A stretch of 64,000 bases of DNA from Sphingobacteriales bacterium (GTDB taxonomy: Bacteria > Bacteroidota > Bacteroidia > Sphingobacteriales > Sphingobacteriaceae), in NCBI GenBank assembly GCA_015655115.1, contig JAATFQ010000290.1, positions 62,001-126,000 of the forward strand, written 5' to 3'. Below, one piece after another: positions 1 through 64,000 of this stretch (positions are counted from its first letter, which is position 1; each line of letters starts with the position of its first letter). Made by a program: the position numbers and the translations under genes. The notes below the pieces were generated by a model. It was given only the letters and a program-made list of their open reading frames with translations, was not told the DNA's origin and did not search any database.

Positions 1-269
1 GAATAATGGCCGCACAGGCATTTCTGGTTTGCGGCGTAATAGACATCACTACAATCTCCCTGAATGTTTTTTACAGTATAGGCAAAAAGAGGCCGGTGAT
101 CTATTATACCGTTGTTAAAATGTTGCTGATGTTCCTGATACCACTGGCAGCGGTCCGTTTTTTTCCATTACTGACTGCTGTGACGATGGGGACGCTGATT
201 TCCACTACTGTTTCTGCCATTTTCGGTTACCTGTTATTAATGAAAACGTTATATGCTGATCATAATTAA
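1..269 (+). CDS. Oligosaccharide flippase (Wzx-like), C-terminal fragment
   Basis: The reading frame is already open at the left edge, since the codon before the first in-window ATG (base 6) is ATA. This is therefore the 3' end of a longer gene. The visible ~88 residues are strongly hydrophobic, with about three membrane-spanning segments and a short charged tail (LYADHN), as at the end of polysaccharide flippases of the MATE/MOP fold. Such proteins move lipid-linked repeat units across the inner membrane. The call rests on hydrophobicity plus context (glycosyltransferases and a Wzy-like polymerase follow); no diagnostic motif is visible. It overlaps the next start by 17 bases. Confidence 0.55.
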   Translation, partial: IMAAQAFLVCGVIDITTISLNVFYSIGKKRPVIYYTVVKMLLMFLIPLAAVRFFPLLTAVTMGTLISTTVSAIFGYLLLMKTLYADHN

Positions 270-1233
270 AAGTCCCCTCCAGATTATTTGTGCTTTTGAA
301 TATATACATATTCAGAAGATACCTATTGCTGAGGTCCACTTTATTTATCTGCGTAAGTATAGCCTGTCAGATATTCAGGTACATCATACTTTTACGTTTT
401 ATGGGGTGAATGACTATTCTACAATCAAATTTGGCAATTCCAATATCATCACTATTCTTGGATTTAATGTGCTTTCATCAAAATTCATTTTACTGAAGGT
501 GGCTGCCAAACTGAGGCAGCTGATTACCGATCATTTCGCTAAGCGCTCTTTATTTCAGCTCGTCAAAAATAAAACCAGGCAAACGCTGGTATTAGGTGAT
601 CCCAATTTTAAATTATACCAGTATCTCCCTGCATTGATACCAAACAAAAATATTGTTTTACTGGATGATGGCTTAAGCTCAATGATCATTACCCCCGATT
701 ACAGAAAGAATAACAATAAAGTAATTTCTTTTTCTTTCTTACGGCAGGAATCTGATCATGCAGATGAGTGTATGATGCATTCTTTTCCCGCAATTAAATC
801 GTTATCAAAATTAACTATTAGCGGTGATATGATCCTCTTTATTGGACAGCCGCTCTATGAAGCCAATCTCGTCAGTATGGAAGAAATGGAAAATCTCCTT
901 TTGGCTATCGCCAATGTATATCCGGGCAAGCGTTTTATCTATATTGCCCACCGTTGGGAGCGCCATATTAAATCATTTAAATTTCCGTCAAATTTCGAAG
1001 TCCACACCAGGAAATATTTACCAATCGAATTATTTATCAGCCAGTTCAATCCTATTCCTCATCATGTGATGTCATTTTATTCTTCAGCATTGATCACATT
1101 AAAAAAGATCCTGCCCGAAGAGCTGATTTTTTCGGCATTTGATATTCAGGAAAGAATTAAAATGGAGAATATTCATAAGGGTTATGAAATGATAAAGTCA
1201 TTTGGTATTCCTGTAGTAAAATTTATTAAATAA
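253..1233 (+). CDS. Polysialyltransferase-like glycosyltransferase
   Basis: This 326-residue soluble protein has the motif layout of bacterial sialyl/polysialyltransferases (GT52 and PF07388-type families). A short N-terminal strand (IIIKSPLQ) comes first, then an acidic D-D-G at 138-140, a FIGQP strand at 196-200, a His motif at 231-235 (AHRWE, where the family usually has His-Pro) and a Ser-Ser pair near 277. The gene directly follows the flippase (17-base overlap) and precedes neuB, which supports transfer of a nonulosonic acid in the cytoplasm from a CMP-activated donor. The substitution of Arg for Pro makes the exact family uncertain. It could be another GT-B transferase, but the neighbour argues for a sialic-acid-type donor. 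Confidence 0.6.
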   Translation: MLIIIKSPLQIICAFEYIHIQKIPIAEVHFIYLRKYSLSDIQVHHTFTFYGVNDYSTIKFGNSNIITILGFNVLSSKFILLKVAAKLRQLITDHFAKRSLFQLVKNKTRQTLVLGDPNFKLYQYLPALIPNKNIVLLDDGLSSMIITPDYRKNNNKVISFSFLRQESDHADECMMHSFPAIKSLSKLTISGDMILFIGQPLYEANLVSMEEMENLLLAIANVYPGKRFIYIAHRWERHIKSFKFPSNFEVHTRKYLPIELFISQFNPIPHHVMSFYSSALITLKKILPEELIFSAFDIQERIKMENIHKGYEMIKSFGIPVVKFIK

Positions 1234-1243
1234 TATTAGGAAT

Positions 1244-2293
1244 ATGTCAAGCTTAATAATGAACCGGACCGTCAATAATGTTTTAATCATAGCTGAAGCA
1301 GGAGTGAACCATAATGGAGATCTCGCGCTTGCCAGGAAGCTAATTGAGGCAGCTGCAGACGCGGGGGCTGACTTTGTAAAATTCCAAACTTTCAAGGCTG
1401 ATAAGCTGGTCAGCAAAACTGCCGGGAAAGCGGTTTATCAGATGCAGAATACCCATGATCAACTGGAGTCGCAATATGCGATGCTTAAAAAATTAGAGAT
1501 GCCCGATGAATGGCATTTTGAGCTCATTAAGTATGCAGCAGAAAAAGGAATCCGGTTTTTATCAACCGGATTTGATGAAGAAAGTATTGATTTCCTGGAT
1601 AGGCTGGGGATGCCATTTTTCAAAATCCCTTCAGGGGAGATTACCAATAAGCCCTATATCCAGCATGTTGCGCAAAAGGGTAAGCCCATTATTTTGTCGA
1701 CCGGCATGGCGGATATTACCGAAGTTCAGGAGGCCATTGCATTGATCACAGCGACAGGTTTATCTGCTGAGATGATCACCGTGCTGCATTGTAATACGGA
1801 GTATCCTACTCCCATGCATGAAGTGAACCTGTTGGCGATGAATGTTATGGCAGAATCATTAAATGTTAAAGTTGGCTATTCAGATCATACCCTGGGGATC
1901 GAGGTGCCTATAGCCGCGGTTGCTTTGGGGGCCACGGTAATAGAAAAACATTTTACGCTGGACCGCAGTTTACCGGGACCGGATCATCCTGCGTCACTTG
2001 AGCCTTCAGAATTAAAGGCAATGGTAAGTGCAATCCGTAATATTTCAATTGCCATTGCCGGGTCTGCTGTCAAAGAACCTACTTCGTCTGAGCTCAGAAA
2101 CAGATTGGTAGGGCGCAAAAGCCTGCATTTTTCAGTTTCACTTGCTGCGGGGACAGTTATAGAACGCGAGCATTTAAAGATAATGAGGCCAGGCACGGGA
2201 GTGTCTCCAATGCGGATTGACGATGTGATCGGCAGGCAGCTGATCAGCGATGTTGCTTTGGATGAACTGTTGCTGTTAACAAATTTAAAATAG
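1244..2293 (+). CDS. neuB: N-acetylneuraminate synthase family protein (NeuB)
   Basis: NeuB-type synthases condense phosphoenolpyruvate with a six-carbon N-acyl sugar to give a nine-carbon nonulosonic acid (sialic, legionaminic or pseudaminic). The 349-residue length is normal. Visible signatures are IAEAGVNHNGD near residues 16-26, VKFQTFK in the barrel, KIPSGE, STGM, CNTEYPTP, GYSDHT and EKHFTLD, followed by a C-terminal SAF (antifreeze-like) domain from about residue 290 (GRKSL...LKIMRPGTG). The ATG at 1244 is preceded by TAGGAAT; an internal ATG at residue 6 is an alternative. Which nonulosonate is made cannot be decided here, because the epimerase or other early genes and the CMP-transferase lie outside the window. 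Confidence 0.93.
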   Translation: MSSLIMNRTVNNVLIIAEAGVNHNGDLALARKLIEAAADAGADFVKFQTFKADKLVSKTAGKAVYQMQNTHDQLESQYAMLKKLEMPDEWHFELIKYAAEKGIRFLSTGFDEESIDFLDRLGMPFFKIPSGEITNKPYIQHVAQKGKPIILSTGMADITEVQEAIALITATGLSAEMITVLHCNTEYPTPMHEVNLLAMNVMAESLNVKVGYSDHTLGIEVPIAAVALGATVIEKHFTLDRSLPGPDHPASLEPSELKAMVSAIRNISIAIAGSAVKEPTSSELRNRLVGRKSLHFSVSLAAGTVIEREHLKIMRPGTGVSPMRIDDVIGRQLISDVALDELLLLTNLK

Positions 2294-2297
2294 CTGT

Positions 2298-3269
2298 ATG
2301 GAAATGAAATCATATCGTCCGGGCGATGAAACGGAAATATTAGAACTTTTTTTAAAGGCATTCGGGAAGCCTTTATCCTATCAATTCTGGCAATGGCGTT
2401 TTGCAAATAACCCTTTTGTAACGCGGCCTATGATCTCGCTGATGTGGGAAGAAGAAACCCCCGCAGGCCATTATGCCGTATCAGGGACAGAGATTTGTAT
2501 CGATGGCGAGGTGCATCCTTTTTCCTTGTCGGGAACAACGATGACTGCACCAGGATATGAGGGGAAAGGGATTTTCTCAACTTTGGCTTTGAATTTATAT
2601 GACCGTGTAGCAAAGGACTATGGTATAGCTGGAGTAATGGGCTTTCCCAATCATAAATCCCATTATGCACTGATTAAAAAAATACACTGGAAGGATGTGA
2701 ACATGCTTACTAATTTTTCTATCCCGGGAATAAAAGCGGGTGTGAGGGAGATACCTGGTATGCGGCTGATCACCAGATTTGAGCAAAGGCATGCCGACTT
2801 TATTTATCAATCTATCGGCGAACTGGGATTTTCTGTATTTGTGAACCGTTCTGCCGCGTATTTGAACTGGAGATACCTGGATTGCCCCGTGCAGGAGTAT
2901 GATTGTTTCGAATATATCGATAAGAAGGAAATTAAAGGGATAATCGTCACCAAGTCTTTTGATTCCTTTCAGTATCCCGGACATAAGGAAGTAGATATGA
3001 TGGAAATGTTTTGTGAACCTGAGGAGTGTGTTATCAAAGATTTGCTTGGCGGAGCCGGTTATTTTTATACCAGTAAGCAGGTCAACATCCTTCAAATCAA
3101 CACATGGATTTCCATTATGGATGCCAGGCATTTAATAATGGAGAAGCTCGGCTTTACAAATGGAGCGCCATTGACCTTCTTCTGTACCAAGTCATTTGTT
3201 CCCGGGACGGACCAGATTTATGATTACCGTAACTGGTATCTCTCCCTGGGGGATTCAGATGTTTTCTGA
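2298..3269 (+). CDS. GNAT family N-acyltransferase
   Basis: The 323-residue protein starts with MKSYRPGDETEILELF, a typical GNAT beta1-alpha1 opening. It contains the acyl-CoA pyrophosphate-binding segment APGYEGKGIFSTLA (near residues 89-102; the family pattern is Q/RxxGxG/A). The length is about twice a single GNAT fold, so a second, degenerate GNAT-like half is likely. It starts five bases after neuB and so is probably co-translated. In this setting it most plausibly N- or O-acylates the nonulosonic acid or its amino-sugar precursor. The acceptor and acyl donor are inference; the PhaJ-like gene downstream raises the possibility of a hydroxyacyl-CoA donor. Confidence 0.75.
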   Translation: MEMKSYRPGDETEILELFLKAFGKPLSYQFWQWRFANNPFVTRPMISLMWEEETPAGHYAVSGTEICIDGEVHPFSLSGTTMTAPGYEGKGIFSTLALNLYDRVAKDYGIAGVMGFPNHKSHYALIKKIHWKDVNMLTNFSIPGIKAGVREIPGMRLITRFEQRHADFIYQSIGELGFSVFVNRSAAYLNWRYLDCPVQEYDCFEYIDKKEIKGIIVTKSFDSFQYPGHKEVDMMEMFCEPEECVIKDLLGGAGYFYTSKQVNILQINTWISIMDARHLIMEKLGFTNGAPLTFFCTKSFVPGTDQIYDYRNWYLSLGDSDVF

Positions 3270-3359
3270 TAAATATAGAGGTATTACAGCAGTTCATTTA
3301 GTATATAGAAGCAAAATAAACAACTATAAACACAATAAATCACACTTAAAACAGGATTT

Positions 3360-3758
3360 ATGCTTACAGTAGGAAAAAGATCATCAATCGTTAAAACCTT
3401 CTCGGAAGAGGAGGTACTCATGTTTTCCAGGCTTTCAATGGATGCCAATCCCATTCATTTTGATGGGGATTATGCAGAACGATCCCGATTCGGACAGCGG
3501 ATTGTTCAGGGGCCTTTTGTGCTTTCATTGATTGGAGGTATCCTGGGGTCTGCCTTGCCTGGTCCCGGCACGATCTATATGAATCAAAGCAGTAATTTTC
3601 TGAAGCCTGTTTATATCGGCGATACGATTACCGCTCATGTTGAGGTGGTGTCGGTAAGACCGGACAAGCCAGTCATTAAACTGAGGACCTGGGTAGAAAA
3701 GATCAACGGGGAATTGGTGATTGATGGAGAAGCTACTGTCTTTTTTATGGCACCCTAA
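3360..3758 (+). CDS. MaoC-like (R)-specific enoyl-CoA hydratase (PhaJ-like)
   Basis: The 132-residue length is that of single-hotdog PhaJ hydratases. The hydratase-2 motif is clear: Asp28 and His33 in LSMDANPIHFD form the catalytic pair, followed by RFGQRIVQGPF and the YMNQSSNFLKPVYIGDTITAHVEV core. The family adds water to trans-2-enoyl-CoA to give (R)-3-hydroxyacyl-CoA. An AGGA lies four bases before the ATG. It is unusual inside a polysaccharide locus. One reading is that it supplies (R)-3-hydroxybutyryl-CoA for N-acylation of a nonulosonic acid or amino sugar by the neighbouring GNAT. That role is inference. The next gene overlaps its 3' end. Confidence 0.85.
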   Translation: MLTVGKRSSIVKTFSEEEVLMFSRLSMDANPIHFDGDYAERSRFGQRIVQGPFVLSLIGGILGSALPGPGTIYMNQSSNFLKPVYIGDTITAHVEVVSVRPDKPVIKLRTWVEKINGELVIDGEATVFFMAP

Positions 3759-5145
3759 CCGAAAAAAAATGATCCCATTTGTTATTATTATAGTATTCTC
3801 AATGGCCTATGCATCTCTTATTTTTATCGATAAGGAGTTGTCTGTATATTATTTTATTCCGTATAATTATCTGTTCGACCTGGTGTTTTTTACTACCAGT
3901 GAGTCATTGGCGACTGTATCTACCGTAATAAGGGTAGTTGTATTACTTGCTTTCTTCGTGCAGTTAAATCAGGAACGTTTCTTTAATGTTTCAAAACCGG
4001 GGTTTGGTGTGTTTTTGGCAGTTTTTTTTATTTTACTGATTTCTTCAGTCTTCAGCAGTCAAAATCTGAAATCTCTTTTAGAAACGATAAAGTTTTTTCT
4101 GATCATCTTTTCATTTTTCTCTTTTTTTATCTTCTACAGCTATAACCTGCTGAATATAATTCTGCTAAAGAGAATGGTGTTTTTCCTGGCCCTCATCACT
4201 ATTGGGAATATTCTGTTATCCAATATCTTTTCCTTCGGATGGGGGGGGTATTCTGACAACGTAGGCTTTTATACAGGTGGCATTATTTCCAATATGTGGT
4301 ATATACCTGCACTGATTTTATTGGCCACTATCGCTGTTCTGAATTTCCATCAAAGAGGTACAACCCTATTACTGTCGATCGCTGCAATATTGATACTAAT
4401 GATCCTTATTGTTGCATTGCGCAGGTCGGCTTATATTATCCTGGTTATATCAGCACTTAGTGCCCTGCTTTTTCTGAAGCTTAACTTAAAGGTGATAAGG
4501 ATTGGCGCTGTTTTTCTGGTTCTTGTCGGATTGGCGTCGCTGGTGTTTTTACCTATACTTGAAAGACAGATCGTTGCCCGTAATAAGACTTTTGATAAAG
4601 GAGTCGAAGAGGAATCAAGAGTTAAAGAAACTTCGGTACTGTGGACCGAGCGACTGGAGGATTCCTCTACTTTTAAATTTTTATTAGGAGAGAAGCCCTT
4701 TAATTCTACCGGTAACTATGGCAAAGGCAGTTTTGGCGACCGTCCTTTACACGTTGACATGAATATCATTTTCTTCAGTGCTGGTTTTGTTGGCCTGGTC
4801 TTATATAGTATGTTCTATATCAGCATATTTATCCGTTACGTGAATCTTTCATATAAGATTCCGGCAAAATATAAAGACCTTTTTGTCTATAAGTATCTCT
4901 TTTTTGCCGCATTCTTTAGCCTCGTCGCACTTTCTTTTTCAGGCGGACTTAATGCTATAACATTCAGGATGTTTGGTTTTTTTCTGCTGGCTATAGCATT
5001 GGGTCAGATGAACTATATCAATGCCACCCGTAAAACTTATTCCAGAAAAATTATAAAACCATATCCGTATGAAGCCATCATGAGCGAACCGCTTACAGAC
5101 GATAATGAAGATACTTATGATAGCTTCATAACGATTAAAAAATAA
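3724..5145 (+). CDS. O-antigen/capsule polymerase (Wzy-like) membrane protein
   Basis: The protein has about 473 residues and around ten to twelve hydrophobic segments, with one long polar loop near residues 280-345 (ERQIVARNKTFDKG to RPLHVDMN), the layout of Wzy/WaaL O-antigen ligase-polymerase proteins. These join repeat units on the periplasmic face. Sequence conservation in this group is low, so topology and locus are the main evidence. The ATG at 3724 overlaps the maoC-like gene by 35 bases. A TTG at 3721 and an ATG at 3769, just before the first hydrophobic segment, are alternatives. A hydrophilic tail (~40 residues) ends the protein. Confidence 0.7.
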   Translation: MEKLLSFLWHPNRKKMIPFVIIIVFSMAYASLIFIDKELSVYYFIPYNYLFDLVFFTTSESLATVSTVIRVVVLLAFFVQLNQERFFNVSKPGFGVFLAVFFILLISSVFSSQNLKSLLETIKFFLIIFSFFSFFIFYSYNLLNIILLKRMVFFLALITIGNILLSNIFSFGWGGYSDNVGFYTGGIISNMWYIPALILLATIAVLNFHQRGTTLLLSIAAILILMILIVALRRSAYIILVISALSALLFLKLNLKVIRIGAVFLVLVGLASLVFLPILERQIVARNKTFDKGVEEESRVKETSVLWTERLEDSSTFKFLLGEKPFNSTGNYGKGSFGDRPLHVDMNIIFFSAGFVGLVLYSMFYISIFIRYVNLSYKIPAKYKDLFVYKYLFFAAFFSLVALSFSGGLNAITFRMFGFFLLAIALGQMNYINATRKTYSRKIIKPYPYEAIMSEPLTDDNEDTYDSFITIKK

Positions 5146-5155
5146 AAATTAACAG

Positions 5156-5680
5156 ATGAAGATTATTAACAGGCTGCTCTATCTGCTGCTGATGAGTATC
5201 ACGCCGGCTAAAAAAAAGTACTTCTGGTGTGAATTATTTTACAAGGTAAAATTTGGCAGAAATGTAAATATAATAGGTTTCCCCAGATGGGCTAGTGAAG
5301 CCTATCTGATCACAATTGGCAACGACGTGACTATCACTCATCATGTGGTGTTCCATACACACGATGGGGGTGTACGTGTATTCAGGAATAACTTTCCGGG
5401 TATCAATGTATACGGAAAAATTACAATCGGAAACAATGTTTTTATTGGTTCTGATACGATCATCATGCCAAATGTATCTATAGGCAATAATGTTGTTATA
5501 GGGAGCGGAAGTGTAGTCTCCAGAAGTATTCCGGATAATGTGGTTGCGGTGGGAATACCTGCCCGGGCGGTTAAATCTATAAAAGAATACAGAGAGAATT
5601 GTCTGAAAAAGGGTATGATCCTTCCTCCGGATTTAAGCAGGAAGGAAAAAGAGGAGTTTATCAAACAGGAGTTGAATTGA
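5156..5680 (+). CDS. Hexapeptide-repeat (LbH) acyltransferase
   Basis: The 174-residue protein contains isoleucine-patch hexapeptide repeats: ITIGNDVTI, GKITIGNNVFIGSDTIIMPNVSIGNNVVIGSGSVV, then IPDNVVAVGIPARAVKSI. These form the left-handed beta-helix of serine- and maltose-acetyltransferase-like enzymes. The catalytic-type His occurs in VVFHTHDGG. Such enzymes O-acetylate sugars in surface glycans with acetyl-CoA. The gene ends in TGA overlapping the ATG of the next glycosyltransferase (TGATG), which implies translational coupling. The acceptor sugar is unknown. Confidence 0.85.
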   Translation: MKIINRLLYLLLMSITPAKKKYFWCELFYKVKFGRNVNIIGFPRWASEAYLITIGNDVTITHHVVFHTHDGGVRVFRNNFPGINVYGKITIGNNVFIGSDTIIMPNVSIGNNVVIGSGSVVSRSIPDNVVAVGIPARAVKSIKEYRENCLKKGMILPPDLSRKEKEEFIKQELN

Positions 5681-6741
5681 TGTATACTGTAATATATACC
5701 AGGTCATTGCTTCATGGCGGAGCAGAAAAACAATCTCTGCTGCTTGCCGAGGAATTGCAAAAAACGCAGCATACACTGCTCATCGTCCATACGCATGATG
5801 ATGAAAGAAGCTTTTTGGATTTTAGCAGGGTGAAAAATGTGATTTTTCTTCGGGGCAGTGGTTTAAACAAGCTGTTCTGCTTGTTTAAAGTTCTGAAAAA
5901 ATATGCAGTCATCAACCTGATTTGCTTCTTACCTGTCAACAATATCTACGGCACTATTGCCGGAAAACTGGCCGGCGTCAGGAATATCCTTTGTGGTATT
6001 CGTGGCTCAAAATATAAAGGGTGGCTGCGGACTTCCGTCTTACGGTTTATCTGTAATCAGATGAAGGTGGTATTTATTTCCAATAATTATTTATCAAAGG
6101 ATGTCTACTGTGCTTTAGGTTTCAATGAAAGGCAGATCAGTGTAGTACACAATGCAATTGTTGTTCCGGATAGTAACTATAAGATCGACAGATCTATTGC
6201 AGGTCATGATTTTTATAATCTTCTGAGCGTTGGACGTTTTGTGATGGAAAAGGATTTTGTCATGTTATTACAGGCTGTACATATGCTGGTTCATACGCTC
6301 ACCTTAACCAATATTCATTTGAAATTGGTAGGTTATGGACCTTTGGAAGGTATGCTGGCGTTGAAAATTAAGGAACTGGACTTATCTTCTTATGTGGATA
6401 TGTACGACGGGCGGACGATAGACCTGCACGGCGTTTATCTCAGTTCAGATCTGTACTTACAGTCTTCCATTTCTGAAGGAATGCCTAATACGGTAATGGA
6501 GGCGATGAGCTATAAGATGCCCATTGTCGCTACGGATGCTGGTGATACGAAGTACCTGGTTTCGGTCGGTAATGGGGTGCTGGTTAAAGCCGGGGATTTT
6601 AAGGGAACAGCGATGGGTATCAGGAATATTATATCAGATGAAACAGCATATAAAAAGATGAGTAACCAATCATTTAATAAGATTAGCAAAGGCTTTAGTG
6701 TAAAGCGGATGTCCCAGGAATACATGAGGTTTTTAAAGTGA
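5680..6741 (+). CDS. GT4-type glycosyltransferase
   Basis: This 353-residue GT-B protein opens with YTRSLLHGGAEKQSLLLAEEL, the N-terminal acceptor-domain pattern of GT4 enzymes. It carries the nucleotide-sugar half with LLSVGRFVMEKDFVMLLQA, LKLVGYGPLEGML, SDLYLQSSISEGMPNTVMEAMS (the E-x7-E retaining motif) and PIVATDAGDT. The frame is open upstream to 5599, but the ATG at 5680, overlapping the preceding stop, gives the family-typical start. Donor and acceptor cannot be read from the sequence. It acts at the cytoplasmic face on the lipid-linked repeat unit. Confidence 0.87.
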   Translation: MYTVIYTRSLLHGGAEKQSLLLAEELQKTQHTLLIVHTHDDERSFLDFSRVKNVIFLRGSGLNKLFCLFKVLKKYAVINLICFLPVNNIYGTIAGKLAGVRNILCGIRGSKYKGWLRTSVLRFICNQMKVVFISNNYLSKDVYCALGFNERQISVVHNAIVVPDSNYKIDRSIAGHDFYNLLSVGRFVMEKDFVMLLQAVHMLVHTLTLTNIHLKLVGYGPLEGMLALKIKELDLSSYVDMYDGRTIDLHGVYLSSDLYLQSSISEGMPNTVMEAMSYKMPIVATDAGDTKYLVSVGNGVLVKAGDFKGTAMGIRNIISDETAYKKMSNQSFNKISKGFSVKRMSQEYMRFLK

Positions 6742-6905
6742 GATGTGTAATGAATCGCTGTAGTAGATGGAGTGAACATGCTGATACAAGCTTCATGGCC
6801 TGTGAAAGAAAAAATATATACTGATGATACCATCATGATTTTTCAAACCACATAACGGAATGAATAGAAAATCATAATAGCTTCATCACTTCTAAAAAAC
6901 AATAT

Positions 6906-7997
6906 ATGCTGATTAAAAAGAAAATTGCTGTGATAGGCGTAAAAGGTTTGCCTGGATTTGGCGGAGGTGCAAGGTCTACTGAGTCTCTCCTGAATGAAAT
7001 CAAGCATGAGTATGCTGTTACTGTTTATTCTATAGACTCACATACGGCTTTGAGCGGAGATTATAATGGTGTCCACCAAATTACCTTTAAGTCTTTGCCA
7101 TTCAAGAGGCTCAATACCTTTGTTTATTATTTAAAGTCATTGATACACTGTCTTTTTGTCGGCCGCTATGATCTCGTGCATGTTCAGCACATTTATGCCG
7201 GGTTTATTGTTCCGCTGTTGCGTTTACGTTATCCTGTGATCAATACTGTAAGAGGAATTATCCCAAAGGACGATAACAAGTGGAATCGCATTGATAAAAT
7301 CTTTTTCAGGTGCTTTGAATTTCTCGCCCTGAAATTTTCAACTATCTGTGTTTCTGTTTGTCAGCCTCACATCCCTTACCTGCAGGGGATTGTAAACAGG
7401 CCAATCTATTACATCCCCAATGGGGTTTATGTTTATCAGAATCTGATTGACCAAAAAAAAGAGGATGACTATCTATGTTTTTCTGCGGGCAGGATTATAG
7501 GGCTCAAGGGATGTCATTTGTTGTTGTCGGCGCTTCATCAGATAGGTTATAAAGGCAAGTTGAAGATCATTGGGTCAATTGATCATGTCAATGCATACAG
7601 CGCTGCCATAAAAGAAATGTCGGCTGGCCTGGATGTTGAATTTTTAGGATTGATTAAAGAGAAAGAATTATTGTTTAAAATAGTAGCAAACGCTAAGCTT
7701 TTTATATTTCCTTCGCTCAATGAAGGGATGTCTAATATGCTTCTGGAGGCGGCTTCACTGAAAACTCCGATCATTTCAAGTGACATCGTGGAGAATAAAT
7801 TTATTTTTAATGATAAAGAGGTGCTTTATTTTAGCAGTGATAATGCGGGTGATTTATCTGTTAAAATAAGCAGTGCTTTAGCAAATCCGGAGATAATGCA
7901 GGAAAAAAGAGATCTTGCCTACGAGAAAATTATACTTGAGCATGACTGGAAGAATATAGCTATTGCTTATAAAAAACTCTATGAGGAAATTATTTAA
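6906..7997 (+). CDS. GT4-type glycosyltransferase (GT1/GT4, RfaB-like)
   Basis: The 363-residue GT-B enzyme begins KKIAVIGVKGLPGFGGGARSTESLLNEI, where the glycine-rich loop with a negatively acting acceptor domain is typical of rhamnosyl/fucosyl GT4 proteins. The C-terminal half shows CFSAGRIIGLKGCHLLLSAL, LFIFPSLNEGMSNMLLEAASL (E-x7-E motif) and PIISSDIVENKFIF. It is separated by 164 bases from the previous gene, a stretch with no clear gene, but stays on the same strand. The sugar transferred is unknown. Confidence 0.87.
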   Translation: MLIKKKIAVIGVKGLPGFGGGARSTESLLNEIKHEYAVTVYSIDSHTALSGDYNGVHQITFKSLPFKRLNTFVYYLKSLIHCLFVGRYDLVHVQHIYAGFIVPLLRLRYPVINTVRGIIPKDDNKWNRIDKIFFRCFEFLALKFSTICVSVCQPHIPYLQGIVNRPIYYIPNGVYVYQNLIDQKKEDDYLCFSAGRIIGLKGCHLLLSALHQIGYKGKLKIIGSIDHVNAYSAAIKEMSAGLDVEFLGLIKEKELLFKIVANAKLFIFPSLNEGMSNMLLEAASLKTPIISSDIVENKFIFNDKEVLYFSSDNAGDLSVKISSALANPEIMQEKRDLAYEKIILEHDWKNIAIAYKKLYEEII

Positions 7998-8071
7998 AAT
8001 TTATTTTCTCTAAAATAACCTGAGCACCCTGTTTCTACGTATATACATATTAATAACCAAATATATATCTT

Positions 8072-9178
8072 ATGTCGTTCTTTAAAGAACAAAATTTTCT
8101 TTGTGCGCAGGTTCGGGATAATTATATGGAGATTCTAACAGCTAATCTCCCTGCCGCTGCAGTTGCTTTTATGAGCAGGCATGTTGACTTAAATGATAAC
8201 CGGGATACGGTATTGCTGGAAACGGGGTCACCCTTGAATTTCAGCCATATTCACTCCGACTCTAATCCATTAGGGCCGGAAGTGGGAGCGATTATAAATA
8301 TTAAAAAAGTAAATGATGCGCAATACATCAATAAGCTTTTCGAGGCTACAAATTTGAAGCTGAACAATGGTGGAATTTATATTGGCCGTGCCGAAACGTC
8401 TGTAGCCCGGCGTTCGCGCATTATAAAGAAATACTTATTCCCCTTCAACTATATTTATTATTGTTTAGACTTTTTGCTGAAGCGGATTTTCCCGAAGGTG
8501 CCCGTTCTTAAAAAAATATATTTCTTAATTACCGGTGGCCGTAACCGGGTACTCTCCGAAATAGAGATCTATGGCAGGCTTAATTGCTGCGGTTTCACTG
8601 TACTGGAATCAACCATGATCAATAACCTCCTTTATTTTGTGGCCGAAAAAATAAAAGAACCCGCATATGACCACCAGGCTACTTACGGCCCTCTGATCAA
8701 ACTGAACAGGGTAGGCCGGGGGGGCAAAATCATTAAAGTTTATAAACTGCGCACCATGTTTGCCTATTCTGAATATTTACAGGAAATAATTTATAAACAG
8801 AATAGCCTGGATGAAGGAGGAAAGTTTAAAAATGATCCACGGATTTCCACAATCGGCATTTTTTTAAGGAAATGCTGGCTTGATGAGTTGCCCATGGTAT
8901 ATAATATGATTAAAGGAGAGGTCAAAATTGTAGGTGTAAGACCTCTGAGCAAGCACTATTATAGCCTTTATCCGGATTCATTACAGCAGCTAAGAATCAA
9001 AACTAAACCAGGATTAATCCCTCCATTCTATGCAGATATGCCGAAAACGCTTGCTGAAATTGTCATTTCTGAGGAGCGGTACCTGCAGGAATATTTAGAA
9101 AAACCAATGCGCACAGACATGAAATACTTTTATAAAGCGATGTATAATATCATAATCAGAAAGGCAAGAAGTAAGTAA
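8072..9178 (+). CDS. Undecaprenyl-phosphate sugar phosphotransferase, variant without N-terminal membrane hairpin
   Basis: The C-terminal ~180 residues match the bacterial sugar transferase (monotopic phosphoglycosyl transferase) catalytic domain: LNRVGRGGKIIKVYKLRTMF, then Asp271-Glu272 in WLDELPMVYNMIKGEVKIVGVRPLS, the catalytic Asp-Glu pair, and KPGLIPPFYAD. These enzymes start repeat-unit synthesis by moving a sugar-1-phosphate onto undecaprenyl phosphate. The usual re-entrant membrane helix with a Lys-Arg-x-x-Asp motif just before the catalytic domain is absent. Instead residues 1-200 form a separate domain with an INIKKVND...NNGGIYIGRAET segment reminiscent of a class I methyltransferase fold, plus a moderately hydrophobic stretch (~120-155). 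I recall similar architectures in other Bacteroidota, so it is probably intact. Confidence 0.8.
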   Translation: MSFFKEQNFLCAQVRDNYMEILTANLPAAAVAFMSRHVDLNDNRDTVLLETGSPLNFSHIHSDSNPLGPEVGAIINIKKVNDAQYINKLFEATNLKLNNGGIYIGRAETSVARRSRIIKKYLFPFNYIYYCLDFLLKRIFPKVPVLKKIYFLITGGRNRVLSEIEIYGRLNCCGFTVLESTMINNLLYFVAEKIKEPAYDHQATYGPLIKLNRVGRGGKIIKVYKLRTMFAYSEYLQEIIYKQNSLDEGGKFKNDPRISTIGIFLRKCWLDELPMVYNMIKGEVKIVGVRPLSKHYYSLYPDSLQQLRIKTKPGLIPPFYADMPKTLAEIVISEERYLQEYLEKPMRTDMKYFYKAMYNIIIRKARSK

Positions 9179-9180
9179 TT

Positions 9181-10221
9181 ATGGATCAGATCATTAAATT
9201 CGCTGTTATAGGCTTCGGACATATTGGGCGCAGACATGCAACAATAATCCATGAATATCCCGGTGCCGAACTGGTGTCGGTTATTGATACAGATATTGAA
9301 GTGCAAAACCATGTATTGTATCCGGCAGGCATTCCTTTTTACGCTTCACTGGAGGAGTTTCTGGAGCATGGACCGGCAGCAGATGTGTTGAATATAGCTA
9401 CCCCGAGTGGCTGTCATTGTAAACATGCATTAGCTGCACTGGAGAAAAAGCTACATGTGGTGATCGAAAAGCCCATGGGTTTAAGTACAGAAGAGTGCGA
9501 AAAAGTATTATACCGCTCTTTACAGGTTTCACGCCATGTCTTTGTCGTAAAACAGAACAGATATAGTCCTCCCAGTAAATGGATGAAGGAAGTTGTTTCT
9601 AATCAAATAATCGGAGAAGTGTTAATGGTGCAGGTAAATTGTTACTGGAACCGTGATGACAGATATTATACTCCCGGCCACTGGAAAGGTACAATGGAAC
9701 AGGATGGCGGCAGTTTATTTACTCAGTTCAGCCATTTTGTGGATATTATGTATTGGGTTTTTGGCGACATCAAGAATATCCACTCAACATTCGCCAATTT
9801 TTCTCATCAGCATTCTACAGAATTTGAAGACTCCGGACTGGTGCAGTTTGCATTTGTAAATGGGGGTATAGGTTCTATTAATTTTTCCACCGCCTTATAT
9901 GATACCAATATGGAAAGCTCCATCACCGTGGTAGGCAGTAAGGGGAGCTTCAAGATTGGCGGACAGTATATGAACGAGATAGAATATTGTCATATCGATG
10001 ATTATGAGGTCCCTCAGCTTCAGGCTACCAATCCTCCAAATGATTACGGCCCTTTTAAAGGGAGTGCCGCTAATCATCATTATGTGATTGAAAATGTAAT
10101 GAACACCTTAAAAGGACAGGATACCATTACGGCTAACGCGCTGGAGGGAATGAAAGTAGTCGATATTATCGAGCGCATTTATGCATCAAGAGATTTGAGC
10201 AAAGTAAAACATAGCTTATGA
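9181..10221 (+). CDS. wbpB: UDP-N-acetylglucosaminuronate 3-dehydrogenase (WbpB/WlbA-like)
   Basis: This 346-residue Gfo/Idh/MocA oxidoreductase has a Rossmann loop GFGHIGRRH at 11-19 and the family Glu-Lys-Pro at 96-98 (VVIEKPMG). WbpB/WlbA oxidises C3 of UDP-N-acetylglucosaminuronic acid, the step before amination by WbpE. The call follows from the fold and from the two next genes, which are close matches for the acetyltransferase and aminotransferase of the same pathway. It starts three bases after the sugar transferase stop and overlaps the next gene as ATGA. The UDP-GlcNAc 6-dehydrogenase that feeds it is not in the window. Confidence 0.88.
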   Translation: MDQIIKFAVIGFGHIGRRHATIIHEYPGAELVSVIDTDIEVQNHVLYPAGIPFYASLEEFLEHGPAADVLNIATPSGCHCKHALAALEKKLHVVIEKPMGLSTEECEKVLYRSLQVSRHVFVVKQNRYSPPSKWMKEVVSNQIIGEVLMVQVNCYWNRDDRYYTPGHWKGTMEQDGGSLFTQFSHFVDIMYWVFGDIKNIHSTFANFSHQHSTEFEDSGLVQFAFVNGGIGSINFSTALYDTNMESSITVVGSKGSFKIGGQYMNEIEYCHIDDYEVPQLQATNPPNDYGPFKGSAANHHYVIENVMNTLKGQDTITANALEGMKVVDIIERIYASRDLSKVKHSL

Positions 10222-10802
10222 CCGGGATAGCTTATTTTATTCATGGGTCTGCAGTTATTGACCAACCCTGTAATATAGGGCGAGGTACGAAGATATGGCA
10301 CTTTTCGCACATTATGGCGGGTGCTACAATTGGTGAACACTGTAATATTGGCCAAAATGTGGTCATTTCCACAGCCGTGATATTAGGTTCCAATGTGAAA
10401 GTGCAGAACAACGTTTCCATATATACCGGTGTAATCTGTGAGGATGATGTGTTTTTAGGCCCATCATGTGTATTTACCAATGTCATTAATCCCAGGAGTG
10501 CTGTTAGCCGTAAAAATGAATACGCCATCACAAATGTTCGTAAAGGTGCGTCCATAGGTGCTAATGCGACGATTATATGCGGCAATGAAATTGGGGAGTA
10601 TGCACTAATCGGTGCTGGCGCAGTAATTACTAAATCCGTTAAACCATTTGCTTTAATGGTGGGTAACCCAGCCAGGCAATTGGGCTGGGTCAGTGAATAC
10701 GGGCACAGATTAAATTTCGATGAAAAGGGATGGGCAGTTTGCCCTGAAGCACATAGTAAATATAAATTAGAAAATGATCAAGTTACCAGGAGCTATGAAT
10801 AA
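10218..10802 (+). CDS. wbpD: UDP-2-acetamido-3-amino-glucuronate acetyltransferase (WbpD/WlbB-like)
   Basis: The 194-residue hexapeptide acyltransferase has an almost complete left-handed beta-helix: CNIGRGTKIWHFSHIMAGA, GEHCNIGQNVVIS, SNVKVQNNVSIYTGV, then GASIGANATIICGNEIGEYALIGAGAVITKSVKPFALMVGNPARQLGWV. The IWHFSH and NPARQLGW segments are typical of the WbpD/WlbB group, which acetylates the 3-amino group of the UDP-sugar. It shares ATGA with the previous gene, and its 3' end overlaps the aminotransferase start. The three together form the biosynthetic core for a UDP-2,3-diacetamido-2,3-dideoxy-uronic acid. Confidence 0.9.
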   Translation: MTGIAYFIHGSAVIDQPCNIGRGTKIWHFSHIMAGATIGEHCNIGQNVVISTAVILGSNVKVQNNVSIYTGVICEDDVFLGPSCVFTNVINPRSAVSRKNEYAITNVRKGASIGANATIICGNEIGEYALIGAGAVITKSVKPFALMVGNPARQLGWVSEYGHRLNFDEKGWAVCPEAHSKYKLENDQVTRSYE

Positions 10803-11916
10803 CATTCAAATGGTCGATTTGGACGGACAGTATCGCAGTATACAGCCGCAGATAGACCAGGCCATTGCAAAGGTATTGCAGGAGGGAAGATTTATCAAGG
10901 GCGAGGAGGTGGGCCTCTTTGAGCAGGAGCTGGCTGAGTATACAGGGGCGAAGCATGTAATTGCATGTGCAAACGGTACCGATGCCCTGCAAATTGCATT
11001 AATGGCACTGCAGCTGCAACCGGGTGACGAGGTAATTGTTCCGGCATTTACCTATGTTGCCACAGGCGAGGTTATTGCACTTTTAGGCCTTGTGCCGGTT
11101 TTTGTGGATGTTAATCCAGACACTTTTAATATTGAGATAAGCCAGGTAGAGCAGCTCATCAATTCCAGGACAAAAGCTATTATCCCTGTCCATCTTTACG
11201 GGCAATGCTGTGATATGGAGGGTTTGCTCGCAGTTGCCGATAAGTTTGGGATTCATGTTGTTGAAGATACTGCACAGGGAATTGGTGCGTTGTACAGCTT
11301 TAATAACGGATCTTCAAAGCAGGCAGGAACTATGGGCACAATTGGGACGACCTCCTTTTTTCCCTCCAAAAACCTGGGGTGTTATGGTGATGGTGGTGCT
11401 TTGTTTACGAATGACGACGATTTGGCCTTGAGAATTAGAATGATAGGTAACCATGGGCAGGCCAGGCAATATTATCATGAAATAGTAGGGGTAAATTCGA
11501 GGCTGGATACCCTGCAAGCTGCCATATTAAGGATCAAGTTGAGGCATTTAAATGAATATAGTAAAGCACGTAACCTGGTAGCTGAGCGATATGACGCGGC
11601 ACTGGTGAATGATGAGCGCTATAATAATCCTGCGCGCGACCCAAAATCAACGCATGTATTTAATCAATATACGCTCAGGGTCAATGGTATCAACAGGGAT
11701 CAGCTGCGGGAGTATCTCAAAGAAAATAATATACCAAGCATGGTCTATTATCCGCTGCCTTTACATCAGCAGAATGCATATAATCGTTATAACCATAATG
11801 ATCAATTGTTACAAAACTCCATTTTTTTATGCAAGGAGGTGATATCATTGCCTATTCATACTGAAATGAAGGCCAAAACCCAGGAATATATCATCGGGAA
11901 AATACTGGCATTTTAG
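10795..11916 (+). CDS. wbpE: UDP-2-acetamido-3-keto-glucuronate aminotransferase (WbpE/WlbC-like)
   Basis: This 373-residue DegT/DnrJ/EryC1/StrS aminotransferase uses pyridoxal phosphate and glutamate to aminate C3 of the keto sugar made by WbpB. Close family landmarks are MVDLDGQYRSI, CANGTDALQIALMAL, GDEVIVPAFTYVATGEVIALLG, VEDTAQGIGA, TSFFPSKNLGCYGDGGALFTND (Lys forming the internal aldimine) and GVNSRLDTLQAAIL. The frame is open from an ATG at 10774, but the ATG at 10795, preceded by AGGAG, gives the family-typical N-terminus. It is the last gene of the polysaccharide locus; a strong hairpin lies ~340 bases downstream. Confidence 0.92.
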   Translation: MNNIQMVDLDGQYRSIQPQIDQAIAKVLQEGRFIKGEEVGLFEQELAEYTGAKHVIACANGTDALQIALMALQLQPGDEVIVPAFTYVATGEVIALLGLVPVFVDVNPDTFNIEISQVEQLINSRTKAIIPVHLYGQCCDMEGLLAVADKFGIHVVEDTAQGIGALYSFNNGSSKQAGTMGTIGTTSFFPSKNLGCYGDGGALFTNDDDLALRIRMIGNHGQARQYYHEIVGVNSRLDTLQAAILRIKLRHLNEYSKARNLVAERYDAALVNDERYNNPARDPKSTHVFNQYTLRVNGINRDQLREYLKENNIPSMVYYPLPLHQQNAYNRYNHNDQLLQNSIFLCKEVISLPIHTEMKAKTQEYIIGKILAF

Positions 11917-12393
11917 TTTTATAGGGTTTACAAGAAGATATACTGATCCGGTTGGTATTGAGATATATTACATTACTTTAATATGTCAAATTGCCGGAAA
12001 TGCGCCTGCAACGTGATAAATAGCTTTTTACACTGCTGAAATGTGCCAATAACTGTTGGTATTGCGAGTTAAATCGATGAATAATTTTTTTTTATTCTTA
12101 AAATGAAAAAATAAGGAATAATATTCTTAAATTGGTAATACAAAATTTAGATAAAAAGTCCTGTGAGCGGGTTATCCGCGAAGGGCAGGCACCGCATATA
12201 TCTGCTGGAATACTTGCAGAACACTGAATGTCATACAAAAACTACACGTGTTGCCTAAAAAGATTATTAACTAAAAGAGCCTGTATAATACATCATGATG
12301 CAGGCTCTTTTAGTTAATAATCTTTTAGCGTTGATAAAGAGTTAATTAGATGCTTACATATGGCCCAATGCAATGATTCCAGGTCTAAAGATT
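11917..12393. other. Intergenic region (477 bp) between convergent genes
   Basis: No coding frame with convincing protein character was found on either strand. The stretch is AT-rich, with an 11-base GTTGGTATTG(A/C) repeat at 11951 and 12055, a small GCGG/CCGC hairpin at 12167-12179, and the long inverted repeat at 12258-12326. A small RNA ending at that hairpin is possible, but no promoter was recognised. Confidence 0.6.
12258..12326. terminator. 26-bp perfect inverted repeat, probable bidirectional terminator
   Basis: Arms at 12258-12283 and 12301-12326 are perfectly complementary over 26 bases with a 17-base loop. The inner stem is GC-rich (AGAGCCTG/CAGGCTCT) and is flanked by A-rich and T-rich arm segments, so either strand gives a stem followed by U-rich RNA. 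It sits between the + strand wbpE and the - strand azoR, as expected for a shared terminator, though the stem is about twice the usual length. Confidence 0.75.
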
Positions 12394-12996
12394 TTAATCA
12401 ATCTTTATGCTATTAATTGCTTTCTCCATGGCATGTTCCTTCACTCCCTGTACTTTTAATCCTTCAGCACGGAATACTGTTAAATCAGTCATGCCTAAAA
12501 GGCCAAGGAAAGACTTCAAATAAGGAGCGACAAAGTCGTTGGCTTTACCGGGTCCTTCTGAATAAACACCACCGGAAGACATGGCTACATAAACTTTTTT
12601 ACCTGTTATCTTTCCAACCGGGCCATTTTCGCCATACCCAAAGGTTATTCCGGGCCTGGTAATATAATCAATCCAGGACTTTAGTGCTGTATGAATGGTA
12701 AAGTTGTAAAGCGGCGCGCCTATAACAATGATGTCTGCAGCAAATAATTGTTTCACTACCTCATCAGAAAAGCGAATGGATTCCTTTTCGTCTTTTGTCA
12801 GCTGATCTCCGGGAATAAAAAATGTACGGAATACGGCAGGGCTAAGGTGGGGGATTTCGATATCTACCAGGTTTAATTCTTCCAATGTACTGCCCGGATA
12901 TTTTGTTTGAATTTTTTCGACGATAGCGTTACCCAGCTTAATGCTGGAAGATTCTTTACCCAGTATGCTTGATTTTAAATGAAGGATGTGTTTCAT
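12394..12996 (-). CDS. azoR: FMN-dependent NADH-azoreductase
   Basis: The 200-residue flavodoxin-fold protein begins MKHILHLKSSILGKESSS, the AzoR phosphate-binding loop for FMN. It has the diagnostic GAPLYNFTIHTALKSWIDYITRPGITF flavin/nicotinamide segment and the SSGGVYSEGPG loop. AzoR enzymes reduce azo compounds and quinones by two-electron transfer from NADH and often protect against thiol or quinone stress. It is divergent from hxlR, with a palindrome in the shared region, which suggests that HxlR controls it in response to electrophiles. That regulation is inference from arrangement. Confidence 0.92.
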   Translation of the reverse strand: MKHILHLKSSILGKESSSIKLGNAIVEKIQTKYPGSTLEELNLVDIEIPHLSPAVFRTFFIPGDQLTKDEKESIRFSDEVVKQLFAADIIVIGAPLYNFTIHTALKSWIDYITRPGITFGYGENGPVGKITGKKVYVAMSSGGVYSEGPGKANDFVAPYLKSFLGLLGMTDLTVFRAEGLKVQGVKEHAMEKAINSIKID

Positions 12997-13134
12997 AATA
13001 AATTTACTAGTTTAATAATATGATGAATTTTGTATTCGGGTAAGATCCAGTTTCGTTTTGTGTTAACGATTAAAGGTTTCTTGCGCCTGATTATCAAAGC
13101 CAAAATTAGGGTTACTAAGTGGTAAAAAGTTAGT

Positions 13135-13170
13135 ACTTACCTAAAGGAAAGCGGTTACTTTGAGGTAAGT
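13135..13170. promoter_or_regulatory. Palindrome in azoR-hxlR divergent region, candidate HxlR operator
   Basis: ACTTACCT at 13135-13142 is repeated inverted as AGGTAAGT at 13163-13170, and the outer match extends inward with AAAG and CTTT (one-base bulge). It lies 17 bases before the hxlR ATG and ~140 bases before azoR. A second weaker pair, TTACTAA/TTAGTA, lies just upstream (13112-13134). Dyads of this size are usual for dimeric winged-helix regulators of this family. Confidence 0.45.
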
Positions 13171-13186
13171 GATTATCTTTGCCTTT

Positions 13187-13564
13187 ATGAAAGTCATTAC
13201 AAATGAGTCCCTTATAGGCATTGAAGAATGTGCAGACTCGCTCAAAAACGTTCTTGATGCGCTGTATGTTATCAATGGAAAATGGAAGCTGGCTGTAATC
13301 CTTTGCCTGGTGCAATCATCAAAGCATTTTAACGAGATCCAGCACGAAGTAACTGGCATTTCCTCCAAAGTATTAGCTAAAGAACTAAAAGATCTGGAAT
13401 TGAACGGCTTTATTACCCGTAACATATACCCAACCACCCCGGTAAGCATTATTTATGAGGCGACAGAATATAGTCTGACTTTAAAAAATGTGCTGAGGGA
13501 ACTAACTGCCTGGGGTAAACAGCATAGGGAAAAGGTTAAACAAAGTATGAGACTGCGGCCATGA
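13187..13564 (+). CDS. HxlR/YodB-family transcriptional regulator
   Basis: The 125-residue protein has a winged helix-turn-helix typical of HxlR: CADSLKNVLDALYVINGKWKLAVILCL near the N-terminus, SSKHFNEIQHEVTGISSKVLAKELKDLELNGFI for the recognition part, and YSLTLKNVLRELTAWGKQHR at the end. Such proteins sense quinones, diamide or other electrophiles, sometimes through an N-terminal Cys; a Cys is present early in the sequence (EECADSL). The ATG at 13187 is preferred over the upstream GTG at 13169. The divergent azoR is its likely target. Confidence 0.92.
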   Translation: MKVITNESLIGIEECADSLKNVLDALYVINGKWKLAVILCLVQSSKHFNEIQHEVTGISSKVLAKELKDLELNGFITRNIYPTTPVSIIYEATEYSLTLKNVLRELTAWGKQHREKVKQSMRLRP

Positions 13565-13709
13565 GTCAGAATCGGATTCCTAAATCCTGATTGGTAATGA
13601 TTAAGGAGTATAATTTATCACGTTAGATCTTATTTAATTTACAATTAATTATAGAAAAGTTTATTCAATGTTTCTGTATACGTTTTCAGGATTTATTGCA
13701 GGCAATTTG

Positions 13710-14015
13710 TCAACTATCAAATTCATTATCGTTATTAAATTCCGTATTAACTGATAATATGCTAGCCTCCGTTTCAATGTCATCCCCAAATTGATTAAAC
13801 CACAAGTCAAAAGAATCTTCAAAATCGGTGTTATCCACTATGTATTGGAAATTGGATTGTAGAAATTCATCTTTATCAATGCCCTTCTTCAGTTGTATGT
13901 GATAAAACCAGAAGTTTGCCTCCTCGTCATATTTTTCTTTAATACTATCAAAAGACCCTTTAAACTTATCTTGGAAGGTGGTAATGAAAGCTTGTCTGTC
14001 TGAAATGTTCGTCAT
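13710..14015 (-). CDS. Small acidic hypothetical protein
   Basis: The 101-residue protein is not recognised. It is acidic, with a clearly acidic C-terminal third (DFEDSFDLWFNQFGDDIETEAS), mixed helix-forming segments, several aromatic residues and no signal peptide or membrane segment, so it is probably cytoplasmic. An ATG start, the absence of overlapping frames and isolated position support it as a gene. Acidic single-domain proteins of this size include immunity and binding proteins, but no toxin gene is adjacent. Confidence 0.55.
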   Translation of the reverse strand: MTNISDRQAFITTFQDKFKGSFDSIKEKYDEEANFWFYHIQLKKGIDKDEFLQSNFQYIVDNTDFEDSFDLWFNQFGDDIETEASILSVNTEFNNDNEFDS

Positions 14016-14256
14016 TGTTCAAATGTCGGCTTTATTTTTTAATCTCCTTATGCGTTAATCCTCCTTGCTCATTTATATAATCAACTTCCCTTATATAGGG
14101 GCTATTTATAGTCTACTTCAATGCGCCTGTTTTTACACTAGTGCAATTAAAGAACTTTGTTCCTATATTTATCAAAAGTTCTTTCATGAGTATTTGTCCT
14201 GGCTTAACCGGCCACTATTACCATCTTTTGATGTCATATGATTTTATATTTTTATT

Positions 14257-14955
14257 ATGATTGATTTATCTTACGCTGAGAATCAAATTCATTGTGTCAC
14301 GAATTTTCAAGATCTTATTTCTACGCCGTTTAGTGGAGAAATTAATGCGATCTGCTGGAACCGAAAACTAATAGGTGATTTTTCTGAAATTGTTAAAAAA
14401 GTAGGGCTAAGTGGAAATATAACGGAGATTGAAGAAGAAGAACTTCGTGAACTTCAGTTGAGTGAACAAGGACAGCTTGCCCGCGAAATTCTCTTAAATG
14501 ATTTGAAAGTATTGGAAGCACATGGTGCATCACCAATGCTTAATGTGATCACCTGCTATGATCAGGATGATACCTACCCATTTTTTCCTACCGATGTTTA
14601 TTCTTTTCATGTAGATCGATCTCCTATACCAACCGATACCTTTTTATGCACTTACTATGGCGATTCGAGTGAAATATTGCCAAATTCACAAGGCACAAAG
14701 AAAGTGCTTATTCCAGAAATACGTGTTGAACTTGAAAAACTATATGATGGAGCAGATGAAGATTTTGAATCATTCTTAAGTGAACATTTCTTTGATCTGC
14801 ACTATCAGGCTAAACCTAATGCACACCCAATAAGCTGTGGTCTTGGTCACCTATGGAGATTGGCAGTTGATCATCCTGAAAGTCAAGTTCCTCCTTGTCT
14901 TCACCGTGCACCAAAGGAAAAATCCGGAGAGAATAGGTTGTTGCTGATCTGCTGA
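14257..14955 (+). CDS. DUF1826-like protein with 2OG-Fe(II) dioxygenase-type motif
   Basis: The 232-residue cytoplasmic protein has a His-x-Asp motif at 118-120 (YSFHVDRSPIP), a following TDTFLCTYYGDSSE segment, a distal His216 in CLHRAPKE and Arg227 in GENRLLLIC. That order (HxD, ~100 residues, H, ~11 residues, R) is the iron and 2-oxoglutarate binding pattern of double-stranded beta-helix dioxygenases. The FHVD...TYYG and HRAP...NRLLL pieces resemble DUF1826 proteins, as I recall that family. The substrate is unknown. No partner gene is evident; a convergent remnant and SRPBCC genes follow. Confidence 0.6.
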   Translation: MIDLSYAENQIHCVTNFQDLISTPFSGEINAICWNRKLIGDFSEIVKKVGLSGNITEIEEEELRELQLSEQGQLAREILLNDLKVLEAHGASPMLNVITCYDQDDTYPFFPTDVYSFHVDRSPIPTDTFLCTYYGDSSEILPNSQGTKKVLIPEIRVELEKLYDGADEDFESFLSEHFFDLHYQAKPNAHPISCGLGHLWRLAVDHPESQVPPCLHRAPKEKSGENRLLLIC

Positions 14956-15073
14956 CAATGAATCCTTAATGGCAAGACGATCCATGATTAGCGCCTTAAT
15001 ATAAATAATTATAAAATTTGGCCCCGAATAGGGCTTCCTCAGTGGCCCAATAAAATAGAAACGCTCTAAATGA

Positions 15074-15211
15074 TTAAATTTAGAGGATTTAGTGCTTTTT
15101 GGCACATTTAAGTTGGGGTGGCAGAAAGATTCTCCAGTCGCTAGATGTGTTGATTATAAAGTTATTTCAAATGATAGAGATGCCCTGAAACAAATTGAAG
15201 TGTTATATTAA
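15074..15211 (+). pseudogene. Gene remnant (C-terminal 45-codon fragment)
   Basis: Between a TGA at 15071 and a TAA at 15209-15211 there is an open stretch with protein-like composition (for example GTFKLGWQKDSPVARC and YKVISNDRDALKQIEVLY) but no start codon. A different frame supplies ATG at 15070 with MIKFRGFSAFWHI before a stop at 15109, so a frameshift could join the two. The family is not recognised; the KLGWQ piece is faintly GNAT-like. Its stop overlaps the stop of the convergent SRPBCC frame by two bases. Confidence 0.35.
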
Positions 15212-15674
15212 TCTGCGGTCATATTAGCTATTTCCATTTCCAGCTTATCCATATTCTCTTCGTTTTTATCTTCTACAAACGGTTTTAGTTTGTTGCATTC
15301 TTTAGCAGTTTCGAAAATTTGCCGGAAATAATCTTTGTTTGGCCCGGATTTAACTCTTCAAATGTTACAATTACGCGAAACAATGGTTGCGAATAGCGTT
15401 TCCAGGCAATCAGTGACGGGAATTCAAGATCGGTGAACTCACAAGAATTAACGTAATTTCCTTTTTCTGGTCCATGCATGGTGAAATTCCATTTGCCACC
15501 TACTTTAAATTCAAATTCATGAAAGGTATTAGTAAAACCGGCGGGTACCCACCAGTTTATTAAATGATTTGGATCTGACCATGCCTTATAAGCTATTGCC
15601 CTTGGGGCGTTCACCGTCCTCATAGTTACAATTTCGCAATCCGGATGAATTGATTCTGGTACTTTCATATTCAT
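15208..15674 (-). pseudogene. SRPBCC (AHSA1) domain protein, frameshifted near the 3' end
   Basis: The frame from 15674 encodes an AHSA1/START-like domain (VTMRTVNAPRAIAYKAWSDPNHLINWWVPAGF, FEFKVGGKWNFTMHGP, VTFEELNPGQTKI). It then leaves the conserved reading at about base 15340 and stops at 15285. Shifted by one base, the same strand continues FRQIFETAKECNKL through NMDKLEMEIANMTAD to a stop at 15208, the C-terminal helix expected for the family. A single missing base (or a read error) explains this. The paralogue upstream in the same direction is intact, so function may be retained there. Such proteins bind small hydrophobic ligands or act as stress co-factors. Confidence 0.82.
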
Positions 15675-15680
15675 ACAGTG

Positions 15681-16130
15681 TTAAGCATCAGGTATTTGTG
15701 GCTCTACCAATTTGATTAGCTTTTCCAGTGATTCCTGCCAACCCAGATAACACATCTCTGCAGGTATCATAGCAGGTATGTTTTCCTGCAGAATTTTCAA
15801 GTCCGTACCAACCGATGTTTCCTCAAACCAAATGGTATTGACGATGGTACCAGGTAGATTTGAATCGTCAAACTTGTCGGTATATTTTAACAACTCATTA
15901 GGTATGATCTCTAAATATTCGCCACCAAATGAATCGCTCTTCCCTGTGGTAAAATTCTGGAAAGACATTTTAAAAGTGCCGCCTATTCTTACATCCATAT
16001 CGTGAACTATACCAAGAAACCCGTAAGGCGGCATCCATGAAGCAAGTGCGATGGCTTCTGTGAAGGCACGGTAGACTTTTTCCGGAGATGCCTTAATAAC
16101 TCTGTGCAATGAGACTATGTTGCCTGACAT
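15681..16130 (-). CDS. SRPBCC (AHSA1) domain protein
   Basis: The 149-residue protein shows the AHSA1 layout: VSLHRVIKASPEKVYRAFTEAIALASWMPPYGF at the start, VRIGGTFKMSFQNFTTG in the middle, then TIWFEETSVGTDLKILQENIP and a C-terminal helix (GWQESLEKLIKLV) closing the ligand cavity. It reads into the frameshifted paralogue six bases downstream, so the two formed an operon, possibly by tandem duplication. Members are often annotated as polyketide cyclase-like or ATPase-activator proteins; no specific ligand can be assigned. Confidence 0.9.
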   Translation of the reverse strand: MSGNIVSLHRVIKASPEKVYRAFTEAIALASWMPPYGFLGIVHDMDVRIGGTFKMSFQNFTTGKSDSFGGEYLEIIPNELLKYTDKFDDSNLPGTIVNTIWFEETSVGTDLKILQENIPAMIPAEMCYLGWQESLEKLIKLVEPQIPDA

Positions 16131-16376
16131 AAAACTATTTTTTTGTTTCTAATTAAAACTTGCTTAACAAAGATGTAAGTAATATGGATAAAATGCAGGG
16201 TGTGTATGCGACAATTTACGGAGGATTTGCGACAAAGTTTATCTATACGGTGAGTATATGGACCGCAGAAAATTATTCAGGAACATTATGTGTTAAATAG
16301 TGAATTAGTAGTTATCAGTTTTATACTAGCTTGGATATTTCATATACTCAAATAAATGTTTTGAATAGCAACTCCA

Positions 16377-16751
16377 TTAGTGTAAAGTTGCTTTTTTTAC
16401 TAAGGCAAGTATAAACACCAAAACAAAGTTGATTATAAAAACTAGCCATGTATATTGGCGTGTTCGAACACTGATATTAAATTCTTGACCTTCACCTATC
16501 CCAGATTTAACAAAAATACTTTGCACAAGATAAACTGCATAAAACACAACTGCAAATATTAATGCATGCATAGCTTTACTAGTCTTAGGAATGAAGTTTA
16601 GGTGACAACACAGGCTAATGCAAGCTGCAATATTCAACAATAACAATATAATAAAAAGAGTAGTTGTCGCACACGCCATAACCTTTGGATTAGTAGGATA
16701 TTTACGCTGCGCCAAAAAGTAATTATATAGTACTTTATATATTATCATCAC
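16377..16751 (-). CDS. Small membrane protein of unknown function
   Basis: The 124-residue protein has three clear hydrophobic segments, near residues 28-50 (TTTLFIILLLLNIAACISLCC), 62-80 and 100-118, joined by short polar loops, and ends in a Lys-rich KKATLH. The family is not recognised. It stands alone, with ~245 bases upstream of the SRPBCC genes and ~180 bases from the tRNA. The codon pattern looks ordinary for the region. Confidence 0.55.
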   Translation of the reverse strand: MMIIYKVLYNYFLAQRKYPTNPKVMACATTTLFIILLLLNIAACISLCCHLNFIPKTSKAMHALIFAVVFYAVYLVQSIFVKSGIGEGQEFNISVRTRQYTWLVFIINFVLVFILALVKKATLH

Positions 16752-16878
16752 CTTTATGGGGTATCTCTTGCATTCATATAACTCAACTGTATGCTTAAAT
16801 TACAAAAAATCGGCCCTGCTTCACAACATTTGGCATTGATCCCATTTGTCTGAACCGACTGGATTGAAATAAAATAAA

Positions 16879-16910
16879 AAAACCCTTAAATCAGACGATT
16901 TAAGGGTTTT
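16879..16910 (-). terminator. Intrinsic terminator of tRNA-Pro
   Basis: A 14-bp perfect stem (16879-16892 and 16897-16910) with an AGAC loop and A/T-rich ends lies 21 bases beyond the 3' end of the tRNA gene. Read on the minus strand it gives a stem followed by U residues. Confidence 0.8.
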
Positions 16911-16931
16911 TACCGACTTTTAGAAGTCTAA

Positions 16932-17008
16932 TGGTCGGGGTGGCAGGATTCGAACCTACGACCTCCTGCTCCCAAAGCAGGCGCGATACCGGGCTACGCT
17001 ACACCCCG
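16932..17008 (-). tRNA. tRNA-Pro(TGG)
   Basis: Read on the minus strand, a 77-base cloverleaf is visible. The 7-bp acceptor stem is CGGGGTG/CACCCCG, the anticodon arm CCTGC-TTTGGGA-GCAGG has anticodon TGG, the T arm contains GTTCGAATC, and discriminator A is followed by an encoded CCA. Anticodon TGG reads proline codons. A terminator lies just downstream. Confidence 0.97.
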
Positions 17009-17277
17009 AACTGACCAACGATTGTGATAATGAATACCCTATGTCGTTGTTGGGATTGCAAAAGTACAATAATATTTCAGTTGTGCAAACTAATTTTTTA
17101 ATCATTGCATGTTTTTTTGGATTTATTATTATTTATAATGCATAATCATTTAATTATCTGAGTATTATCATCTTCATTTATTTTAATTATTTTTAATATA
17201 TCCTTCCTTTTGAAATGAGTAGGGATAAACAGGTTAATCATCACATAAAAATCAGGTAATTCATTAACACCAAATCA

Positions 17278-18303
17278 TCACAGTGAATTCCTCAGATTAA
17301 TCATAAAAGGGACTTCTATATGTTCCGTAGTATTATTTATCACCATTTCAGCTGCTTTTTCTCCCATCATTTTAAAATCGGTAGAGATGGTAGTAATACC
17401 ATCCAGTATAATTTTCTTCAGGGGTGTTTCATTATAATAGATCACACCTACATCGCGGCCAACCTTTAATCCCTTTTCAATGATGCGCTGGATCAGTTCC
17501 ACAAGATCGTCTTCCATTAGGTTGATATAGGCAAAACCAGATTCAATTTTCTCGTTTTCAAGGCAATCTATAATGTGATGCTGATAAGCATATTGTTCAC
17601 AAAAGCGCTTAAATCCAATAAGTATTTTTTTTGAGTGGTAGCTTTTTTTTGAGTAGATGATCTTTAACATATTGTACTTACTTAGTGGTGCCCTTAATTG
17701 TTCCAGTGCAGAAAAGATGTCGCTTTCAAAATTTTCATAGACCGCACCAAATACTCCCTTAACGTTGTCAACAAGTTTATCAAGCAAGATTAGTTTGTTC
17801 TTAGGTAGTTTATCTATGAATTTATAGCCAATTTCTTTGTTCTCTGCGAAATGGGGGATGATCACACACTTAGTATAGAGGTCTAGCTTTTCGTCAATGA
17901 GCCTTTTGAAAAGATTAAAATCATTATTATAAATATAAAAATCAATGGCTGCGCCGTCTCCCATTCTAGCAGAAAAAGCGTCAAATATGATCTTTTTATG
18001 CATGCTGAGCTTATTGAAAAGAAGTATCACCTTCAGTGGCTGATAAAATTCTGTGCAGATGATAAAATAACCTTTACCGGCAATTGATTGTGCCAGTCCC
18101 ATTTTTTTTAGCTCTTTATAAGCGCGTTCAACAGTGTTCCTGGGTGTATCTAATATCAGGCTCAATTCATTGATAGAAGGTAAAGTAGCGCCTTTTTTTA
18201 TTTGGCCTGATTGCATACCCTGCAGTATAGAATTGATTAATTGTACATATTTGGGCGTGATAGAGTACTCATCAATATTAAATCTGCTCAAGTAGTTCTT
18301 CAT
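17278..18303 (-). CDS. GntR-family regulator with LacI-like sensor domain
   Basis: The 341-residue regulator has an N-terminal GntR winged helix at about 10-80 (YVQLINSILQGMQSGQIKKGATLPSINEL, then TPRNTVERAYKELKKMG and GKGYFI). A C-terminal periplasmic-binding-protein-like domain follows, ending DGITTISTDFKMMGEKAAEMVI, the LacI/PurR-type closing segment. In Bacteroidota this architecture controls carbohydrate utilisation genes through a sugar ligand. No sugar operon is adjacent in the same orientation. The divergent tiny lipoprotein and SDR gene are the nearest candidates, 236 bases away. Confidence 0.9.
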   Translation of the reverse strand: MKNYLSRFNIDEYSITPKYVQLINSILQGMQSGQIKKGATLPSINELSLILDTPRNTVERAYKELKKMGLAQSIAGKGYFIICTEFYQPLKVILLFNKLSMHKKIIFDAFSARMGDGAAIDFYIYNNDFNLFKRLIDEKLDLYTKCVIIPHFAENKEIGYKFIDKLPKNKLILLDKLVDNVKGVFGAVYENFESDIFSALEQLRAPLSKYNMLKIIYSKKSYHSKKILIGFKRFCEQYAYQHHIIDCLENEKIESGFAYINLMEDDLVELIQRIIEKGLKVGRDVGVIYYNETPLKKIILDGITTISTDFKMMGEKAAEMVINNTTEHIEVPFMINLRNSL

Positions 18304-18538
18304 AGCTAATCTCAGCTTCTTTCAAAGTTAAATATACACAAATTACCGTTTTTTGGAAGTATTACATTTTGTTTATGAAAGGTTTTAATCCTTTAAGCAT
18401 CCTTCAAGTCTATAAGAATGTTAGGTAATTAAATAATTCAAATCACACACAAACGGAAAGCGCCATGAGGATTTTATTCAATGATTATGATGAATGCTCA
18501 TTTGGTAGCTTTTTAAACCTTAAAACAATTACAAGCTT

Positions 18539-18682
18539 ATGAAAAAATTCAGAAATTTAATGCTGTTGCTGGTTGCAGTATCATTATTAAGCTCTTGCCT
18601 TGTGCAAGACGGCAGATCGGGTAGGGGACATGGCCGTGGCGGACATGGCCACCATCAGGGTGGGGGACATGGTCACTGGTAA
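18539..18682 (+). CDS. Tiny Gly/His-rich lipoprotein (47 residues)
   Basis: An ATG at 18539 opens a 47-residue frame with a textbook lipoprotein signal: MKKFRNL, a hydrophobic core (MLLLVAVSLL) and the lipobox L-S-S-C with Cys20. The mature 28 residues are almost only Gly, His, Arg and Gln in repeats of G-H-G (RGHGRGGHGHHQGGGHGHW). Seven His in the last 17 residues suggest metal binding at the cell envelope. A terminator follows ten bases after the stop, so it is its own transcription unit. I do not know a named family; similar short His-rich lipoproteins occur in related genomes as far as I recall. Confidence 0.75.
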   Translation: MKKFRNLMLLLVAVSLLSSCLVQDGRSGRGHGRGGHGHHQGGGHGHW

Positions 18683-18691
18683 ATTTTAATA

Positions 18692-18721
18692 AATTACTGG
18701 TAACTTAGGTTGCCAGTAATT
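18692..18721 (+). terminator. Intrinsic terminator after the Gly/His lipoprotein
   Basis: A 13-bp stem (18692-18704 with 18709-18721, one G-U pair) with a TTAG loop is followed by TTAAAATAA. It lies ten bases after the lipoprotein stop and 19 bases before the SDR start. Confidence 0.7.
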
Positions 18722-18739
18722 TTAAAATAAACATAGGCT

Positions 18740-19525
18740 ATGGACATATCATTGAAAGATAAAACCGCTGTAATTTGCGGCAGCTCACAGGGAATAGGAT
18801 TTGCAGCAGCAAAAATTTTAGCATCAATAGGTGCCAATTGTATCCTTATTGCAAGAGATGAAGATAAATTGAAAGAAGCTCTCAGTCATTTAAGTGTTTC
18901 CGAAGGACAGGAACATAGCTTCCAGGTGGCCGATTTTTCTGATACGAATTCGGTGAAAACAGCAATAGAAAATATCGTTGCCAGCCAAACCGTTCATATA
19001 TTAATTAATAATACAGGGGGACCGAAATCGGGCCCTATCCTTAATGCGTCTACTGATCAGTTTGAAGATGCATTTCGTCAGCATTTGGTATGCAATCATA
19101 TCCTCGTCAATACCGTAATCGGCGGAATGAAAGGGGCAGGCTACGGGCGTATTATCAATATCATATCTACATCTGTACGCACACCATTGGCGGATTTAGG
19201 TGTTTCTAATACCATCCGTGCTGCAGTTGCCTCCTGGTCTAAGACCCTCTCGAATGAAATAGGTGCTTTTGGCATTACTGTAAATAATATTTTGCCAGGC
19301 TTAACGGAAACCTCCAGATTGAAAAGCCTTATCCAGGCATCTGCCTCGAAACAAGGAATAGAAGAAGAAAAAGCTGCCACTCAAATGGCCGAGACGGTAC
19401 CAATGAAGAGATTTGGACAACCGGAAGAAATAGGTAACGTGATCGCATTTCTTGCATCTCCTGCTGCTTCTTATGTAAATGGGACCAGTATTCCTGTGGA
19501 TGGAGGCCGTACTCCTACGGTTTAG
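18740..19525 (+). CDS. SDR-fold protein lacking the catalytic Tyr-x-x-x-Lys
   Basis: The 261-residue protein has the SDR Rossmann start (KTAVICGSSQGIGFAAAKIL), NNTGGP after beta4 and the C-terminal GFITVNN...PG and VNGTSIPVDGG segments of FabG-like reductases. At the active site, where YSASKAAV is usual, it reads SNTIRAAV, so Tyr becomes Ser and Lys becomes Arg, although the preceding catalytic-type Ser (IISTS) is kept. It resembles an SDR subgroup known to lack the standard tetrad. It may bind NAD(P) without being an ordinary reductase. It stands between the lipoprotein terminator and the ECF locus. Confidence 0.88.
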   Translation: MDISLKDKTAVICGSSQGIGFAAAKILASIGANCILIARDEDKLKEALSHLSVSEGQEHSFQVADFSDTNSVKTAIENIVASQTVHILINNTGGPKSGPILNASTDQFEDAFRQHLVCNHILVNTVIGGMKGAGYGRIINIISTSVRTPLADLGVSNTIRAAVASWSKTLSNEIGAFGITVNNILPGLTETSRLKSLIQASASKQGIEEEKAATQMAETVPMKRFGQPEEIGNVIAFLASPAASYVNGTSIPVDGGRTPTV

Positions 19526-19751
19526 CTGTAATTATCGCTATGATTGTTGCTAAATCATTTATATAATTGATGATTACTCATGTCTTAAATGATTCTTCTG
19601 CTTTGTCTTTCCTCCAATTCTCTTTGTAATGTAGAATTGTTAATGATATGTGTTTTATCAAAGTAATTAAATGATAAATATTCATGAAATTCAATCGAAT
19701 TTTATGAATATTTAAAGTGCAGCTCTTTAATTGAATATTAAGAGCATAAAG

Positions 19752-19781
19752 TTGTATTGTGTATTAATTTTAATAGATTTG
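19752..19781 (+). promoter_or_regulatory. Bacteroidota-type promoter of the first ECF sigma gene
   Basis: TTG at 19752-19754 and TAGATTTG at 19774-19781 match the -33 (TTTG/TTG) and -7 (TAnnTTTG) boxes of the Bacteroidota primary sigma factor, with 19 bases between. The expected start of transcription is ~10 bases before the ATG at 19798. Confidence 0.55.
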
Positions 19782-19797
19782 GTTGTATAAAGAATAG

Positions 19798-20379
19798 ATG
19801 CATCAGGGAAAAGTTCATAGCCAGGAAGATACAGTACTTCTCGCTCAGTTAAGTGATGGTAGCAGAGTGGCATTTGATGCTTTATATGATAAATATTTTA
19901 AACAGGTTTATAATTCAGCCTATAAAAGATTAAATAATGCCCATCATGCTGATGATATAGCACAGGAAGTATTTGTACAACTTTGGATAAGAGGCTCTAA
20001 AACTCCGATAGATAATCTCCCGGGTTATCTGTTTACAATTGTCAAAAATAATATCTTCAAGTTTCTGCAAAAGGAATCCAAATATGCGGAGCTTCCAGAT
20101 ATGGCCAATCAAACTGAAGATCCTCTGGCTAATGCAGATGCTGTTTTGCTCTACCAGGAATTTCTCGATAGTTTTGACCAGCTAATTGAATCCTTGTCGC
20201 CCCAACAAAGAATTATCTTCAAGATGCGCTTTGAAGATGATCTGAGCAGTGCAGAAATTGCTGAAAAATTGCAAATATCTCCTAAAACAGTACGTAATCA
20301 GTTGGGCAAAGCTATTTCTAAGTTACGAGGCTCAATAGCTTTGATGTTTTTGTTATACATACTAAGTTCACGACAATAG
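19798..20379 (+). CDS. ECF RNA polymerase sigma factor (FecI-like)
   Basis: The 193-residue protein carries region 2 (FDALYDKYFKQVYNSAYKRL, HHADDIAQEVFVQLW) and region 4 (LSPQQRIIFKMRFEDDLSSAEIAEKLQISPKTVRNQLGKAISKL). It ends in a hydrophobic tail (IALMFLLYILSS), common in Bacteroidota FecI-type factors. It is released when the FecR anti-sigma factor is inactivated after substrate binds the TonB-dependent receptor, and then drives the susC operon. fecR and susC follow on the same strand, so the target is most likely the 22-34.7 kb operon. Confidence 0.93.
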   Translation: MHQGKVHSQEDTVLLAQLSDGSRVAFDALYDKYFKQVYNSAYKRLNNAHHADDIAQEVFVQLWIRGSKTPIDNLPGYLFTIVKNNIFKFLQKESKYAELPDMANQTEDPLANADAVLLYQEFLDSFDQLIESLSPQQRIIFKMRFEDDLSSAEIAEKLQISPKTVRNQLGKAISKLRGSIALMFLLYILSSRQ

Positions 20380-20621
20380 TAAATCACCAGATATCTCTTT
20401 TTCTTTTTGATATTTAATAGCCTTAAATCTGTTCTGTTGGTAATTATCTGATGCTTTTTGTATTGTTATTTTATGTTTTATGTTTTTCTTCTGAATTTAT
20501 CAGTATTAATAAGTGTGATTTGGCCTCTTAAAAGGCATTTTTTTATATTGACTATGTTTTTTTGTATTTTTTATCTAAAATAATGTTGCCTTGCGTGGGC
20601 TAATTCTCTTTTTTTAGACTC

Positions 20622-21839
20622 ATGTATAAAAAGGCGTCTATGAAAGCATTTAATAAAAAACTTTTTCTTGAAATCTTAGAGCGGTACAATTCAGGAAAAG
20701 CATCCCGGGAAGAATCTCGGTATCTTGAAGCGTATTACAATTTATTTGAAATTAGTGACGATTTTTTAGCTGATAACAATGAGAAAAGTATTAAGGAAGC
20801 AATAAAGCTAAGAATAGATCAGGAGATAGATCAATATGAAGGCAGAATTAGGAGTGTCGAAGCAGGGGGGAGAATTTTTAAGATATCTTTTCTGCGCTAT
20901 GCCGCCGCCGCCATCGCATTGATGATGCTGTCTATCGGTACCTACATTATTTTAAGAAATGGAAATGATCCTTCTGCGCAACTAGCTGTTCACCATGAAC
21001 TGTCTCCAGGTACTAATAAAGCTATTTTAACTTTGGCTAATGGAAAAAAGATTGTCCTGGATAAGTCTGCCAATGGTGAAATTGCCAAACAACCAGGTAT
21101 TAGTATCGAGAATACTCCTGACGGACAGATTGTTTATACAGTTATACCATCTAAAGACAGCCAGGTAAAAGGTAATGATATGTCTTCAAACACCATTTCT
21201 ACCCCTAAAGGGGGCCAGTATCAGGTTGTCCTTTCAGATGGGACCAGAGTTTGGCTAAATTCAGCTTCTTCGATCAGTTATCCTACTACTTTTAGTAAAG
21301 AGGAACGCCTTGTTGAACTCAATGGTGAAGCTTACTTTGAGGTTGCGAAAAATAAAAAAGTGCCATTCAGGGTAAAAACTAATGTACAAATAGTAGAAGT
21401 ATTGGGTACACATTTTAATATCAATTCATACGCTGATGAGCCTGTGATGAAAACGACCTTATTGGAAGGGGTTGTGAAAATTTCTACAGGAAATGATCAG
21501 GCCATTCTCGCCCCGGGCCAGCAGGCAAGGGTAAATAAAAGTGGTACTCATCTATCTGTGGAAAGCAATATCAATACAGACAAAGTTGTGGCTTGGAAAA
21601 ATGGCGTCTTCTCATTCGAGAATGATGATTTAAAATCCGTTATGCGGCAGATCGCCCGCTGGTATGATGTAGATGTGGTTTATAGCGGACCATTGCCGGG
21701 TGAGAAATTCTTTGGTGAGATTTCGCGCAACAGCAATTTATCGGAAGTCTTTAAAATATTAGAACTGAACAATGTCCATTTTGATGTAGTGGGCAAAACG
21801 ATAAGAGTTTCCGGAAATCCTTCAGGCACGGCAAAATAA
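20622..21839 (+). CDS. FecR-family anti-sigma factor
   Basis: The 405-residue protein has a cytoplasmic sigma-binding N-terminus (to ~88), one membrane segment at 91-110 (LRYAAAAIALMMLSIGTYII) and a periplasmic FecR domain. That domain contains STPKGGQYQVVLSDGTRVWLNSAS, SKEERLVELNGEAYFEVAKNKKVPFRV and VLGTHFNI, plus a C-terminal STN-like domain (VMRQIARWYDVDVVY). It should sense the STN domain of the adjacent SusC protein across the periplasm. It is separated from the sigma gene by 242 AT-rich bases without another gene. Confidence 0.93.
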   Translation: MYKKASMKAFNKKLFLEILERYNSGKASREESRYLEAYYNLFEISDDFLADNNEKSIKEAIKLRIDQEIDQYEGRIRSVEAGGRIFKISFLRYAAAAIALMMLSIGTYIILRNGNDPSAQLAVHHELSPGTNKAILTLANGKKIVLDKSANGEIAKQPGISIENTPDGQIVYTVIPSKDSQVKGNDMSSNTISTPKGGQYQVVLSDGTRVWLNSASSISYPTTFSKEERLVELNGEAYFEVAKNKKVPFRVKTNVQIVEVLGTHFNINSYADEPVMKTTLLEGVVKISTGNDQAILAPGQQARVNKSGTHLSVESNINTDKVVAWKNGVFSFENDDLKSVMRQIARWYDVDVVYSGPLPGEKFFGEISRNSNLSEVFKILELNNVHFDVVGKTIRVSGNPSGTAK

Positions 21840-21970
21840 TAATAGCATATAACCACAATAACAGCATATAACCTTTAACTAAACCAATTAACCGAATTTT
21901 TAACCATTTTAACATCAAACATGAGAAAACTACTACGCTGATCAACCTAACCAACCCAATTGACTAAAAA

Positions 21971-21996
21971 GCCGAAAGCGTCTCACCGCTTCCGGC
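21971..21996 (+). promoter_or_regulatory. Hairpin in the fecR-susC leader (first locus)
   Basis: GCCGAAAGCG (21971-21980) pairs with CGCTTCCGGC (21987-21996) with one mismatch and a six-base loop. A second weak stem, TGCAGC/GCTGCA at 22011-22036, is followed by a T run. The first hairpin lies 69 bases before the susC ATG and lacks a T tract itself. Comparable hairpins lie at the same place in the two other FecR-receptor loci. Confidence 0.5.
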
Positions 21997-22065
21997 AGAA
22001 TAAAGAGGTCTGCAGCCGTATTCGACCCCAGCTGCATTTTTATAAACTTAATCCTAAACAAAAGT

Positions 22066-25000
22066 ATGAAATTAACCAGTCTTTACAATGCCGTATGCGC
22101 AATACGGAAGGTAAAGTATAAATTCCTCATGGTGATGAAATTAACTCCTATTTTATTACTAATCGGCACTTTACACGTTACTGCCGCCAGCTTCTCTCAA
22201 ACTGTAACTATATCCCGAAAGAATGTTTCCCTGGAAACTGTTTTTAAAGAGATTAAGAAGCAAACCGGCTTTTTGTTTTTTTATACTGAGAAGGTGAATA
22301 TTACTGATCATATCCTCAATGTGGAGTTCAAAAATGTGCCTGTTGAAGAGGCTCTTGATGCTTGTCTGGCGGAGCAAAACCTTACCTATAACATCGTTAA
22401 TAAAACTATTGTGATCAGAAACAAAACTATTAATGTTAGGAATGGTATCACAGCCAGGTTAGATATTGGCGGGAGAGTGCTCGATAGTAAAACACAAGTG
22501 CCCATTCCTGGGGTAAATGTCTCGCTGAAGAGTAATAAAAATATCAGAACCCAGACAAATGAAAAAGGAGAGTTCAATATTAATGCGCAGCCCGACGATA
22601 TCCTGGTATTTACTTATATAGGCTTTAAGATTAAGGAAGTTAAGGCTGGCAATGGTAAGTTTTTAACAATCAGCCTTGAAGAACAAGTTAATGCAATGAA
22701 TGATGTTGTTGTTACTGGTTATCAAACTATCAGGAAAGATAGTTTTACAGGAACAGCAATTTCTATTAAAGGCGAAGATTTGAAAAGAGTGAACCCCCAG
22801 AATCTGTTGCAAAGTATTCAGGCTTTTGATCCGTCTTTCAAGCTTTTAGACAATAATCTTGTGGGCTCTAATCCAAATAGCCTTCCTACTATTAATGTAA
22901 GGGGCTCTTCGGCATTGCCAAGTGGCAATGGTGAAGTTTTACGACGTGATAATATTTCTGGAAATGTGAATATGCCAACTTTTATCATGGACGGTTTTGA
23001 AGTTAGTGTACAGAAGGTATTCGACCTGGACATGAACAGGGTAGAATCTGTAACGCTTTTAAAAGATGCTGCAGCAACTGCTATTTATGGTGCCCGTGCC
23101 GCCAATGGGGTACTTGTAATTGTAACCAGGGCGCCCAAAGAAGGAAAGCTCCAGGTTTCTTATAATTACGAACTGAATTTGAACTCAGCAGACCTGAAAG
23201 ATTACCAGGTACTTAATGCCACGGAAAAACTTCAATATGAGGTTTTAGCAGGACTTTATAGTTCTTCTGCTCAGCACGTTCCACAAGATCAGCTTGACGC
23301 AACTTACTACAATAGGCTTGCAAATGTAGTTGGAGGAGTGAATACCTACTGGCTCTCACAACCAGTACGTACTACGGCAGGACAAAAGCATTCTGTTTAT
23401 CTGGAAGGTGGCTCTGATGCATTCCGCTATGGAATAGACCTGCGTTACCAAACAAGGCCAGGGGTAATGAAAGGCTCTGGAAGAGATCAGTACTCGGGCG
23501 GAATGAACTTCACCTATCGTCTTAACAAAATACAATTCAGAAATGAGCTGTCTATTACACAGGTGAATGCTAAGGAATCTCCTTACGGAGATTTTGCCAA
23601 CTATGTAAAGACAAATCCATATTACCCTTTGGCAGATGAAAATGGCCGCGTGATCCGCGTGATTGATACCTGGAAATCTGATAACAATAACACTACGGAA
23701 TCTGTACTCAATCCGCTTTATGACGCTACCTTAAGCAGTTTCAATAAATCTGCTTACAGTGAGATTCTCGATAACCTTTCTGCAGAGGTAGAACTAGTTA
23801 AAGACTTGCGCTTAAAAGGACAGATGAGTCTCACAAGCCGCATGAATACCAATGATATTTTTAAATCGCCTGACGCGAATGAGTTCTATTTTTATGAATC
23901 TGATAAGATAGATGAAAAAGGTTCTTACACTAACATACAAAAGAAGGAAACCTTCTGGGATGGAAATGTAAGGCTTACCTGGCTAAAACAAATTGGAGAT
24001 AATTATTTCAATTTTCTGGCGGGTGTAAATATGCGTACTGAGCTTTCAGATGAAAAAGAGTTTACAGCTGTTGGTTTTGCGAACGACCGCTTTACAAGTA
24101 TAGGCTTCGCGAATGGTTATGCCGAAGATGCTGTGCCGGTCAGCAGAGTCGACAAATCCAGGCTTTTTGGCTCTTTCCTGAATATAAATTACTCTTATAA
24201 AAATAAATACCTGATGGATGCCGGTATCCGTATTGACGGATCTTCAAAGTTTGGAGTCGACAATAAACTGGCTCCCTTCTGGTCTTTCGGATTGGGATGG
24301 AATATCCATAATGAAGAATTCCTTAAAGATAATCCTGTAATCAGTCAGCTTCGGTTAAGAGCATCCACCGGACTTACGGGGTCTGTAAATTTCGACCCTT
24401 ATCTTTCGAGAACAACGTATGAATATATCAATAGCAACTGGTACTCCACTGGTATTGGTGCAAAAGTTAAAAGTTATGGCAATGAGAATCTATCATGGCA
24501 AAAGACTTTAGAAACGGACATTGGTATTGACCTGGGGCTCTTCCACGACAGGATAACGATCTCGCCAAAGGTATACCGGAAATTTACAAAGGATATCCTT
24601 GCTGATATTACTCTGGCCCCTTCAACAGGCTTTCTATCCTACAAGGAAAATTTAGGCGATATGGAAAACAAAGGTGCGGAAATCAGTGTCCGATGGGATG
24701 CCTTGCGCCGCAAAGATTGGGGAATCCAGCTGACAGCAAATATGGTGACCAACAAAAATAAGATTGTTAAGATATCTAATGCGCTTAAAAAATATAATGA
24801 CAGAGCTGATGAGCTACAGTCTAAAGACCAAAAGGATGGCGGATATAAGGGGGTGCCCTTGCTCCGGTTTAATGAAGGCCAGTCTATTAATGCCATCTAT
24901 GGGGTGCGGTCGCTGGGAATTGATCCGGAAAATGGACGGGAAATTTACGTAAAAAGAGACGGCACGCTTACCTATGACTATGATAAAAGGGATATTACTG

Positions 25001-25467
25001 TTATAGGTAATTCTGACCCTAAGGCCAACGGCTATTTTGGAGGTACTTTTACGTATAAGAGATTCATGTTAACAGCCAACTTCGAGACTCGCTTTGGCGG
25101 AGACATGTATAATCAGACGCTCGTAGACAGGGTTGAAAATGCAGATCCGAAGTATAATGTTGACCGACGTGTGTTTGAGGATAAATGGAATACTTCGGGC
25201 GACCTGACCTTTTATAAAAACATTGCTGACCTGGGCACAACGGAAGTTAACTCCAGGTTCGTACAGCCTGATAACCTGATCAATTTATCATCTCTCAACC
25301 TAACCTATGATCTGGATAAAAAGCAGGCATTAAGATTATTCATGTCCAGTATGCGGTTCTCATTGACAGCAAATGATGTTGCACGCTGGTCTTCTGTAAA
25401 ACAGGAAAGGGGAATTGATTATCCATTCGCCCGAAGTTTAACTTTTTCTATAAATGCTACTTTTTAA
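22066..25467 (+). CDS. SusC/RagA-family TonB-linked outer membrane transporter with STN domain
   Basis: The 1133-residue protein has a signal peptide (to ~45), an STN signalling domain at ~45-123 (VSLETVFKEIKKQTGFLFFYTEKVN), a carboxypeptidase-regulatory-like domain (~130-215: LDIGGRVLDSKTQVPIPGVNV), a TonB-box-like NDVVVTGYQ, a plug (LPTINVRGSS, VTLLKDAAATAIYGARAANGV) and a 22-strand-type barrel ending SLTFSINATF. With SusD it imports bulky ligands such as glycans or glycopeptides using the proton motive force. The STN domain makes it a transducer for the upstream FecR/ECF pair. Confidence 0.95.
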   Translation: MKLTSLYNAVCAIRKVKYKFLMVMKLTPILLLIGTLHVTAASFSQTVTISRKNVSLETVFKEIKKQTGFLFFYTEKVNITDHILNVEFKNVPVEEALDACLAEQNLTYNIVNKTIVIRNKTINVRNGITARLDIGGRVLDSKTQVPIPGVNVSLKSNKNIRTQTNEKGEFNINAQPDDILVFTYIGFKIKEVKAGNGKFLTISLEEQVNAMNDVVVTGYQTIRKDSFTGTAISIKGEDLKRVNPQNLLQSIQAFDPSFKLLDNNLVGSNPNSLPTINVRGSSALPSGNGEVLRRDNISGNVNMPTFIMDGFEVSVQKVFDLDMNRVESVTLLKDAAATAIYGARAANGVLVIVTRAPKEGKLQVSYNYELNLNSADLKDYQVLNATEKLQYEVLAGLYSSSAQHVPQDQLDATYYNRLANVVGGVNTYWLSQPVRTTAGQKHSVYLEGGSDAFRYGIDLRYQTRPGVMKGSGRDQYSGGMNFTYRLNKIQFRNELSITQVNAKESPYGDFANYVKTNPYYPLADENGRVIRVIDTWKSDNNNTTESVLNPLYDATLSSFNKSAYSEILDNLSAEVELVKDLRLKGQMSLTSRMNTNDIFKSPDANEFYFYESDKIDEKGSYTNIQKKETFWDGNVRLTWLKQIGDNYFNFLAGVNMRTELSDEKEFTAVGFANDRFTSIGFANGYAEDAVPVSRVDKSRLFGSFLNINYSYKNKYLMDAGIRIDGSSKFGVDNKLAPFWSFGLGWNIHNEEFLKDNPVISQLRLRASTGLTGSVNFDPYLSRTTYEYINSNWYSTGIGAKVKSYGNENLSWQKTLETDIGIDLGLFHDRITISPKVYRKFTKDILADITLAPSTGFLSYKENLGDMENKGAEISVRWDALRRKDWGIQLTANMVTNKNKIVKISNALKKYNDRADELQSKDQKDGGYKGVPLLRFNEGQSINAIYGVRSLGIDPENGREIYVKRDGTLTYDYDKRDITVIGNSDPKANGYFGGTFTYKRFMLTANFETRFGGDMYNQTLVDRVENADPKYNVDRRVFEDKWNTSGDLTFYKNIADLGTTEVNSRFVQPDNLINLSSLNLTYDLDKKQALRLFMSSMRFSLTANDVARWSSVKQERGIDYPFARSLTFSINATF

Positions 25468-25479
25468 GCTTTTTATCTC

Positions 25480-26991
25480 ATGGAATTAAATAATAAAAAT
25501 ATGAACATCAAATTGTTAATCGGCGTGCTATTGATTGCCGGATTATTCAGTTCGTGTAAAAAATGGTTAGAAGTACAGCCTGAATCGGAAATATCCGCAA
25601 CTGTTCTGTTCAGCACGGAAAGTGGATTTATGGAAGGGATTAATGGTGTATATAAGCGTTGCACGGAGGCTGATTTATATGGTGGTGAACTTACATTCGG
25701 AACCCCTGAAGTACTTGCTCAGAATTATTCGCTTAGTCAGCATGACGGTCTGGATTACAGGCAAACTGGTCTTTTTAATTATAAACATAGTAAATTCATT
25801 GAGCGAAAAGATAAGATATGGACAGGACTATATAGCGGCATTGTAAACTGTAACCTTATTCTGACTAATATCGATGAACACAAAAATGTCTTTACTGGCG
25901 TAAATTATGAATTGATAAAAGGAGAGGCGCTTGCAATGAGAGCATATCTGCACTTCGACGCATTACGCCTGTTTGCTCAGTCGTATGTAAGAAACGCTTC
26001 AGGAAAAGGCATTCCATATGTAACTACTTATTCCAAAGATGTTACTCCGCTTTCAACTGTTTCTGAGACCATTGATAAAGTGATTAAAGACCTGGAAGAT
26101 GCAAAAGTCTTGCTGGCTCAGGATCCGATCCGTAGTGCCGGTTATATTGTGGGCTACCCTGTACAGAAAGATTCTACTTTGAATACGGAGGAGAAATCCA
26201 ATATTCTGTTTCTGCAGAACCGGAGACACAGGCTAAATTATTTTGCTGTCTGCGGAACGCTTGCGAGAGTTTACCTTTATAAAAATGATAAAGTAAAAGC
26301 CCTCAGCAATGCGCTTGAAGTTATCAGATCAAATAAATTCCCATGGACTAACAAAAGTGATTTTATAGCTTTTGATGAGGCGAAAAAGGACCGTATACTT
26401 TATAAAGAGCTGGTGTTTGGATGGTATATTCCAGAATCACTGAAGGATTTGAGGGACAAGTGGTTCGTTGGCGGAACCAATAACTTTTTTTTACAGGAGG
26501 ATGCAGCCAAGTCTATCTATGAAACCGCAGGTGCAGGCAGTAATGACCTCCGCTATAAACAATGGTTATCGTTGACAGCTTCTGAGTCGGACAGATCGTT
26601 CGATATCGTGAAATACCGGAGAAATACACTCAGTACTGATGCCAGTGCCAATCTGCATTATCTGATGGCCCCGGCAATACGTCTGAGTGAGATGTACTAC
26701 ATCGCGGCAGAATGTTCTTATGCTACAAACCCTGGACTTGCACTTGATTATGTCAATGCTGTAAGGGCAGCCCGGGATGTTGATAACCTGACTGTTTCTT
26801 CTGAAGATGCTTTTATGACCGAACTTGTTAAAGAAGCACGTAAAGAATGGCTGACCGAAGGCCAGATTTTTTATATGTATAAAAGACTCAACCGTGCCAT
26901 CGTCGGACAAACAGGTACCCTGATTCCAGCTTCGGATAATATTTTCGTATTGCCTCTGCCAGAGGATGAGCTCGTTTACGGTGGTCGCTAA
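25480..26991 (+). CDS. SusD/RagB-family nutrient-binding lipoprotein
   Basis: The 503-residue lipoprotein (lipobox LFSSC, mature start at the Cys before KKWLEV) has SusD signatures: QPESEISATVLFSTESGFMEGINGVYKRC at the N-terminus, GEALAMRAYLHFDALRLFAQ for the TPR part, and MYYIAAECSYATNPGLALDYVNAVRAARDV with EARKEWLTEGQIFYMYKRLNR at the C-terminus. It caps the SusC barrel and captures substrate at the surface. A start at 25501, giving a shorter signal MNIKLLIG, is equally plausible. It is 13 bases after susC. Confidence 0.94.
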   Translation: MELNNKNMNIKLLIGVLLIAGLFSSCKKWLEVQPESEISATVLFSTESGFMEGINGVYKRCTEADLYGGELTFGTPEVLAQNYSLSQHDGLDYRQTGLFNYKHSKFIERKDKIWTGLYSGIVNCNLILTNIDEHKNVFTGVNYELIKGEALAMRAYLHFDALRLFAQSYVRNASGKGIPYVTTYSKDVTPLSTVSETIDKVIKDLEDAKVLLAQDPIRSAGYIVGYPVQKDSTLNTEEKSNILFLQNRRHRLNYFAVCGTLARVYLYKNDKVKALSNALEVIRSNKFPWTNKSDFIAFDEAKKDRILYKELVFGWYIPESLKDLRDKWFVGGTNNFFLQEDAAKSIYETAGAGSNDLRYKQWLSLTASESDRSFDIVKYRRNTLSTDASANLHYLMAPAIRLSEMYYIAAECSYATNPGLALDYVNAVRAARDVDNLTVSSEDAFMTELVKEARKEWLTEGQIFYMYKRLNRAIVGQTGTLIPASDNIFVLPLPEDELVYGGR

Positions 26992-27008
26992 TCAATAATA
27001 TTTTAATA

Positions 27009-27833
27009 ATGAAAAGACATATGAAATTATATATATTAATATTACTCGCTTTCATTGCCCTGGCTTCCTGTAAGAAAGCAGAAGAAATGCATTTCGATCA
27101 TTCGGCGAATGTTTATTTCGACATTTATAATGGAGATAAGGATAGTATTGTCAGAACTTTTGCCTACACTCCGAATCTGGCCCAGGACACAGTCTGGCTG
27201 CCTGTTCGTATTTCTGGAATCAGAATTCCCTCTCAAAGGGTATTTAATGCACGTGTGGAGACAGATTCTTCAACTGCTGTTGCCGGACTTCACTATGAAT
27301 TGCTTAAAAAATCCTATACAGTGGACGCGAATAATGGAGGTGCAGAAATACCTTTTGTTATCTATAATAAAGATAAACTGCTTGAACAGAAATCTGTATC
27401 AGTCATCATTAAGCTAATCGCATCTGACGATTTTGGAATTGAGATACCTAACCTGCTCAGGGCTAAAGTAGTTTTCTCTGCAAAACTGGAGAAACCTAAC
27501 TGGTGGGATGCATGGCCTCTGAATCCATATTCTAGAGTAAAACACGAGCTCTTTATCCTTGTAACGGGGCAAACATCCCTGACTACTGACGGACTGGATG
27601 CACCAAAGAACCTTTATTTTACAGGGCTGCTGACTACTATGCTGAATAACCCCTTTAAATGGGTAGCAAATAATGCGGCCAAAGGATACGTGCTGCAAGA
27701 GGTTGTTGCGGGTTCTGCCGACAGCTACTATTTCTATAATGTGAGTAACCCGGATAAGAAAACCTTATTGCGGAAAAATCAGCAGACTGGTAAATATTAC
27801 TTTATAGACGAAAATGGGAATGAAGTTATTTAA
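27009..27833 (+). CDS. DUF4843 surface lipoprotein
   Basis: The 274-residue lipoprotein (signal MKLYILILLAFIALASC with Cys at the lipobox) has the DUF4843 order of segments: NVYFDIYNGDKDSIVRTFAYT, DTVWLPVRISG, ARVETDSSTAVAGLHYELLKKSYTVDANN and a distal LEKPNWWD. This family regularly follows SusD genes in Bacteroidota and probably assists binding at the surface, like SusE/SusF. It is 18 bases after susD. Its 3' end overlaps an upstream start of the next frame. Confidence 0.88.
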   Translation: MKRHMKLYILILLAFIALASCKKAEEMHFDHSANVYFDIYNGDKDSIVRTFAYTPNLAQDTVWLPVRISGIRIPSQRVFNARVETDSSTAVAGLHYELLKKSYTVDANNGGAEIPFVIYNKDKLLEQKSVSVIIKLIASDDFGIEIPNLLRAKVVFSAKLEKPNWWDAWPLNPYSRVKHELFILVTGQTSLTTDGLDAPKNLYFTGLLTTMLNNPFKWVANNAAKGYVLQEVVAGSADSYYFYNVSNPDKKTLLRKNQQTGKYYFIDENGNEVI

Positions 27834-27843
27834 AACAACGGAC

Positions 27844-29265
27844 ATGGGTATCAAAAAAATAATAGTATTAATGGCAGTACTGGTTACTCTTTTTTCTGCC
27901 TGCCATAAAGATTTGGGCGATTATGAAATTCATATGCCCGACACTCCGGTTGTGACTAACCTGGATTCTGTTTATACGGTGAATGTTGGTGACAGCCTTA
28001 TTATTACACCAAAAATAACCAGCGCGGCGGATGCTGATATTGAGTTACAATGGCGTATAAGTGTAATGGAAGGTACCGACAAAAACTTTATTGGGCCATC
28101 ATTAAAAATGATATTTGGGCTACAGGCCAAAAGGTATGCTGCAAGGCTTACGGTCTACAATAAAACTAATGGAATGAAATATTTTCATTCTTTTCTTATA
28201 GATGGTGCTACTCAGTTTGCAACAGGAACAACTGTTTTGAGTGTTGAAAGTGGCGTCACTCAGTTTTCATTTATAAAGCCGGATGGTACTGTACAAGCGC
28301 GTTTATATAGAGCTATGCAGGGTAAAGATCTTCCAACCGATCCGATGAATCTTTTTCTGCTGAGAAATAAGAATACCGGGAATACTTTACTTGGATACTG
28401 GATCATTACGAAAACCGGAGGGGTAAGACTGGATGCTAATACAATGCAGGAAGAAGAGAAATATCCGAGTACATTAAAAGATAACTTCTTCTCCGCTCCT
28501 GATAGCCTAAGAGTTGATGAACTGAAACAGCAACCGCAAGGAGTTATGATGGGGATTATGAATGGCCAGCTGTATGGTGGCACAACCAATACATGGGACC
28601 AGGCCGCAACTTACGGCATGTTCGGATTACCAACTGAGGGCGATTATGAGCTTTCTCCTTCTTTTGTATTGAATTATACAAATAATGCGAGTTACTTCAT
28701 CTGCTTTGATATTAACCGCCAGCAGTTTCTAAGATTCAACTTGTATGGGGCACCAATGTATTTCGGTACTCAATACGCTGTTTCAAGTACGTCAGTATTT
28801 GATCCCATGAATGTGGGCATGGAGCTCATTCATCTGGAACAGCTTAATGGACAGGATACTTTCGCTTATTGTAAAGGCAGCGATGGGAAAGTTTATGAAC
28901 TGAAATTTAATGTGGAATTCAACGGCCCATTTACATTTACCCCACGGCACAAGCGGCTCTTTATTCGCCAGGACTTGATCACTGCCGGTACAAAATGGCA
29001 AGGTGCCAATAATGGGGTTATCTATATGAGCGCTGGTTCAAAAGTTTTCCGCTATAATCCTTTGAATGAAGAAGTCAGGGAGTTGGCGACAGATTTTGGA
29101 GGAAAGACGGTAACAATGGTTAAGATTTCAGATGACCAGGAAACGTTAATGGTGGGAACCGAAGGAACTATTTATTATCTGGATATCACCACCGGCAAAT
29201 ATGGTGCACTGATTAAAAAAATCAGTGGAATTCCGGGATCACCTGTAGATATGGCGTCACGATAA
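27844..29265 (+). CDS. PKD-like family surface lipoprotein
   Basis: The 473-residue lipoprotein (MGIKKIIVLMAVLVTLFSAC, lipobox FSAC) starts with an Ig/PKD-like domain (VVTNLDSVYTVNVGDSLIITPKITSAADADIELQWRIS) and continues with beta-rich, propeller-like repeats (LMVGTEGTIYYLDITTGKYGALIKK at the end). This pairing with DUF4843 behind SusCD is common in Pedobacter-type loci. It is probably an extra glycan- or peptide-binding lipoprotein. The frame is open from 27814, but the ATG at 27844, after the preceding stop, gives the cleanest signal peptide. Confidence 0.82.
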   Translation: MGIKKIIVLMAVLVTLFSACHKDLGDYEIHMPDTPVVTNLDSVYTVNVGDSLIITPKITSAADADIELQWRISVMEGTDKNFIGPSLKMIFGLQAKRYAARLTVYNKTNGMKYFHSFLIDGATQFATGTTVLSVESGVTQFSFIKPDGTVQARLYRAMQGKDLPTDPMNLFLLRNKNTGNTLLGYWIITKTGGVRLDANTMQEEEKYPSTLKDNFFSAPDSLRVDELKQQPQGVMMGIMNGQLYGGTTNTWDQAATYGMFGLPTEGDYELSPSFVLNYTNNASYFICFDINRQQFLRFNLYGAPMYFGTQYAVSSTSVFDPMNVGMELIHLEQLNGQDTFAYCKGSDGKVYELKFNVEFNGPFTFTPRHKRLFIRQDLITAGTKWQGANNGVIYMSAGSKVFRYNPLNEEVRELATDFGGKTVTMVKISDDQETLMVGTEGTIYYLDITTGKYGALIKKISGIPGSPVDMASR

Positions 29266-29274
29266 ATAAAATAT

Positions 29275-30210
29275 ATGACATTCAAAATGACACTAAAAAT
29301 AGTAATGATTTCTGCCTTTTTACCAGTTGTAGCGGTATCACAGACTCAGAAGCTGGTCAATAATAAAAAAAACAGGGCTAATTTAACGTTAGCTCCGCAA
29401 AAGACATGGCAGGAACACTGGTGGGAACATGACCTGCTGGTATCTCGGGTGTTTTATGATGAAAACGTTGCATTTTATTATGATCAGCATATGGATACTA
29501 CAGTAACATGGCCCTTTAAAGCTATGTCTGATACCTGGGCTTATGTAAAGAAAACTTATGGTAACATGGGTACTGATCCAAGGTTATACGTCGTTTTTCA
29601 TAAAGTAGTCAATAATAAACTAGGTGGGGGACATCCCTCACCTTATTTTGACGCTAGCCACGATTATCACAATACACTGGATTGCGGACTGGGAAACTGG
29701 GCAAGCCCGCATGGTGAGCAGATTGGAATGCCCATACATGAAATCGGGCACATCGTTACCAGTGCTACCCATAACACAAAAGGATCTCCTTCTGATGTGC
29801 TTTGGGGCGACAGCAAATTCATGGAAATCTTTAATTACGATGTGCTGATGAATATTGGCATGGCAGATGAAGCACAAAAAGTTTATGTACAAATGCAGAC
29901 ACAACATGATAATTTCCCTGTTGCCGGTACACAGTGGTTCAGAAATTGGTTTTATCCTATTTATAAAGACCACGGCAAAGCTGCAGTGCTCAATAAATAT
30001 TTTGTGGTGCTGGCTGCTAATTTTCCTAAAGATAGTGACCACAGGTTTACGCGTGACTTAAACTGGGGCGAATTTGTACACTTCTGGAGTGGTGCCGCAG
30101 GAGTAAATCTGAAGGCACAAGCTACCTTGGCTTTTGGATGGCCTGAGGATTGGGAAACACAGTTTAGAGCTGCACAGAAGGAATTTCCAAAAGTAAAATA
30201 TGCTTACTAG
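29275..30210 (+). CDS. Secreted putative zinc metallopeptidase (HExxH-x24-E)
   Basis: The 311-residue protein has a signal peptide cut near VAVSQTQ. His155-Glu-Ile-Gly-His159 with Glu184 24 residues later (KFMEIF) gives HExxH-x24-E, which fits the gluzincin/M60-like pattern of two His and a distant Glu ligand. Aromatic-rich segments around it (HPSPYFDASHDYHNTLDCGL, FPVAGTQWFRNWFYPIY) probably form the substrate cleft. I do not recognise a named family with certainty. M60-like enzymes act on mucin-type glycoproteins, which fits the fucosidase downstream. An alternative start is the ATG at 29287. Confidence 0.62.
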   Translation: MTFKMTLKIVMISAFLPVVAVSQTQKLVNNKKNRANLTLAPQKTWQEHWWEHDLLVSRVFYDENVAFYYDQHMDTTVTWPFKAMSDTWAYVKKTYGNMGTDPRLYVVFHKVVNNKLGGGHPSPYFDASHDYHNTLDCGLGNWASPHGEQIGMPIHEIGHIVTSATHNTKGSPSDVLWGDSKFMEIFNYDVLMNIGMADEAQKVYVQMQTQHDNFPVAGTQWFRNWFYPIYKDHGKAAVLNKYFVVLAANFPKDSDHRFTRDLNWGEFVHFWSGAAGVNLKAQATLAFGWPEDWETQFRAAQKEFPKVKYAY

Positions 30211-30337
30211 ACCTGATTATTTAAATAACCATTAAAAATTTAGCCATTTATTAACAAATATATAAAGGATGAAACCAGCATCAGCTTATAAAATCAATCT
30301 CCGGCTGATGCATTATTATCCACATAATCACATAAAC

Positions 30338-31471
30338 ATGAAAAAATTACTTCTACTATCTGCACTGATTCTCCCGCTGATAGCCGCGGCACAATCGCCC
30401 AATTTTACAATAACTGGTAAAATTGGCACTTTAAGTAAACCTGCCAAGATCTACATTGATTATATGGACAACGGTGTGTCTCATTCAGATTCTACTGAGG
30501 TCATTAATGGTGTATTTAAGTTCTCAGGGAACATCACCGGAAATGCTTATGCCCGTATGGCCCTTGCACATAAGGGCGATGGTAAAGAGCGCGCAATATA
30601 TACCGGCGACGTAATTTATTACTATTTTGGTAAAGAGCAAATACAGATCAGCTCCAAAGACTCGCTCAGCAATGCCGTATTTACCGGATCAAAAGTCCAT
30701 GATGAACATATGGCTTATAACAAAGCTATAGGCGGATCAATAATGGAGCTTACCAAAGCTGTAAATGCAGATTTTAATAGTGGAACTCCCGAAGATCAAA
30801 AAGATCCTGAGTTCAAAAAAGCAGTAGACGATAGGTTCAGGCTGAACCTTAAAAACAGGAACCAGAAAGAAATACTGTTTGCACAGGAACACCCTAATTC
30901 TTTTTTTGGCCTGGTAGCCCTTTCTGAAGCACAAAGCAGCAAAGAAGATGAAGCCCGGATTGCCGCAATTTATAATACCCTTAGTCCGGCTTTGCAGGCC
31001 ACAGATATGGGCAAAGAACTAGCTCAGCGCATCAGATCAAAAAGTATCACTTCAATTGGGTCAGATGCACCTGGGTTTACGCTTAATGATGTAAATGGTA
31101 AACCTGTTTCCTTATCAGATTTAAAAGGAAAGCTGGTACTGGTAGAGTTTTGGGCCAGCTGGTGTGGTCCATGTCGTGCTGAAAACCCGAATTTGGTGAA
31201 ACAATATAAGTTATATAAAGAAAAAGGCTTTGAAGTTCTTGCCGTATCGTTGGATAGCGACAAAGCCAAATGGGCAGATGCCATTGCTAAAGATGGTCTT
31301 CCATGGCTGCATGTTTCTGACTTAAAAGGATGGAATAATGCTGTCGGCAGATTATATGGAGTACGAGGTGTTCCGGCAAGCTTCCTGGTAAGTAAAGAAG
31401 GAAAGATAATTGGACTTGATTTGAGAGGCGAGGCGCTGAATGCTAAGCTTGCTGAAATATATTCCAAATAA
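30338..31471 (+). CDS. TlpA-family thioredoxin with DUF4369-like N-terminus
   Basis: The 377-residue exported protein has signal MKKLLLLSALILPLIAAAQ, an N-terminal beta-rich DUF4369-like domain (FTITGKIGTLSKPAKIYIDYMDNG) and a C-terminal thioredoxin fold with CxxC in FWASWCGPCRAENP, then VRGVPASFLV with the cis-Pro. Such proteins reduce disulfides in periplasmic or surface proteins and are frequent companions of SusCD loci. The frame extends upstream to 30269, but the ATG at 30338 gives the signal peptide. It may keep the cysteine-containing neighbours in a reduced or correctly paired state, which is inference. Confidence 0.9.
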   Translation: MKKLLLLSALILPLIAAAQSPNFTITGKIGTLSKPAKIYIDYMDNGVSHSDSTEVINGVFKFSGNITGNAYARMALAHKGDGKERAIYTGDVIYYYFGKEQIQISSKDSLSNAVFTGSKVHDEHMAYNKAIGGSIMELTKAVNADFNSGTPEDQKDPEFKKAVDDRFRLNLKNRNQKEILFAQEHPNSFFGLVALSEAQSSKEDEARIAAIYNTLSPALQATDMGKELAQRIRSKSITSIGSDAPGFTLNDVNGKPVSLSDLKGKLVLVEFWASWCGPCRAENPNLVKQYKLYKEKGFEVLAVSLDSDKAKWADAIAKDGLPWLHVSDLKGWNNAVGRLYGVRGVPASFLVSKEGKIIGLDLRGEALNAKLAEIYSK

Positions 31472-31545
31472 AAGAGGATATATACAAATTAAAATGAGGT
31501 AAATTATGCTCATGATTTTGCTATAACCTTTAACGCGAGCTCCTG

Positions 31546-32997
31546 ATGACCATTAAAAACAAATATATACTGATGAAATCACAATGTTTCCGTTTTTTAT
31601 TTCTAACAATTGCTGTACTCTGTACTGTTATGCTGTTTATGGCAGGCCATGTTTATGCGCAAGAAAAACCAGTTACACCAGCGCCGCTTTCACAGCTTCA
31701 GCAACAATTTGTTGACCTGGGGTTCGGGATGTTCATCCATTATAATATCCCTACTTATATGGAAGATGACTGGGCAGACCCGGATGCATTGCCAGCTATT
31801 TTTAACCCTAAGAAACTCAATACTGACCAGTGGGCCAAAGCGGCGAAATCTGCCGGCATGACCTATGGCTGCCTGACCACTAAACATCATAGCGGATTCG
31901 CCATTTGGGATACAAAAACTACAGCTTACAATGTGATGAACAGTCCCTTAAAACGAGATGTGGTGAAAGAATATGTGAATTCTTTCCGCAAGCAGGGCTT
32001 GAAGGTAATGTTGTACTATTCAATTCTGGATACACATCACAAACTCCGCCCCGGACAGATCACGCCTGCTCATATTAAAATGGTCAAAGACCAGCTGACT
32101 GAGCTGCTTACTAATTATGGGGAGATATCTGCCCTGATTATCGATGGCTGGGATGCGCCATGGTCAAGAATATCTTATGATGATGTACCCTTTGAAGAAA
32201 TATATAATCTGATTAAATCTATACAGCCCAACTGTTTGGTGATGGACCTGAATGCGGCAAAATATCCTGCCGAAGCGCTCTTTTATACTGATATCAAATC
32301 ATATGAGCAGGGCGCTGGCCAGCACATATCAAAAGACAGTAACCGGCTGCCTGCATTATCCTGTCTCCCAATTAATCAGAATTGGTTCTGGAAACCATCT
32401 TTTCCAGATGCCCCGGTAAAAAAAGCGAATGAGCTGGTGAATAATATGCTGGTGCCGCTTAATAAAGCTTATTGCAACTTCATTTTAAATGTAGCACCAA
32501 ACAGTGACGGTTTGATAGATGATAATGTGATTGCCGAATTGAAAGAGATCGGGCAACTGTACAAGCACCCGGAAAATTCTCCTAAACTTCCTGCCGCAGC
32601 GGCACCAGTTATCTCCTCAAACCTGGCTAAAAAGCACCCTGCTAATGCAAGCTGGAGCGATGATATGGCACTGATGGACTTTGCTACTGATGATGACTTT
32701 ACCACCAGTTGGGTATCTCATGCTGGTATTGCTGATCCGTGGTTTGAGGTAGACCTTAGTAAAGAAGTACCCTTTAACATGGTTGTGATTACTGAGGAGA
32801 AAGCTAATGTTTCTGCTTATAGGCTAGAGTATTTTGCGAATAACAAATGGCATCTGTTAACAGAGGGTAATGATGCTTCGAGGATAAAAATATACCGTTT
32901 TGAAAGGATTTGGGGCGATAAGGTACGGGTACGCTTTACCAAATTTAATAGCCCGCCTGCTATCGCAGAGATCGGCGTTTATCAGGAAAGGCGCTAA
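31546..32997 (+). CDS. GH29 alpha-L-fucosidase with C-terminal F5/8-type domain
   Basis: The 483-residue exported enzyme (signal to ~39, QEK; ATG at 31573 is an alternative start) has GH29 landmarks: GFGMFIHYNIPTYMEDDWAD, the barrel segment LTTKHHSGFAIWDTKTTAYNV, KVMLYYSILDTHH and the nucleophile region YGEISALIIDGWDAP, where Asp200 aligns with the family nucleophile. Residues ~350-483 form a discoidin-like (F5/8 type C) carbohydrate-binding domain (ASWSDDMALMDFATDDDFTTSW, WFEVDLSKEVPFNMVVI). It hydrolyses terminal fucose from glycans in the periplasm or at the surface. The acid/base residue cannot be assigned by eye. Confidence 0.88.
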   Translation: MTIKNKYILMKSQCFRFLFLTIAVLCTVMLFMAGHVYAQEKPVTPAPLSQLQQQFVDLGFGMFIHYNIPTYMEDDWADPDALPAIFNPKKLNTDQWAKAAKSAGMTYGCLTTKHHSGFAIWDTKTTAYNVMNSPLKRDVVKEYVNSFRKQGLKVMLYYSILDTHHKLRPGQITPAHIKMVKDQLTELLTNYGEISALIIDGWDAPWSRISYDDVPFEEIYNLIKSIQPNCLVMDLNAAKYPAEALFYTDIKSYEQGAGQHISKDSNRLPALSCLPINQNWFWKPSFPDAPVKKANELVNNMLVPLNKAYCNFILNVAPNSDGLIDDNVIAELKEIGQLYKHPENSPKLPAAAAPVISSNLAKKHPANASWSDDMALMDFATDDDFTTSWVSHAGIADPWFEVDLSKEVPFNMVVITEEKANVSAYRLEYFANNKWHLLTEGNDASRIKIYRFERIWGDKVRVRFTKFNSPPAIAEIGVYQERR

Positions 32998-32999
32998 GC

Positions 33000-34691
33000 A
33001 TGAGAAATAACAGGAACTTACTTGTCATCGTCTTTTTATTATTTTCGGTCCATGTAAGCGGGCAGCATTTTAATCCCCATAAATTACAGGCATCTATAAA
33101 AAAAGCTATTGAAAAAGCCTATCCTGCCAGCGTAAGGATATGGGCTTTTGATACGCTCAGCAATACACGTACAGGTGCCCAGTTTACTGGGGTAGTGGTT
33201 AAGGCAGACGGACATATCCTTACCGCTGCACATGTCAATACTCCGGGTAATACTTATAAAGTAATGTTTCCTGATGGTCAATCCGCTATTGCTGTAGGGC
33301 TAGGGGAGATAGAATTAGCGGAAGCTCCATCTACACCAGATGTGGCGATGATGAAGATCGTTGGCAGCAAGTTATGGCCTTACGCTGAAATGGGCTGGTC
33401 ATCTGCATTATCAATTAATGAACCATGTATAAGTATTGCCTACCCTGAGAGCCTCGACCAGCCGCTGCCTATGGTCAGGTTCGGGCATATACAAGATCTG
33501 AATAATAAATATGGCTTTATACAGTCTACCTGTATCATGGAACCCGGAGATTCCGGAGGGCCATTGTTTGATTATTCAGGCCGGGTGATTGGAATACATA
33601 GTGCGGTAGATATTAAGGAAACAGATAATTTTGAAGTCCCTATAGATCTATACCGTAAATATTGGAAAGCCCTGAATAAGGCTGAGACTTATAAATCATT
33701 CCCCATTTTGAAAGATGACGTTGGGAAAGATCCACTTGCTGCGCAGATAGTTGCTGTCGCCGGGTTGAATGACCCTGATTCGCACTTTGAAATACAAGAT
33801 AAACTTAAAGGGAGTAGTGTACAGATAGCAAGCAATATCCAGGGTAAAATGCAAAAAGTGCAGGGTACACTGTTTTCATTATTAGGTTATGGGTTAAAAA
33901 GCGGTGCCGGGAAAGGCAGTTCTGAAAATACCAGTATATTAATCAGCAAAAGCTCGCTGGTAGGGGATTCGGCTATTGCGGAAATTGCAGGCAGGCACAT
34001 TACCCTAAAGGTGATTGCCCGTGATCAGGAAAACGACCTTGTTTTGTTACAGCCATCGGTTAAAATAAAAGGTGGAATAGACCTCAAAAAAGTACTTTCA
34101 GATACCATAGGGTTTAGTCAGTTGGGTAATTTTCTTTTGTCGCCACTGGCGAATGATAGCTGTAAAGTAAGTGTATTGGGAAGTACACAGTTCGGTTTAC
34201 CGAAAATTGCAAGTATAGGCTTTCTTCCGGCACAGATCTCCTTTTTTGGGCCGCTATTGGTTACCTCAGTTCCGCAACAAACTGATACAGCTAAAGCTAA
34301 CCTTGAAAAGGGAGATTTGATTTTAAGTATCAATGGGGTGGCCTTGAATCAGCGTGCTGACTATATCAGAGAGTGCAAAAAATATTGGGCAGGTGATGAA
34401 GTTACTATTCAGGTCAGACGTAACGACAGCACTTTATCTAAAAAGATAATATTAGAGCCTAAGCTCCCGGTTGTTTCAAGCCACCCTGCCTCGCTTTTTG
34501 ATGGTGGAAAAAGTATCAGGCATGACGGGTTTAAGAAAGTCTTTGCGCATGATGCAAAACTGAAGCCACAGGAATGTGGGGGGCCGGTGTTTGACAATGA
34601 AGGCCATTTTTATGGTATTAATATAGCAAGATTCAGCAGGGTAAGCAGCATTGTTATCCCGACGGCGGCTGTACTCCGGCTTATACACTAA
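33000..34691 (+). CDS. Trypsin-like protease with PDZ and a degenerate second protease half
   Basis: The 563-residue exported protein (signal to ~22) has an S1 (trypsin/HtrA-like) domain with His78 (LTAAHV), Asp114 (PDVAMMKI) and Ser185 (EPGDSGGPLF), a complete triad. After ~240 a second S1-like half is visible without His, with ENDLVLLQP near 345 and Cys526 in QECGGPVFDNEGHFYGI where the serine would be. A PDZ domain lies at about 395-485 (EKGDLILSINGVAL). It starts two bases after the fucosidase stop, so it belongs to the operon. It may process peptides from the imported glycoprotein or serve envelope quality control. Confidence 0.85.
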   Translation: MRNNRNLLVIVFLLFSVHVSGQHFNPHKLQASIKKAIEKAYPASVRIWAFDTLSNTRTGAQFTGVVVKADGHILTAAHVNTPGNTYKVMFPDGQSAIAVGLGEIELAEAPSTPDVAMMKIVGSKLWPYAEMGWSSALSINEPCISIAYPESLDQPLPMVRFGHIQDLNNKYGFIQSTCIMEPGDSGGPLFDYSGRVIGIHSAVDIKETDNFEVPIDLYRKYWKALNKAETYKSFPILKDDVGKDPLAAQIVAVAGLNDPDSHFEIQDKLKGSSVQIASNIQGKMQKVQGTLFSLLGYGLKSGAGKGSSENTSILISKSSLVGDSAIAEIAGRHITLKVIARDQENDLVLLQPSVKIKGGIDLKKVLSDTIGFSQLGNFLLSPLANDSCKVSVLGSTQFGLPKIASIGFLPAQISFFGPLLVTSVPQQTDTAKANLEKGDLILSINGVALNQRADYIRECKKYWAGDEVTIQVRRNDSTLSKKIILEPKLPVVSSHPASLFDGGKSIRHDGFKKVFAHDAKLKPQECGGPVFDNEGHFYGINIARFSRVSSIVIPTAAVLRLIH

Positions 34692-34695
34692 TTAA

Positions 34696-34740
34696 CAATT
34701 AATATCTGGAATTATTTATATTAATTCCAGATATTAATTG
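34696..34740 (+). terminator. 19-bp-stem hairpin closing the susCD operon
   Basis: Arms at 34696-34714 and 34722-34740 are perfectly complementary over 19 bases with a seven-base loop, followed by TCTTTCCTTT. It starts five bases after the stop of the protease gene and before an own promoter for the next receptor, so it probably ends the operon. Confidence 0.75.
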
Positions 34741-34747
34741 TCTTTCC

Positions 34748-34778
34748 TTTATAATCAGTCTAAATAGTTGTAGGTTTG
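34748..34778 (+). promoter_or_regulatory. Bacteroidota-type promoter of the TonB receptor gene
   Basis: TTTA at 34748-34751 and TAGGTTTG at 34771-34778, with 19 bases between, fit the -33 and -7 boxes. Transcription would start about nine bases before the ATG at 34794, which supports that start over a TTG at 34776. Confidence 0.5.
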
Positions 34779-34793
34779 GGAAAATTACAATTT

Positions 34794-37145
34794 ATGAAGC
34801 ACAGGTACCTACAATTCTTACTTATTTCCGTGTTTACTTTCCTCGTCTCCCAATCCTTTGCACAAAATAAAGGAGTAATTAATGGCATAGTAATAGACTC
34901 TTTGGGAAATAGCATCTCGTCGGCCAATATTCAGATAAAAAAACATAACCTCAAAACGACCTCAAACAAATCTGGAAACTTCAGTTTCCCATCAGTTCCT
35001 GTGGGGCATCAACTAATCAGGATCTCTATTACAGGCTTTGATCTGCTGGAAAGCGATATTCTGGTAAGCATAAATGATACCACACGCGTAAAATTCGTTT
35101 TGAAAGAAAAGAGTGCCGGGCTCAATGAAGTGATCGTATCGGCAAGCAGAAGAGCCGAGTCATTGGCGCAAACGCCCTCTTCAGTAACCGTTTTAACAGC
35201 AAAGGAATTAAATACTCAATCTACCATTAGTCCCAATTTAGCCAATATACTTTCCTATAGTGTACCCGGACTAGGTTTCTCGACAAATCAAACGGGAAAT
35301 TCAGGGCAAACCTTAAGGGGTAGAAATGTGTTGGTACTGATTGATGGCATTCCTCAATCTACCCCTCTCAGAGCCGGAGGGAGAGATATCCGTAGTATTG
35401 ATCCTTCTGTTATAGAACGCGTTGAGGTCATCAAGGGGGCGACAGCAATTTATGGTAATGGAGCTGAAGGCGGATTAATCAATTACATCACTAAAAAGGC
35501 AAATAAGGGAAAAACATTTGGTGGTTATTCGCAGGCAGGACTTACGGGTAACCTGAAAGGAGATAGCACAATTGGGTATCGCTTTTCGCAGCAATTATAT
35601 GGCAGGGTTGGAAAAGCTGATTACCTGGTGAGCGGTATGTACGAAAAAACAGGCGTATACAGGGATGCAGAAGGTAAGGTGATTTCGCCCGAATATGGTC
35701 TTGGCGAAACTAAATCTTATAATGGTTTTGTAAAGGTTGGATATGACTTTACACCTAAACAAAGATTACAGCTGATGTATAATTATTTCAGCTCAAGGCA
35801 GCATTCCAAATACATCACTAAGGAAGGTGTCTATGACCAGTCTCCCGCAATTGGTATATATGGAACAAGGATCGGTGAAGATGAGGGTACACGCTATAAC
35901 CACAATGCAAATCTCCAGTATACCAACCAACAGATATTTGGTCAGACAGATCTTACCGCTAATATTTATTACCAGGATTTTTATACCATCTATTCCAATT
36001 CGGCCTCATTTTATGGAAGCGGTCAATCTGCTATTACTTCCACAAAAAAAGGTGCACGTGTAAACCTGAATACGCCATTAAAAATCTCCGATCAGTTGCT
36101 GATGCAACTAAATTATGGTCTGGACCTGATGAATGATAAAACGGCGCAGAGCCTAGTTGATGGCAGGCTGTGGGTACCGAATATGAACATGGTAAACTTT
36201 GCTCCCTATCTTCAGGCTTCGACAGCATTATTTAACGACCTGACGATAAAAGCTGGTTTAAGAACCGAAAATATCAATATAGATGTCGATGATTTCAATA
36301 CGCTTGCTACCGGACCAGATGGGGCTGGAAGTATTGCTGTACAAGGTGGGAAACTAAGCTATAATGCCCTTGTCTTTAATGCCGGTGCCAGGTATTCTAA
36401 ATATAAAATCTTCAATCCCTTCATTAGTTATGCGCAGTCTTTTTCTGTATTCGAGCTCGGCAGGGTCTTAAGAGCAGCAAAAAGCAATACACTTTCACAA
36501 CTGGAAACGAAGCCTATTATCGTCAATAACTATGAAGCGGGTTTTAGCAGTAATTTAGGGAAACTGAACTTTAGCGCCGCCTATTACTACAGTACTTCAA
36601 AATTAGGAGCCAACTTACTCGAAGTAAACGGCACTTATATCTCACAAAGAATTCCCGAGCGTGTTTATGGATTTGAAATTCAGGCAGATTACCAGGTTTT
36701 AAGCGCTCTTAGTATAGGTGGTAACTATGCGAAAGTGGAAGGTAAAGGTGATGTAGATAATGACGGTAAATATGATGGTGAAAAAGACGTTTATCTGAAT
36801 ACCACCCGTATCCCTCCTTCAAAAACGACGGTATACCTAAAATACTCTGGTATTAAAAACCTGAGTGTGGACTTGAACTGGATGCGTGTAGGGAGTAGAG
36901 ACCGTTTCAAACCTAATGCTACCACGGGTAAATATTTAATCGGTGAAGGCCCGGTAAAATCATTTGATTTGTTTAATGTTGCAACCGTTTATCAGCTTTC
37001 ACAATCCTTAAAGTTGTCTCTGGGGATAGAAAACCTGATGAACAAGGTTTATTATCCTGCTATATCTCAGTTTTATGGGAGCAACGTAAATTATGTCCGT
37101 GGAAATGGGCGCAGGTTTAATCTCGCAGTAGGCTATGCATTTTAA
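34794..37145 (+). CDS. TonB-dependent receptor (FecA/FhuA-type) with CarboxypepD_reg-like domain
   Basis: The 783-residue outer membrane receptor has a signal peptide ending FLVSQSFAQ, a carboxypeptidase-regulatory-like domain (GVINGIVIDSLGNSISSANIQI), a TonB-box-like EVIVSASRR, a plug (LTAKELNTQSTIS, LIDGIPQSTP, VEVIKGATAIYGNGAEGG) and a beta-barrel ending RGNGRRFNLAVGYAF. The PepSY-type gene seven bases downstream suggests ferric-siderophore uptake with reductive release. There is no STN domain. The ligand is unknown. Confidence 0.9.
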   Translation: MKHRYLQFLLISVFTFLVSQSFAQNKGVINGIVIDSLGNSISSANIQIKKHNLKTTSNKSGNFSFPSVPVGHQLIRISITGFDLLESDILVSINDTTRVKFVLKEKSAGLNEVIVSASRRAESLAQTPSSVTVLTAKELNTQSTISPNLANILSYSVPGLGFSTNQTGNSGQTLRGRNVLVLIDGIPQSTPLRAGGRDIRSIDPSVIERVEVIKGATAIYGNGAEGGLINYITKKANKGKTFGGYSQAGLTGNLKGDSTIGYRFSQQLYGRVGKADYLVSGMYEKTGVYRDAEGKVISPEYGLGETKSYNGFVKVGYDFTPKQRLQLMYNYFSSRQHSKYITKEGVYDQSPAIGIYGTRIGEDEGTRYNHNANLQYTNQQIFGQTDLTANIYYQDFYTIYSNSASFYGSGQSAITSTKKGARVNLNTPLKISDQLLMQLNYGLDLMNDKTAQSLVDGRLWVPNMNMVNFAPYLQASTALFNDLTIKAGLRTENINIDVDDFNTLATGPDGAGSIAVQGGKLSYNALVFNAGARYSKYKIFNPFISYAQSFSVFELGRVLRAAKSNTLSQLETKPIIVNNYEAGFSSNLGKLNFSAAYYYSTSKLGANLLEVNGTYISQRIPERVYGFEIQADYQVLSALSIGGNYAKVEGKGDVDNDGKYDGEKDVYLNTTRIPPSKTTVYLKYSGIKNLSVDLNWMRVGSRDRFKPNATTGKYLIGEGPVKSFDLFNVATVYQLSQSLKLSLGIENLMNKVYYPAISQFYGSNVNYVRGNGRRFNLAVGYAF

Positions 37146-37151
37146 TTATCG

Positions 37152-38258
37152 ATGAATAAGAGATTTAAAAATAGTATCCGCCAAATACATTTGTGGCTGG
37201 GCCTAGGCACCGGCCTCATCGTATTCGTAATCAGCATAACAGGCTGCCTGTATGTTTTTGAGGAGGAAATCAGGGAATTCACGCAGAAGGACTTCCGCTA
37301 TGTGCCTGCTCAACAGAAGAGTTTTGTAGGGCTGGATAAGATCATCGGTCAGTTTGAAAAATTAGAGCCTAAAGGTAAAATCAGACTCATAAGGCTCACA
37401 GAGCAGTTTCCAAACGCTACTGTAGCAATTACTACTAAAAAAGAAACTGTTTATTACTTTAATCCTTATGATGCCACATTAGTTAAAAAAGGGGGGGTGG
37501 ACTGGCTGGATGTTGTTCAACATATCCATACTTCCTTGCTTTTGGGGGATGTGGGAGAATTTATTATCCGCTGGTCTGTTGTTATTTTTGTTGTGATGCT
37601 GTTGACAGGGCTTGTCTTGTGGTTCCCTAACCAGATGCGGCAGCTCAGACAAGCACTTACAATTAAAAAAAGAGCTTCTTTTAAAAGGCGAAATTACGAT
37701 CTGCATAATGTTTTGGGCTTCTATGCTTCAATTATATTGCTCATTACTGCCTGTAGCGGCCTCTATTTTGCTTTTAAAGAGGTAAAGTCAATGGTAAGTT
37801 TTTTTACCGGGACAAAGCTTAGCCAGGGAAAGGAAATTACTGGGCTGGAGGTGCTGAACAGAGATCCGTTACCTGTAAGGTATAATAAAATATATAGTGA
37901 AGCTTCAGTTAAATATCCTGGAGCAATATCATCGAGCATATCTGTGCGTGCAACCGGGGAACTCCGGCTGAGAATGGTTTATCCCTATAAATGGGCGCGT
38001 AACCAGAATACTTTTTTCTATGATGAAGCCACGGCAAAGCCACTAAAAGCAAAGTTTTATAAGGACTTCAATGGGGCCGATCTGGTTGAAGCCACTAATT
38101 ACGATCTCCATACTGGCAAATTGTTTGGCCTCTTTAGTAAATCGCTGGCTTTTATGGCAAGCCTTATCTCGGCAAGCCTGCCTGTTACCGGGTTTATTAT
38201 CTGGTGGAGGAAAAAAACAAAATCGTCAAAGAAAGGGCCGTCGAAGCGCAAATTATAA
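37152..38258 (+). CDS. PepSY-associated membrane protein (iron reductase-like)
   Basis: The 368-residue inner membrane protein has four hydrophobic segments: IHLWLGLGTGLIVFVISITGCLYVF near the N-terminus, WSVVIFVVMLLTGLVLWFP, GFYASIILLITACSGLYF and ASLISASLPVTGFIIWW. Conserved His residues near their ends (QIHLWLGLGTG, HIHTSLL, DLHNVLGFY, DLHTGKLFG) are typical of PiuB/PepSY-TM proteins, thought to reduce ferric siderophores through haem. It follows the receptor closely, forming a two-gene iron operon. Confidence 0.9.
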   Translation: MNKRFKNSIRQIHLWLGLGTGLIVFVISITGCLYVFEEEIREFTQKDFRYVPAQQKSFVGLDKIIGQFEKLEPKGKIRLIRLTEQFPNATVAITTKKETVYYFNPYDATLVKKGGVDWLDVVQHIHTSLLLGDVGEFIIRWSVVIFVVMLLTGLVLWFPNQMRQLRQALTIKKRASFKRRNYDLHNVLGFYASIILLITACSGLYFAFKEVKSMVSFFTGTKLSQGKEITGLEVLNRDPLPVRYNKIYSEASVKYPGAISSSISVRATGELRLRMVYPYKWARNQNTFFYDEATAKPLKAKFYKDFNGADLVEATNYDLHTGKLFGLFSKSLAFMASLISASLPVTGFIIWWRKKTKSSKKGPSKRKL

Positions 38259-38508
38259 ATGCTCTGCTTTTGGAAATATGCTAATATTGGAAGTACTCTA
38301 CTATTGGAAATCCTCCACTCTAGTCAATACTCCGCACTTATAAATCCTCTGCACTTGTTAAATAGGTGATATAGCTATTGTTCTATATGTCGCAAAAATC
38401 TGGGTAAAAAAGCTTAACCTATTCTTAATCTCAAAAATTATAGAGTTTGTCGGTTTAATGTTAGTATTGGTGTAATTTTTAAATATCAATAAACGCTAAA
38501 AATTACAT

Positions 38509-39354
38509 ATGTCTAACCGTAGGTTTTTTATAAAAAGTACCCTTGCAGGTTTAGTGCTTGCAGGAATTTCTCCGGCAGTATCTGCACTCACCCCAGCCGA
38601 CCAAAACGGATTGCCCGCGCCTGGGAAAAAACTTAAATTGCGTTTCGCCATAGCATCCGACGGACATTATGGTCAGCCGGGCACGGAGTTCAAAAAAGAC
38701 CATTCAAATATGGTTAAATGGCTTAATGAAGCACATGATAGCAATCCACTAAATTTTGTAATTATTAACGGCGATCTGGTACATGACCGTCCGGATCTTT
38801 TGCCAGAACTGAAGAGAGATTATTATGATCACCTGAAGGTCCCTTTTTATGCGATCCCAGGTAACCATGACCACACCGACACTGCTACCTGGAAATCCGT
38901 TTTCGGCTATGAAGATAACTTCTCCATGGAGAAAAACGGTGTAGGCTTTGTGCTTGCCAATACCTCTGATACTAAAGGAAAATACCTTGCTCCTGATAAC
39001 GGGTTTCTCAAAAAAGAATTGGATAAATTTACCGGCTTAAAAACTGTTTTTGTCGTATTACATATTCCACCGCATCTTTGGGTGCCTGAAAATCCTTTTG
39101 TGGATTCTCCGGAAACCATGGGATTACTGCATAGCTACCCAAATGTAAAAGCTGTATTTCATGGGCATGACCATAGTCTTGATGCTGTTTTTTATACCAA
39201 TAAACTTCCGCACTTTTTTGATTCGCACATTGGCGGCAGCTGGGGAACAAGCTATCGTGGATACCGGATTGTAGAGGTTGATGAGAACGATCTGGTCACT
39301 ACCTATCAGGTAAATGCAAGTAAAAACCCGGTACTTAGTGAAACAACGCTGTAA
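38509..39354 (+). CDS. Exported calcineurin-like metallophosphoesterase
   Basis: The 281-residue protein has an N-terminal RRFFIKSTLAGLVLAG, a Tat-like signal. The dinuclear metal motifs follow in order: ASDGHYG, NGDLVHDRP, PGNHDHTD, VLHIPPH and HGHDHS. The layout matches 3',5'-cyclic-nucleotide-type and related phosphoesterases; no specific substrate can be given. It is preceded by 250 bases of AT-rich DNA and followed by a hairpin, so it is probably monocistronic. It is one of three metallophosphoesterases in the window. Confidence 0.88.
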   Translation: MSNRRFFIKSTLAGLVLAGISPAVSALTPADQNGLPAPGKKLKLRFAIASDGHYGQPGTEFKKDHSNMVKWLNEAHDSNPLNFVIINGDLVHDRPDLLPELKRDYYDHLKVPFYAIPGNHDHTDTATWKSVFGYEDNFSMEKNGVGFVLANTSDTKGKYLAPDNGFLKKELDKFTGLKTVFVVLHIPPHLWVPENPFVDSPETMGLLHSYPNVKAVFHGHDHSLDAVFYTNKLPHFFDSHIGGSWGTSYRGYRIVEVDENDLVTTYQVNASKNPVLSETTL

Positions 39355-39382
39355 TTTTCCTTCCTAATCGTAATTTCTCCTA

Positions 39383-39423
39383 AACCCTAATCAAAAGCCT
39401 TGTTAAAGCAGCTGATTAGGGTT
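39383..39423 (+). terminator. Probable terminator after the metallophosphoesterase
   Basis: An 11-bp perfect stem, AACCCTAATCA with TGATTAGGGTT (39383-39393, 39413-39423), encloses a 19-base loop. It lies 29 bases after the stop; the T tract is weak. Confidence 0.45.
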
Positions 39424-39509
39424 AGATATTATATAATAATTTGATAACATAAAGTAAACACCCTTAATACACTATAGGGATAATTTTGGATCGAAAACTA
39501 AATTGATCC

Positions 39510-40091
39510 ATGCACTTATTTAAAAATGATTCGGAGGCCTCAGTAGCATTGAAAAATGGAGACATGTCGGGACTCGAATATTTTTATAATAATTACCAAC
39601 GTGCATTGCAGCAATTCCTCAAAAGCTATTGCCGTGATGAGGCTCTTGTTGAAGAAATGACTCAGGATGCTTTTCTTCAACTATGGGATAAGAAACAAAA
39701 GATCAATCCCGGACTTAGTGTTAAAAATCTTTTATTTACCATTGCGAAGAACAAGGTTATAGATCAGGTTCGCAAATCCCGTAACCATGCAAGGATCATT
39801 CAGCTGCAGCAAACAGAAAGTTCAGGCAATTTTACGCTAGACCAGGTCATTCTTGCAGACTATAACCGTTTGCTGTCGGGTGCGTTGCTACAGCTGCCAT
39901 CCCGTAGCAGGGAAGTTTTTGCGTTGAGCAGAACAACTCATCTAAGCAATGTTGAAATATCCCGGCAGCTCAATATCTCTGTTAAAACTGTCGAGAAAAA
40001 TATTACCAAGACGCTTCGTTTTTTAAGAGCTTTCCTTGAAAAGCAGCATATTTTGCTGCTGCTTTTATTTTTACGTCAATATTTCTTGTAG
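39510..40091 (+). CDS. ECF RNA polymerase sigma factor (FecI-like)
   Basis: The 193-residue protein has region 2 (LEYFYNNYQRALQQFLKSYCRDEALVEEMTQDAFLQLW) and region 4 (LPSRSREVFALSRTTHLSNVEISRQLNISVKTVEKNITKTLRFLR) and a very hydrophobic tail (ILLLLLFLRQYFL). TAATTTTG at 39481-39488 matches the -7 box of the housekeeping promoter and lies 21 bases before the ATG. A TGGATC/GATCCA repeat (39487-39510) surrounds the start and could form a weak hairpin. The fecR and Oar-like receptor genes follow. Confidence 0.92.
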   Translation: MHLFKNDSEASVALKNGDMSGLEYFYNNYQRALQQFLKSYCRDEALVEEMTQDAFLQLWDKKQKINPGLSVKNLLFTIAKNKVIDQVRKSRNHARIIQLQQTESSGNFTLDQVILADYNRLLSGALLQLPSRSREVFALSRTTHLSNVEISRQLNISVKTVEKNITKTLRFLRAFLEKQHILLLLLFLRQYFL

Positions 40092-40140
40092 AACTGGGTA
40101 GGGTTGCCTCATCACTTATACGTATACCACGTATAATAAA

Positions 40141-41166
40141 ATGAAAGAACAACCTTTTAACAAAGAAAAAATAGCGCAATTTTTTGAGGGCACGCTACCT
40201 GAACTGGAGCATACAGCAATTTTAAACTGGTTCTCGTCGCTTACAGAAGATGAGCAGCTTGAATTTATGGATACACATCTTGCGGCCATGGAAAAGTCGC
40301 AGGCTACCCATTCTTCAAGCCCTGCCAACGGTTTTCGAAAAGTCGAACAACAGATCCTCTACAAAAAGCAACTGGCTCGTCAAACAGGGTTTAGCATACT
40401 CAAAGTTGCGGCAGTAGTGCTTCCCTTTCTATTGGGATATTTTTTTATTCAACAACCCTTTACTGCACCGAAAAAATCACATCTATTGAATGTTTCTGCC
40501 ATTATCAGGACCATTAAGATTAACAATCCACAACAGTCTGCAAAAAATATAGAGCTGCCAGATTCGAGTACTGTAAGTCTTTATCCGGGCGCAGAACTAA
40601 CATATCTCCAGGGGTTTAGTGGAAAAAACAGGGAGATACAATTATCAGGTAAAGCATTTTTCAAAGTAAAGCATGATCGTCACCGTCCATTTACTGTACA
40701 AACAGGAGCAATAACTACTGTGGTATTGGGTACCTCATTTTGGATAGATGCTGTGAAAGGTGCTAAGAAGATCAGTGTAAAAGTAAAAACAGGAAAAGTG
40801 GGTGTTGTATATGGGCATCACCCGGCTATATTTTTATTTCCTTCAGAAAGAGCCATATTCAACACCCTTAGTGGGGTCTTAGCTAAGGTTAGGCAGCCTG
40901 TAAACAGAATTCAACCGCTATCAGGATCCGAAGATACTCAGGCAGCACTGGTATTTAATGAAACTCCATTAAAGCAGGTGATGAACGCATTGGCTGAGAA
41001 CTTTAAGCTCAGCATTAGTATTCAGGATAGTATAAACACAAATTTACCGGTCAGCTTAAATACAAAAGGTAAAACAGTGCCCGAGATTTTACAGCAAATT
41101 CAATCACAAATCCCCTTCAATTATGCCATAAAAGACAAGAAGATCATCATCAGAAAACAACAATGA
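40141..41166 (+). CDS. FecR-family anti-sigma factor
   Basis: The 341-residue protein has a cytoplasmic N-terminus, one membrane segment at about 85-103 (FSILKVAAVVLPFLLGYFFI) and a FecR domain (IELPDSSTVSLYPGAELTYLQGFSGKNREIQLSGKAFFKVKHDRHRPFTVQTG, VVLGTSFWID). It ends in an STN-like C-terminus (LKQVMNALAENFKLSISIQDS). It is 50 bases after the sigma gene. The downstream receptor has no STN domain, so how its signal reaches this FecR is unclear. Confidence 0.92.
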   Translation: MKEQPFNKEKIAQFFEGTLPELEHTAILNWFSSLTEDEQLEFMDTHLAAMEKSQATHSSSPANGFRKVEQQILYKKQLARQTGFSILKVAAVVLPFLLGYFFIQQPFTAPKKSHLLNVSAIIRTIKINNPQQSAKNIELPDSSTVSLYPGAELTYLQGFSGKNREIQLSGKAFFKVKHDRHRPFTVQTGAITTVVLGTSFWIDAVKGAKKISVKVKTGKVGVVYGHHPAIFLFPSERAIFNTLSGVLAKVRQPVNRIQPLSGSEDTQAALVFNETPLKQVMNALAENFKLSISIQDSINTNLPVSLNTKGKTVPEILQQIQSQIPFNYAIKDKKIIIRKQQ

Positions 41167-41175
41167 ATTAAGAAA

Positions 41176-41200
41176 CCATGAGTGGCTCAAACACTCATGG
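41176..41200 (+). promoter_or_regulatory. Hairpin in the fecR-receptor leader (second locus)
   Basis: CCATGAGTG (41176-41184) pairs perfectly with CACTCATGG (41192-41200) around a seven-base loop. The receptor ATG is 58 bases downstream. A second dyad of TCATGA copies lies at 41203-41235. No T tract follows. Confidence 0.5.
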
Positions 41201-41257
41201 AATCATGACATCAAGAAAACAAGGTCTTCATGACCGCCATTATTAAAATCTAAAAAT

Positions 41258-44200
41258 ATGAAAAAAAAGTCTACATCCTCCAAATGTATATTTCAATGTA
41301 TTGCTGCTTGGCTATTGTTTAGCACAATGCTGTTCAGCCAAATTTCTTCTAATGCGCAGGGAACTACCACGTCCGGCATTAAAGGATATGTCTTCAATAA
41401 TATTAACCAGCCACTCGCCGGAACAAGTGTAACTGCGACATATCTACCTTCAAACAGCCGTTTTGTAGTTCAGGTAAATGATAAAGGAGCCTTTAACCTG
41501 CAAAATTTGCCTGTTGGCGGCCCATATACTATTGAGATCACACACATTGGCAACCGTAAATATACAGAGCAGAACATTAATTTACCTTTGGGCCAGGTTT
41601 ATACTATGAAAGTATATATGGACTCCGAAAATCAGCAGCTTAATGCTGTAGAGGTAAAAGGGGCGAGGTCGGGTTCCTCAAGGAATCTTTCCAAAACAGG
41701 AGCATCAAAAAATATAAGCCGCGCAGATATAGATCGCTATCCCTCGCTTAACCGCTCGTTGTCTGATTATACCAGGTTTACCCCGCAATCCTCAGGTCTG
41801 TCATTTGGCGGACGGAATAATCGCTTTAACAATATTCAGATCGACGGGTCCCAGAATAATGATATTATGGGTTATGGCGTAGGTGGCGGAACAACTACGG
41901 GTGCACCGGGCGGACAAGCTGGTACTCAGCCGATCAGCCTTGATGCTATTGATGAAATTCAGGTTGTACTTGCCCCCTTCGACGTTAAACAGGGGAGTTT
42001 TACTGGTGCTGGAATTAATGCCGTAACACGTCGCGGTAATAATACGGTTACGGGTTCTGTTTATACCTATGGCAAAAATGAATCCTTAGTAGGGAAGAGC
42101 CCTGATGCGAGCCGCAGCAGTTACAATGAGTTCACAGACTATCAGTACGGTTTCAGATTGGGCGGCCCTATTATCAAAGACAAATTGTTTTATTTTGTAA
42201 ATGCCGAAATAAGCCGCCGCAAGGAACCTTTACTGTATAAAGCAAAAGGAAGTACTGGGAACTCATTTGAATCTCTTATTGATGCCACTACAGCACAGCA
42301 GATTGCCGATGCGCTGAAAAACAAGTATAGTTATGATGCAGGGAAATTTGACGATATTACTAAAGAGACTAATAGTGAAAAGTTTTTCGTCCGTTTCGAT
42401 TACCTGATCAATGCCAAAAACCGGTTAACAGTAAGGCACAATTACGTGCATGGCAAACGCGACGACATCAGCAATGGAATCAATGCGCTGCGGTTTGAAA
42501 ATAATAAGTACATCCAGACCAGCACCACTAATATCACCGTGGCGGAATTAAATACTTATTTTTCTAATAATGTAGTCAACAACCTGATCGTTGGATACTC
42601 CAATGTACGTGATAACCGCGAAATTCCTGGAAGCCCATTTCCACAAATAACCATCCAACTGGGCGCTTCAGGAACAATCACAGCAGGAACGGAAGGTTAT
42701 TCACCGTCGGCAAAACAGACACAGAATCTCTTCCAGCTAACCGATAACCTGGATGTAATCCATAACGACCACCATTTTACTTTTGGAACTCAAAATGAGT
42801 TTTTCAGGTTTAATAATCAGTTTATCCAAAATATTTGGGGCAATTATACCTATAGTAGTCTGGCCTCATTTTTAACTAATCAGGCTCCTTCAGTATACCA
42901 GCTTACCTATTCAAAAGTTCCCGACGTAGCTATTCCAACGTCAATCTTCAGAGCGATGCAGCTAGGGTTTTATGCACAGGATGAATACACCGCCGCCGAA
43001 GGGCTAAGGATTACCGGTGGCTTGAGGGTTGATATTCCTGTGTTCCTCGATAAACCGCTGGCCAACCCGCAATTTGCAGCTTCGTTCCAGTCGCAAGGCC
43101 TCACAACAGATACAAAGCCCAAATCGCAATTTTTATTTTCTCCACGATTAGGCTTCAACTGGGATGTGATGAAAGACGGTGCTACGATACTTAGAGGTGG
43201 AACAGGTATTTTTACCGGCAGGCTCCCTTATGTATGGCTGGGAAATGCTTACAACAATTCGGGGGTAGACCTTGGCAGGATCAATGCCACCGGAACAGCT
43301 ACTTCTTCGATACGCTTTAATGGCGATGTAAACGATCAGCCACGTACACCAACAGTAGCCACTTCCGAAATAGACCTGACTGATCAAAATTTTAAAATGC
43401 CGCAGGTGTGGCGCTCTAACCTGGCCATTGATCAAAAACTGATATGGGGTTTTGTGGGTACGTTGGAGGCTATTTATGGGAAAGAGCTGAATGCACCCTA
43501 TATTCAGGATCTCAACCTTATCGAACCAACTGCTAAATTAGAAGACGGCCGTGATCTATATCCTGCCGGAACCGGAAGACTAAAATATCCTGAATATACC
43601 AACGTGTTTTTGCTGAAGAATACAAATAAAGGATATCAATATAGTTTAACGGCACAATTACAAAGGAATGTTGTGCAGGGGGTATCCGGATCAATCGCCT
43701 ATACTTATGCACAATCGAAAGATATTTCCAGCATGAACTCTACCATTGCCTCTACAAATTTCAGGAACAATACTGTTGCCAATAATCCGAATATCCCTTC
43801 ACTAACTTACTCGGACTGGAACCTCGACCACAGGATTATTGCTACTGTCTCTTACCGCTTTCAATACCTCAAAAATTATGCTACTACAATTGGATTGGTA
43901 TATAATGGGCAGTCTGGTTTACCTTATACTTACCGCCTTAATTCTGATATCAATAACGACGGGCAGACACAGAACGATGCGATGTACATCCCTAAATCTG
44001 CCAGTGATATTGTGTTAGTACCCACAGATGCAACTGATACCCGGACTCCGGCTCAAATATATGAACAGCTAAATGCCTTTATAGAACAAGATCCGTATTT
44101 AAGGAAACACCGCGGAGAATTTGCTGAAAGAAATGGCGCGAGAACGCCTTGGTCACATATTTTTGATATGCATCTGGCGCAGGATATCTTTATTAATGCA

Positions 44201-44473
44201 GGCAGTAAAAGGCATAACTTACAGCTGACTTTCGATGTGTTTAATGTAGGTAACATGCTCAATAAAAACTGGGGACTGATCAAGCTTCCATCTATAACGA
44301 CAGCCCAGTTGCCGGCTACACTGAGCGGTTCAATTTTAACCTTTAAAGGGACTACTACATCAAACGGAGTCTCTCGTGCAACGTATGGTTATACACCTGT
44401 GAGCAGCTCGTTTGTAAACGCCCCATTTGATTCGAGATGGCGGGGACAGATAGGTGCACGATATAGTTTCTAA
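41258..44473 (+). CDS. Oar-like TonB-dependent receptor
   Basis: The 1071-residue outer membrane protein has a signal (to ~34), a carboxypeptidase-regulatory-like domain (SGIKGYVFNNINQPLAGTSVTATYLP), then the Oar/OmpA-like plug with SKTGASKNISRADIDRYPSLNRSLSDYTRFTP, GRNNRFNNIQIDGSQNNDIMG, and LDAIDEIQVVLAPFDVKQGSFTGAGINAVTRRG. A barrel with a C-terminal RGQIGARYSF completes it. Oar-type receptors import peptides, proteins or other large ligands. It is alone, without SusD, at the end of the second ECF/FecR locus, and lacks an STN domain. A terminator hairpin follows. Confidence 0.9.
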   Translation: MKKKSTSSKCIFQCIAAWLLFSTMLFSQISSNAQGTTTSGIKGYVFNNINQPLAGTSVTATYLPSNSRFVVQVNDKGAFNLQNLPVGGPYTIEITHIGNRKYTEQNINLPLGQVYTMKVYMDSENQQLNAVEVKGARSGSSRNLSKTGASKNISRADIDRYPSLNRSLSDYTRFTPQSSGLSFGGRNNRFNNIQIDGSQNNDIMGYGVGGGTTTGAPGGQAGTQPISLDAIDEIQVVLAPFDVKQGSFTGAGINAVTRRGNNTVTGSVYTYGKNESLVGKSPDASRSSYNEFTDYQYGFRLGGPIIKDKLFYFVNAEISRRKEPLLYKAKGSTGNSFESLIDATTAQQIADALKNKYSYDAGKFDDITKETNSEKFFVRFDYLINAKNRLTVRHNYVHGKRDDISNGINALRFENNKYIQTSTTNITVAELNTYFSNNVVNNLIVGYSNVRDNREIPGSPFPQITIQLGASGTITAGTEGYSPSAKQTQNLFQLTDNLDVIHNDHHFTFGTQNEFFRFNNQFIQNIWGNYTYSSLASFLTNQAPSVYQLTYSKVPDVAIPTSIFRAMQLGFYAQDEYTAAEGLRITGGLRVDIPVFLDKPLANPQFAASFQSQGLTTDTKPKSQFLFSPRLGFNWDVMKDGATILRGGTGIFTGRLPYVWLGNAYNNSGVDLGRINATGTATSSIRFNGDVNDQPRTPTVATSEIDLTDQNFKMPQVWRSNLAIDQKLIWGFVGTLEAIYGKELNAPYIQDLNLIEPTAKLEDGRDLYPAGTGRLKYPEYTNVFLLKNTNKGYQYSLTAQLQRNVVQGVSGSIAYTYAQSKDISSMNSTIASTNFRNNTVANNPNIPSLTYSDWNLDHRIIATVSYRFQYLKNYATTIGLVYNGQSGLPYTYRLNSDINNDGQTQNDAMYIPKSASDIVLVPTDATDTRTPAQIYEQLNAFIEQDPYLRKHRGEFAERNGARTPWSHIFDMHLAQDIFINAGSKRHNLQLTFDVFNVGNMLNKNWGLIKLPSITTAQLPATLSGSILTFKGTTTSNGVSRATYGYTPVSSSFVNAPFDSRWRGQIGARYSF

Positions 44474-44482
44474 ATGAATAAT

Positions 44483-44517
44483 TTAAATAGAGCCCTGTAT
44501 ATACGGGCTCTATTTAA
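44483..44517. terminator. Bidirectional terminator between receptor and DUF486 gene
   Basis: A 13-bp perfect stem (TTAAATAGAGCCC with GGGCTCTATTTAA, arms 44483-44495 and 44505-44517) with a nine-base loop lies between convergent genes; AT-rich ends fit termination on both strands. Confidence 0.8.
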
Positions 44518-44537
44518 GTATAAATGAGTAAGGATTT

Positions 44538-44909
44538 TTACCACTTTTTGAAAATTACAAATACAGCCGCAACGATTAGTAAAAACCCTAATAAATGGTT
44601 CCAGCCAATTTTTTCATCTTTAAAAAATAAAAGTGTAAAAACCATAAAAACAGTAAGGGTAATAGCCTCCTGAATGGTTTTTAGCTGTACAAGCGTAAAA
44701 GGGCCGCCATTTCCTTTGAACCCTCCTTCATTTGCAGGCACCTGAAATAAGTATTCGAAAAATGCAAGTCCCCAGCTGATAGCAATAATGGATAACATAC
44801 CCAGATTTTTACCCCAGGAAAAATCCTTGAATTTTAAATGACCATACCAGGCGAAGGTCATGAATGTATTGGAAATCGTTAAGAACAGAATTGTTTTTAT
44901 CCCTTTCAT
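44538..44909 (-). CDS. DMT-type membrane protein (DUF486)
   Basis: The 123-residue protein has four hydrophobic segments and the conserved DUF486 pieces: FLTISNTFMTFAWYGHLK at the start, SWGLAFFEYLFQVPANEGGF, and LVQLKTIQEAITLTVFMVFTLLFFKDEKIGWNHLLGFLLIVAAVFVIF. Family members resemble half of a drug/metabolite transporter. The transported compound is unknown. It is convergent with the Oar-like receptor and divergent from the cysteine-motif protein. Confidence 0.93.
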   Translation of the reverse strand: MKGIKTILFLTISNTFMTFAWYGHLKFKDFSWGKNLGMLSIIAISWGLAFFEYLFQVPANEGGFKGNGGPFTLVQLKTIQEAITLTVFMVFTLLFFKDEKIGWNHLLGFLLIVAAVFVIFKKW

Positions 44910-45101
44910 CAGTAACTGAATTAGTGCTGCAATTTATCTAAATCAATGCCAGAATTATAATTTATTGAGCTATGATTAGTGATTTGGCTTAATGTCGCTT
45001 ATAAAAGACTGCTATTTCCGGACCGAAGGAATAAATACTTGCATAAGGCCGCAAATACTTCATCAAATTATATAACCGTATTTCATATATTTACGGCGTT
45101 T

Positions 45102-45488
45102 ATGCACAAAAAATGTATCATCTGGCTTTTCTTGTTAGCTGTCTTCACGGCTAATTTTTCTGGCTTATTTGTGTATATAGGTTTTGAACTAAACAAGGAA
45201 TATATCACTTCCAATCTTTGTGTAAACCGCAATAAGCCCTGGATGAATTGTAATGGTAAATGTTATTTGATGAAGAAAGTCAAAGAAGCAGAAAAAGAAG
45301 AGAATAACAGGGATGCCAGGGACTCTCTCCGCCAGCTATCAATCTCATTCTATCAACATATTTATGCTCCTTTCCTAGATAGGGAAGAATCCATGCTGGA
45401 CAGAAAAGTGGCTTATCCCAGCTACAGTTACCACTATAGCAGTCAATACGTAAACGCTATCTTCAGACCACCTAAATTCCTGGTCTAA
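45102..45488 (+). CDS. Small exported cysteine-motif protein upstream of a siderophore receptor
   Basis: The 128-residue protein begins MHKKCIIWLFLLAVFTANFSGLFVYIGFEL, a signal or anchor. It then has a C-x9-C-x3-C motif at 40-54 (LCVNRNKPWMNCNGKCYL), basic-acidic helix KKVKEAEKEENNRDARDSLRQL and a Tyr/Ser-rich C-terminus. The frame is open from 44979, but the ATG at 45102 gives the hydrophobic N-terminus. I recall this motif type beside TonB receptors in other Bacteroidota, without known function. The three Cys suggest a redox or metal-binding role in the periplasm. It precedes the siderophore receptor by 157 bases. Confidence 0.68.
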   Translation: MHKKCIIWLFLLAVFTANFSGLFVYIGFELNKEYITSNLCVNRNKPWMNCNGKCYLMKKVKEAEKEENNRDARDSLRQLSISFYQHIYAPFLDREESMLDRKVAYPSYSYHYSSQYVNAIFRPPKFLV

Positions 45489-45644
45489 AATCCTTATTTA
45501 ATTCTTTTTACGTGTTCCCTAACCTTCAGATGATTTTCTGTGAGAGTTTGAAACGTACAGTTTATTTTTAACGCCATACGGGTGTTGTCAATTCTTATTG
45601 TTTAATAAGGCCGTTTTGGCCTGTCTACTATATTACTAATTTCT

Positions 45645-48128
45645 ATGTCAGAATTTTTAAAGAACGTACTATGCCCAATTTTTATATGGTTGTTTGTTGG
45701 AACCCCAAGCCAGGTTGCTAAAGCTGCAGAGACTTTATTTACAACTACAGCTACAAAAGCAACAACTGCAACAGAAACTACTACTACTAATAATAATACT
45801 TTTTCTGGTTCTGCAATCCCGCCCAGGCAACAGCAAGAAACAGGATGGGTAACAGGCAAAATCACCGGATCAGATGATCTCCCGACTTCGGGCTTGATCG
45901 TGGCGATTAAGAATCATCACATATTGGTAAAAACAGATAGCAATGGAGTATTTAAATTGGCGTCTCCCGCAGGAAGGCAAATGCTTCTTATTTCCTATCC
46001 GGGGAAAGTTATCCTGGAGAAACCTGTAACAATTGTTTCCGGTACTACGGTAGAAATTGGGGAGATCAGGCTGAATCTCGCTTCCGGAATGCACATTCAA
46101 TCGTATTCACAGCAACTCAATGAAGTAAAGATTACCGATCTGTGGAGGAACAAATTTTCCAAAAAAGAATCGCCTTATATCGCTAAGATGCCATTGAAGA
46201 ACCTGGAAAACCCACAAGCTTATACAGTGATCCCTAAAGAGCTGCTGGAAGAGCAGGTAGTAACAGATTTCAATGCCGCTTTGCGCAATGCACCTGGTGT
46301 AGCCATAGGGCCGCGGGTAGATAATGGGAGAAATGTGTTCCTCATCCGGGGTTTTTCAGATTCCGGCTACATGCGCAATGGACTTTCCAGTCCTGCTTAT
46401 ATGGATGTTGATCCTGTGAACCTGGAAAGTATTGAAGTTATCAAAGGGCCTTCGGGAACGCTATACGGGAGCAGTCTCATTTCTTACGGGGGGCTTATTA
46501 ACCGCGTGACCAAGAAACCTTTAAAATATTTTACAGGCAGCGCTTCCTTTGTTGCCGGTGGTTTTAATCTTAACCGTATAACAGCCGATGTAAATACGCC
46601 CGTAAATAAAGATTCAACCCTCTTATTCAGGTTAAATACCGCCCTTACCCGCCAGGGGAGTTTTCAGGATTACGGATATTCAAAAACATTTATGCTGGCC
46701 CCGGTAATCAGTTACCAGGTAAATCCTGATATGCAGATTATTTTAGAGGCGGAGATTTATAACCGCGACGCAACCGCATTGCCAGGTTTTACGATCACCA
46801 GCACTAAAAGTGGAATTACCAATGCCAACCAGCTCAATTCGATTTATAAAAAGTCATTCAGTACCAATCAGCTATCTATGCAGGGTGGGTCTAAAGCTTA
46901 CTTCGGACAGATTAAATACAGGATCAACGATAATTGGAAGTCGCACTCCAGCATAAACTACTCCATAAACGACTATTACCGTTTGGGCGTAAGGTCATTT
47001 ATCCTGACCGAGTCCACACTGCGAAGAACTGGCGGCGATGTAGATTATTCTACAGAAGCATTAAACCTGCAGCAAAACTTTACTGGGGAGATACAAACAG
47101 GAGTAATTAAACATCGCCTCTTAATTGGAGTCGATTATTTGCAACGCAATAATTTCCTTTATAACAATCTGACTAAAGGAACGGTAGATACAGTAAATTA
47201 TAAAAAGGCTGGTACTCCTTTCCTGAGCAAGGAGCAGATTGAAGCCCTCGCCGGTAAATTGGAGAAAAGCCCAACCAACAGTGCCAATAATACTTATGGT
47301 GCTTATTTATCTGATGTGCTCGACTTTCGCCAGCGCGTCTTCCTGATGTTGAGCCTTCGTTACGATTATTATGATAACAAAGGTTCTACGAAGAGCACCA
47401 CAGGGTTAGCCACAGGAGCATATGACCAGGGGGTACTGTCGCCTAAAGTAGGGTTGGTATACCAGGTGCTCAAAGACAGAGTTTCTGTTTTTGCCAACTA
47501 TATGAATGGTTTTGTGAATGTAGACGGACAGGATGCTGAAGGCGGATCGTTTAAGCCACAGCAGGCAAATCAATGGGAAGGTGGTATTAAATCGGAATTG
47601 TTCGGTGGCCGGTTAAATGCCATGTTTAGTTATTACGATATCAGGGTAACGAATATCCTGCGACAGAACCTTGCCAATCCGGATTTTTCCATTCAGGATG
47701 GGCAGCGGAGCAGCAAGGGCTTCGAAGCGGAAGTCATTGCGAATTTACTTCCTGGTCTGAATTTAATCGTAGGATATGGCTACAATAAAAGCAGGTTTGA
47801 CCAGTCCGATGTCGCACTACAAGGGAAAAAGCCGGCCGATGTGCCTGACCAAAATGCAAACTTCTGGTTTAGCTATACTGCCAGCAAGGGCATGATGAAA
47901 GGATTCGGCCTTGGCTTTGGCGGAAACTATATTGGAAGTACTTTTTATAATGATATCAATACAATTACTGTTCCCGATGCTTTTATAATCAATTCATCCG
48001 TTTACCTGGCAAGACGAAAATACAGGTTATCATTAAAGGCCGACAATCTGACCAATAAATACTATTGGGCAAGTCTGAATCCTCAGATGCCTTTCCGTTT
48101 ATCCGCCAGTCTTCAACTGATGTTTTAA
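45645..48128 (+). CDS. TonB-dependent siderophore receptor
   Basis: The 827-residue receptor has an N-terminal hydrophobic signal, an unusual Thr/Asn-rich low-complexity linker (~30-52), a carboxypeptidase-regulatory-like domain (TGWVTGKITGSDDLPTSGLIVAI) and a plug with LLEEQVVTDFNAALRNAPGVAIG, NVFLIRGFSDSGYMRNG and LESIEVIKGPSGTLYGSS, typical of ferric-siderophore receptors. The barrel ends PFRLSASLQLMF. It has no STN domain and no local sigma gene. It probably imports a hydroxamate- or catecholate-type ferric siderophore; the ligand is not readable from sequence. A terminator follows. Confidence 0.9.
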   Translation: MSEFLKNVLCPIFIWLFVGTPSQVAKAAETLFTTTATKATTATETTTTNNNTFSGSAIPPRQQQETGWVTGKITGSDDLPTSGLIVAIKNHHILVKTDSNGVFKLASPAGRQMLLISYPGKVILEKPVTIVSGTTVEIGEIRLNLASGMHIQSYSQQLNEVKITDLWRNKFSKKESPYIAKMPLKNLENPQAYTVIPKELLEEQVVTDFNAALRNAPGVAIGPRVDNGRNVFLIRGFSDSGYMRNGLSSPAYMDVDPVNLESIEVIKGPSGTLYGSSLISYGGLINRVTKKPLKYFTGSASFVAGGFNLNRITADVNTPVNKDSTLLFRLNTALTRQGSFQDYGYSKTFMLAPVISYQVNPDMQIILEAEIYNRDATALPGFTITSTKSGITNANQLNSIYKKSFSTNQLSMQGGSKAYFGQIKYRINDNWKSHSSINYSINDYYRLGVRSFILTESTLRRTGGDVDYSTEALNLQQNFTGEIQTGVIKHRLLIGVDYLQRNNFLYNNLTKGTVDTVNYKKAGTPFLSKEQIEALAGKLEKSPTNSANNTYGAYLSDVLDFRQRVFLMLSLRYDYYDNKGSTKSTTGLATGAYDQGVLSPKVGLVYQVLKDRVSVFANYMNGFVNVDGQDAEGGSFKPQQANQWEGGIKSELFGGRLNAMFSYYDIRVTNILRQNLANPDFSIQDGQRSSKGFEAEVIANLLPGLNLIVGYGYNKSRFDQSDVALQGKKPADVPDQNANFWFSYTASKGMMKGFGLGFGGNYIGSTFYNDINTITVPDAFIINSSVYLARRKYRLSLKADNLTNKYYWASLNPQMPFRLSASLQLMF

Positions 48129-48256
48129 AATGAAATGCTGAAAAGTAACAGGATTTTCAGAAAATCATCTCGACCGTTTCCCTGGCAGATGCTGTATCAT
48201 ATTCAATTTAGCCCTAAAGTCGCCAGGTAATATTTTATACCGATCTTCATTTCAAT

Positions 48257-48290
48257 AAAAAGCAATTTTCAACCTGAAAATTGCTTTTTT
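48257..48290 (+). terminator. Intrinsic terminator of the siderophore receptor
   Basis: A 15-bp stem, AAAAAGCAATTTTCA with TGAAAATTGCTTTTT (48257-48271, 48275-48290), has a three-base loop and ends in a T run. It lies 129 bases after the stop. Confidence 0.8.
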
Positions 48291-48691
48291 AAAGGTTACT
48301 CAAAATTAAATTCTATTTATGAATTATGACTTTGATAATGATACGACCTCGGTGTAATACTAATACTGGGCAGTTTGCAATCCCGTTACCGCAAAATGAG
48401 GTTATTGTGATGTTCCTTGCCCCACCTGAGCCTTGGCTTCAATATTGGTTATGCTTTTCTTCACTTCCGCTGGAGAGTCACTGGAAAAGCTCCTGTCAGT
48501 ATTCAGATGGGCCAGAAAGAATCTGTGATGTAGGGTTTAACATTGTTTTTTAGCCGTTAATTAGTATTTAAGAAATTGAACCGATATGTTTGAGTTAAAT
48601 CAGGACGTAAATGTTGGGGGTAAAAAAAATGGTATTTTTATCGAAATGTGCTAAGTTTTTTAATTTATTTAATAATAATAGGTATTGGCAT

Positions 48692-48699
48692 TAAATTTG
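48692..48699 (+). promoter_or_regulatory. -7 box of a Bacteroidota promoter
   Basis: TAAATTTG matches TAnnTTTG exactly, 31 bases before the ATG at 48730. No good -33 box is visible. It argues for the ATG at 48730 rather than an upstream TTG at 48685, which would precede the transcript. Confidence 0.4.
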
Positions 48700-48729
48700 C
48701 ACCTATCAAAGATACCTAAATATAGCCTA

Positions 48730-49851
48730 ATGGACGAAGAATTACGCCTGCAGGTTGTTAAGCAGTTTGAACGGTTAAATTTTAAATATAATCAGCAGTT
48801 ACAACAATTGGTCTCGTTTGCCGCCAAGGTTTTTCAGACGCCAATAGCAACTATTACCTTGATTGACAAAGCCAAGAGACTGATCCAGGTTAACAAGGGT
48901 AATGATATGGATAATACCGACAGGGAACATTCTTTTTGTTCCCTGGTTGTTAAGCACAAAAGATTGCTTATTATAAATGATACACTTCTTGATCCTAGAT
49001 TTTGTACAAATCCCACTGTTGCAGGGAGTCCCGGGATCAGATTTTATGCAGGTTATCCACTGATCACTCTTGACGGTCATTGCATAGGAACATTATGTGT
49101 GATGGATAAAAAAAACCGGGAGACCACCGTTCAACAGCAAATAGTATTAAAAGTATTAGCTCAAAATGCGGTTAATGCAATGGAATTAAAGTTGAGTCAG
49201 GATCTCTTAAGTAAAAGTACTTCCCTTTTGAAAGAAGCGAAAAAAGAGAAATCTACAAGTGAAACTAAGCTAAGGGCCATGTTTGAAAGTTTACCCGATG
49301 CTTATTTTCTGTTAGGTAAAAATGGGGAAATTATTGATTTCAATCAGGGAGCTTATCATTATATCAAAGAGGATTTTCATATCAAGCTATCTCGCGGACG
49401 TATCATGTCGGGATTTTTAAATACTGAATACAGGAGTGTTTTTGCCCTATATTATGATAAAGCTCTGAATGGCGAGAAAACCCAGATAGAACGGCTTGCG
49501 AATTATGGTGCTGATGGAACAACGTGGTTAGACTGTCGGTTTGAACCGGTGAAAAATGAAGACGGAGAAATTATTGGTGTTTCTTATCTCATCAGAAATA
49601 TTAATCAGAGAAAACTAATTAGTTTAAAGGTAATGGAACAAAATGCCGTTCTGCACCGTATTGCTGAAATTCAATCTCATGAATATCGTGCACCAGTGGC
49701 CTCTATACTAGGAATCATGGCTTTGATCAAAGCTGACAACTATTCAGCTTCAAGGGACTGTCTCCTGATGTTGCAATCTGCTGCAAGTGCCCTGGATCAA
49801 AAGATTCATGAGGTAGTAAGTATAGTAAATGTGAATGACCGACTTTCGTAA
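48730..49851 (+). CDS. GAF-PAS-HisKA signalling protein without ATPase domain
   Basis: The 373-residue cytoplasmic protein has a GAF domain (~10-150: FAAKVFQTPIATITLIDKAKRLIQ, then GYPLITLDGHCIGTLCVMD), a PAS domain (~175-290: MFESLPDAYFLLGKNGEIIDFNQG) and a HisKA dimerisation helix with the H-box AEIQSHEYRAPVASILGI near residue 320. The protein stops ~60 residues after the H-box; there is no HATPase_c N, G1 or G2 box. It is either a phosphoacceptor phosphorylated in trans or a sensor regulating the adjacent kinase. The next gene, 111 bases downstream, is a CheB-CheR-kinase fusion on the same strand. Confidence 0.85.
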   Translation: MDEELRLQVVKQFERLNFKYNQQLQQLVSFAAKVFQTPIATITLIDKAKRLIQVNKGNDMDNTDREHSFCSLVVKHKRLLIINDTLLDPRFCTNPTVAGSPGIRFYAGYPLITLDGHCIGTLCVMDKKNRETTVQQQIVLKVLAQNAVNAMELKLSQDLLSKSTSLLKEAKKEKSTSETKLRAMFESLPDAYFLLGKNGEIIDFNQGAYHYIKEDFHIKLSRGRIMSGFLNTEYRSVFALYYDKALNGEKTQIERLANYGADGTTWLDCRFEPVKNEDGEIIGVSYLIRNINQRKLISLKVMEQNAVLHRIAEIQSHEYRAPVASILGIMALIKADNYSASRDCLLMLQSAASALDQKIHEVVSIVNVNDRLS

Positions 49852-49962
49852 AAATATTTCAGATAATTAACTAATTTTTACATTTAATTATATAGTGTAT
49901 TCACTATAAATTAGTTGTATATTAAAAGCATTTTGCCAGACCAGTGTTAAATTTATTCTAAT

Positions 49963-52900
49963 ATGTTAAATGTTGAACCCAAATATATTATCGCCATTGG
50001 CGCCTCCGCAGGTGGAATGGAGGAAATTAATTCTTTTTTCGATAACACACCCGTTGATGGAGTAACCTATATTATAGTTCAGCATTTATCGGCTGATTTT
50101 AAAAGCAGAATGGCCGAGCTGCTAGCCAGGCATAGCAGACTTGAAATTATAGGGGTCGAAAATGGTATGCATATTAAAAGCAACAAGGTTTATTTAATCC
50201 CCAATGACAAATTTATGACCATTGAGGGCGGGCATTTATTTTTAACCGGGAAGGGAGCTGTCAAAGGCCCACATCTGACCATAAATACCTTCTTTATTGC
50301 GTTGGCAAAAGATTGCGGGAATAAAGCTATTGGTATTATTTTTTCCGGTATGGGGTCTGACGGTACGGATGGTATAAAAGCAATTAAGAATAAGGGTGGA
50401 ATGGTGATGGTTAGAACTCCTGAAAGTTCTGAATTCCCCAGTATGCCTGAAAACGCTATCGCTACCGGAATGGTGGACTTTGTTTTAGAACCCGGGCTAA
50501 TGCCTTCTGCGATTAAAGATTATGTGCAGCGGGAGAATGACGTGCTGGCGGACGATATGGATGATATAAAAAATATTGGCGAAATTATTGAGCTCATCAG
50601 GCAAAAATCACCTCTTGATTTCACAGATTATAAACAATCAACCATTCTGCGGAGAACCAAAAGAAGGATGGTTCAGAAAAACCTGTCTAACCTGTCTGTA
50701 TACCTGGAGGTACTAAAGGAAAATTCTGAAGAACTTAACGCATTAACAAAAGAGTTCCTGATTAGTGTAACCTCTTTTTTCAGAAATCCTGATGCTTTCG
50801 AGTATATTAATGAAAAAATTATACCTGATTTACTGGGAAAGTTGATTCCTGGAGAAGAGCTGAAAATGTGGGTCGCGGGATGTGCTACCGGGGAGGAGGT
50901 TTATTCGCTAGCCATAATAATTGCAGAACATCTGAAAGGGAAGTACAAAGATGTCCTTGTTAAGATTTTTGCGACGGACATTGATACTGTAGCCCTGGCA
51001 TATGCGGCAAAAGGAATTTACAATTCGGATTGTGTAAAAGACGTTTCGCCAGACCGTCTGGATAATTATTTCCTAAAAGAAGCAAACCTTTATAGGGTAA
51101 AACCCAGTATTCGTAAGATGGTCATCTTTGCAAAGCACGATTTGGTAAAAAATCCGCCTTACTGCAATATGCATTTGATTAGTTGCAGAAACCTGTTGAT
51201 CTATATGACTCCTGTTTTGCAGAAGAAAATCTTTTCTATGCTATTGTTTGGAATGAAAATGGACGGGTATTTGTTTTTGGGATCGAGCGAAAGTCCAGCT
51301 CCTATCATGAATAGCCTGGACGTTGTTCATAAAAAATGGAAGATATACAGGAACATCAAAAATAAACAGGCGCTAAATTTTGATACGTTCTCCATTCCCG
51401 GGGTATATGAAGTAAAGCACCAGCCTTCAACTTTTTTGGGCAATGAATCTTTAAAAAGCAATAATCAGTACCTGTCTGAATTTATGTGCAATGAAGTTTC
51501 CAAAGAGACAAACACCCTGTATGTTTTTGTGAATGAACACAATGAAGTAATTAAATCGTATGGAGACCCCAGGCCATACTTGCTTCAGGAAAATTTTAAC
51601 TTTAATCTCGAAGAGCTCCTCTATAAACCACTTGCTGTAGCATTTAAAAACCTGAGTATACTGGCCAGGAAAAAAAATGAAAAAGTGAGCGTATCAGGTA
51701 TAAAAATAATAAATGATACTCATATTAAATTATCTATAGTTCCTTTACCTAAGAGTAACGCGTCGCAAGGGGTGTTCATGGTCATATTTAAAACGGATCA
51801 TGATGATATTCAAATAGATCATACTCCTGTTTATGATAAAGCATTTTATGAGGATAAGTATACCGAGAATCTGGAATACGAATTGAAAGATCTGAAAAAT
51901 ACACTCTATGCTGCACATGAACAGCTGAACGCCTCTAATGAAAATATGCAGTCTTTTAATGAAGAGCTGATCTCTGCAAATGAGGAAATGCAAAGTACCA
52001 ATGAAGAGATGCAATCGGTAAATGAGGAACTTCATACGATTAATGCAGATTACCAACTGAAGAACAAAGAACTATCGGAGATCAATGACGATCTCAATAA
52101 CTATTTTAGAAGCAATATTAACGGGCAGCTTTTTATTGATAAAGACATGCGCTTAATGAAGTTTTCACCTAATGCGGTTAACCTGATTAATCTGATGGAA
52201 ACGGATATAGGCAGGCCACTAAACCATATATCTACTAATATTAAGTTTGAGAATATCATTGATGATATTGAAAAGGTACTGGTTGAAGATAATGTCATTT
52301 CTAAACAGATTGAGACCACAGGCAGATGGTACCAGATGATGATTATGCCTTATTTGCGGGAGGCTAATAAAAAGGGTACTGGTGCCATTATCACCTTTAG
52401 TGATATTACAGAATTAAAGAGTATACAGTTTGAGCTTGATCAGAAAAATCAGAGCCTGTTGCGGATCAATGCTGACCTTGATCATTTCATCCATGCAGCC
52501 TCACATGATCTGTTAGCTCCACTGGGAAATATCGAAACGAGTATCAATGTGATGAATCAGATCGCATTATCTGATGAAAGGCTTGTTGACGTGTTGAATA
52601 TGATCAATAGATCTATAAAAACTTATAGACTGCTGATTACAGATATTTCTATTATTGCAAAGATAGAAAGTGATATGAATGTTATGGAGATGGTCAGCAT
52701 TGATGAAGTGATCAAAAATATAGAATGGAGCCTGGAAGATAAAATCCAGTTATCCGGAGCCAGGATTATTTTAGACCTTGGTATGAATACGATCAGGTTT
52801 TCTAAGAAGAACCTCAGAAGTATTTTGTTTAATCTGATTTCAAATGCAATCAAGTTCAGAGGGCCGGCAGACCCTGTAATCCAGATTAAAACTGCTATGG

Positions 52901-53130
52901 AGGGTGAAAACTTTGTTCTTACTGTTCAGGATAATGGAAAAGGTATTGACAAAGCAGGCCTTGAAAAAATATTTGAAATGTATGGCAGGCTTCATCAGAA
53001 TATCGAAGGAAGTGGTATTGGTTTGTATTTAGCTAAAAAAATAGTTAATGCTGCAGGTGGACGTTTACTGGTTGAAAGTGAAATAGATAAAGGCACTAAG
53101 TTCACAATTTTTTTAAAGATGCAGGACTAA
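49963..53130 (+). CDS. CheB-CheR-PAS-histidine kinase fusion
   Basis: The 1055-residue cytoplasmic protein joins several signalling domains. CheB methylesterase (~1-190) has Ser15 in GASAGG, His41 and Asp133/136 in GMGSDGTDG. CheR (~205-455) has VTSFFRNPDAF, VAGCATGEEVYSLA for SAM binding and ISCRNLLIYM. A long coiled coil (~625-690, repeated NEELxSANEEMQS) is followed by PAS (~690-800), HisKA with His848 (HAASHDLLAPLGNIE) and an HATPase domain (NLISNAIKFRGP, DNGKGI, GSGIGLYLAKKIV). No receiver domain is seen. The architecture is known in Bacteroidota and is thought to link methylation chemistry to phosphotransfer. Its target regulator is not nearby. Confidence 0.93.
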   Translation: MLNVEPKYIIAIGASAGGMEEINSFFDNTPVDGVTYIIVQHLSADFKSRMAELLARHSRLEIIGVENGMHIKSNKVYLIPNDKFMTIEGGHLFLTGKGAVKGPHLTINTFFIALAKDCGNKAIGIIFSGMGSDGTDGIKAIKNKGGMVMVRTPESSEFPSMPENAIATGMVDFVLEPGLMPSAIKDYVQRENDVLADDMDDIKNIGEIIELIRQKSPLDFTDYKQSTILRRTKRRMVQKNLSNLSVYLEVLKENSEELNALTKEFLISVTSFFRNPDAFEYINEKIIPDLLGKLIPGEELKMWVAGCATGEEVYSLAIIIAEHLKGKYKDVLVKIFATDIDTVALAYAAKGIYNSDCVKDVSPDRLDNYFLKEANLYRVKPSIRKMVIFAKHDLVKNPPYCNMHLISCRNLLIYMTPVLQKKIFSMLLFGMKMDGYLFLGSSESPAPIMNSLDVVHKKWKIYRNIKNKQALNFDTFSIPGVYEVKHQPSTFLGNESLKSNNQYLSEFMCNEVSKETNTLYVFVNEHNEVIKSYGDPRPYLLQENFNFNLEELLYKPLAVAFKNLSILARKKNEKVSVSGIKIINDTHIKLSIVPLPKSNASQGVFMVIFKTDHDDIQIDHTPVYDKAFYEDKYTENLEYELKDLKNTLYAAHEQLNASNENMQSFNEELISANEEMQSTNEEMQSVNEELHTINADYQLKNKELSEINDDLNNYFRSNINGQLFIDKDMRLMKFSPNAVNLINLMETDIGRPLNHISTNIKFENIIDDIEKVLVEDNVISKQIETTGRWYQMMIMPYLREANKKGTGAIITFSDITELKSIQFELDQKNQSLLRINADLDHFIHAASHDLLAPLGNIETSINVMNQIALSDERLVDVLNMINRSIKTYRLLITDISIIAKIESDMNVMEMVSIDEVIKNIEWSLEDKIQLSGARIILDLGMNTIRFSKKNLRSILFNLISNAIKFRGPADPVIQIKTAMEGENFVLTVQDNGKGIDKAGLEKIFEMYGRLHQNIEGSGIGLYLAKKIVNAAGGRLLVESEIDKGTKFTIFLKMQD

Positions 53131-53228
53131 TCTGGATTTTGTATTGGGTTTAATTCGCGCGCGTTACTGTTTGTTTACAATTATTTAAAAGTCCCTTATT
53201 ATGCCCTTTGATATATTTGATGCCATAC

Positions 53229-53810
53229 ATGGCCTCTTCAATGATCAACAGGAAAAATGATATACTCAATGACGGGCAGCTGGTTGTCAGGTTGAAAAAT
53301 CAGGATGCGGAAGCATTCAGCATCCTGTACAACAGATATTCAAAAAAGCTGTATTGGTATGCATTGAAATTTGTAAAGTCGCCGGAAATTGCCGAAGATA
53401 TTATCCACGATGTTTTTGTAAAGCTTTGGGAGCAGTCGCACTCACTCCATACCGATGCATCAATTCAGGCATACCTATATAAGATTACCCGCAATTCTTT
53501 ACTCAACCTGATCAAACGCGGAACAGTAGAAGCCAGGGTGATAGATGAAATCATGTATCATGCCGAACAGCATACCTCAAATACCGATGAAAGCGTCCAG
53601 TACCGTGAAACTTTAAGGCAAACAAATGAGGCTATTGATAAGCTTCCGCCAAAAAGGAAACAAATCTATGAGCTATCACGCAATAACGGAATGACGCACA
53701 GGCAAATTGCTATGCAGCTCGAAATCACTGACAGCACTGTAAACAATCAGCTGGTAAAGGCTATTAAGTCGATAAAAAACTTTTTATACCTGCGTGGTAC
53801 CATCGGCTAA
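53229..53810 (+). CDS. ECF RNA polymerase sigma factor (FecI-like)
   Basis: The ~193-residue protein has region 2 (FSILYNRYSKKLYWYALKFVKSPEIAEDIIHDVFVKLWEQ) and region 4 (LPPKRKQIYELSRNNGMTHRQIAMQLEITDSTVNNQLVKAIKSIKNFL). The frame is open from 53208 (TTG), and ATG codons at 53220, 53229 and 53241 compete. TATATTTG at 53212-53219, a -7-type box, favours the two later ones. Unlike the other two factors, no long hydrophobic tail is present. It should control the SusCD and phosphatase genes downstream. Confidence 0.9.
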   Translation: MASSMINRKNDILNDGQLVVRLKNQDAEAFSILYNRYSKKLYWYALKFVKSPEIAEDIIHDVFVKLWEQSHSLHTDASIQAYLYKITRNSLLNLIKRGTVEARVIDEIMYHAEQHTSNTDESVQYRETLRQTNEAIDKLPPKRKQIYELSRNNGMTHRQIAMQLEITDSTVNNQLVKAIKSIKNFLYLRGTIG

Positions 53811-53888
53811 ATCTTTTTGAAAAAAAAATATTCTTACCAGGTAGTTATACTGTCCGCCCTGATTGTATTAGTTAGGTAGCGTAAGAAG

Positions 53889-54869
53889 ATGAACAAAGAA
53901 ATTAAAGATTTATTAGCAAGATATATCAGTAACCAATGTACTGCTGAAGAGCTGCAGCAGGTGAAGGCTGTATTGAAGTCGGGCCTTTATGAAAAGGAAT
54001 GGCTCGCCTTAATGGAAGAGGAAGCTGCACTGGATCAGTCAGCCGTCGCCGGTTTGCCTCCGCTATCATTTAATGCCGATGGGGTATTTAAAAAAGTAAT
54101 TCAAACCACGGCACCACAAAAAAAAGCCTATCCTTATCAATGGGTTGTTGGCATTGCTGCCGGGTTGCTCGTTATGCTTACTGCAGGATATTTAACCTAT
54201 ACATCCAAATTTTCTCCAAAACAGCAGGTTTACATGGTGCAGCAGGCTACCCATGCTGCTGAACGGAGAACCATCGTCCTTGCCGACGGCTCCAGGATCA
54301 CCTTGAACAATAAAAGCAAGCTTCGCTATTCATCAGTTTTTACCAATACCAAAAGAGAGGTATATCTAACAGGGGAGGCCTTTTTTGACGTGGTACATGA
54401 TGTTAAGCGTCCCTTTATTGTACATACCAGTAATTTAAAAGTACAGGTACTTGGTACTTCCTTCAATGTGAAATCTTATCAGCACGATGCCCGTGTAAGT
54501 GTTGGCGTTGTTACCGGCAAGGTAGGTGTCAATGGCATGAACGCAAAGAAAACCTATATGCTCTTACCTGGTAATCTGCTGTCCTGCAATAAAAGTGATA
54601 CTTTATTTAAGCAGTCAACAGTAAGTATAGATGAAATATTGGGATGGCAGAACGGACTGCTGGCGTTCCACCAGGAATCTCTTCGTGATATTGTACCCGA
54701 GCTGGAGCGCTGGTACAATGTTACTGTACATGTAAATACCGCAAACCTGCTTAAAAAGAGGATTACTGCCAGTTTCTCTAAAACACCTTTGCCCGAAGTA
54801 ATGGATATTTTGTCCAAAACAGGGGGCTTTACTTATACGATCAATAAAAAAAAAGTGGAAATTAACTAA
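53889..54869 (+). CDS. FecR-family anti-sigma factor
   Basis: The 326-residue protein has a short N-terminal cytoplasmic part, a membrane segment at ~85-102 (WVVGIAAGLLVMLTAGYL) and a FecR domain (RRTIVLADGSRITLNNKSKLRYSSVF, TKREVYLTGEAFFDVVHDVKRPFIVHTSN, VQVLGTSFNV). It ends in the STN-like DIVPELERWYNVTVHV...FTYTINKKKVEIN. It is 79 bases after the sigma gene and precedes an STN-containing SusC, forming a standard trans-envelope regulation set. Confidence 0.93.
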   Translation: MNKEIKDLLARYISNQCTAEELQQVKAVLKSGLYEKEWLALMEEEAALDQSAVAGLPPLSFNADGVFKKVIQTTAPQKKAYPYQWVVGIAAGLLVMLTAGYLTYTSKFSPKQQVYMVQQATHAAERRTIVLADGSRITLNNKSKLRYSSVFTNTKREVYLTGEAFFDVVHDVKRPFIVHTSNLKVQVLGTSFNVKSYQHDARVSVGVVTGKVGVNGMNAKKTYMLLPGNLLSCNKSDTLFKQSTVSIDEILGWQNGLLAFHQESLRDIVPELERWYNVTVHVNTANLLKKRITASFSKTPLPEVMDILSKTGGFTYTINKKKVEIN

Positions 54870-54904
54870 AGCGGAGGCAGATGATAAAAGAATAGGTAAA
54901 CAAA

Positions 54905-54926
54905 ACGCCCTGTTAGAGCAGGGCGT
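54905..54926 (+). promoter_or_regulatory. Hairpin in the fecR-susC leader (third locus)
   Basis: ACGCCCTG (54905-54912) pairs perfectly with CAGGGCGT (54919-54926) around a six-base loop, 76 bases before the susC ATG. A second weak stem AGGTTT/AAACCT lies at 54965-54980. There is no T tract. Confidence 0.5.
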
Positions 54927-55001
54927 GATGTCATCAACTGAACAAAAGATCAATTAACAATTGAAGGTTTTAATAAACCTCGAAAATTCAACAACAAAGT
55001 A

Positions 55002-58000
55002 ATGAAAAAAAATCTACGGCATCAATTTTTAATGCTAGTTTTTCTGCTATGCGCATGGCAAGGTACATTCGGACAGTCAGCCACAGAAAAAGTTCTCACA
55101 TTCACAGGCAAGTCACTCACATTACAGCAATTTATTCAGCAAATTAAGGGACAGCAATCTCTGCAGTTCAGCTTCGACGAGGGGGTAAATGCACTCTTAT
55201 CTAAAAATGTAAATATCCGCAAAAACAAAACAACGCTTGCAGAGGCGCTGAACTGGTTAAATGCAGATCTGTCGGTGGGTTATAAACTGGTCGATAACTA
55301 TGTTATACTCAGTATCAGCCATTCAGGGAAAGACACTCCACATGGAAGATCGGGGCGCATCCGGGGCAATATCACTGATGAAACCAAAGCCCCATTGGTG
55401 GGGGCGGCGATCAAGGTCGTAGAGACTGGTAAATCTACTGTTGCAGCGGCTGATGGCAGTTATTCTGTTACGGTACCTGCCGGCAGCTATACGCTCGAAG
55501 TCAGCTATATTTCTTTTCAGAAGGAAACGATAAACCATATAAAGGTTGCTGATGAGGGCACTGTCACTGTGAATGCCTCATTAAAAGGTAATCAGAATTC
55601 TTTAAACGAAGTTGTAGTTACTGCTCTCGGCATTAAGAAGAAAGAAAAGTCACTGGGCTATGCTAATGCGCAGCTTTCTGCAGCCGATGTGAGTGATGTG
55701 CCGCAGCCGAATGTGCTCAATTCTCTTGCTGCACGCATTCCTGGTGTCAATGTAAGAAGTACGGGGTCTGACCCGGGCTCCAGCGTGATGGTCACCATTC
55801 GCGGCCAGTCGTCGCTTACCAAAGATAATCAGCCGCTGTATGTGATTGATGGTGTGCCAGTTGCTGCTGCTTTGCAGAATCCTACCGCTGCAGTAGATGG
55901 AAAACAGACTATCGATTATGGAAGCCCTATAGGTGACCTGAGTGCAGATGATATCGCAAATATAACAGTGCTAAAAGGAGCCAGTGCTGCTGCATTATAT
56001 GGCAGCAGGGCAGGTTCTGGCGTGATCCTCATTACCACCAAGTCGGGCGCAGAAAAACGGGGACTGGGGATCAGCTTCAACTCTACAGCAGTTTTTGATA
56101 AAGCTTATCTTTTTCCGAAGTTCCAGAATGAGTTTGGCTCAGGGTATTCCTCTGGATCTGACAATACGATAAACACTGCTGCATGGGGACCGCGATTGGA
56201 TAACGGCAGGCAGCTGGTACAATGGAATAGTCCCCTTGATGCCAGCGGCAAGGCCATTGCGACCGACTGGGTTTCCTATCCTGACCGGGTGAAAGACTAC
56301 TTCCAAATCGGCCATACCTATACCAATAATCTTGCTGTAGCTAAATCTGGTGAAGCAGGAGACTTCAGGATTTCTTATGCGAACATGCAAAATGAAGGTA
56401 TCGTACCCAATACCGATCTGAAAAGAAATAACCTGAATTTTTCAGGAAACTATAACATTAAAAAATGGCTGCGCCTGAATACCAACCTGTCTTATACGAA
56501 CAACCAGAGCGACAACCGTCCTTCGGCATACAGGGAAAGTGTGACCTCGCTGATCTATACGCTGGCACCAAATATCAATATCAACGATCTGAAGAACTAC
56601 TGGGTGCCTGGCAAAGAGGGGGTACAGCAATATAATCCGCTGTCAACCGAAGACAATCCTTATTTAGTGGCTTATGAAGAAACGAATGGATTTAACCGTA
56701 ACCGTTTAACCGGACATGTGCAGCTCTCTGTAGACCTGCTGCCTAATCTTACATTAACGGGCAGGACCGGGCTGGACTACTTTAATTCTGAATCTGACGA
56801 GAAACGTCCTTTTAGTGCGAAAAGGAACCCTAAGGGCGCCTATCTGATTCAAAATGATTATTTTAAAGAGCAAAATACGGACTTCCTGCTGTCTTTTAAA
56901 CCTAAGCCTATAGGAAATATCTCATACGCTGTGTCTGCCGGCGGAAACACTATGGATCAGGAGACAAAGTCGGTGCGTAATTATACAGCAACATTAACTT
57001 TACCGGGTATTTATAACTTATCTAATGCCGCAGCCGGATCAATGATCTATGCGCAAAGTTATGCCCATAAACGTATCAACAGCTTTTATGCCCTGGGCGA
57101 GGTGAATTATAAGCAGTCTGTATTCCTGAACCTTACCGCACGTAACGACTGGAGCAGCACTTTGCCTAAAGAAAATAACTCTTATTTCTATCCTTCGGCT
57201 TCATTAAGTGTGATTGCTTCCGATCTGCTGGGCATTCAGTGGAAATCACTTTCTTACCTGAAACTGCGCGGAAATATCTCGCAGGTAGGTTCTGATACGG
57301 ACCCTTATCAGTTGTATAGTACTATACCTTTTGATACCGACTGGGGGACAGTAAAGCGTGCTTCGCTTACCTACGATCAGAAGAATAATATGCTGAAACC
57401 GGAAATTGCAACTTCTTATGAAACAGGGGCCGACCTTAGTTTTTTCAAAGAACGATTGGGATTGAGCTTTACCTGGTATCAGACAAATAATAAAAACCAG
57501 ATCATCCAGGTGCCTACATCAATCGCATCAGGTGCAAGTACCAAGCTGATCAATGCAGGGAATGTTCAGAACTCAGGAATTGAATTCTCTGTAAATGCAG
57601 TGCCTGTAAAGGGGAAATTTACCTGGAGAACGGATATCAATTTTACAAGGAACAGAAATAAAGTGATTGCCTTAACGCCAGGGATCACAAACTATTTATT
57701 GGGCAGTACCGACGGCAGCAATATCCAGTACCTGATTAAGGAAGGTACCCAAATGGGCGATTTTTATGCAAGAAGCTGGATAAAAGTCAAAGACGGACAG
57801 TATGCTGGTCAGCCGCTGTTAACCAATAATGGTTTACTGCAGCAGGATACGGAGTATAAAAAGATAGGCAATTATAATCCTGACTTCATTGTGGGTATCA
57901 ATAACAACTTTAAATATGGTCAGTTTACGATGAATGTATCGGTAGACTGGCGCCAGGGGGGCGAATATTATTCTTATGTGGCTAAAGGGCTCATAGATGC

Positions 58001-58466
58001 GGGTTTGGTAGAATCTACCTTACCAGGCAGGGATGCTGCACATGGTGGTTTAAACTGGACAGACGCGGCGGGCCTGAAGCGCGACGATGGGATGCTGATG
58101 GGTGGTATTATCGCAAATGCTGATGGTACCTACCGGGCTAATGATGTAATTATTGCTGCAAGTGATTATTATGACAACAAACACTGGAAGTATTATGAAA
58201 ATGATACTTATAGTGCCACTTATGTGAAGTTAAAAGAGGTATCCATCAATTATGCTTTTGGAAAAACTGTGATGCGCAAGCTGCCTTTCATCAGTAATCT
58301 TTCCCTCTCTCTGATTGGCTATAATTTATATACCTGGACAGCAGCAAAGGTGGGATACGATCCGGAAACTACGATGAGCCTGAGTGATACCCGATACCAG
58401 GGGGTAGGCCACTGGACTTTACCAGGAACACGTTCTTATGGCGTAAAACTGAGCTGTAACTTTTAA
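55002..58466 (+). CDS. SusC/RagA-family TonB-linked outer membrane transporter with STN domain
   Basis: The 1154-residue protein has a signal (FLLCAWQGTFGQS), an STN domain at ~30-107 (LTLQQFIQQIKGQQSLQFSFDEGVNALL), a carboxypeptidase-regulatory-like domain (~120-205: IRGNITDETKAPLVGAAIKVVETG), the TonB box region EVVVTALGIKK, a plug (VMVTIRGQSSLTKDNQPLYVIDGVPV, ITVLKGASAAALYGSRAGSGVILITTK) and a barrel ending RSYGVKLSCNF. It pairs with the SusD-like gene nine bases downstream. The phosphatases behind suggest a phosphorylated organic ligand. Confidence 0.95.
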   Translation: MKKNLRHQFLMLVFLLCAWQGTFGQSATEKVLTFTGKSLTLQQFIQQIKGQQSLQFSFDEGVNALLSKNVNIRKNKTTLAEALNWLNADLSVGYKLVDNYVILSISHSGKDTPHGRSGRIRGNITDETKAPLVGAAIKVVETGKSTVAAADGSYSVTVPAGSYTLEVSYISFQKETINHIKVADEGTVTVNASLKGNQNSLNEVVVTALGIKKKEKSLGYANAQLSAADVSDVPQPNVLNSLAARIPGVNVRSTGSDPGSSVMVTIRGQSSLTKDNQPLYVIDGVPVAAALQNPTAAVDGKQTIDYGSPIGDLSADDIANITVLKGASAAALYGSRAGSGVILITTKSGAEKRGLGISFNSTAVFDKAYLFPKFQNEFGSGYSSGSDNTINTAAWGPRLDNGRQLVQWNSPLDASGKAIATDWVSYPDRVKDYFQIGHTYTNNLAVAKSGEAGDFRISYANMQNEGIVPNTDLKRNNLNFSGNYNIKKWLRLNTNLSYTNNQSDNRPSAYRESVTSLIYTLAPNININDLKNYWVPGKEGVQQYNPLSTEDNPYLVAYEETNGFNRNRLTGHVQLSVDLLPNLTLTGRTGLDYFNSESDEKRPFSAKRNPKGAYLIQNDYFKEQNTDFLLSFKPKPIGNISYAVSAGGNTMDQETKSVRNYTATLTLPGIYNLSNAAAGSMIYAQSYAHKRINSFYALGEVNYKQSVFLNLTARNDWSSTLPKENNSYFYPSASLSVIASDLLGIQWKSLSYLKLRGNISQVGSDTDPYQLYSTIPFDTDWGTVKRASLTYDQKNNMLKPEIATSYETGADLSFFKERLGLSFTWYQTNNKNQIIQVPTSIASGASTKLINAGNVQNSGIEFSVNAVPVKGKFTWRTDINFTRNRNKVIALTPGITNYLLGSTDGSNIQYLIKEGTQMGDFYARSWIKVKDGQYAGQPLLTNNGLLQQDTEYKKIGNYNPDFIVGINNNFKYGQFTMNVSVDWRQGGEYYSYVAKGLIDAGLVESTLPGRDAAHGGLNWTDAAGLKRDDGMLMGGIIANADGTYRANDVIIAASDYYDNKHWKYYENDTYSATYVKLKEVSINYAFGKTVMRKLPFISNLSLSLIGYNLYTWTAAKVGYDPETTMSLSDTRYQGVGHWTLPGTRSYGVKLSCNF

Positions 58467-58474
58467 TATATAAC

Positions 58475-59977
58475 ATGATGAAATCTATAAAGAACAATCC
58501 TATACAAATGAAATATTATTCTTTCTTATGCCTGCTGATTATAGCTATAGCTTTTACAGGCTGTACAAAAGGATTTGATGAAATCAATACAAACCCCAAC
58601 AGCCCTTCAGAAACCCGTCCGGAATACCATCTTACTGAAGCAATTACCAAAACAGCTTATGCTTATCAGGAAAATGCTTTTGGTGCACGCCCTGCGGCAG
58701 TTGGCCGATATATTACGCTGGTAAGGAATAACGATTATGAAACATTCAGGTGGACATCGGTCGACTGGAATGATATTTATGCCAGGGGGATGATCATCAA
58801 GAGCATGGAAGAAGAGGGTACAGCAGGAGGTAAAGGCGTTTATGTAGCCTTGGGAAAAATCCTTATGGCCTTTAATATCTCCTACTTAACAGATCTTTAC
58901 GGTGATGTTCCTTATTCGAACGCATTAAAATCCGTCGAAACAGGTAACATCAAGCCATCTTATGATAAACAGGAAGATATTTATAAAGCGCTTTTACAGC
59001 AATTAAAGGAAGCCAATGAACAGCTGAAGACTGATGGTACCGGCATTGATGCCAGTGCAGATGTACTCTATGCAGGAAACGCGGCGAAGTGGAGAAAGTT
59101 TGCAAATTCACTGCGGTTGCGGTTATTACTGCGTTGTGCAAAAGTGTATCCACAAGCTTACACGGAGATGCAGGAAATCCTGAATAATCCGGATACTTAT
59201 CCCTTGTTTAGCAGCAATGCAGAAAGTGCAGAAGTGATTTACCTGGGCGTGAAAAAGGACGACAGCTGGCCTGGAGGCACAAAGAACATGATCGAAAGTG
59301 ATTTTTATAAAACTAAGGCCAGCAAGGAATTGGTAGATATACTGCTGGAACGTAATGATCCGAGATTGAAACTTTGGATTGCTCCGGTTGCCAGTACCAC
59401 AGGATCTACGGTAGATCATAATCAGTATGTAGGAGTACCCCATGCTTTAAATAGCCCGGCAGATTATAATGGGGGAGAAACACATCAGTCTACTTTTTCT
59501 GCTTATTTCAGACAAGATAATGCAACCGGACTGAAAGCGAGCCTGATGCTCTATTCTGAGGTGTGTTTTACCCTTGCCGAAACAGTACAAAGCGGAAAGG
59601 TGACCGTAGCTGGTAAAACTGCTGCCTCGCTGTACCATGATGGTATTGAGTCTTCTATGGATTACTACGGACTGAAAGCTACAGCCCTGAGCCAGGGATA
59701 TTATGATCTTCCGATGGTTAAATATGATGGTACACAGCAGCAGCTTATTACTCAGAAATGGATATCCTCAGTTTTTCGCGGTGCCGAGGGCTGGTTTGAT
59801 TTCAGGCGTACAGGCTACCCTCATTTTGTGGCCGGACCAATGGCTTTCCAGCCGGCATTTCCGGTAAGATATGCATGGCCCACAAGCGAGCCTAATGTGA
59901 ATTATGATAACTATCAGTCGGCCGTAGCTGTGTTCGGAGCAGATAATATCAATACAAAGATGTGGTACCTTAAATAA
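58475..59977 (+). CDS. SusD/RagB-family lipoprotein (SusD-like 2 type)
   Basis: The 500-residue lipoprotein (lipobox FTGC, mature CTKGFDEINTNPNSPSE) has the features of the second SusD family: the DEINTNPN motif after the Cys, KILMAFNISYLTDLYGDVPYSNAL in the TPR part, AKWRKFANSLRLRLLLRCAKVYP and a late GWFDFRRTGYPHF. The ATG at 58508 would give a shorter signal peptide. It caps the SusC of this locus. A tandem 17-base duplication begins at its stop codon. Confidence 0.94.
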   Translation: MMKSIKNNPIQMKYYSFLCLLIIAIAFTGCTKGFDEINTNPNSPSETRPEYHLTEAITKTAYAYQENAFGARPAAVGRYITLVRNNDYETFRWTSVDWNDIYARGMIIKSMEEEGTAGGKGVYVALGKILMAFNISYLTDLYGDVPYSNALKSVETGNIKPSYDKQEDIYKALLQQLKEANEQLKTDGTGIDASADVLYAGNAAKWRKFANSLRLRLLLRCAKVYPQAYTEMQEILNNPDTYPLFSSNAESAEVIYLGVKKDDSWPGGTKNMIESDFYKTKASKELVDILLERNDPRLKLWIAPVASTTGSTVDHNQYVGVPHALNSPADYNGGETHQSTFSAYFRQDNATGLKASLMLYSEVCFTLAETVQSGKVTVAGKTAASLYHDGIESSMDYYGLKATALSQGYYDLPMVKYDGTQQQLITQKWISSVFRGAEGWFDFRRTGYPHFVAGPMAFQPAFPVRYAWPTSEPNVNYDNYQSAVAVFGADNINTKMWYLK

Positions 59978-60006
59978 GCAGCCACAAGGAATAAGCAACC
60001 ACAAGA
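59973..60006 (+). repeat. Tandem 17-bp duplication at the susD stop
   Basis: AATAAGCAGCCACAAGG (59973-59989) is followed by AATAAGCAACCACAAGA (59990-60006). The first copy contains the stop codon TAA. It looks like a recent slippage duplication with two substitutions; no function is evident. Confidence 0.7.
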
Positions 60007-60138
60007 ACTGCTGAAAATATTTTATACTAATGAGAGTGGATCGCATTTATTCAATCTTTTTGCTGAGTAGCGTGGCTGCTCTCATTTTATAATCAAATGA
60101 TCAATTTATAATCGAATCATCATTTTAAATTCATTATC

Positions 60139-61511
60139 ATGAAACCTATAGCACGCAGGAGCTTTCTTATAAATACGTTAAAGATTGGAGCTGTACTACC
60201 ATTAACGGGCATACCATTTTCTTTGCTTGCCGATAGTCCGGAAGAGACTAAATCTGCCAGGCAGGAGAATAAAGGAAGTAAGGAGGAAAACATTTCCAAT
60301 AAATATAAAGCGACCGCTACGCCGGACAGGCTGATTCTTACCCTTACTGAAGATCCATCAACAAGTATGACGATCAACTGGCGTACTGCCGACACCGCAG
60401 GGGAGAACTTTGTGGAATATACTGTTGCAGATGCACATCCTGTGTTTGTAAACAAGGTGCAGCAGGAAAAAGCTGTCGGCCGCAACTTTCATTTCGAGAG
60501 TATCATGGCGAAAAATCATTCCATAACCTTAAAAGGACTCCTACCAGCGACAGTATATAGCTACCGGGTAGGTGCGGAAAATGACTGGAGCGAGTGGATG
60601 CAGTTCCGCACAGCGGAAAAAAGCGGGGCACAGGCCAAAATATCATTTATCTATTTGGGCGACGCACAGGTTGGTATACGGCCTTTATGGAGCAGGGTAA
60701 TCCGTAAAGCTTACGCGGCTAACCCTGATGCCAGCCTGGTAATCCATGCAGGTGATCTGGTTAACCGGGCTAACAAAGATGAGGAATGGGGTGATTGGTT
60801 TGCTGCCGGATCGTTTATACATAGCACTATCCCAGCATTGGTTACTCCTGGCAATCATGAGTATACGCATGAAGACGGTAAGCCCCATTTATCTGTTTAC
60901 TGGAAAGAACAGTTTCAGCTGCCGGCAAATGGTCCGGCTAACCCGCTGCTGGCAGGTAGCTGTTATTATGCCGATATACAGGGGGTAAGATTTATATCGC
61001 TGAATACGCAGATGCTCGAAGAAGCACAGACCCAGGATTGTATTACTCATCAGGTAGAATGGCTGCACCAGGTATTGAAGTCAAACCCTCGGGGGTGGAC
61101 TTGTGTGACTATGCACCATCCGGTTTTTTCTACCAAAGGGGTAGGTATAACAAGCAGGTAAGGAAATACCTGAAGCCTGTTTTTGAGCAATATAAAGTTG
61201 ATATCGTACTGCAGGGACATGATCATGCTTACGGTCGGGGGATGAAGAAAATCCCGCTGACGAATGGACCTGCCAGCTCCCAGTCGCCCACCATGTACGT
61301 AGTTTCTGTAAGTGGCTCTAAGATGTACGAAACAGAACCCATGGAGTGGGCCGATACCATTAGTGCCGATGTGCAGGTTTATCAAACGATAAATATTGAT
61401 AATGATGTGCTTTCTTTCAAGGCGTACCTGGTTACGGGACAATTATTGGATGCTTTTGACCTGGTTAAGCAGGAGGGAATGCCGAATCAGTTGATCAACA
61501 GGCGTTCTTAA
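60139..61511 (+). pseudogene. Purple-acid-phosphatase-like metallophosphoesterase, frameshifted
   Basis: The protein begins MKPIARRSFLINTLKIGA, a Tat signal. A fibronectin-like phosphatase N-domain follows (LTLTEDPSTSMTINWRT, LLPATVYSYRVG), then metal motifs GDAQVG, HAGDLVNR, GNHEYTH and MHHPVFSTKG. At GGGG (61138-61141) the frame leaves the family pattern and stops at 61161. The next frame continues RYNKQVRKYLKPVFEQYKVDIVLQGHDHAYGRG to a stop at 61511 and supplies the final His ligands. One extra G would join them as STKGGRYNKQ. It is a real one-base deletion, a phase-variable run, or a read error. The substrate would be a phosphate ester in the periplasm. Confidence 0.85.
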
Positions 61512-61582
61512 ATTGTAGAAATAACACTGAAATAATCAGAAAAATTGAAATAATTAGAATAACCTGGAATAAATAGAATAAT

Positions 61583-62554
61583 ATGAAACGCAGAGATTTT
61601 GTGAGAAACACCGCTCTTACGGCATTAGCAGTAAGCATAATTAATCCATTGGAGGGCTTCGCTGGTGCCGGGGAGACTTATTTAGAAAGTGAAGATCTAT
61701 CGCCCGGCATAAAAAAGGATCAGGATTTTCCTTTAAATTTTATTGCTATAGGTGATTGGGGCCGCAGTGGAGAATCCCATCAGGCGGAAGTAGCCAGGCA
61801 AATGGGCGAATGGGCCACTGTAAACCCTAATAATTTTGTGATCTCTGTAGGTGATAATTTTTATCCTGCTGGTGTAGTGAGCGAGCATGATCCATTATGG
61901 CATTATTCATTTGAAAATATATACACCGCACATGCGCTGCAATGCAACTGGTATCCTATTCTGGGGAACCATGATTATGGTTCTGATCCGGACGCACAGG
62001 TGAGGTACAGCAAGATTAGCCGCAGATGGAATATGCCGTCGCGTTATTATGCAAAAGAGGTTAAGCTTGGCCGGACCAGCGACAAAGTGTTGTTTGTGTT
62101 TATTGATACAAATCCGTTTGCAAGGGATGAAAAGGAGGCGACAGACAAGCAGCTCATCTGGATTAATGAAACCCTGGCACAGGCTTCCGCAGATGTAAAA
62201 TGGAAAATTGTTGTCGGCCACCATCCATATTATACCGTTGGTCCCCGTATTACAAACTATGATACACTTGCTGTTCGCCAGGTACTTTCCGGCACGCTCA
62301 AAAAGCATAAAGTTGATCTTTATCTGTCAGGTCATGATCATTCTTTGCAGCATTTAACGCCAGAAGGATGTACACCACAGTTTATCTCTGGTGCCGGATC
62401 TGAGCTTACCCCTGTAAAAAGCGGGGTTGCTTACAGCCGTTTCGAAGCAGCAGAACATGGCTTTATGTATTTTTCAATCAATAAAGACGTGATAAGAGTA
62501 AAAGCAATATCCGAGAACGGTACAGTTTTATACGAAACAGACTTGAATAAGTAA
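61583..62554 (+). CDS. Purple acid phosphatase (ACP5-like), exported
   Basis: The 323-residue protein starts MKRRDFVRNTALTALAVS, a Tat signal, as expected for an enzyme exported folded with metals. The dinuclear-site motifs of tartrate-resistant (ACP5-like) phosphatases are complete and in order: GDWGRSG, SVGDNFYPAG (Asp and the Tyr that gives the purple colour), GNHDYGSD, VGHHPYYTVG and SGHDHSLQH. It hydrolyses phosphate monoesters in the periplasm. It is 72 bases downstream of the frameshifted paralogue and is probably its operon partner. Confidence 0.92.
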   Translation: MKRRDFVRNTALTALAVSIINPLEGFAGAGETYLESEDLSPGIKKDQDFPLNFIAIGDWGRSGESHQAEVARQMGEWATVNPNNFVISVGDNFYPAGVVSEHDPLWHYSFENIYTAHALQCNWYPILGNHDYGSDPDAQVRYSKISRRWNMPSRYYAKEVKLGRTSDKVLFVFIDTNPFARDEKEATDKQLIWINETLAQASADVKWKIVVGHHPYYTVGPRITNYDTLAVRQVLSGTLKKHKVDLYLSGHDHSLQHLTPEGCTPQFISGAGSELTPVKSGVAYSRFEAAEHGFMYFSINKDVIRVKAISENGTVLYETDLNK

Positions 62555-62570
62555 ATGTGTATTTTATCAT

Positions 62571-62602
62571 TACCCGGGATCTTACTGATGGTATCCCGGG
62601 TA
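62571..62602. terminator. Possible terminator between convergent genes
   Basis: TACCCGGGAT (62571-62580) and ATCCCGGGTA (62593-62602) form a perfect 10-bp stem with a 12-base loop, 17 bases after the phosphatase stop. The T tract is weak. A second small hairpin (TGGTTTAT/ATAAACCA, 62661-62680) precedes the end of the minus-strand gene. Confidence 0.5.
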
Positions 62603-62715
62603 GATTGAGCAGGAATATATATTGCTTACCAGTGGTGATATCTACCTTTTCAGCCTGCATTGGTTTATCTTCATAAACCATCACCGCCTCACAAAAGCCA
62701 TGACACCAGGGGCCT

Positions 62716-64000
62716 TTAATTCAATTTTTTAATTAAAAATATGCCTTCTAAATTAGAGATGGAAAATGCTTTATTTTTTGGATTCCTAAAATTGATTGAA
62801 TTTATCCGGTAGGTGATACTGTAATGTTTTGTTTTTTTATCAAACAGGAGCATTTGCTGCGGCAACTCATATCCGTGTTTATCTCCATACCCGGCATTAT
62901 TCAGATCACTATTACCCATAAACGCCTTTAATTTTGAAGAGTCTTTAATCATATTGATCATTAAAGATTTCAGGTTAAAAACTGCAGAATCTTTATCAAT
63001 AATGATCATCATTGAGCCACTTTCTTTAAATATTTGATAAACAGGTATTTCATCTACCACATTGCCTGTTTTTTCATTCCGGAAATTACTTTGCTGGATG
63101 ATATAATCATATCCCTTTACGATGGCTACGTCACTTTGTTTTGAAATGATAGTATAAGAATTTGTAAATGCCGTGCTATTAACAGCATCATATTTACCAG
63201 TGTAAGGTGAAAAACCAGCAAACCCTAAATGATTATTTGCCCATGTTATCTTGTCGTCGAGCAGTTCATACCTGCTATAATCTCTATAGTTGCTATGATT
63301 CTTTTTTTTGCTTAAAGAATCTGTCACCTCGCTCAGGTCTCTGTCTATATATGGTTGTAACACTTCCAAATCATATTGCCTGATTAAATGTGCCAGGGTA
63401 GCCATTGCCCTTTTTGCTTCTTTTTCACTGATCTTTTTCAGGGGCACAAACCTTCCATTTGTAAAAGAGTGATTCTGCTTAAAGATATTCACCAGAATCC
63501 TTTTTTGCGAATAGCGGGAAACAGAAAATGCGCTCTGCGGGCCATAGACCGAAAGTATGGTAAGGATACATAGTGAAATAGGAATTAGCTTAATGTTCTG
63601 TTTACTGGAAATGAGAAAATAAACCGAGATGAACAACAGCCAGCAGGCGAGTACAATGAGGAAATAGCGGGGCTCGGTTATTCCATAACGGAATACTCTG
63701 CTGCCAACTGCCAGGAATAGTAAAACAAGCAGCGGCAGCATTAAGAAATAGAAACTCCTGGCATAGGTTTTTATCCATTTATTACCATCCTGCTCGCGGA
63801 CAGGGAACACAAGGAGAAGGGAAAGTATGCCAAAAACAGCATATCCCAGAATAAGGTTGGATACCAGTCCTTTTGGTAAATTCCATGCTATCAGTATTTT
63901 TATTTCATATGCTAATAATATAATAAGATATACTGTTGCCAGCGGTATAAGCACATATTGGGTAAAGACTTTCAGTCCCTTCGGATAACTGAAATCGTCA
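62716..64000 (-). CDS. DUF4153-like membrane protein, N-terminus beyond the window
   Basis: The minus-strand frame is open to the right edge. Before the internal GTG at 63954 it reads DDFSYPKGLKVFTQYV, so the start lies outside. The visible ~428 residues begin with five to six hydrophobic segments (YVLIPLATVYLIILLAYEIKI, LILGYAVFGILSLLLVF, SFYFLMLPLLVLLFLAVG, YFLIVLACWLLFISVYFLI, IPISLCILTILSVYG). A soluble C-terminal domain of ~270 residues follows. The family is inner-membrane and of unknown function. It is convergent with the phosphatase genes. Confidence 0.75.
   Translation of the reverse strand, partial: DDFSYPKGLKVFTQYVLIPLATVYLIILLAYEIKILIAWNLPKGLVSNLILGYAVFGILSLLLVFPVREQDGNKWIKTYARSFYFLMLPLLVLLFLAVGSRVFRYGITEPRYFLIVLACWLLFISVYFLISSKQNIKLIPISLCILTILSVYGPQSAFSVSRYSQKRILVNIFKQNHSFTNGRFVPLKKISEKEAKRAMATLAHLIRQYDLEVLQPYIDRDLSEVTDSLSKKKNHSNYRDYSRYELLDDKITWANNHLGFAGFSPYTGKYDAVNSTAFTNSYTIISKQSDVAIVKGYDYIIQQSNFRNEKTGNVVDEIPVYQIFKESGSMMIIIDKDSAVFNLKSLMINMIKDSSKLKAFMGNSDLNNAGYGDKHGYELPQQMLLFDKKTKHYSITYRINSINFRNPKNKAFSISNLEGIFLIKKLN

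Follow-up and report, generated by a model that had tools for sequence, protein, structure and literature searches.

Which nutrient does a SusCD locus harvest when its importer is followed by a fucosidase, two candidate proteases and a thioredoxin-like protein? We analyzed such a locus in a 64,000-nucleotide stretch of DNA from a Sphingobacteriales bacterium (the window), for which an earlier note had proposed fucosylated glycoproteins or glycopeptides as the nutrient.

A ten-gene operon around a SusCD importer

Open reading frames and family searches defined a ten-gene operon spanning positions 19798-34691 with every gene on the + strand, confirming the gene content and single strand described in the earlier note. 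It begins with an ECF sigma factor of the Bacteroidota Sig70_bacteroi1 type (19798..20379; TIGR02985, E 1.1e-36, slightly above the cut-off) and a FecR-type anti-sigma factor (20622..21839; PF04773, E 1.7e-20; PF16344, E 4e-17), followed by a SusC/RagA TonB-dependent transporter with an N-terminal STN signalling domain (22066..25467; TIGR04056, 602.8 bits; PF07660) and a SusD/RagB surface lipoprotein with a cysteine in a lipobox-like context (25480..26991; PF14322, E 7.1e-21; PF07980). The adjacency of susC and susD, 12 nt apart, defines a SusCD locus, and the GH29 fucosidase described below is the single enzyme supplying the one or more carbohydrate-active enzymes expected of a SusCD-type locus.

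Two further lipoproteins belong to the import core. The first, a DUF4843 protein (27009..27833; PF16132, E 3.2e-38), is probably a surface accessory protein; its lipobox Cys21 was invariant in six of six aligned proteins including that of the window, and no PDB relative was found by sequence at E up to 1. The second, a PKD_2 protein with a beta-rich C-terminal part (27814..29265; PF16407, E 5.3e-13), is a probable ligand-capture protein whose Cys30 was invariant in all 13 aligned proteins, again including that of the window. It gave chance-level rows only against the PDB by sequence, and the mean pLDDT of its AF2 model was only 65.9. WD40 and kelch propellers were frequent among the best 50 Foldseek matches of this low-confidence model, but the model and these matches were too weak to claim a propeller fold.

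The tiny gaps reported in the earlier note hold from susC to the HtrA-like gene at the end of the operon (12, 17, -20, 9, 58, 74 and 2 nt) but not at its start, where 242 nt separate the sigma factor from FecR and 226 nt separate FecR from SusC. Two Bacteroidota-type promoter look-alikes were found in a simple motif check, both upstream of FecR. At the other end, the closing hairpin was recovered as an inverted repeat with a 20-bp stem and a 7-nt loop (34695..34741, + strand), and the 85-nt stretch bearing it had a folding energy of -25.8 kcal/mol. From its sequence and folding the hairpin is likely a terminator, although it is rich in A and T and no clean T run follows. Since the arrangement of the operon is conserved in other genomes, it reflects more than chance.

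A pair of genes for a TonB receptor and a PepSY protein lies directly downstream (34776-38258, with the PepSY_TM gene at 37152-38258) and, together with the FecI/FecR/STN architecture, could point to an iron- or metal-related uptake system. The pair is located after the hairpin, however, and the loci L034-L152 yielded a single weak match for PepSY (L127, 30% identity) and none above 100 bits for the receptor, so that an iron role drawn from these genes was rejected for want of conservation. Window-like sigma factor and FecR genes were also found at 5 and 6, respectively, of 40 control SusD loci (hand-picked from the best-scoring listed rows in 25 genomes, skipping neighbours of the metallopeptidase described below), and the portion of an iron stimulon study available to us (PMC10434189) held nothing on this type of locus. 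We regard such a role as extremely unlikely.

Enzymes of the operon and a predicted metallopeptidase

Between the PKD_2 and TlpA genes lies the gene for MP (29275..30210), a predicted zinc metallopeptidase whose family is uncatalogued. It has an HEIGH motif (H155, E156, H159) and E184, the latter being a putative third zinc ligand. No Pfam or NCBIfam family matched the protein at E up to 1. All four residues were invariant in 40 of 40 family members, the window included, and were conserved in at least 109 of 110. Comparisons by sequence with the PDB returned chance-level rows only, and none with a profile. The AF2 model had a pLDDT of 88.6, and nearly all of its best 50 rows in a fold comparison were zinc metallopeptidases or aminopeptidase N complexes (Z 11.8-13.5), two of the rows being a Bacillus protein of unknown function; Foldseek with the same model gave no row at E <= 0.001. 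Motif and predicted fold together would make MP a gluzincin-type metallopeptidase of clan MA(E); because it is an HExxH candidate outside any catalogued family, its activity is a prediction. The window protein appears, as read by eye, to have a signal peptide without a lipobox and would therefore be periplasmic or secreted.

Assignments to the M1, BSP and M60 peptidases were rejected. For M1, no such profile match was found. For the BSP peptidases, PF04450 was absent among the families listed for 22 members and the hhalign probability was only 46. For M60, a search at E up to 1 matched PF13402 to neither the window protein nor any of the 22 aligned members, and a profile comparison aligned the motif alone (probability 14.8). 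A few weak metallopeptidase matches occurred among the 22 members, to Reprolysin (E 0.03) in two and to M90 (E 0.045) in one. M60-like O-glycopeptidases such as AM0627 (PDB 7yx8) and BT4244 nonetheless resemble MP in their HExxH zinc site and their co-location with binding domains and glycosidases, and the predicted MP model aligned with 7yx8 over 244 residues (Z 12.3, rmsd 4.4). M1 and M30 peptidases scored somewhat higher against that model (Z 13.5 and 13.4), and the third-ligand candidate follows at a spacing of 24 residues in MP compared with 14 in M60 in an eight-sequence alignment. Known O-glycopeptidases, of which OgpA is one, span several MA-clan families (PMC7518263).

The remaining three genes encode recognizable enzymes. 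A TlpA/ResA-type thiol-disulfide oxidoreductase with DUF4369 (30269..31471; PF08534, PF00578, PF14289) carries a WASWCGPC motif, in which W-A-S-W-C299, P301 and C302 were each conserved in at least 18 of 19 sequences. It is followed by a GH29 alpha-L-fucosidase with a C-terminal F5/8-type-C domain (31546..32997; PF01120, E 1.1e-48; PF00754), whose nearest solved relatives by sequence were alpha-L-fucosidases (E 1.9e-37; structures 9eu1-9eu4). GH29 enzymes have a conserved Asp nucleophile, and the GH29 subfamily is described as not always predictive of linkage (PMC10154630, seen in part); by alignment, the nucleophile here would be Asp200 of an IDGW motif, a residue that at least 16 of 17 sequences share. 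The last gene encodes a trypsin-like serine protease with a PDZ domain (33000..34691; PF13365, E 2.4e-26; PF13180), in which H78, D114 and S185 (GDSGGP) were each conserved in at least 12 of 13 sequences. The His-Asp-Ser triad and the PDZ domain place it in the HtrA/DegP family, but it scored far under the NCBIfam DegP-type cut-offs and is therefore not DegP itself. Apparent signal peptides were read by eye in both the GH29 and HtrA-like proteins. A family search of the ten proteins found no GH92, PNGase or endoglycosidase in the window operon.

Recurrence of the enzyme set and a probable mosaic locus

One scan yielded 260 stretches encoding MP family members. For detailed neighbour counts, taken on either strand, we used 73 MP loci (the window and 72 others, leaving out fragment G171:C2:2294464 and scoring tandem copies as one; loci L181 and L194 are truncated by contig ends); for co-occurrence, we used 135 distinct loci from which duplicates between genomes had been removed and in which 79 loci kept out of the 260 scan places were included. 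MP, TlpA, GH29 and HtrA occurred together on one strand in 7 of the 135 loci, 2 behind the window SusCD type (the window and L086) and 5 behind a non-orthologous SusCD lineage (L039, L042, L051, L070 and L120), with a SusC identity of 23-25% between the types. The HtrA frame of L070 is interrupted and the HtrA match of L051 runs past the end of the compared stretch. Locus L086, from Pedobacter sp. ok626, carries DsbD_N-like, GH29, HtrA and GH92 genes behind the window-type core, and L051 has two GH92 genes beside GH29. The genes for the fucosidase, the metallopeptidase, TlpA and the trypsin-PDZ protein are thus genuinely linked.

Within 8 kb of MP, GH92 was found in 29 and BSP peptidases in 28 of the 73 loci; neighbour totals such as 48 GH92 and 55 BSP are non-overlapping tblastn pieces, in which split genes may count twice. 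Among the 58 SusC-bearing MP loci, again counted on either strand, GH92 was present in 28 compared with 6 of the 40 control SusD loci (p 0.001), while BSP (28), TlpA (16) and HtrA (9) were found at none of the controls. GH29 was present in 14 of the 58 and 3 of the 40 (p 0.055), short of significance, and both p-values are too optimistic because the compared loci are related. These sequence comparisons support a strong association of the MP family with GH92 mannosidases and BSP peptidases, which fits glycoproteins; at some distant loci, the genes around MP are unconnected with glycans.

The importer tells a different story. Two lists were compiled, one of 70 PKD matches (at least 37% identity, with a single G053 fragment kept out of two) and one of 83 long HtrA matches, excluding four fragment rows and weak matches; both lists are lower bounds since only the best five (PKD) or four (HtrA) candidates per genome were scored. 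MP was missing from 64 of the 70 PKD-type loci and adjacent to none of the 20 closest PKD relatives (at least 60% identity), and the five closest loci examined had neither MP nor GH29. The nutrient that defines the core is therefore not fucose. Among the glycosidases looked for, GH92 was also absent from these five, which nevertheless have HtrA and TlpA. TlpA, DsbD_N-like, M16 and HtrA genes recur alongside the core, an M16 peptidase and a second TlpA being present in 4 of 13 tabulated core versions, and a DUF4843/PKD locus in the window's own genome (L034) also has a TlpA and a Met-zincin. The HtrA-like family is broader, with 32 of the 83 long matches near neither the core nor MP. The conserved core looks like SusCD-DUF4843-PKD-TlpA(-HtrA), with MP and GH29 as add-ons, and gene trees (FastTree, midpoint-rooted, for a chosen set of 38 loci) suggest that the locus is a mosaic; loci from related species do not count as independent in such comparisons. 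The four enzymes recur together across two SusCD types, but MP and GH29 are absent from the nearest core relatives examined.

These relatives give some weight to plain RagAB-like uptake, in which SusCD would import peptides or proteins, HtrA, MP and TlpA would digest them and GH29 would be a passenger. RagAB of Porphyromonas gingivalis is a peptide importer; like the window locus, it is a SusCD-type TonB transporter tied to proteolysis, but it is not known to include a glycosidase, whereas the window operon has GH29, and a peptide cargo of the window SusCD is putative. The recurrence of TlpA, DsbD_N-like, M16 and HtrA genes with the core, the rarity of MP around it and the absence of GH29 from the five closest loci examined agree with such uptake. 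On the other hand, MP shares its strand with a GH29 orthologue (at least 55% identity) in 17 of the 135 loci, and in 10 loci with TlpA as well, behind more than one SusCD type, which is too regular for a passenger. Some GH29 proteins near MP (L054, L055, L056, L058 and L060) are only 25-29% identical to that of the window. The association of MP with GH92 also argues against plain peptide uptake, which we judge unlikely.

A locus for a fucosylated polysaccharide appears very unlikely. There, GH29 would be catabolic, TlpA and HtrA would serve envelope folding and quality control, and MP would process the locus's own proteins. General functions in the envelope are known for the HtrA-like and TlpA families, and the F5/8C domain of GH29 is of a binding type, both in keeping with that proposal. 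Yet the operon has one glycosidase only and no recognized depolymerase, and the core relatives retain HtrA and TlpA without GH29 or GH92. A polysaccharide would also suit the sulfatase-type genes that neighbour MP in L036 and L037, but one sulfatase query matched near MP in only 2 of the 73 loci compared with 1 of the 40 controls.

Proposed glycopeptide harvesting and related systems

We consider the operon to be an ECF-sigma/anti-sigma-controlled SusCD system for harvesting proteins or glycoproteins, with glycopeptide harvesting as the best reading, one that we hold to be somewhat probable. Besides the linked enzymes, the M16 and second TlpA genes of some core versions and the TlpA and Met-zincin genes of L034 speak for it. 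The SusD, DUF4843 and PKD lipoproteins would capture partly degraded glycoprotein, and SusC would import (glyco)peptides with TonB energy, its STN domain passing a signal by way of FecR to the sigma factor. MP and the HtrA-like protease would cleave peptide bonds, GH29 would strip fucose, and TlpA may reduce or exchange disulfides to render the peptides digestible. The fucosylated glycoprotein reading of the earlier note is partly supported, by the linkage of the enzymes and the GH92/BSP association, but not as a fixed, dedicated fucose locus. Given the GH92 and BSP genes that accompany the MP family, the source could be mannose-bearing glycoproteins, for example N-glycoproteins of plants or fucose/mannose wall proteins of fungi, which is a guess; nothing points to mucin specifically.

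The general combination of SusCD, peptidase and glycosidases is already published for the mucin O-glycoprotein locus BT4240-50 of B. thetaiotaomicron (PMC11992087). As far as the available text goes, that locus shares with the window a sigma/anti-sigma pair, SusCD, a surface binding protein, a metallopeptidase and glycosidases, and targets both protein and glycan parts. Its own set comprises an M60-like peptidase, GH2, GH109 and a GalNAc kinase, in contrast to GH29 and an uncatalogued peptidase family in the window; TlpA, HtrA, DUF4843 and PKD_2 are unmentioned in that text. Neither GH2 nor GH109 was found among the ten operon proteins, and the window's own genome (81% complete) had no PF13402 match, genome totals being Pfam matches, unlike the tblastn piece counts. 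Plant N-glycan loci of gut Bacteroides likewise have GH29, together with GH92, near SusC/D, and GH29 removes core alpha1,3-fucose there (PMC9522356, seen in part). Their keystone is a PNGase, whereas PNGase and GH92 were not found in the window operon, although the sister locus L086 has GH92, and the words 'protease' and 'peptidase' are absent from the main text on these loci (PMC9522356).

Literature searches on glycoprotein loci, Pedobacter glycoprotein loci and TlpA/SusC/SusD/peptidase operons did not return this gene set among titles and abstract beginnings. A combination of PKD-like, SusCD, thioredoxin, metalloprotease and DUF4843 returned off-topic matches only, as judged by title, and none was found for DUF4843 with SusD.

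If this reading is right, a SusCD locus can apparently exchange its enzymes and keep its importer, which makes inferring a nutrient from enzymes alone risky. We raise a broader proposal tentatively, as possible but doubtful: MP may be the founder of a new, widespread zinc glycopeptidase family recognizing fucosylated or mannosylated glycoproteins, repeatedly joined with GH29 or GH92, BSP and TlpA behind unrelated SusCD importers, in a modular 'glycoproteolysis' of soil Bacteroidota directed at plant N-glycoproteins or fucose-rich fungal wall proteins. If the glycopeptide reading is right, a protease family absent from Pfam and NCBIfam would be a partner of mannosidases and fucosidases, and the operon would provide concrete genes for how soil Bacteroidota eat intact glycoproteins, taking nitrogen and sugar together.

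The locus and its genomic setting

The window lies in contig C7 of a 4.9-Mb genome that is 81% complete. ORF and family searches confirmed that the ten genes named in the earlier note (19798–34691, forward strand) all exist, share a single strand and belong to the kinds claimed: sigma factor, FecR, SusC, SusD, DUF4843, a PKD_2 lipoprotein (PKD), an HExxH protein (MP), TlpA, GH29 fucosidase and a trypsin-PDZ protein (HtrA). The tiny gaps described there were found from SusC onward (−20 to 74 nt) but not at the regulators, which were spaced by 226–272 nt, and the strong closing hairpin was recovered 3′ of the last gene with a 20-bp stem. In alignments, the catalytic residues of GH29 (Asp200), HtrA (His78, Asp114 and Ser185) and TlpA (CGPC) and the lipobox cysteines of DUF4843 and PKD were conserved. 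The HtrA-like protein (33000–34691) ends, past its PDZ domain, with a second trypsin-like motif, ECGGPVFD, where Cys replaces the usual Ser; judging from its sequence, this end is possibly a second, degenerate protease half.

Right after the hairpin, a TonB-dependent receptor and a PepSY_TM protein separated by 6 nt (34776–38258) were not conserved with the locus. Elsewhere, the window encodes a glycosyltransferase, sugar transferase, oxidoreductase and DegT aminotransferase of probable surface polysaccharide synthesis (6906–11916), a large CheB, CheR, PAS and histidine-kinase fusion (49963–53130) with an adjoining GAF-domain gene (48685–49851), and a further locus of FecR, TonB receptor with CarbopepD_reg_2 and SusD-like_2 (53889–59977).

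The MP family and its neighbors

MP (29275–30210) had no family match in Pfam or NCBIfam, and none of 22 aligned members fell convincingly into any peptidase family of these databases. Residues H155, E156, H159 and E184 were invariant in 40 of 40 members, including that of the window. The predicted model was good (pLDDT 88.6, pTM 0.84), and among the fold matches listed its structural neighbors were zinc metallopeptidases, with Z scores of 13.5 for the best M1 aminopeptidase, 13.4 for M30 lugdulysin and 12.3 for the M60 O-glycopeptidase AM0627, together with the uncharacterized Bacillus protein 4fca (Z 13.0). Since Foldseek returned nothing for the model at E ≤ 0.001, any relation is distant. 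MP may work like an M60 enzyme; it is not called M60 here because the M60 profile test failed. One scan of GTDB genomes yielded 260 encoding stretches, from which 79 loci were kept; going by their titles, 55 belong to Pedobacter, Mucilaginibacter, Chitinophaga or Niastella, and the rest include Paenibacillus, Hyalangium and Cellvibrio. In all, 58 of 301 genomes in the window's family carried MP. The window protein has an apparent signal peptide without a lipobox. Because a crude pattern picked out lipobox-like motifs in 29 of the 110 members scanned, some of the family are probably lipid-anchored.

We surveyed up to 8 kb on each side, on both strands, of 73 MP loci from 58 genomes. The neighbors were SusC (58 loci), a BT_3987-like/F5-8C protein (40), GH92 (29), BSP peptidase (28), ROK (20), GH29 (19), TlpA (16) and HtrA (9). 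Counted as tblastn matches, in which split genes may count twice, GH92 was observed 48 times against 2.1 expected from genome density and GH29 19 times against 1.9. For comparison with the 58 SusC-bearing MP loci, 40 SusD loci from genomes of the window's family served as controls, with P-values that are too optimistic for such related loci: GH92 occurred in 28 versus 6 (P = 0.001), BSP in 28 versus 0 (P = 2e-8), GH29 in 14 versus 3 (P = 0.055), and ROK, TlpA and HtrA in 20, 16 and 9, respectively, versus 0 each, while sigma and FecR frequencies did not differ. On this comparison, the association of MP with GH92 and BSP is strong; that with GH29 in general is suggestive, and some GH29 neighbors were distant (25–29% identity; L054, L055, L056, L058 and L060).

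In the window's genus, a common form was ROK, BT_3987-like, SusC, SusD, MP, BSP, BSP and GH92 with small variations (L168–L176, L178, L182–L184, L186 and L187), at times joined by GH29 (L066 and L170). This arrangement is itself a candidate locus for mannose-bearing glycoproteins. Farther afield, MP stood beside GH125 and GH92 in Salegentibacter (L129). Outside Bacteroidota, it lay within a few kb of GH76 and GH16 with CBM6 genes near in Cellvibrio (L138, 8397–15053), and a relative lay near a GH18 chitinase in Paenibacillus (L142, 9986–14787), a faint hint at fungal walls. Some distant MP loci, such as Niastella L116, had neighbors unrelated to glycans, which argues against one universal substrate.

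Recurrence of the enzymes and origin of the locus

After duplicate removal, 17 of 135 distinct MP loci carried a GH29 orthologue (identity of at least 55%) on the strand of MP, 10 had this together with TlpA, and 7 combined MP, GH29, TlpA and HtrA. Conservation of the gene set held in part: the four genes recur, but the five close importer relatives that were read lack MP and GH29. Two of the seven loci, the window and L086, had the window-type transporter, and five (L039, L042, L051, L070 and L120) had a different SusC/SusD lineage, its SusC 23–25% identical to that of the window; the HtrA frame is interrupted in L070, and the HtrA match in L051 reaches the edge of the stretch compared. That one set has come together with two different importers argues most strongly for joint action of the four enzymes. 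Pedobacter sp. ok626 (L086) additionally encodes GH92 and a DsbD_N-like protein, and in L051 two GH92 genes flank GH29.

The order SusC-SusD-DUF4843-PKD-MP-TlpA was common to 12 MP loci including the window. TlpA was followed by GH29 and HtrA (one locus), GH29 alone (one), HtrA alone (four), DsbD_N-like alone (one), DsbD_N-like with a second TlpA and M16 peptidase (four), or DsbD_N-like with GH29, HtrA and GH92 (one). In L074 (12014–17602), L079, L100 and L188, the genes after TlpA encode a ∼625-aa protein with a C-terminal DsbD_N-like domain, the second TlpA and the M16 peptidase.

Among the matches listed, 21 PKD matches had at least 60% identity, with MP within 4 kb in the window only and HtrA within 10.5 kb in 17; across all PKD-type loci listed, MP was adjacent in 6 of 70 and HtrA near in 44 of 70. 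Five of these close relatives (L240, L243, L245, L247 and L248) were ordered SusC-SusD-DUF4843-PKD-TlpA-(DsbD_N-TlpA)-HtrA, and their genes, read directly, included neither MP nor GH29. Their SusD, DUF4843 and PKD were 62–76% identical to those of the window, and the window SusD and PKD clustered with them in trees (support 1.0). The window GH29 grouped with L081/L091/L086 (0.76), TlpA with L096 (0.95) and MP with L048, L076, L081, L082 and L084 (0.94). HtrA grouped with L086/L237 (0.68) and is not clearly discordant, because its wider clade (1.0) also contained L238, L239 and L240. From these groupings and the close core relatives without MP and GH29, the window locus looks like a mosaic in which an importer shared with those relatives is joined to MP and GH29 genes that have their closest kin in other loci. 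Given that MP occupies the corresponding position in core loci farther removed from the window (SusC 53–58%), it may instead have been present in the ancestor and lost in the close relatives. The same genome carries a paralogous SusC-SusD-DUF4843-PKD-TlpA locus with a DUF4953/DUF5117 Met-zincin in the place of MP (L034, 4635–17492, contig C20) and, on contig C151 (L035), a third such locus, followed by genes that by eye resemble an ABC transporter.

Proposed working and substrate

We propose that SusD, DUF4843 and PKD would hold a partly degraded protein or glycoprotein at the surface and that SusC would import it, using the STN domain to pass a signal to FecR and the sigma factor; MP and HtrA would cut peptide bonds, GH29 would take off fucose and TlpA would open disulfides. 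The suggestion of the earlier note that fucosylated glycoproteins or glycopeptides are the nutrient was supported in part: the four enzymes are linked, but not as a fixed set in close relatives. Plant N-glycans bear core α1,3-fucose (PMC10154630; PMC9522356), and fucose makes up 25% of wall carbohydrate in Umbelopsis and 12% in Mucorales strains (PMC10481521), so fungal walls may be an alternative source for soil bacteria.

The locus is not a new kind, because a Bacteroides thetaiotaomicron locus with sigma/anti-sigma, SusCD, an M60-like glycopeptidase and glycoside hydrolases has been described for mucin O-glycoproteins, its authors noting that protease and glycosidases in one PUL suggest use of both moieties (PMC11992087). 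As far as the consulted portion of that paper describes it, the enzyme families differ, and the window has TlpA and HtrA, which that portion does not mention. The more interesting part of the result is MP itself, an uncatalogued, putative metallopeptidase family repeatedly paired with mannosidases, a fucosidase and BSP peptidases.
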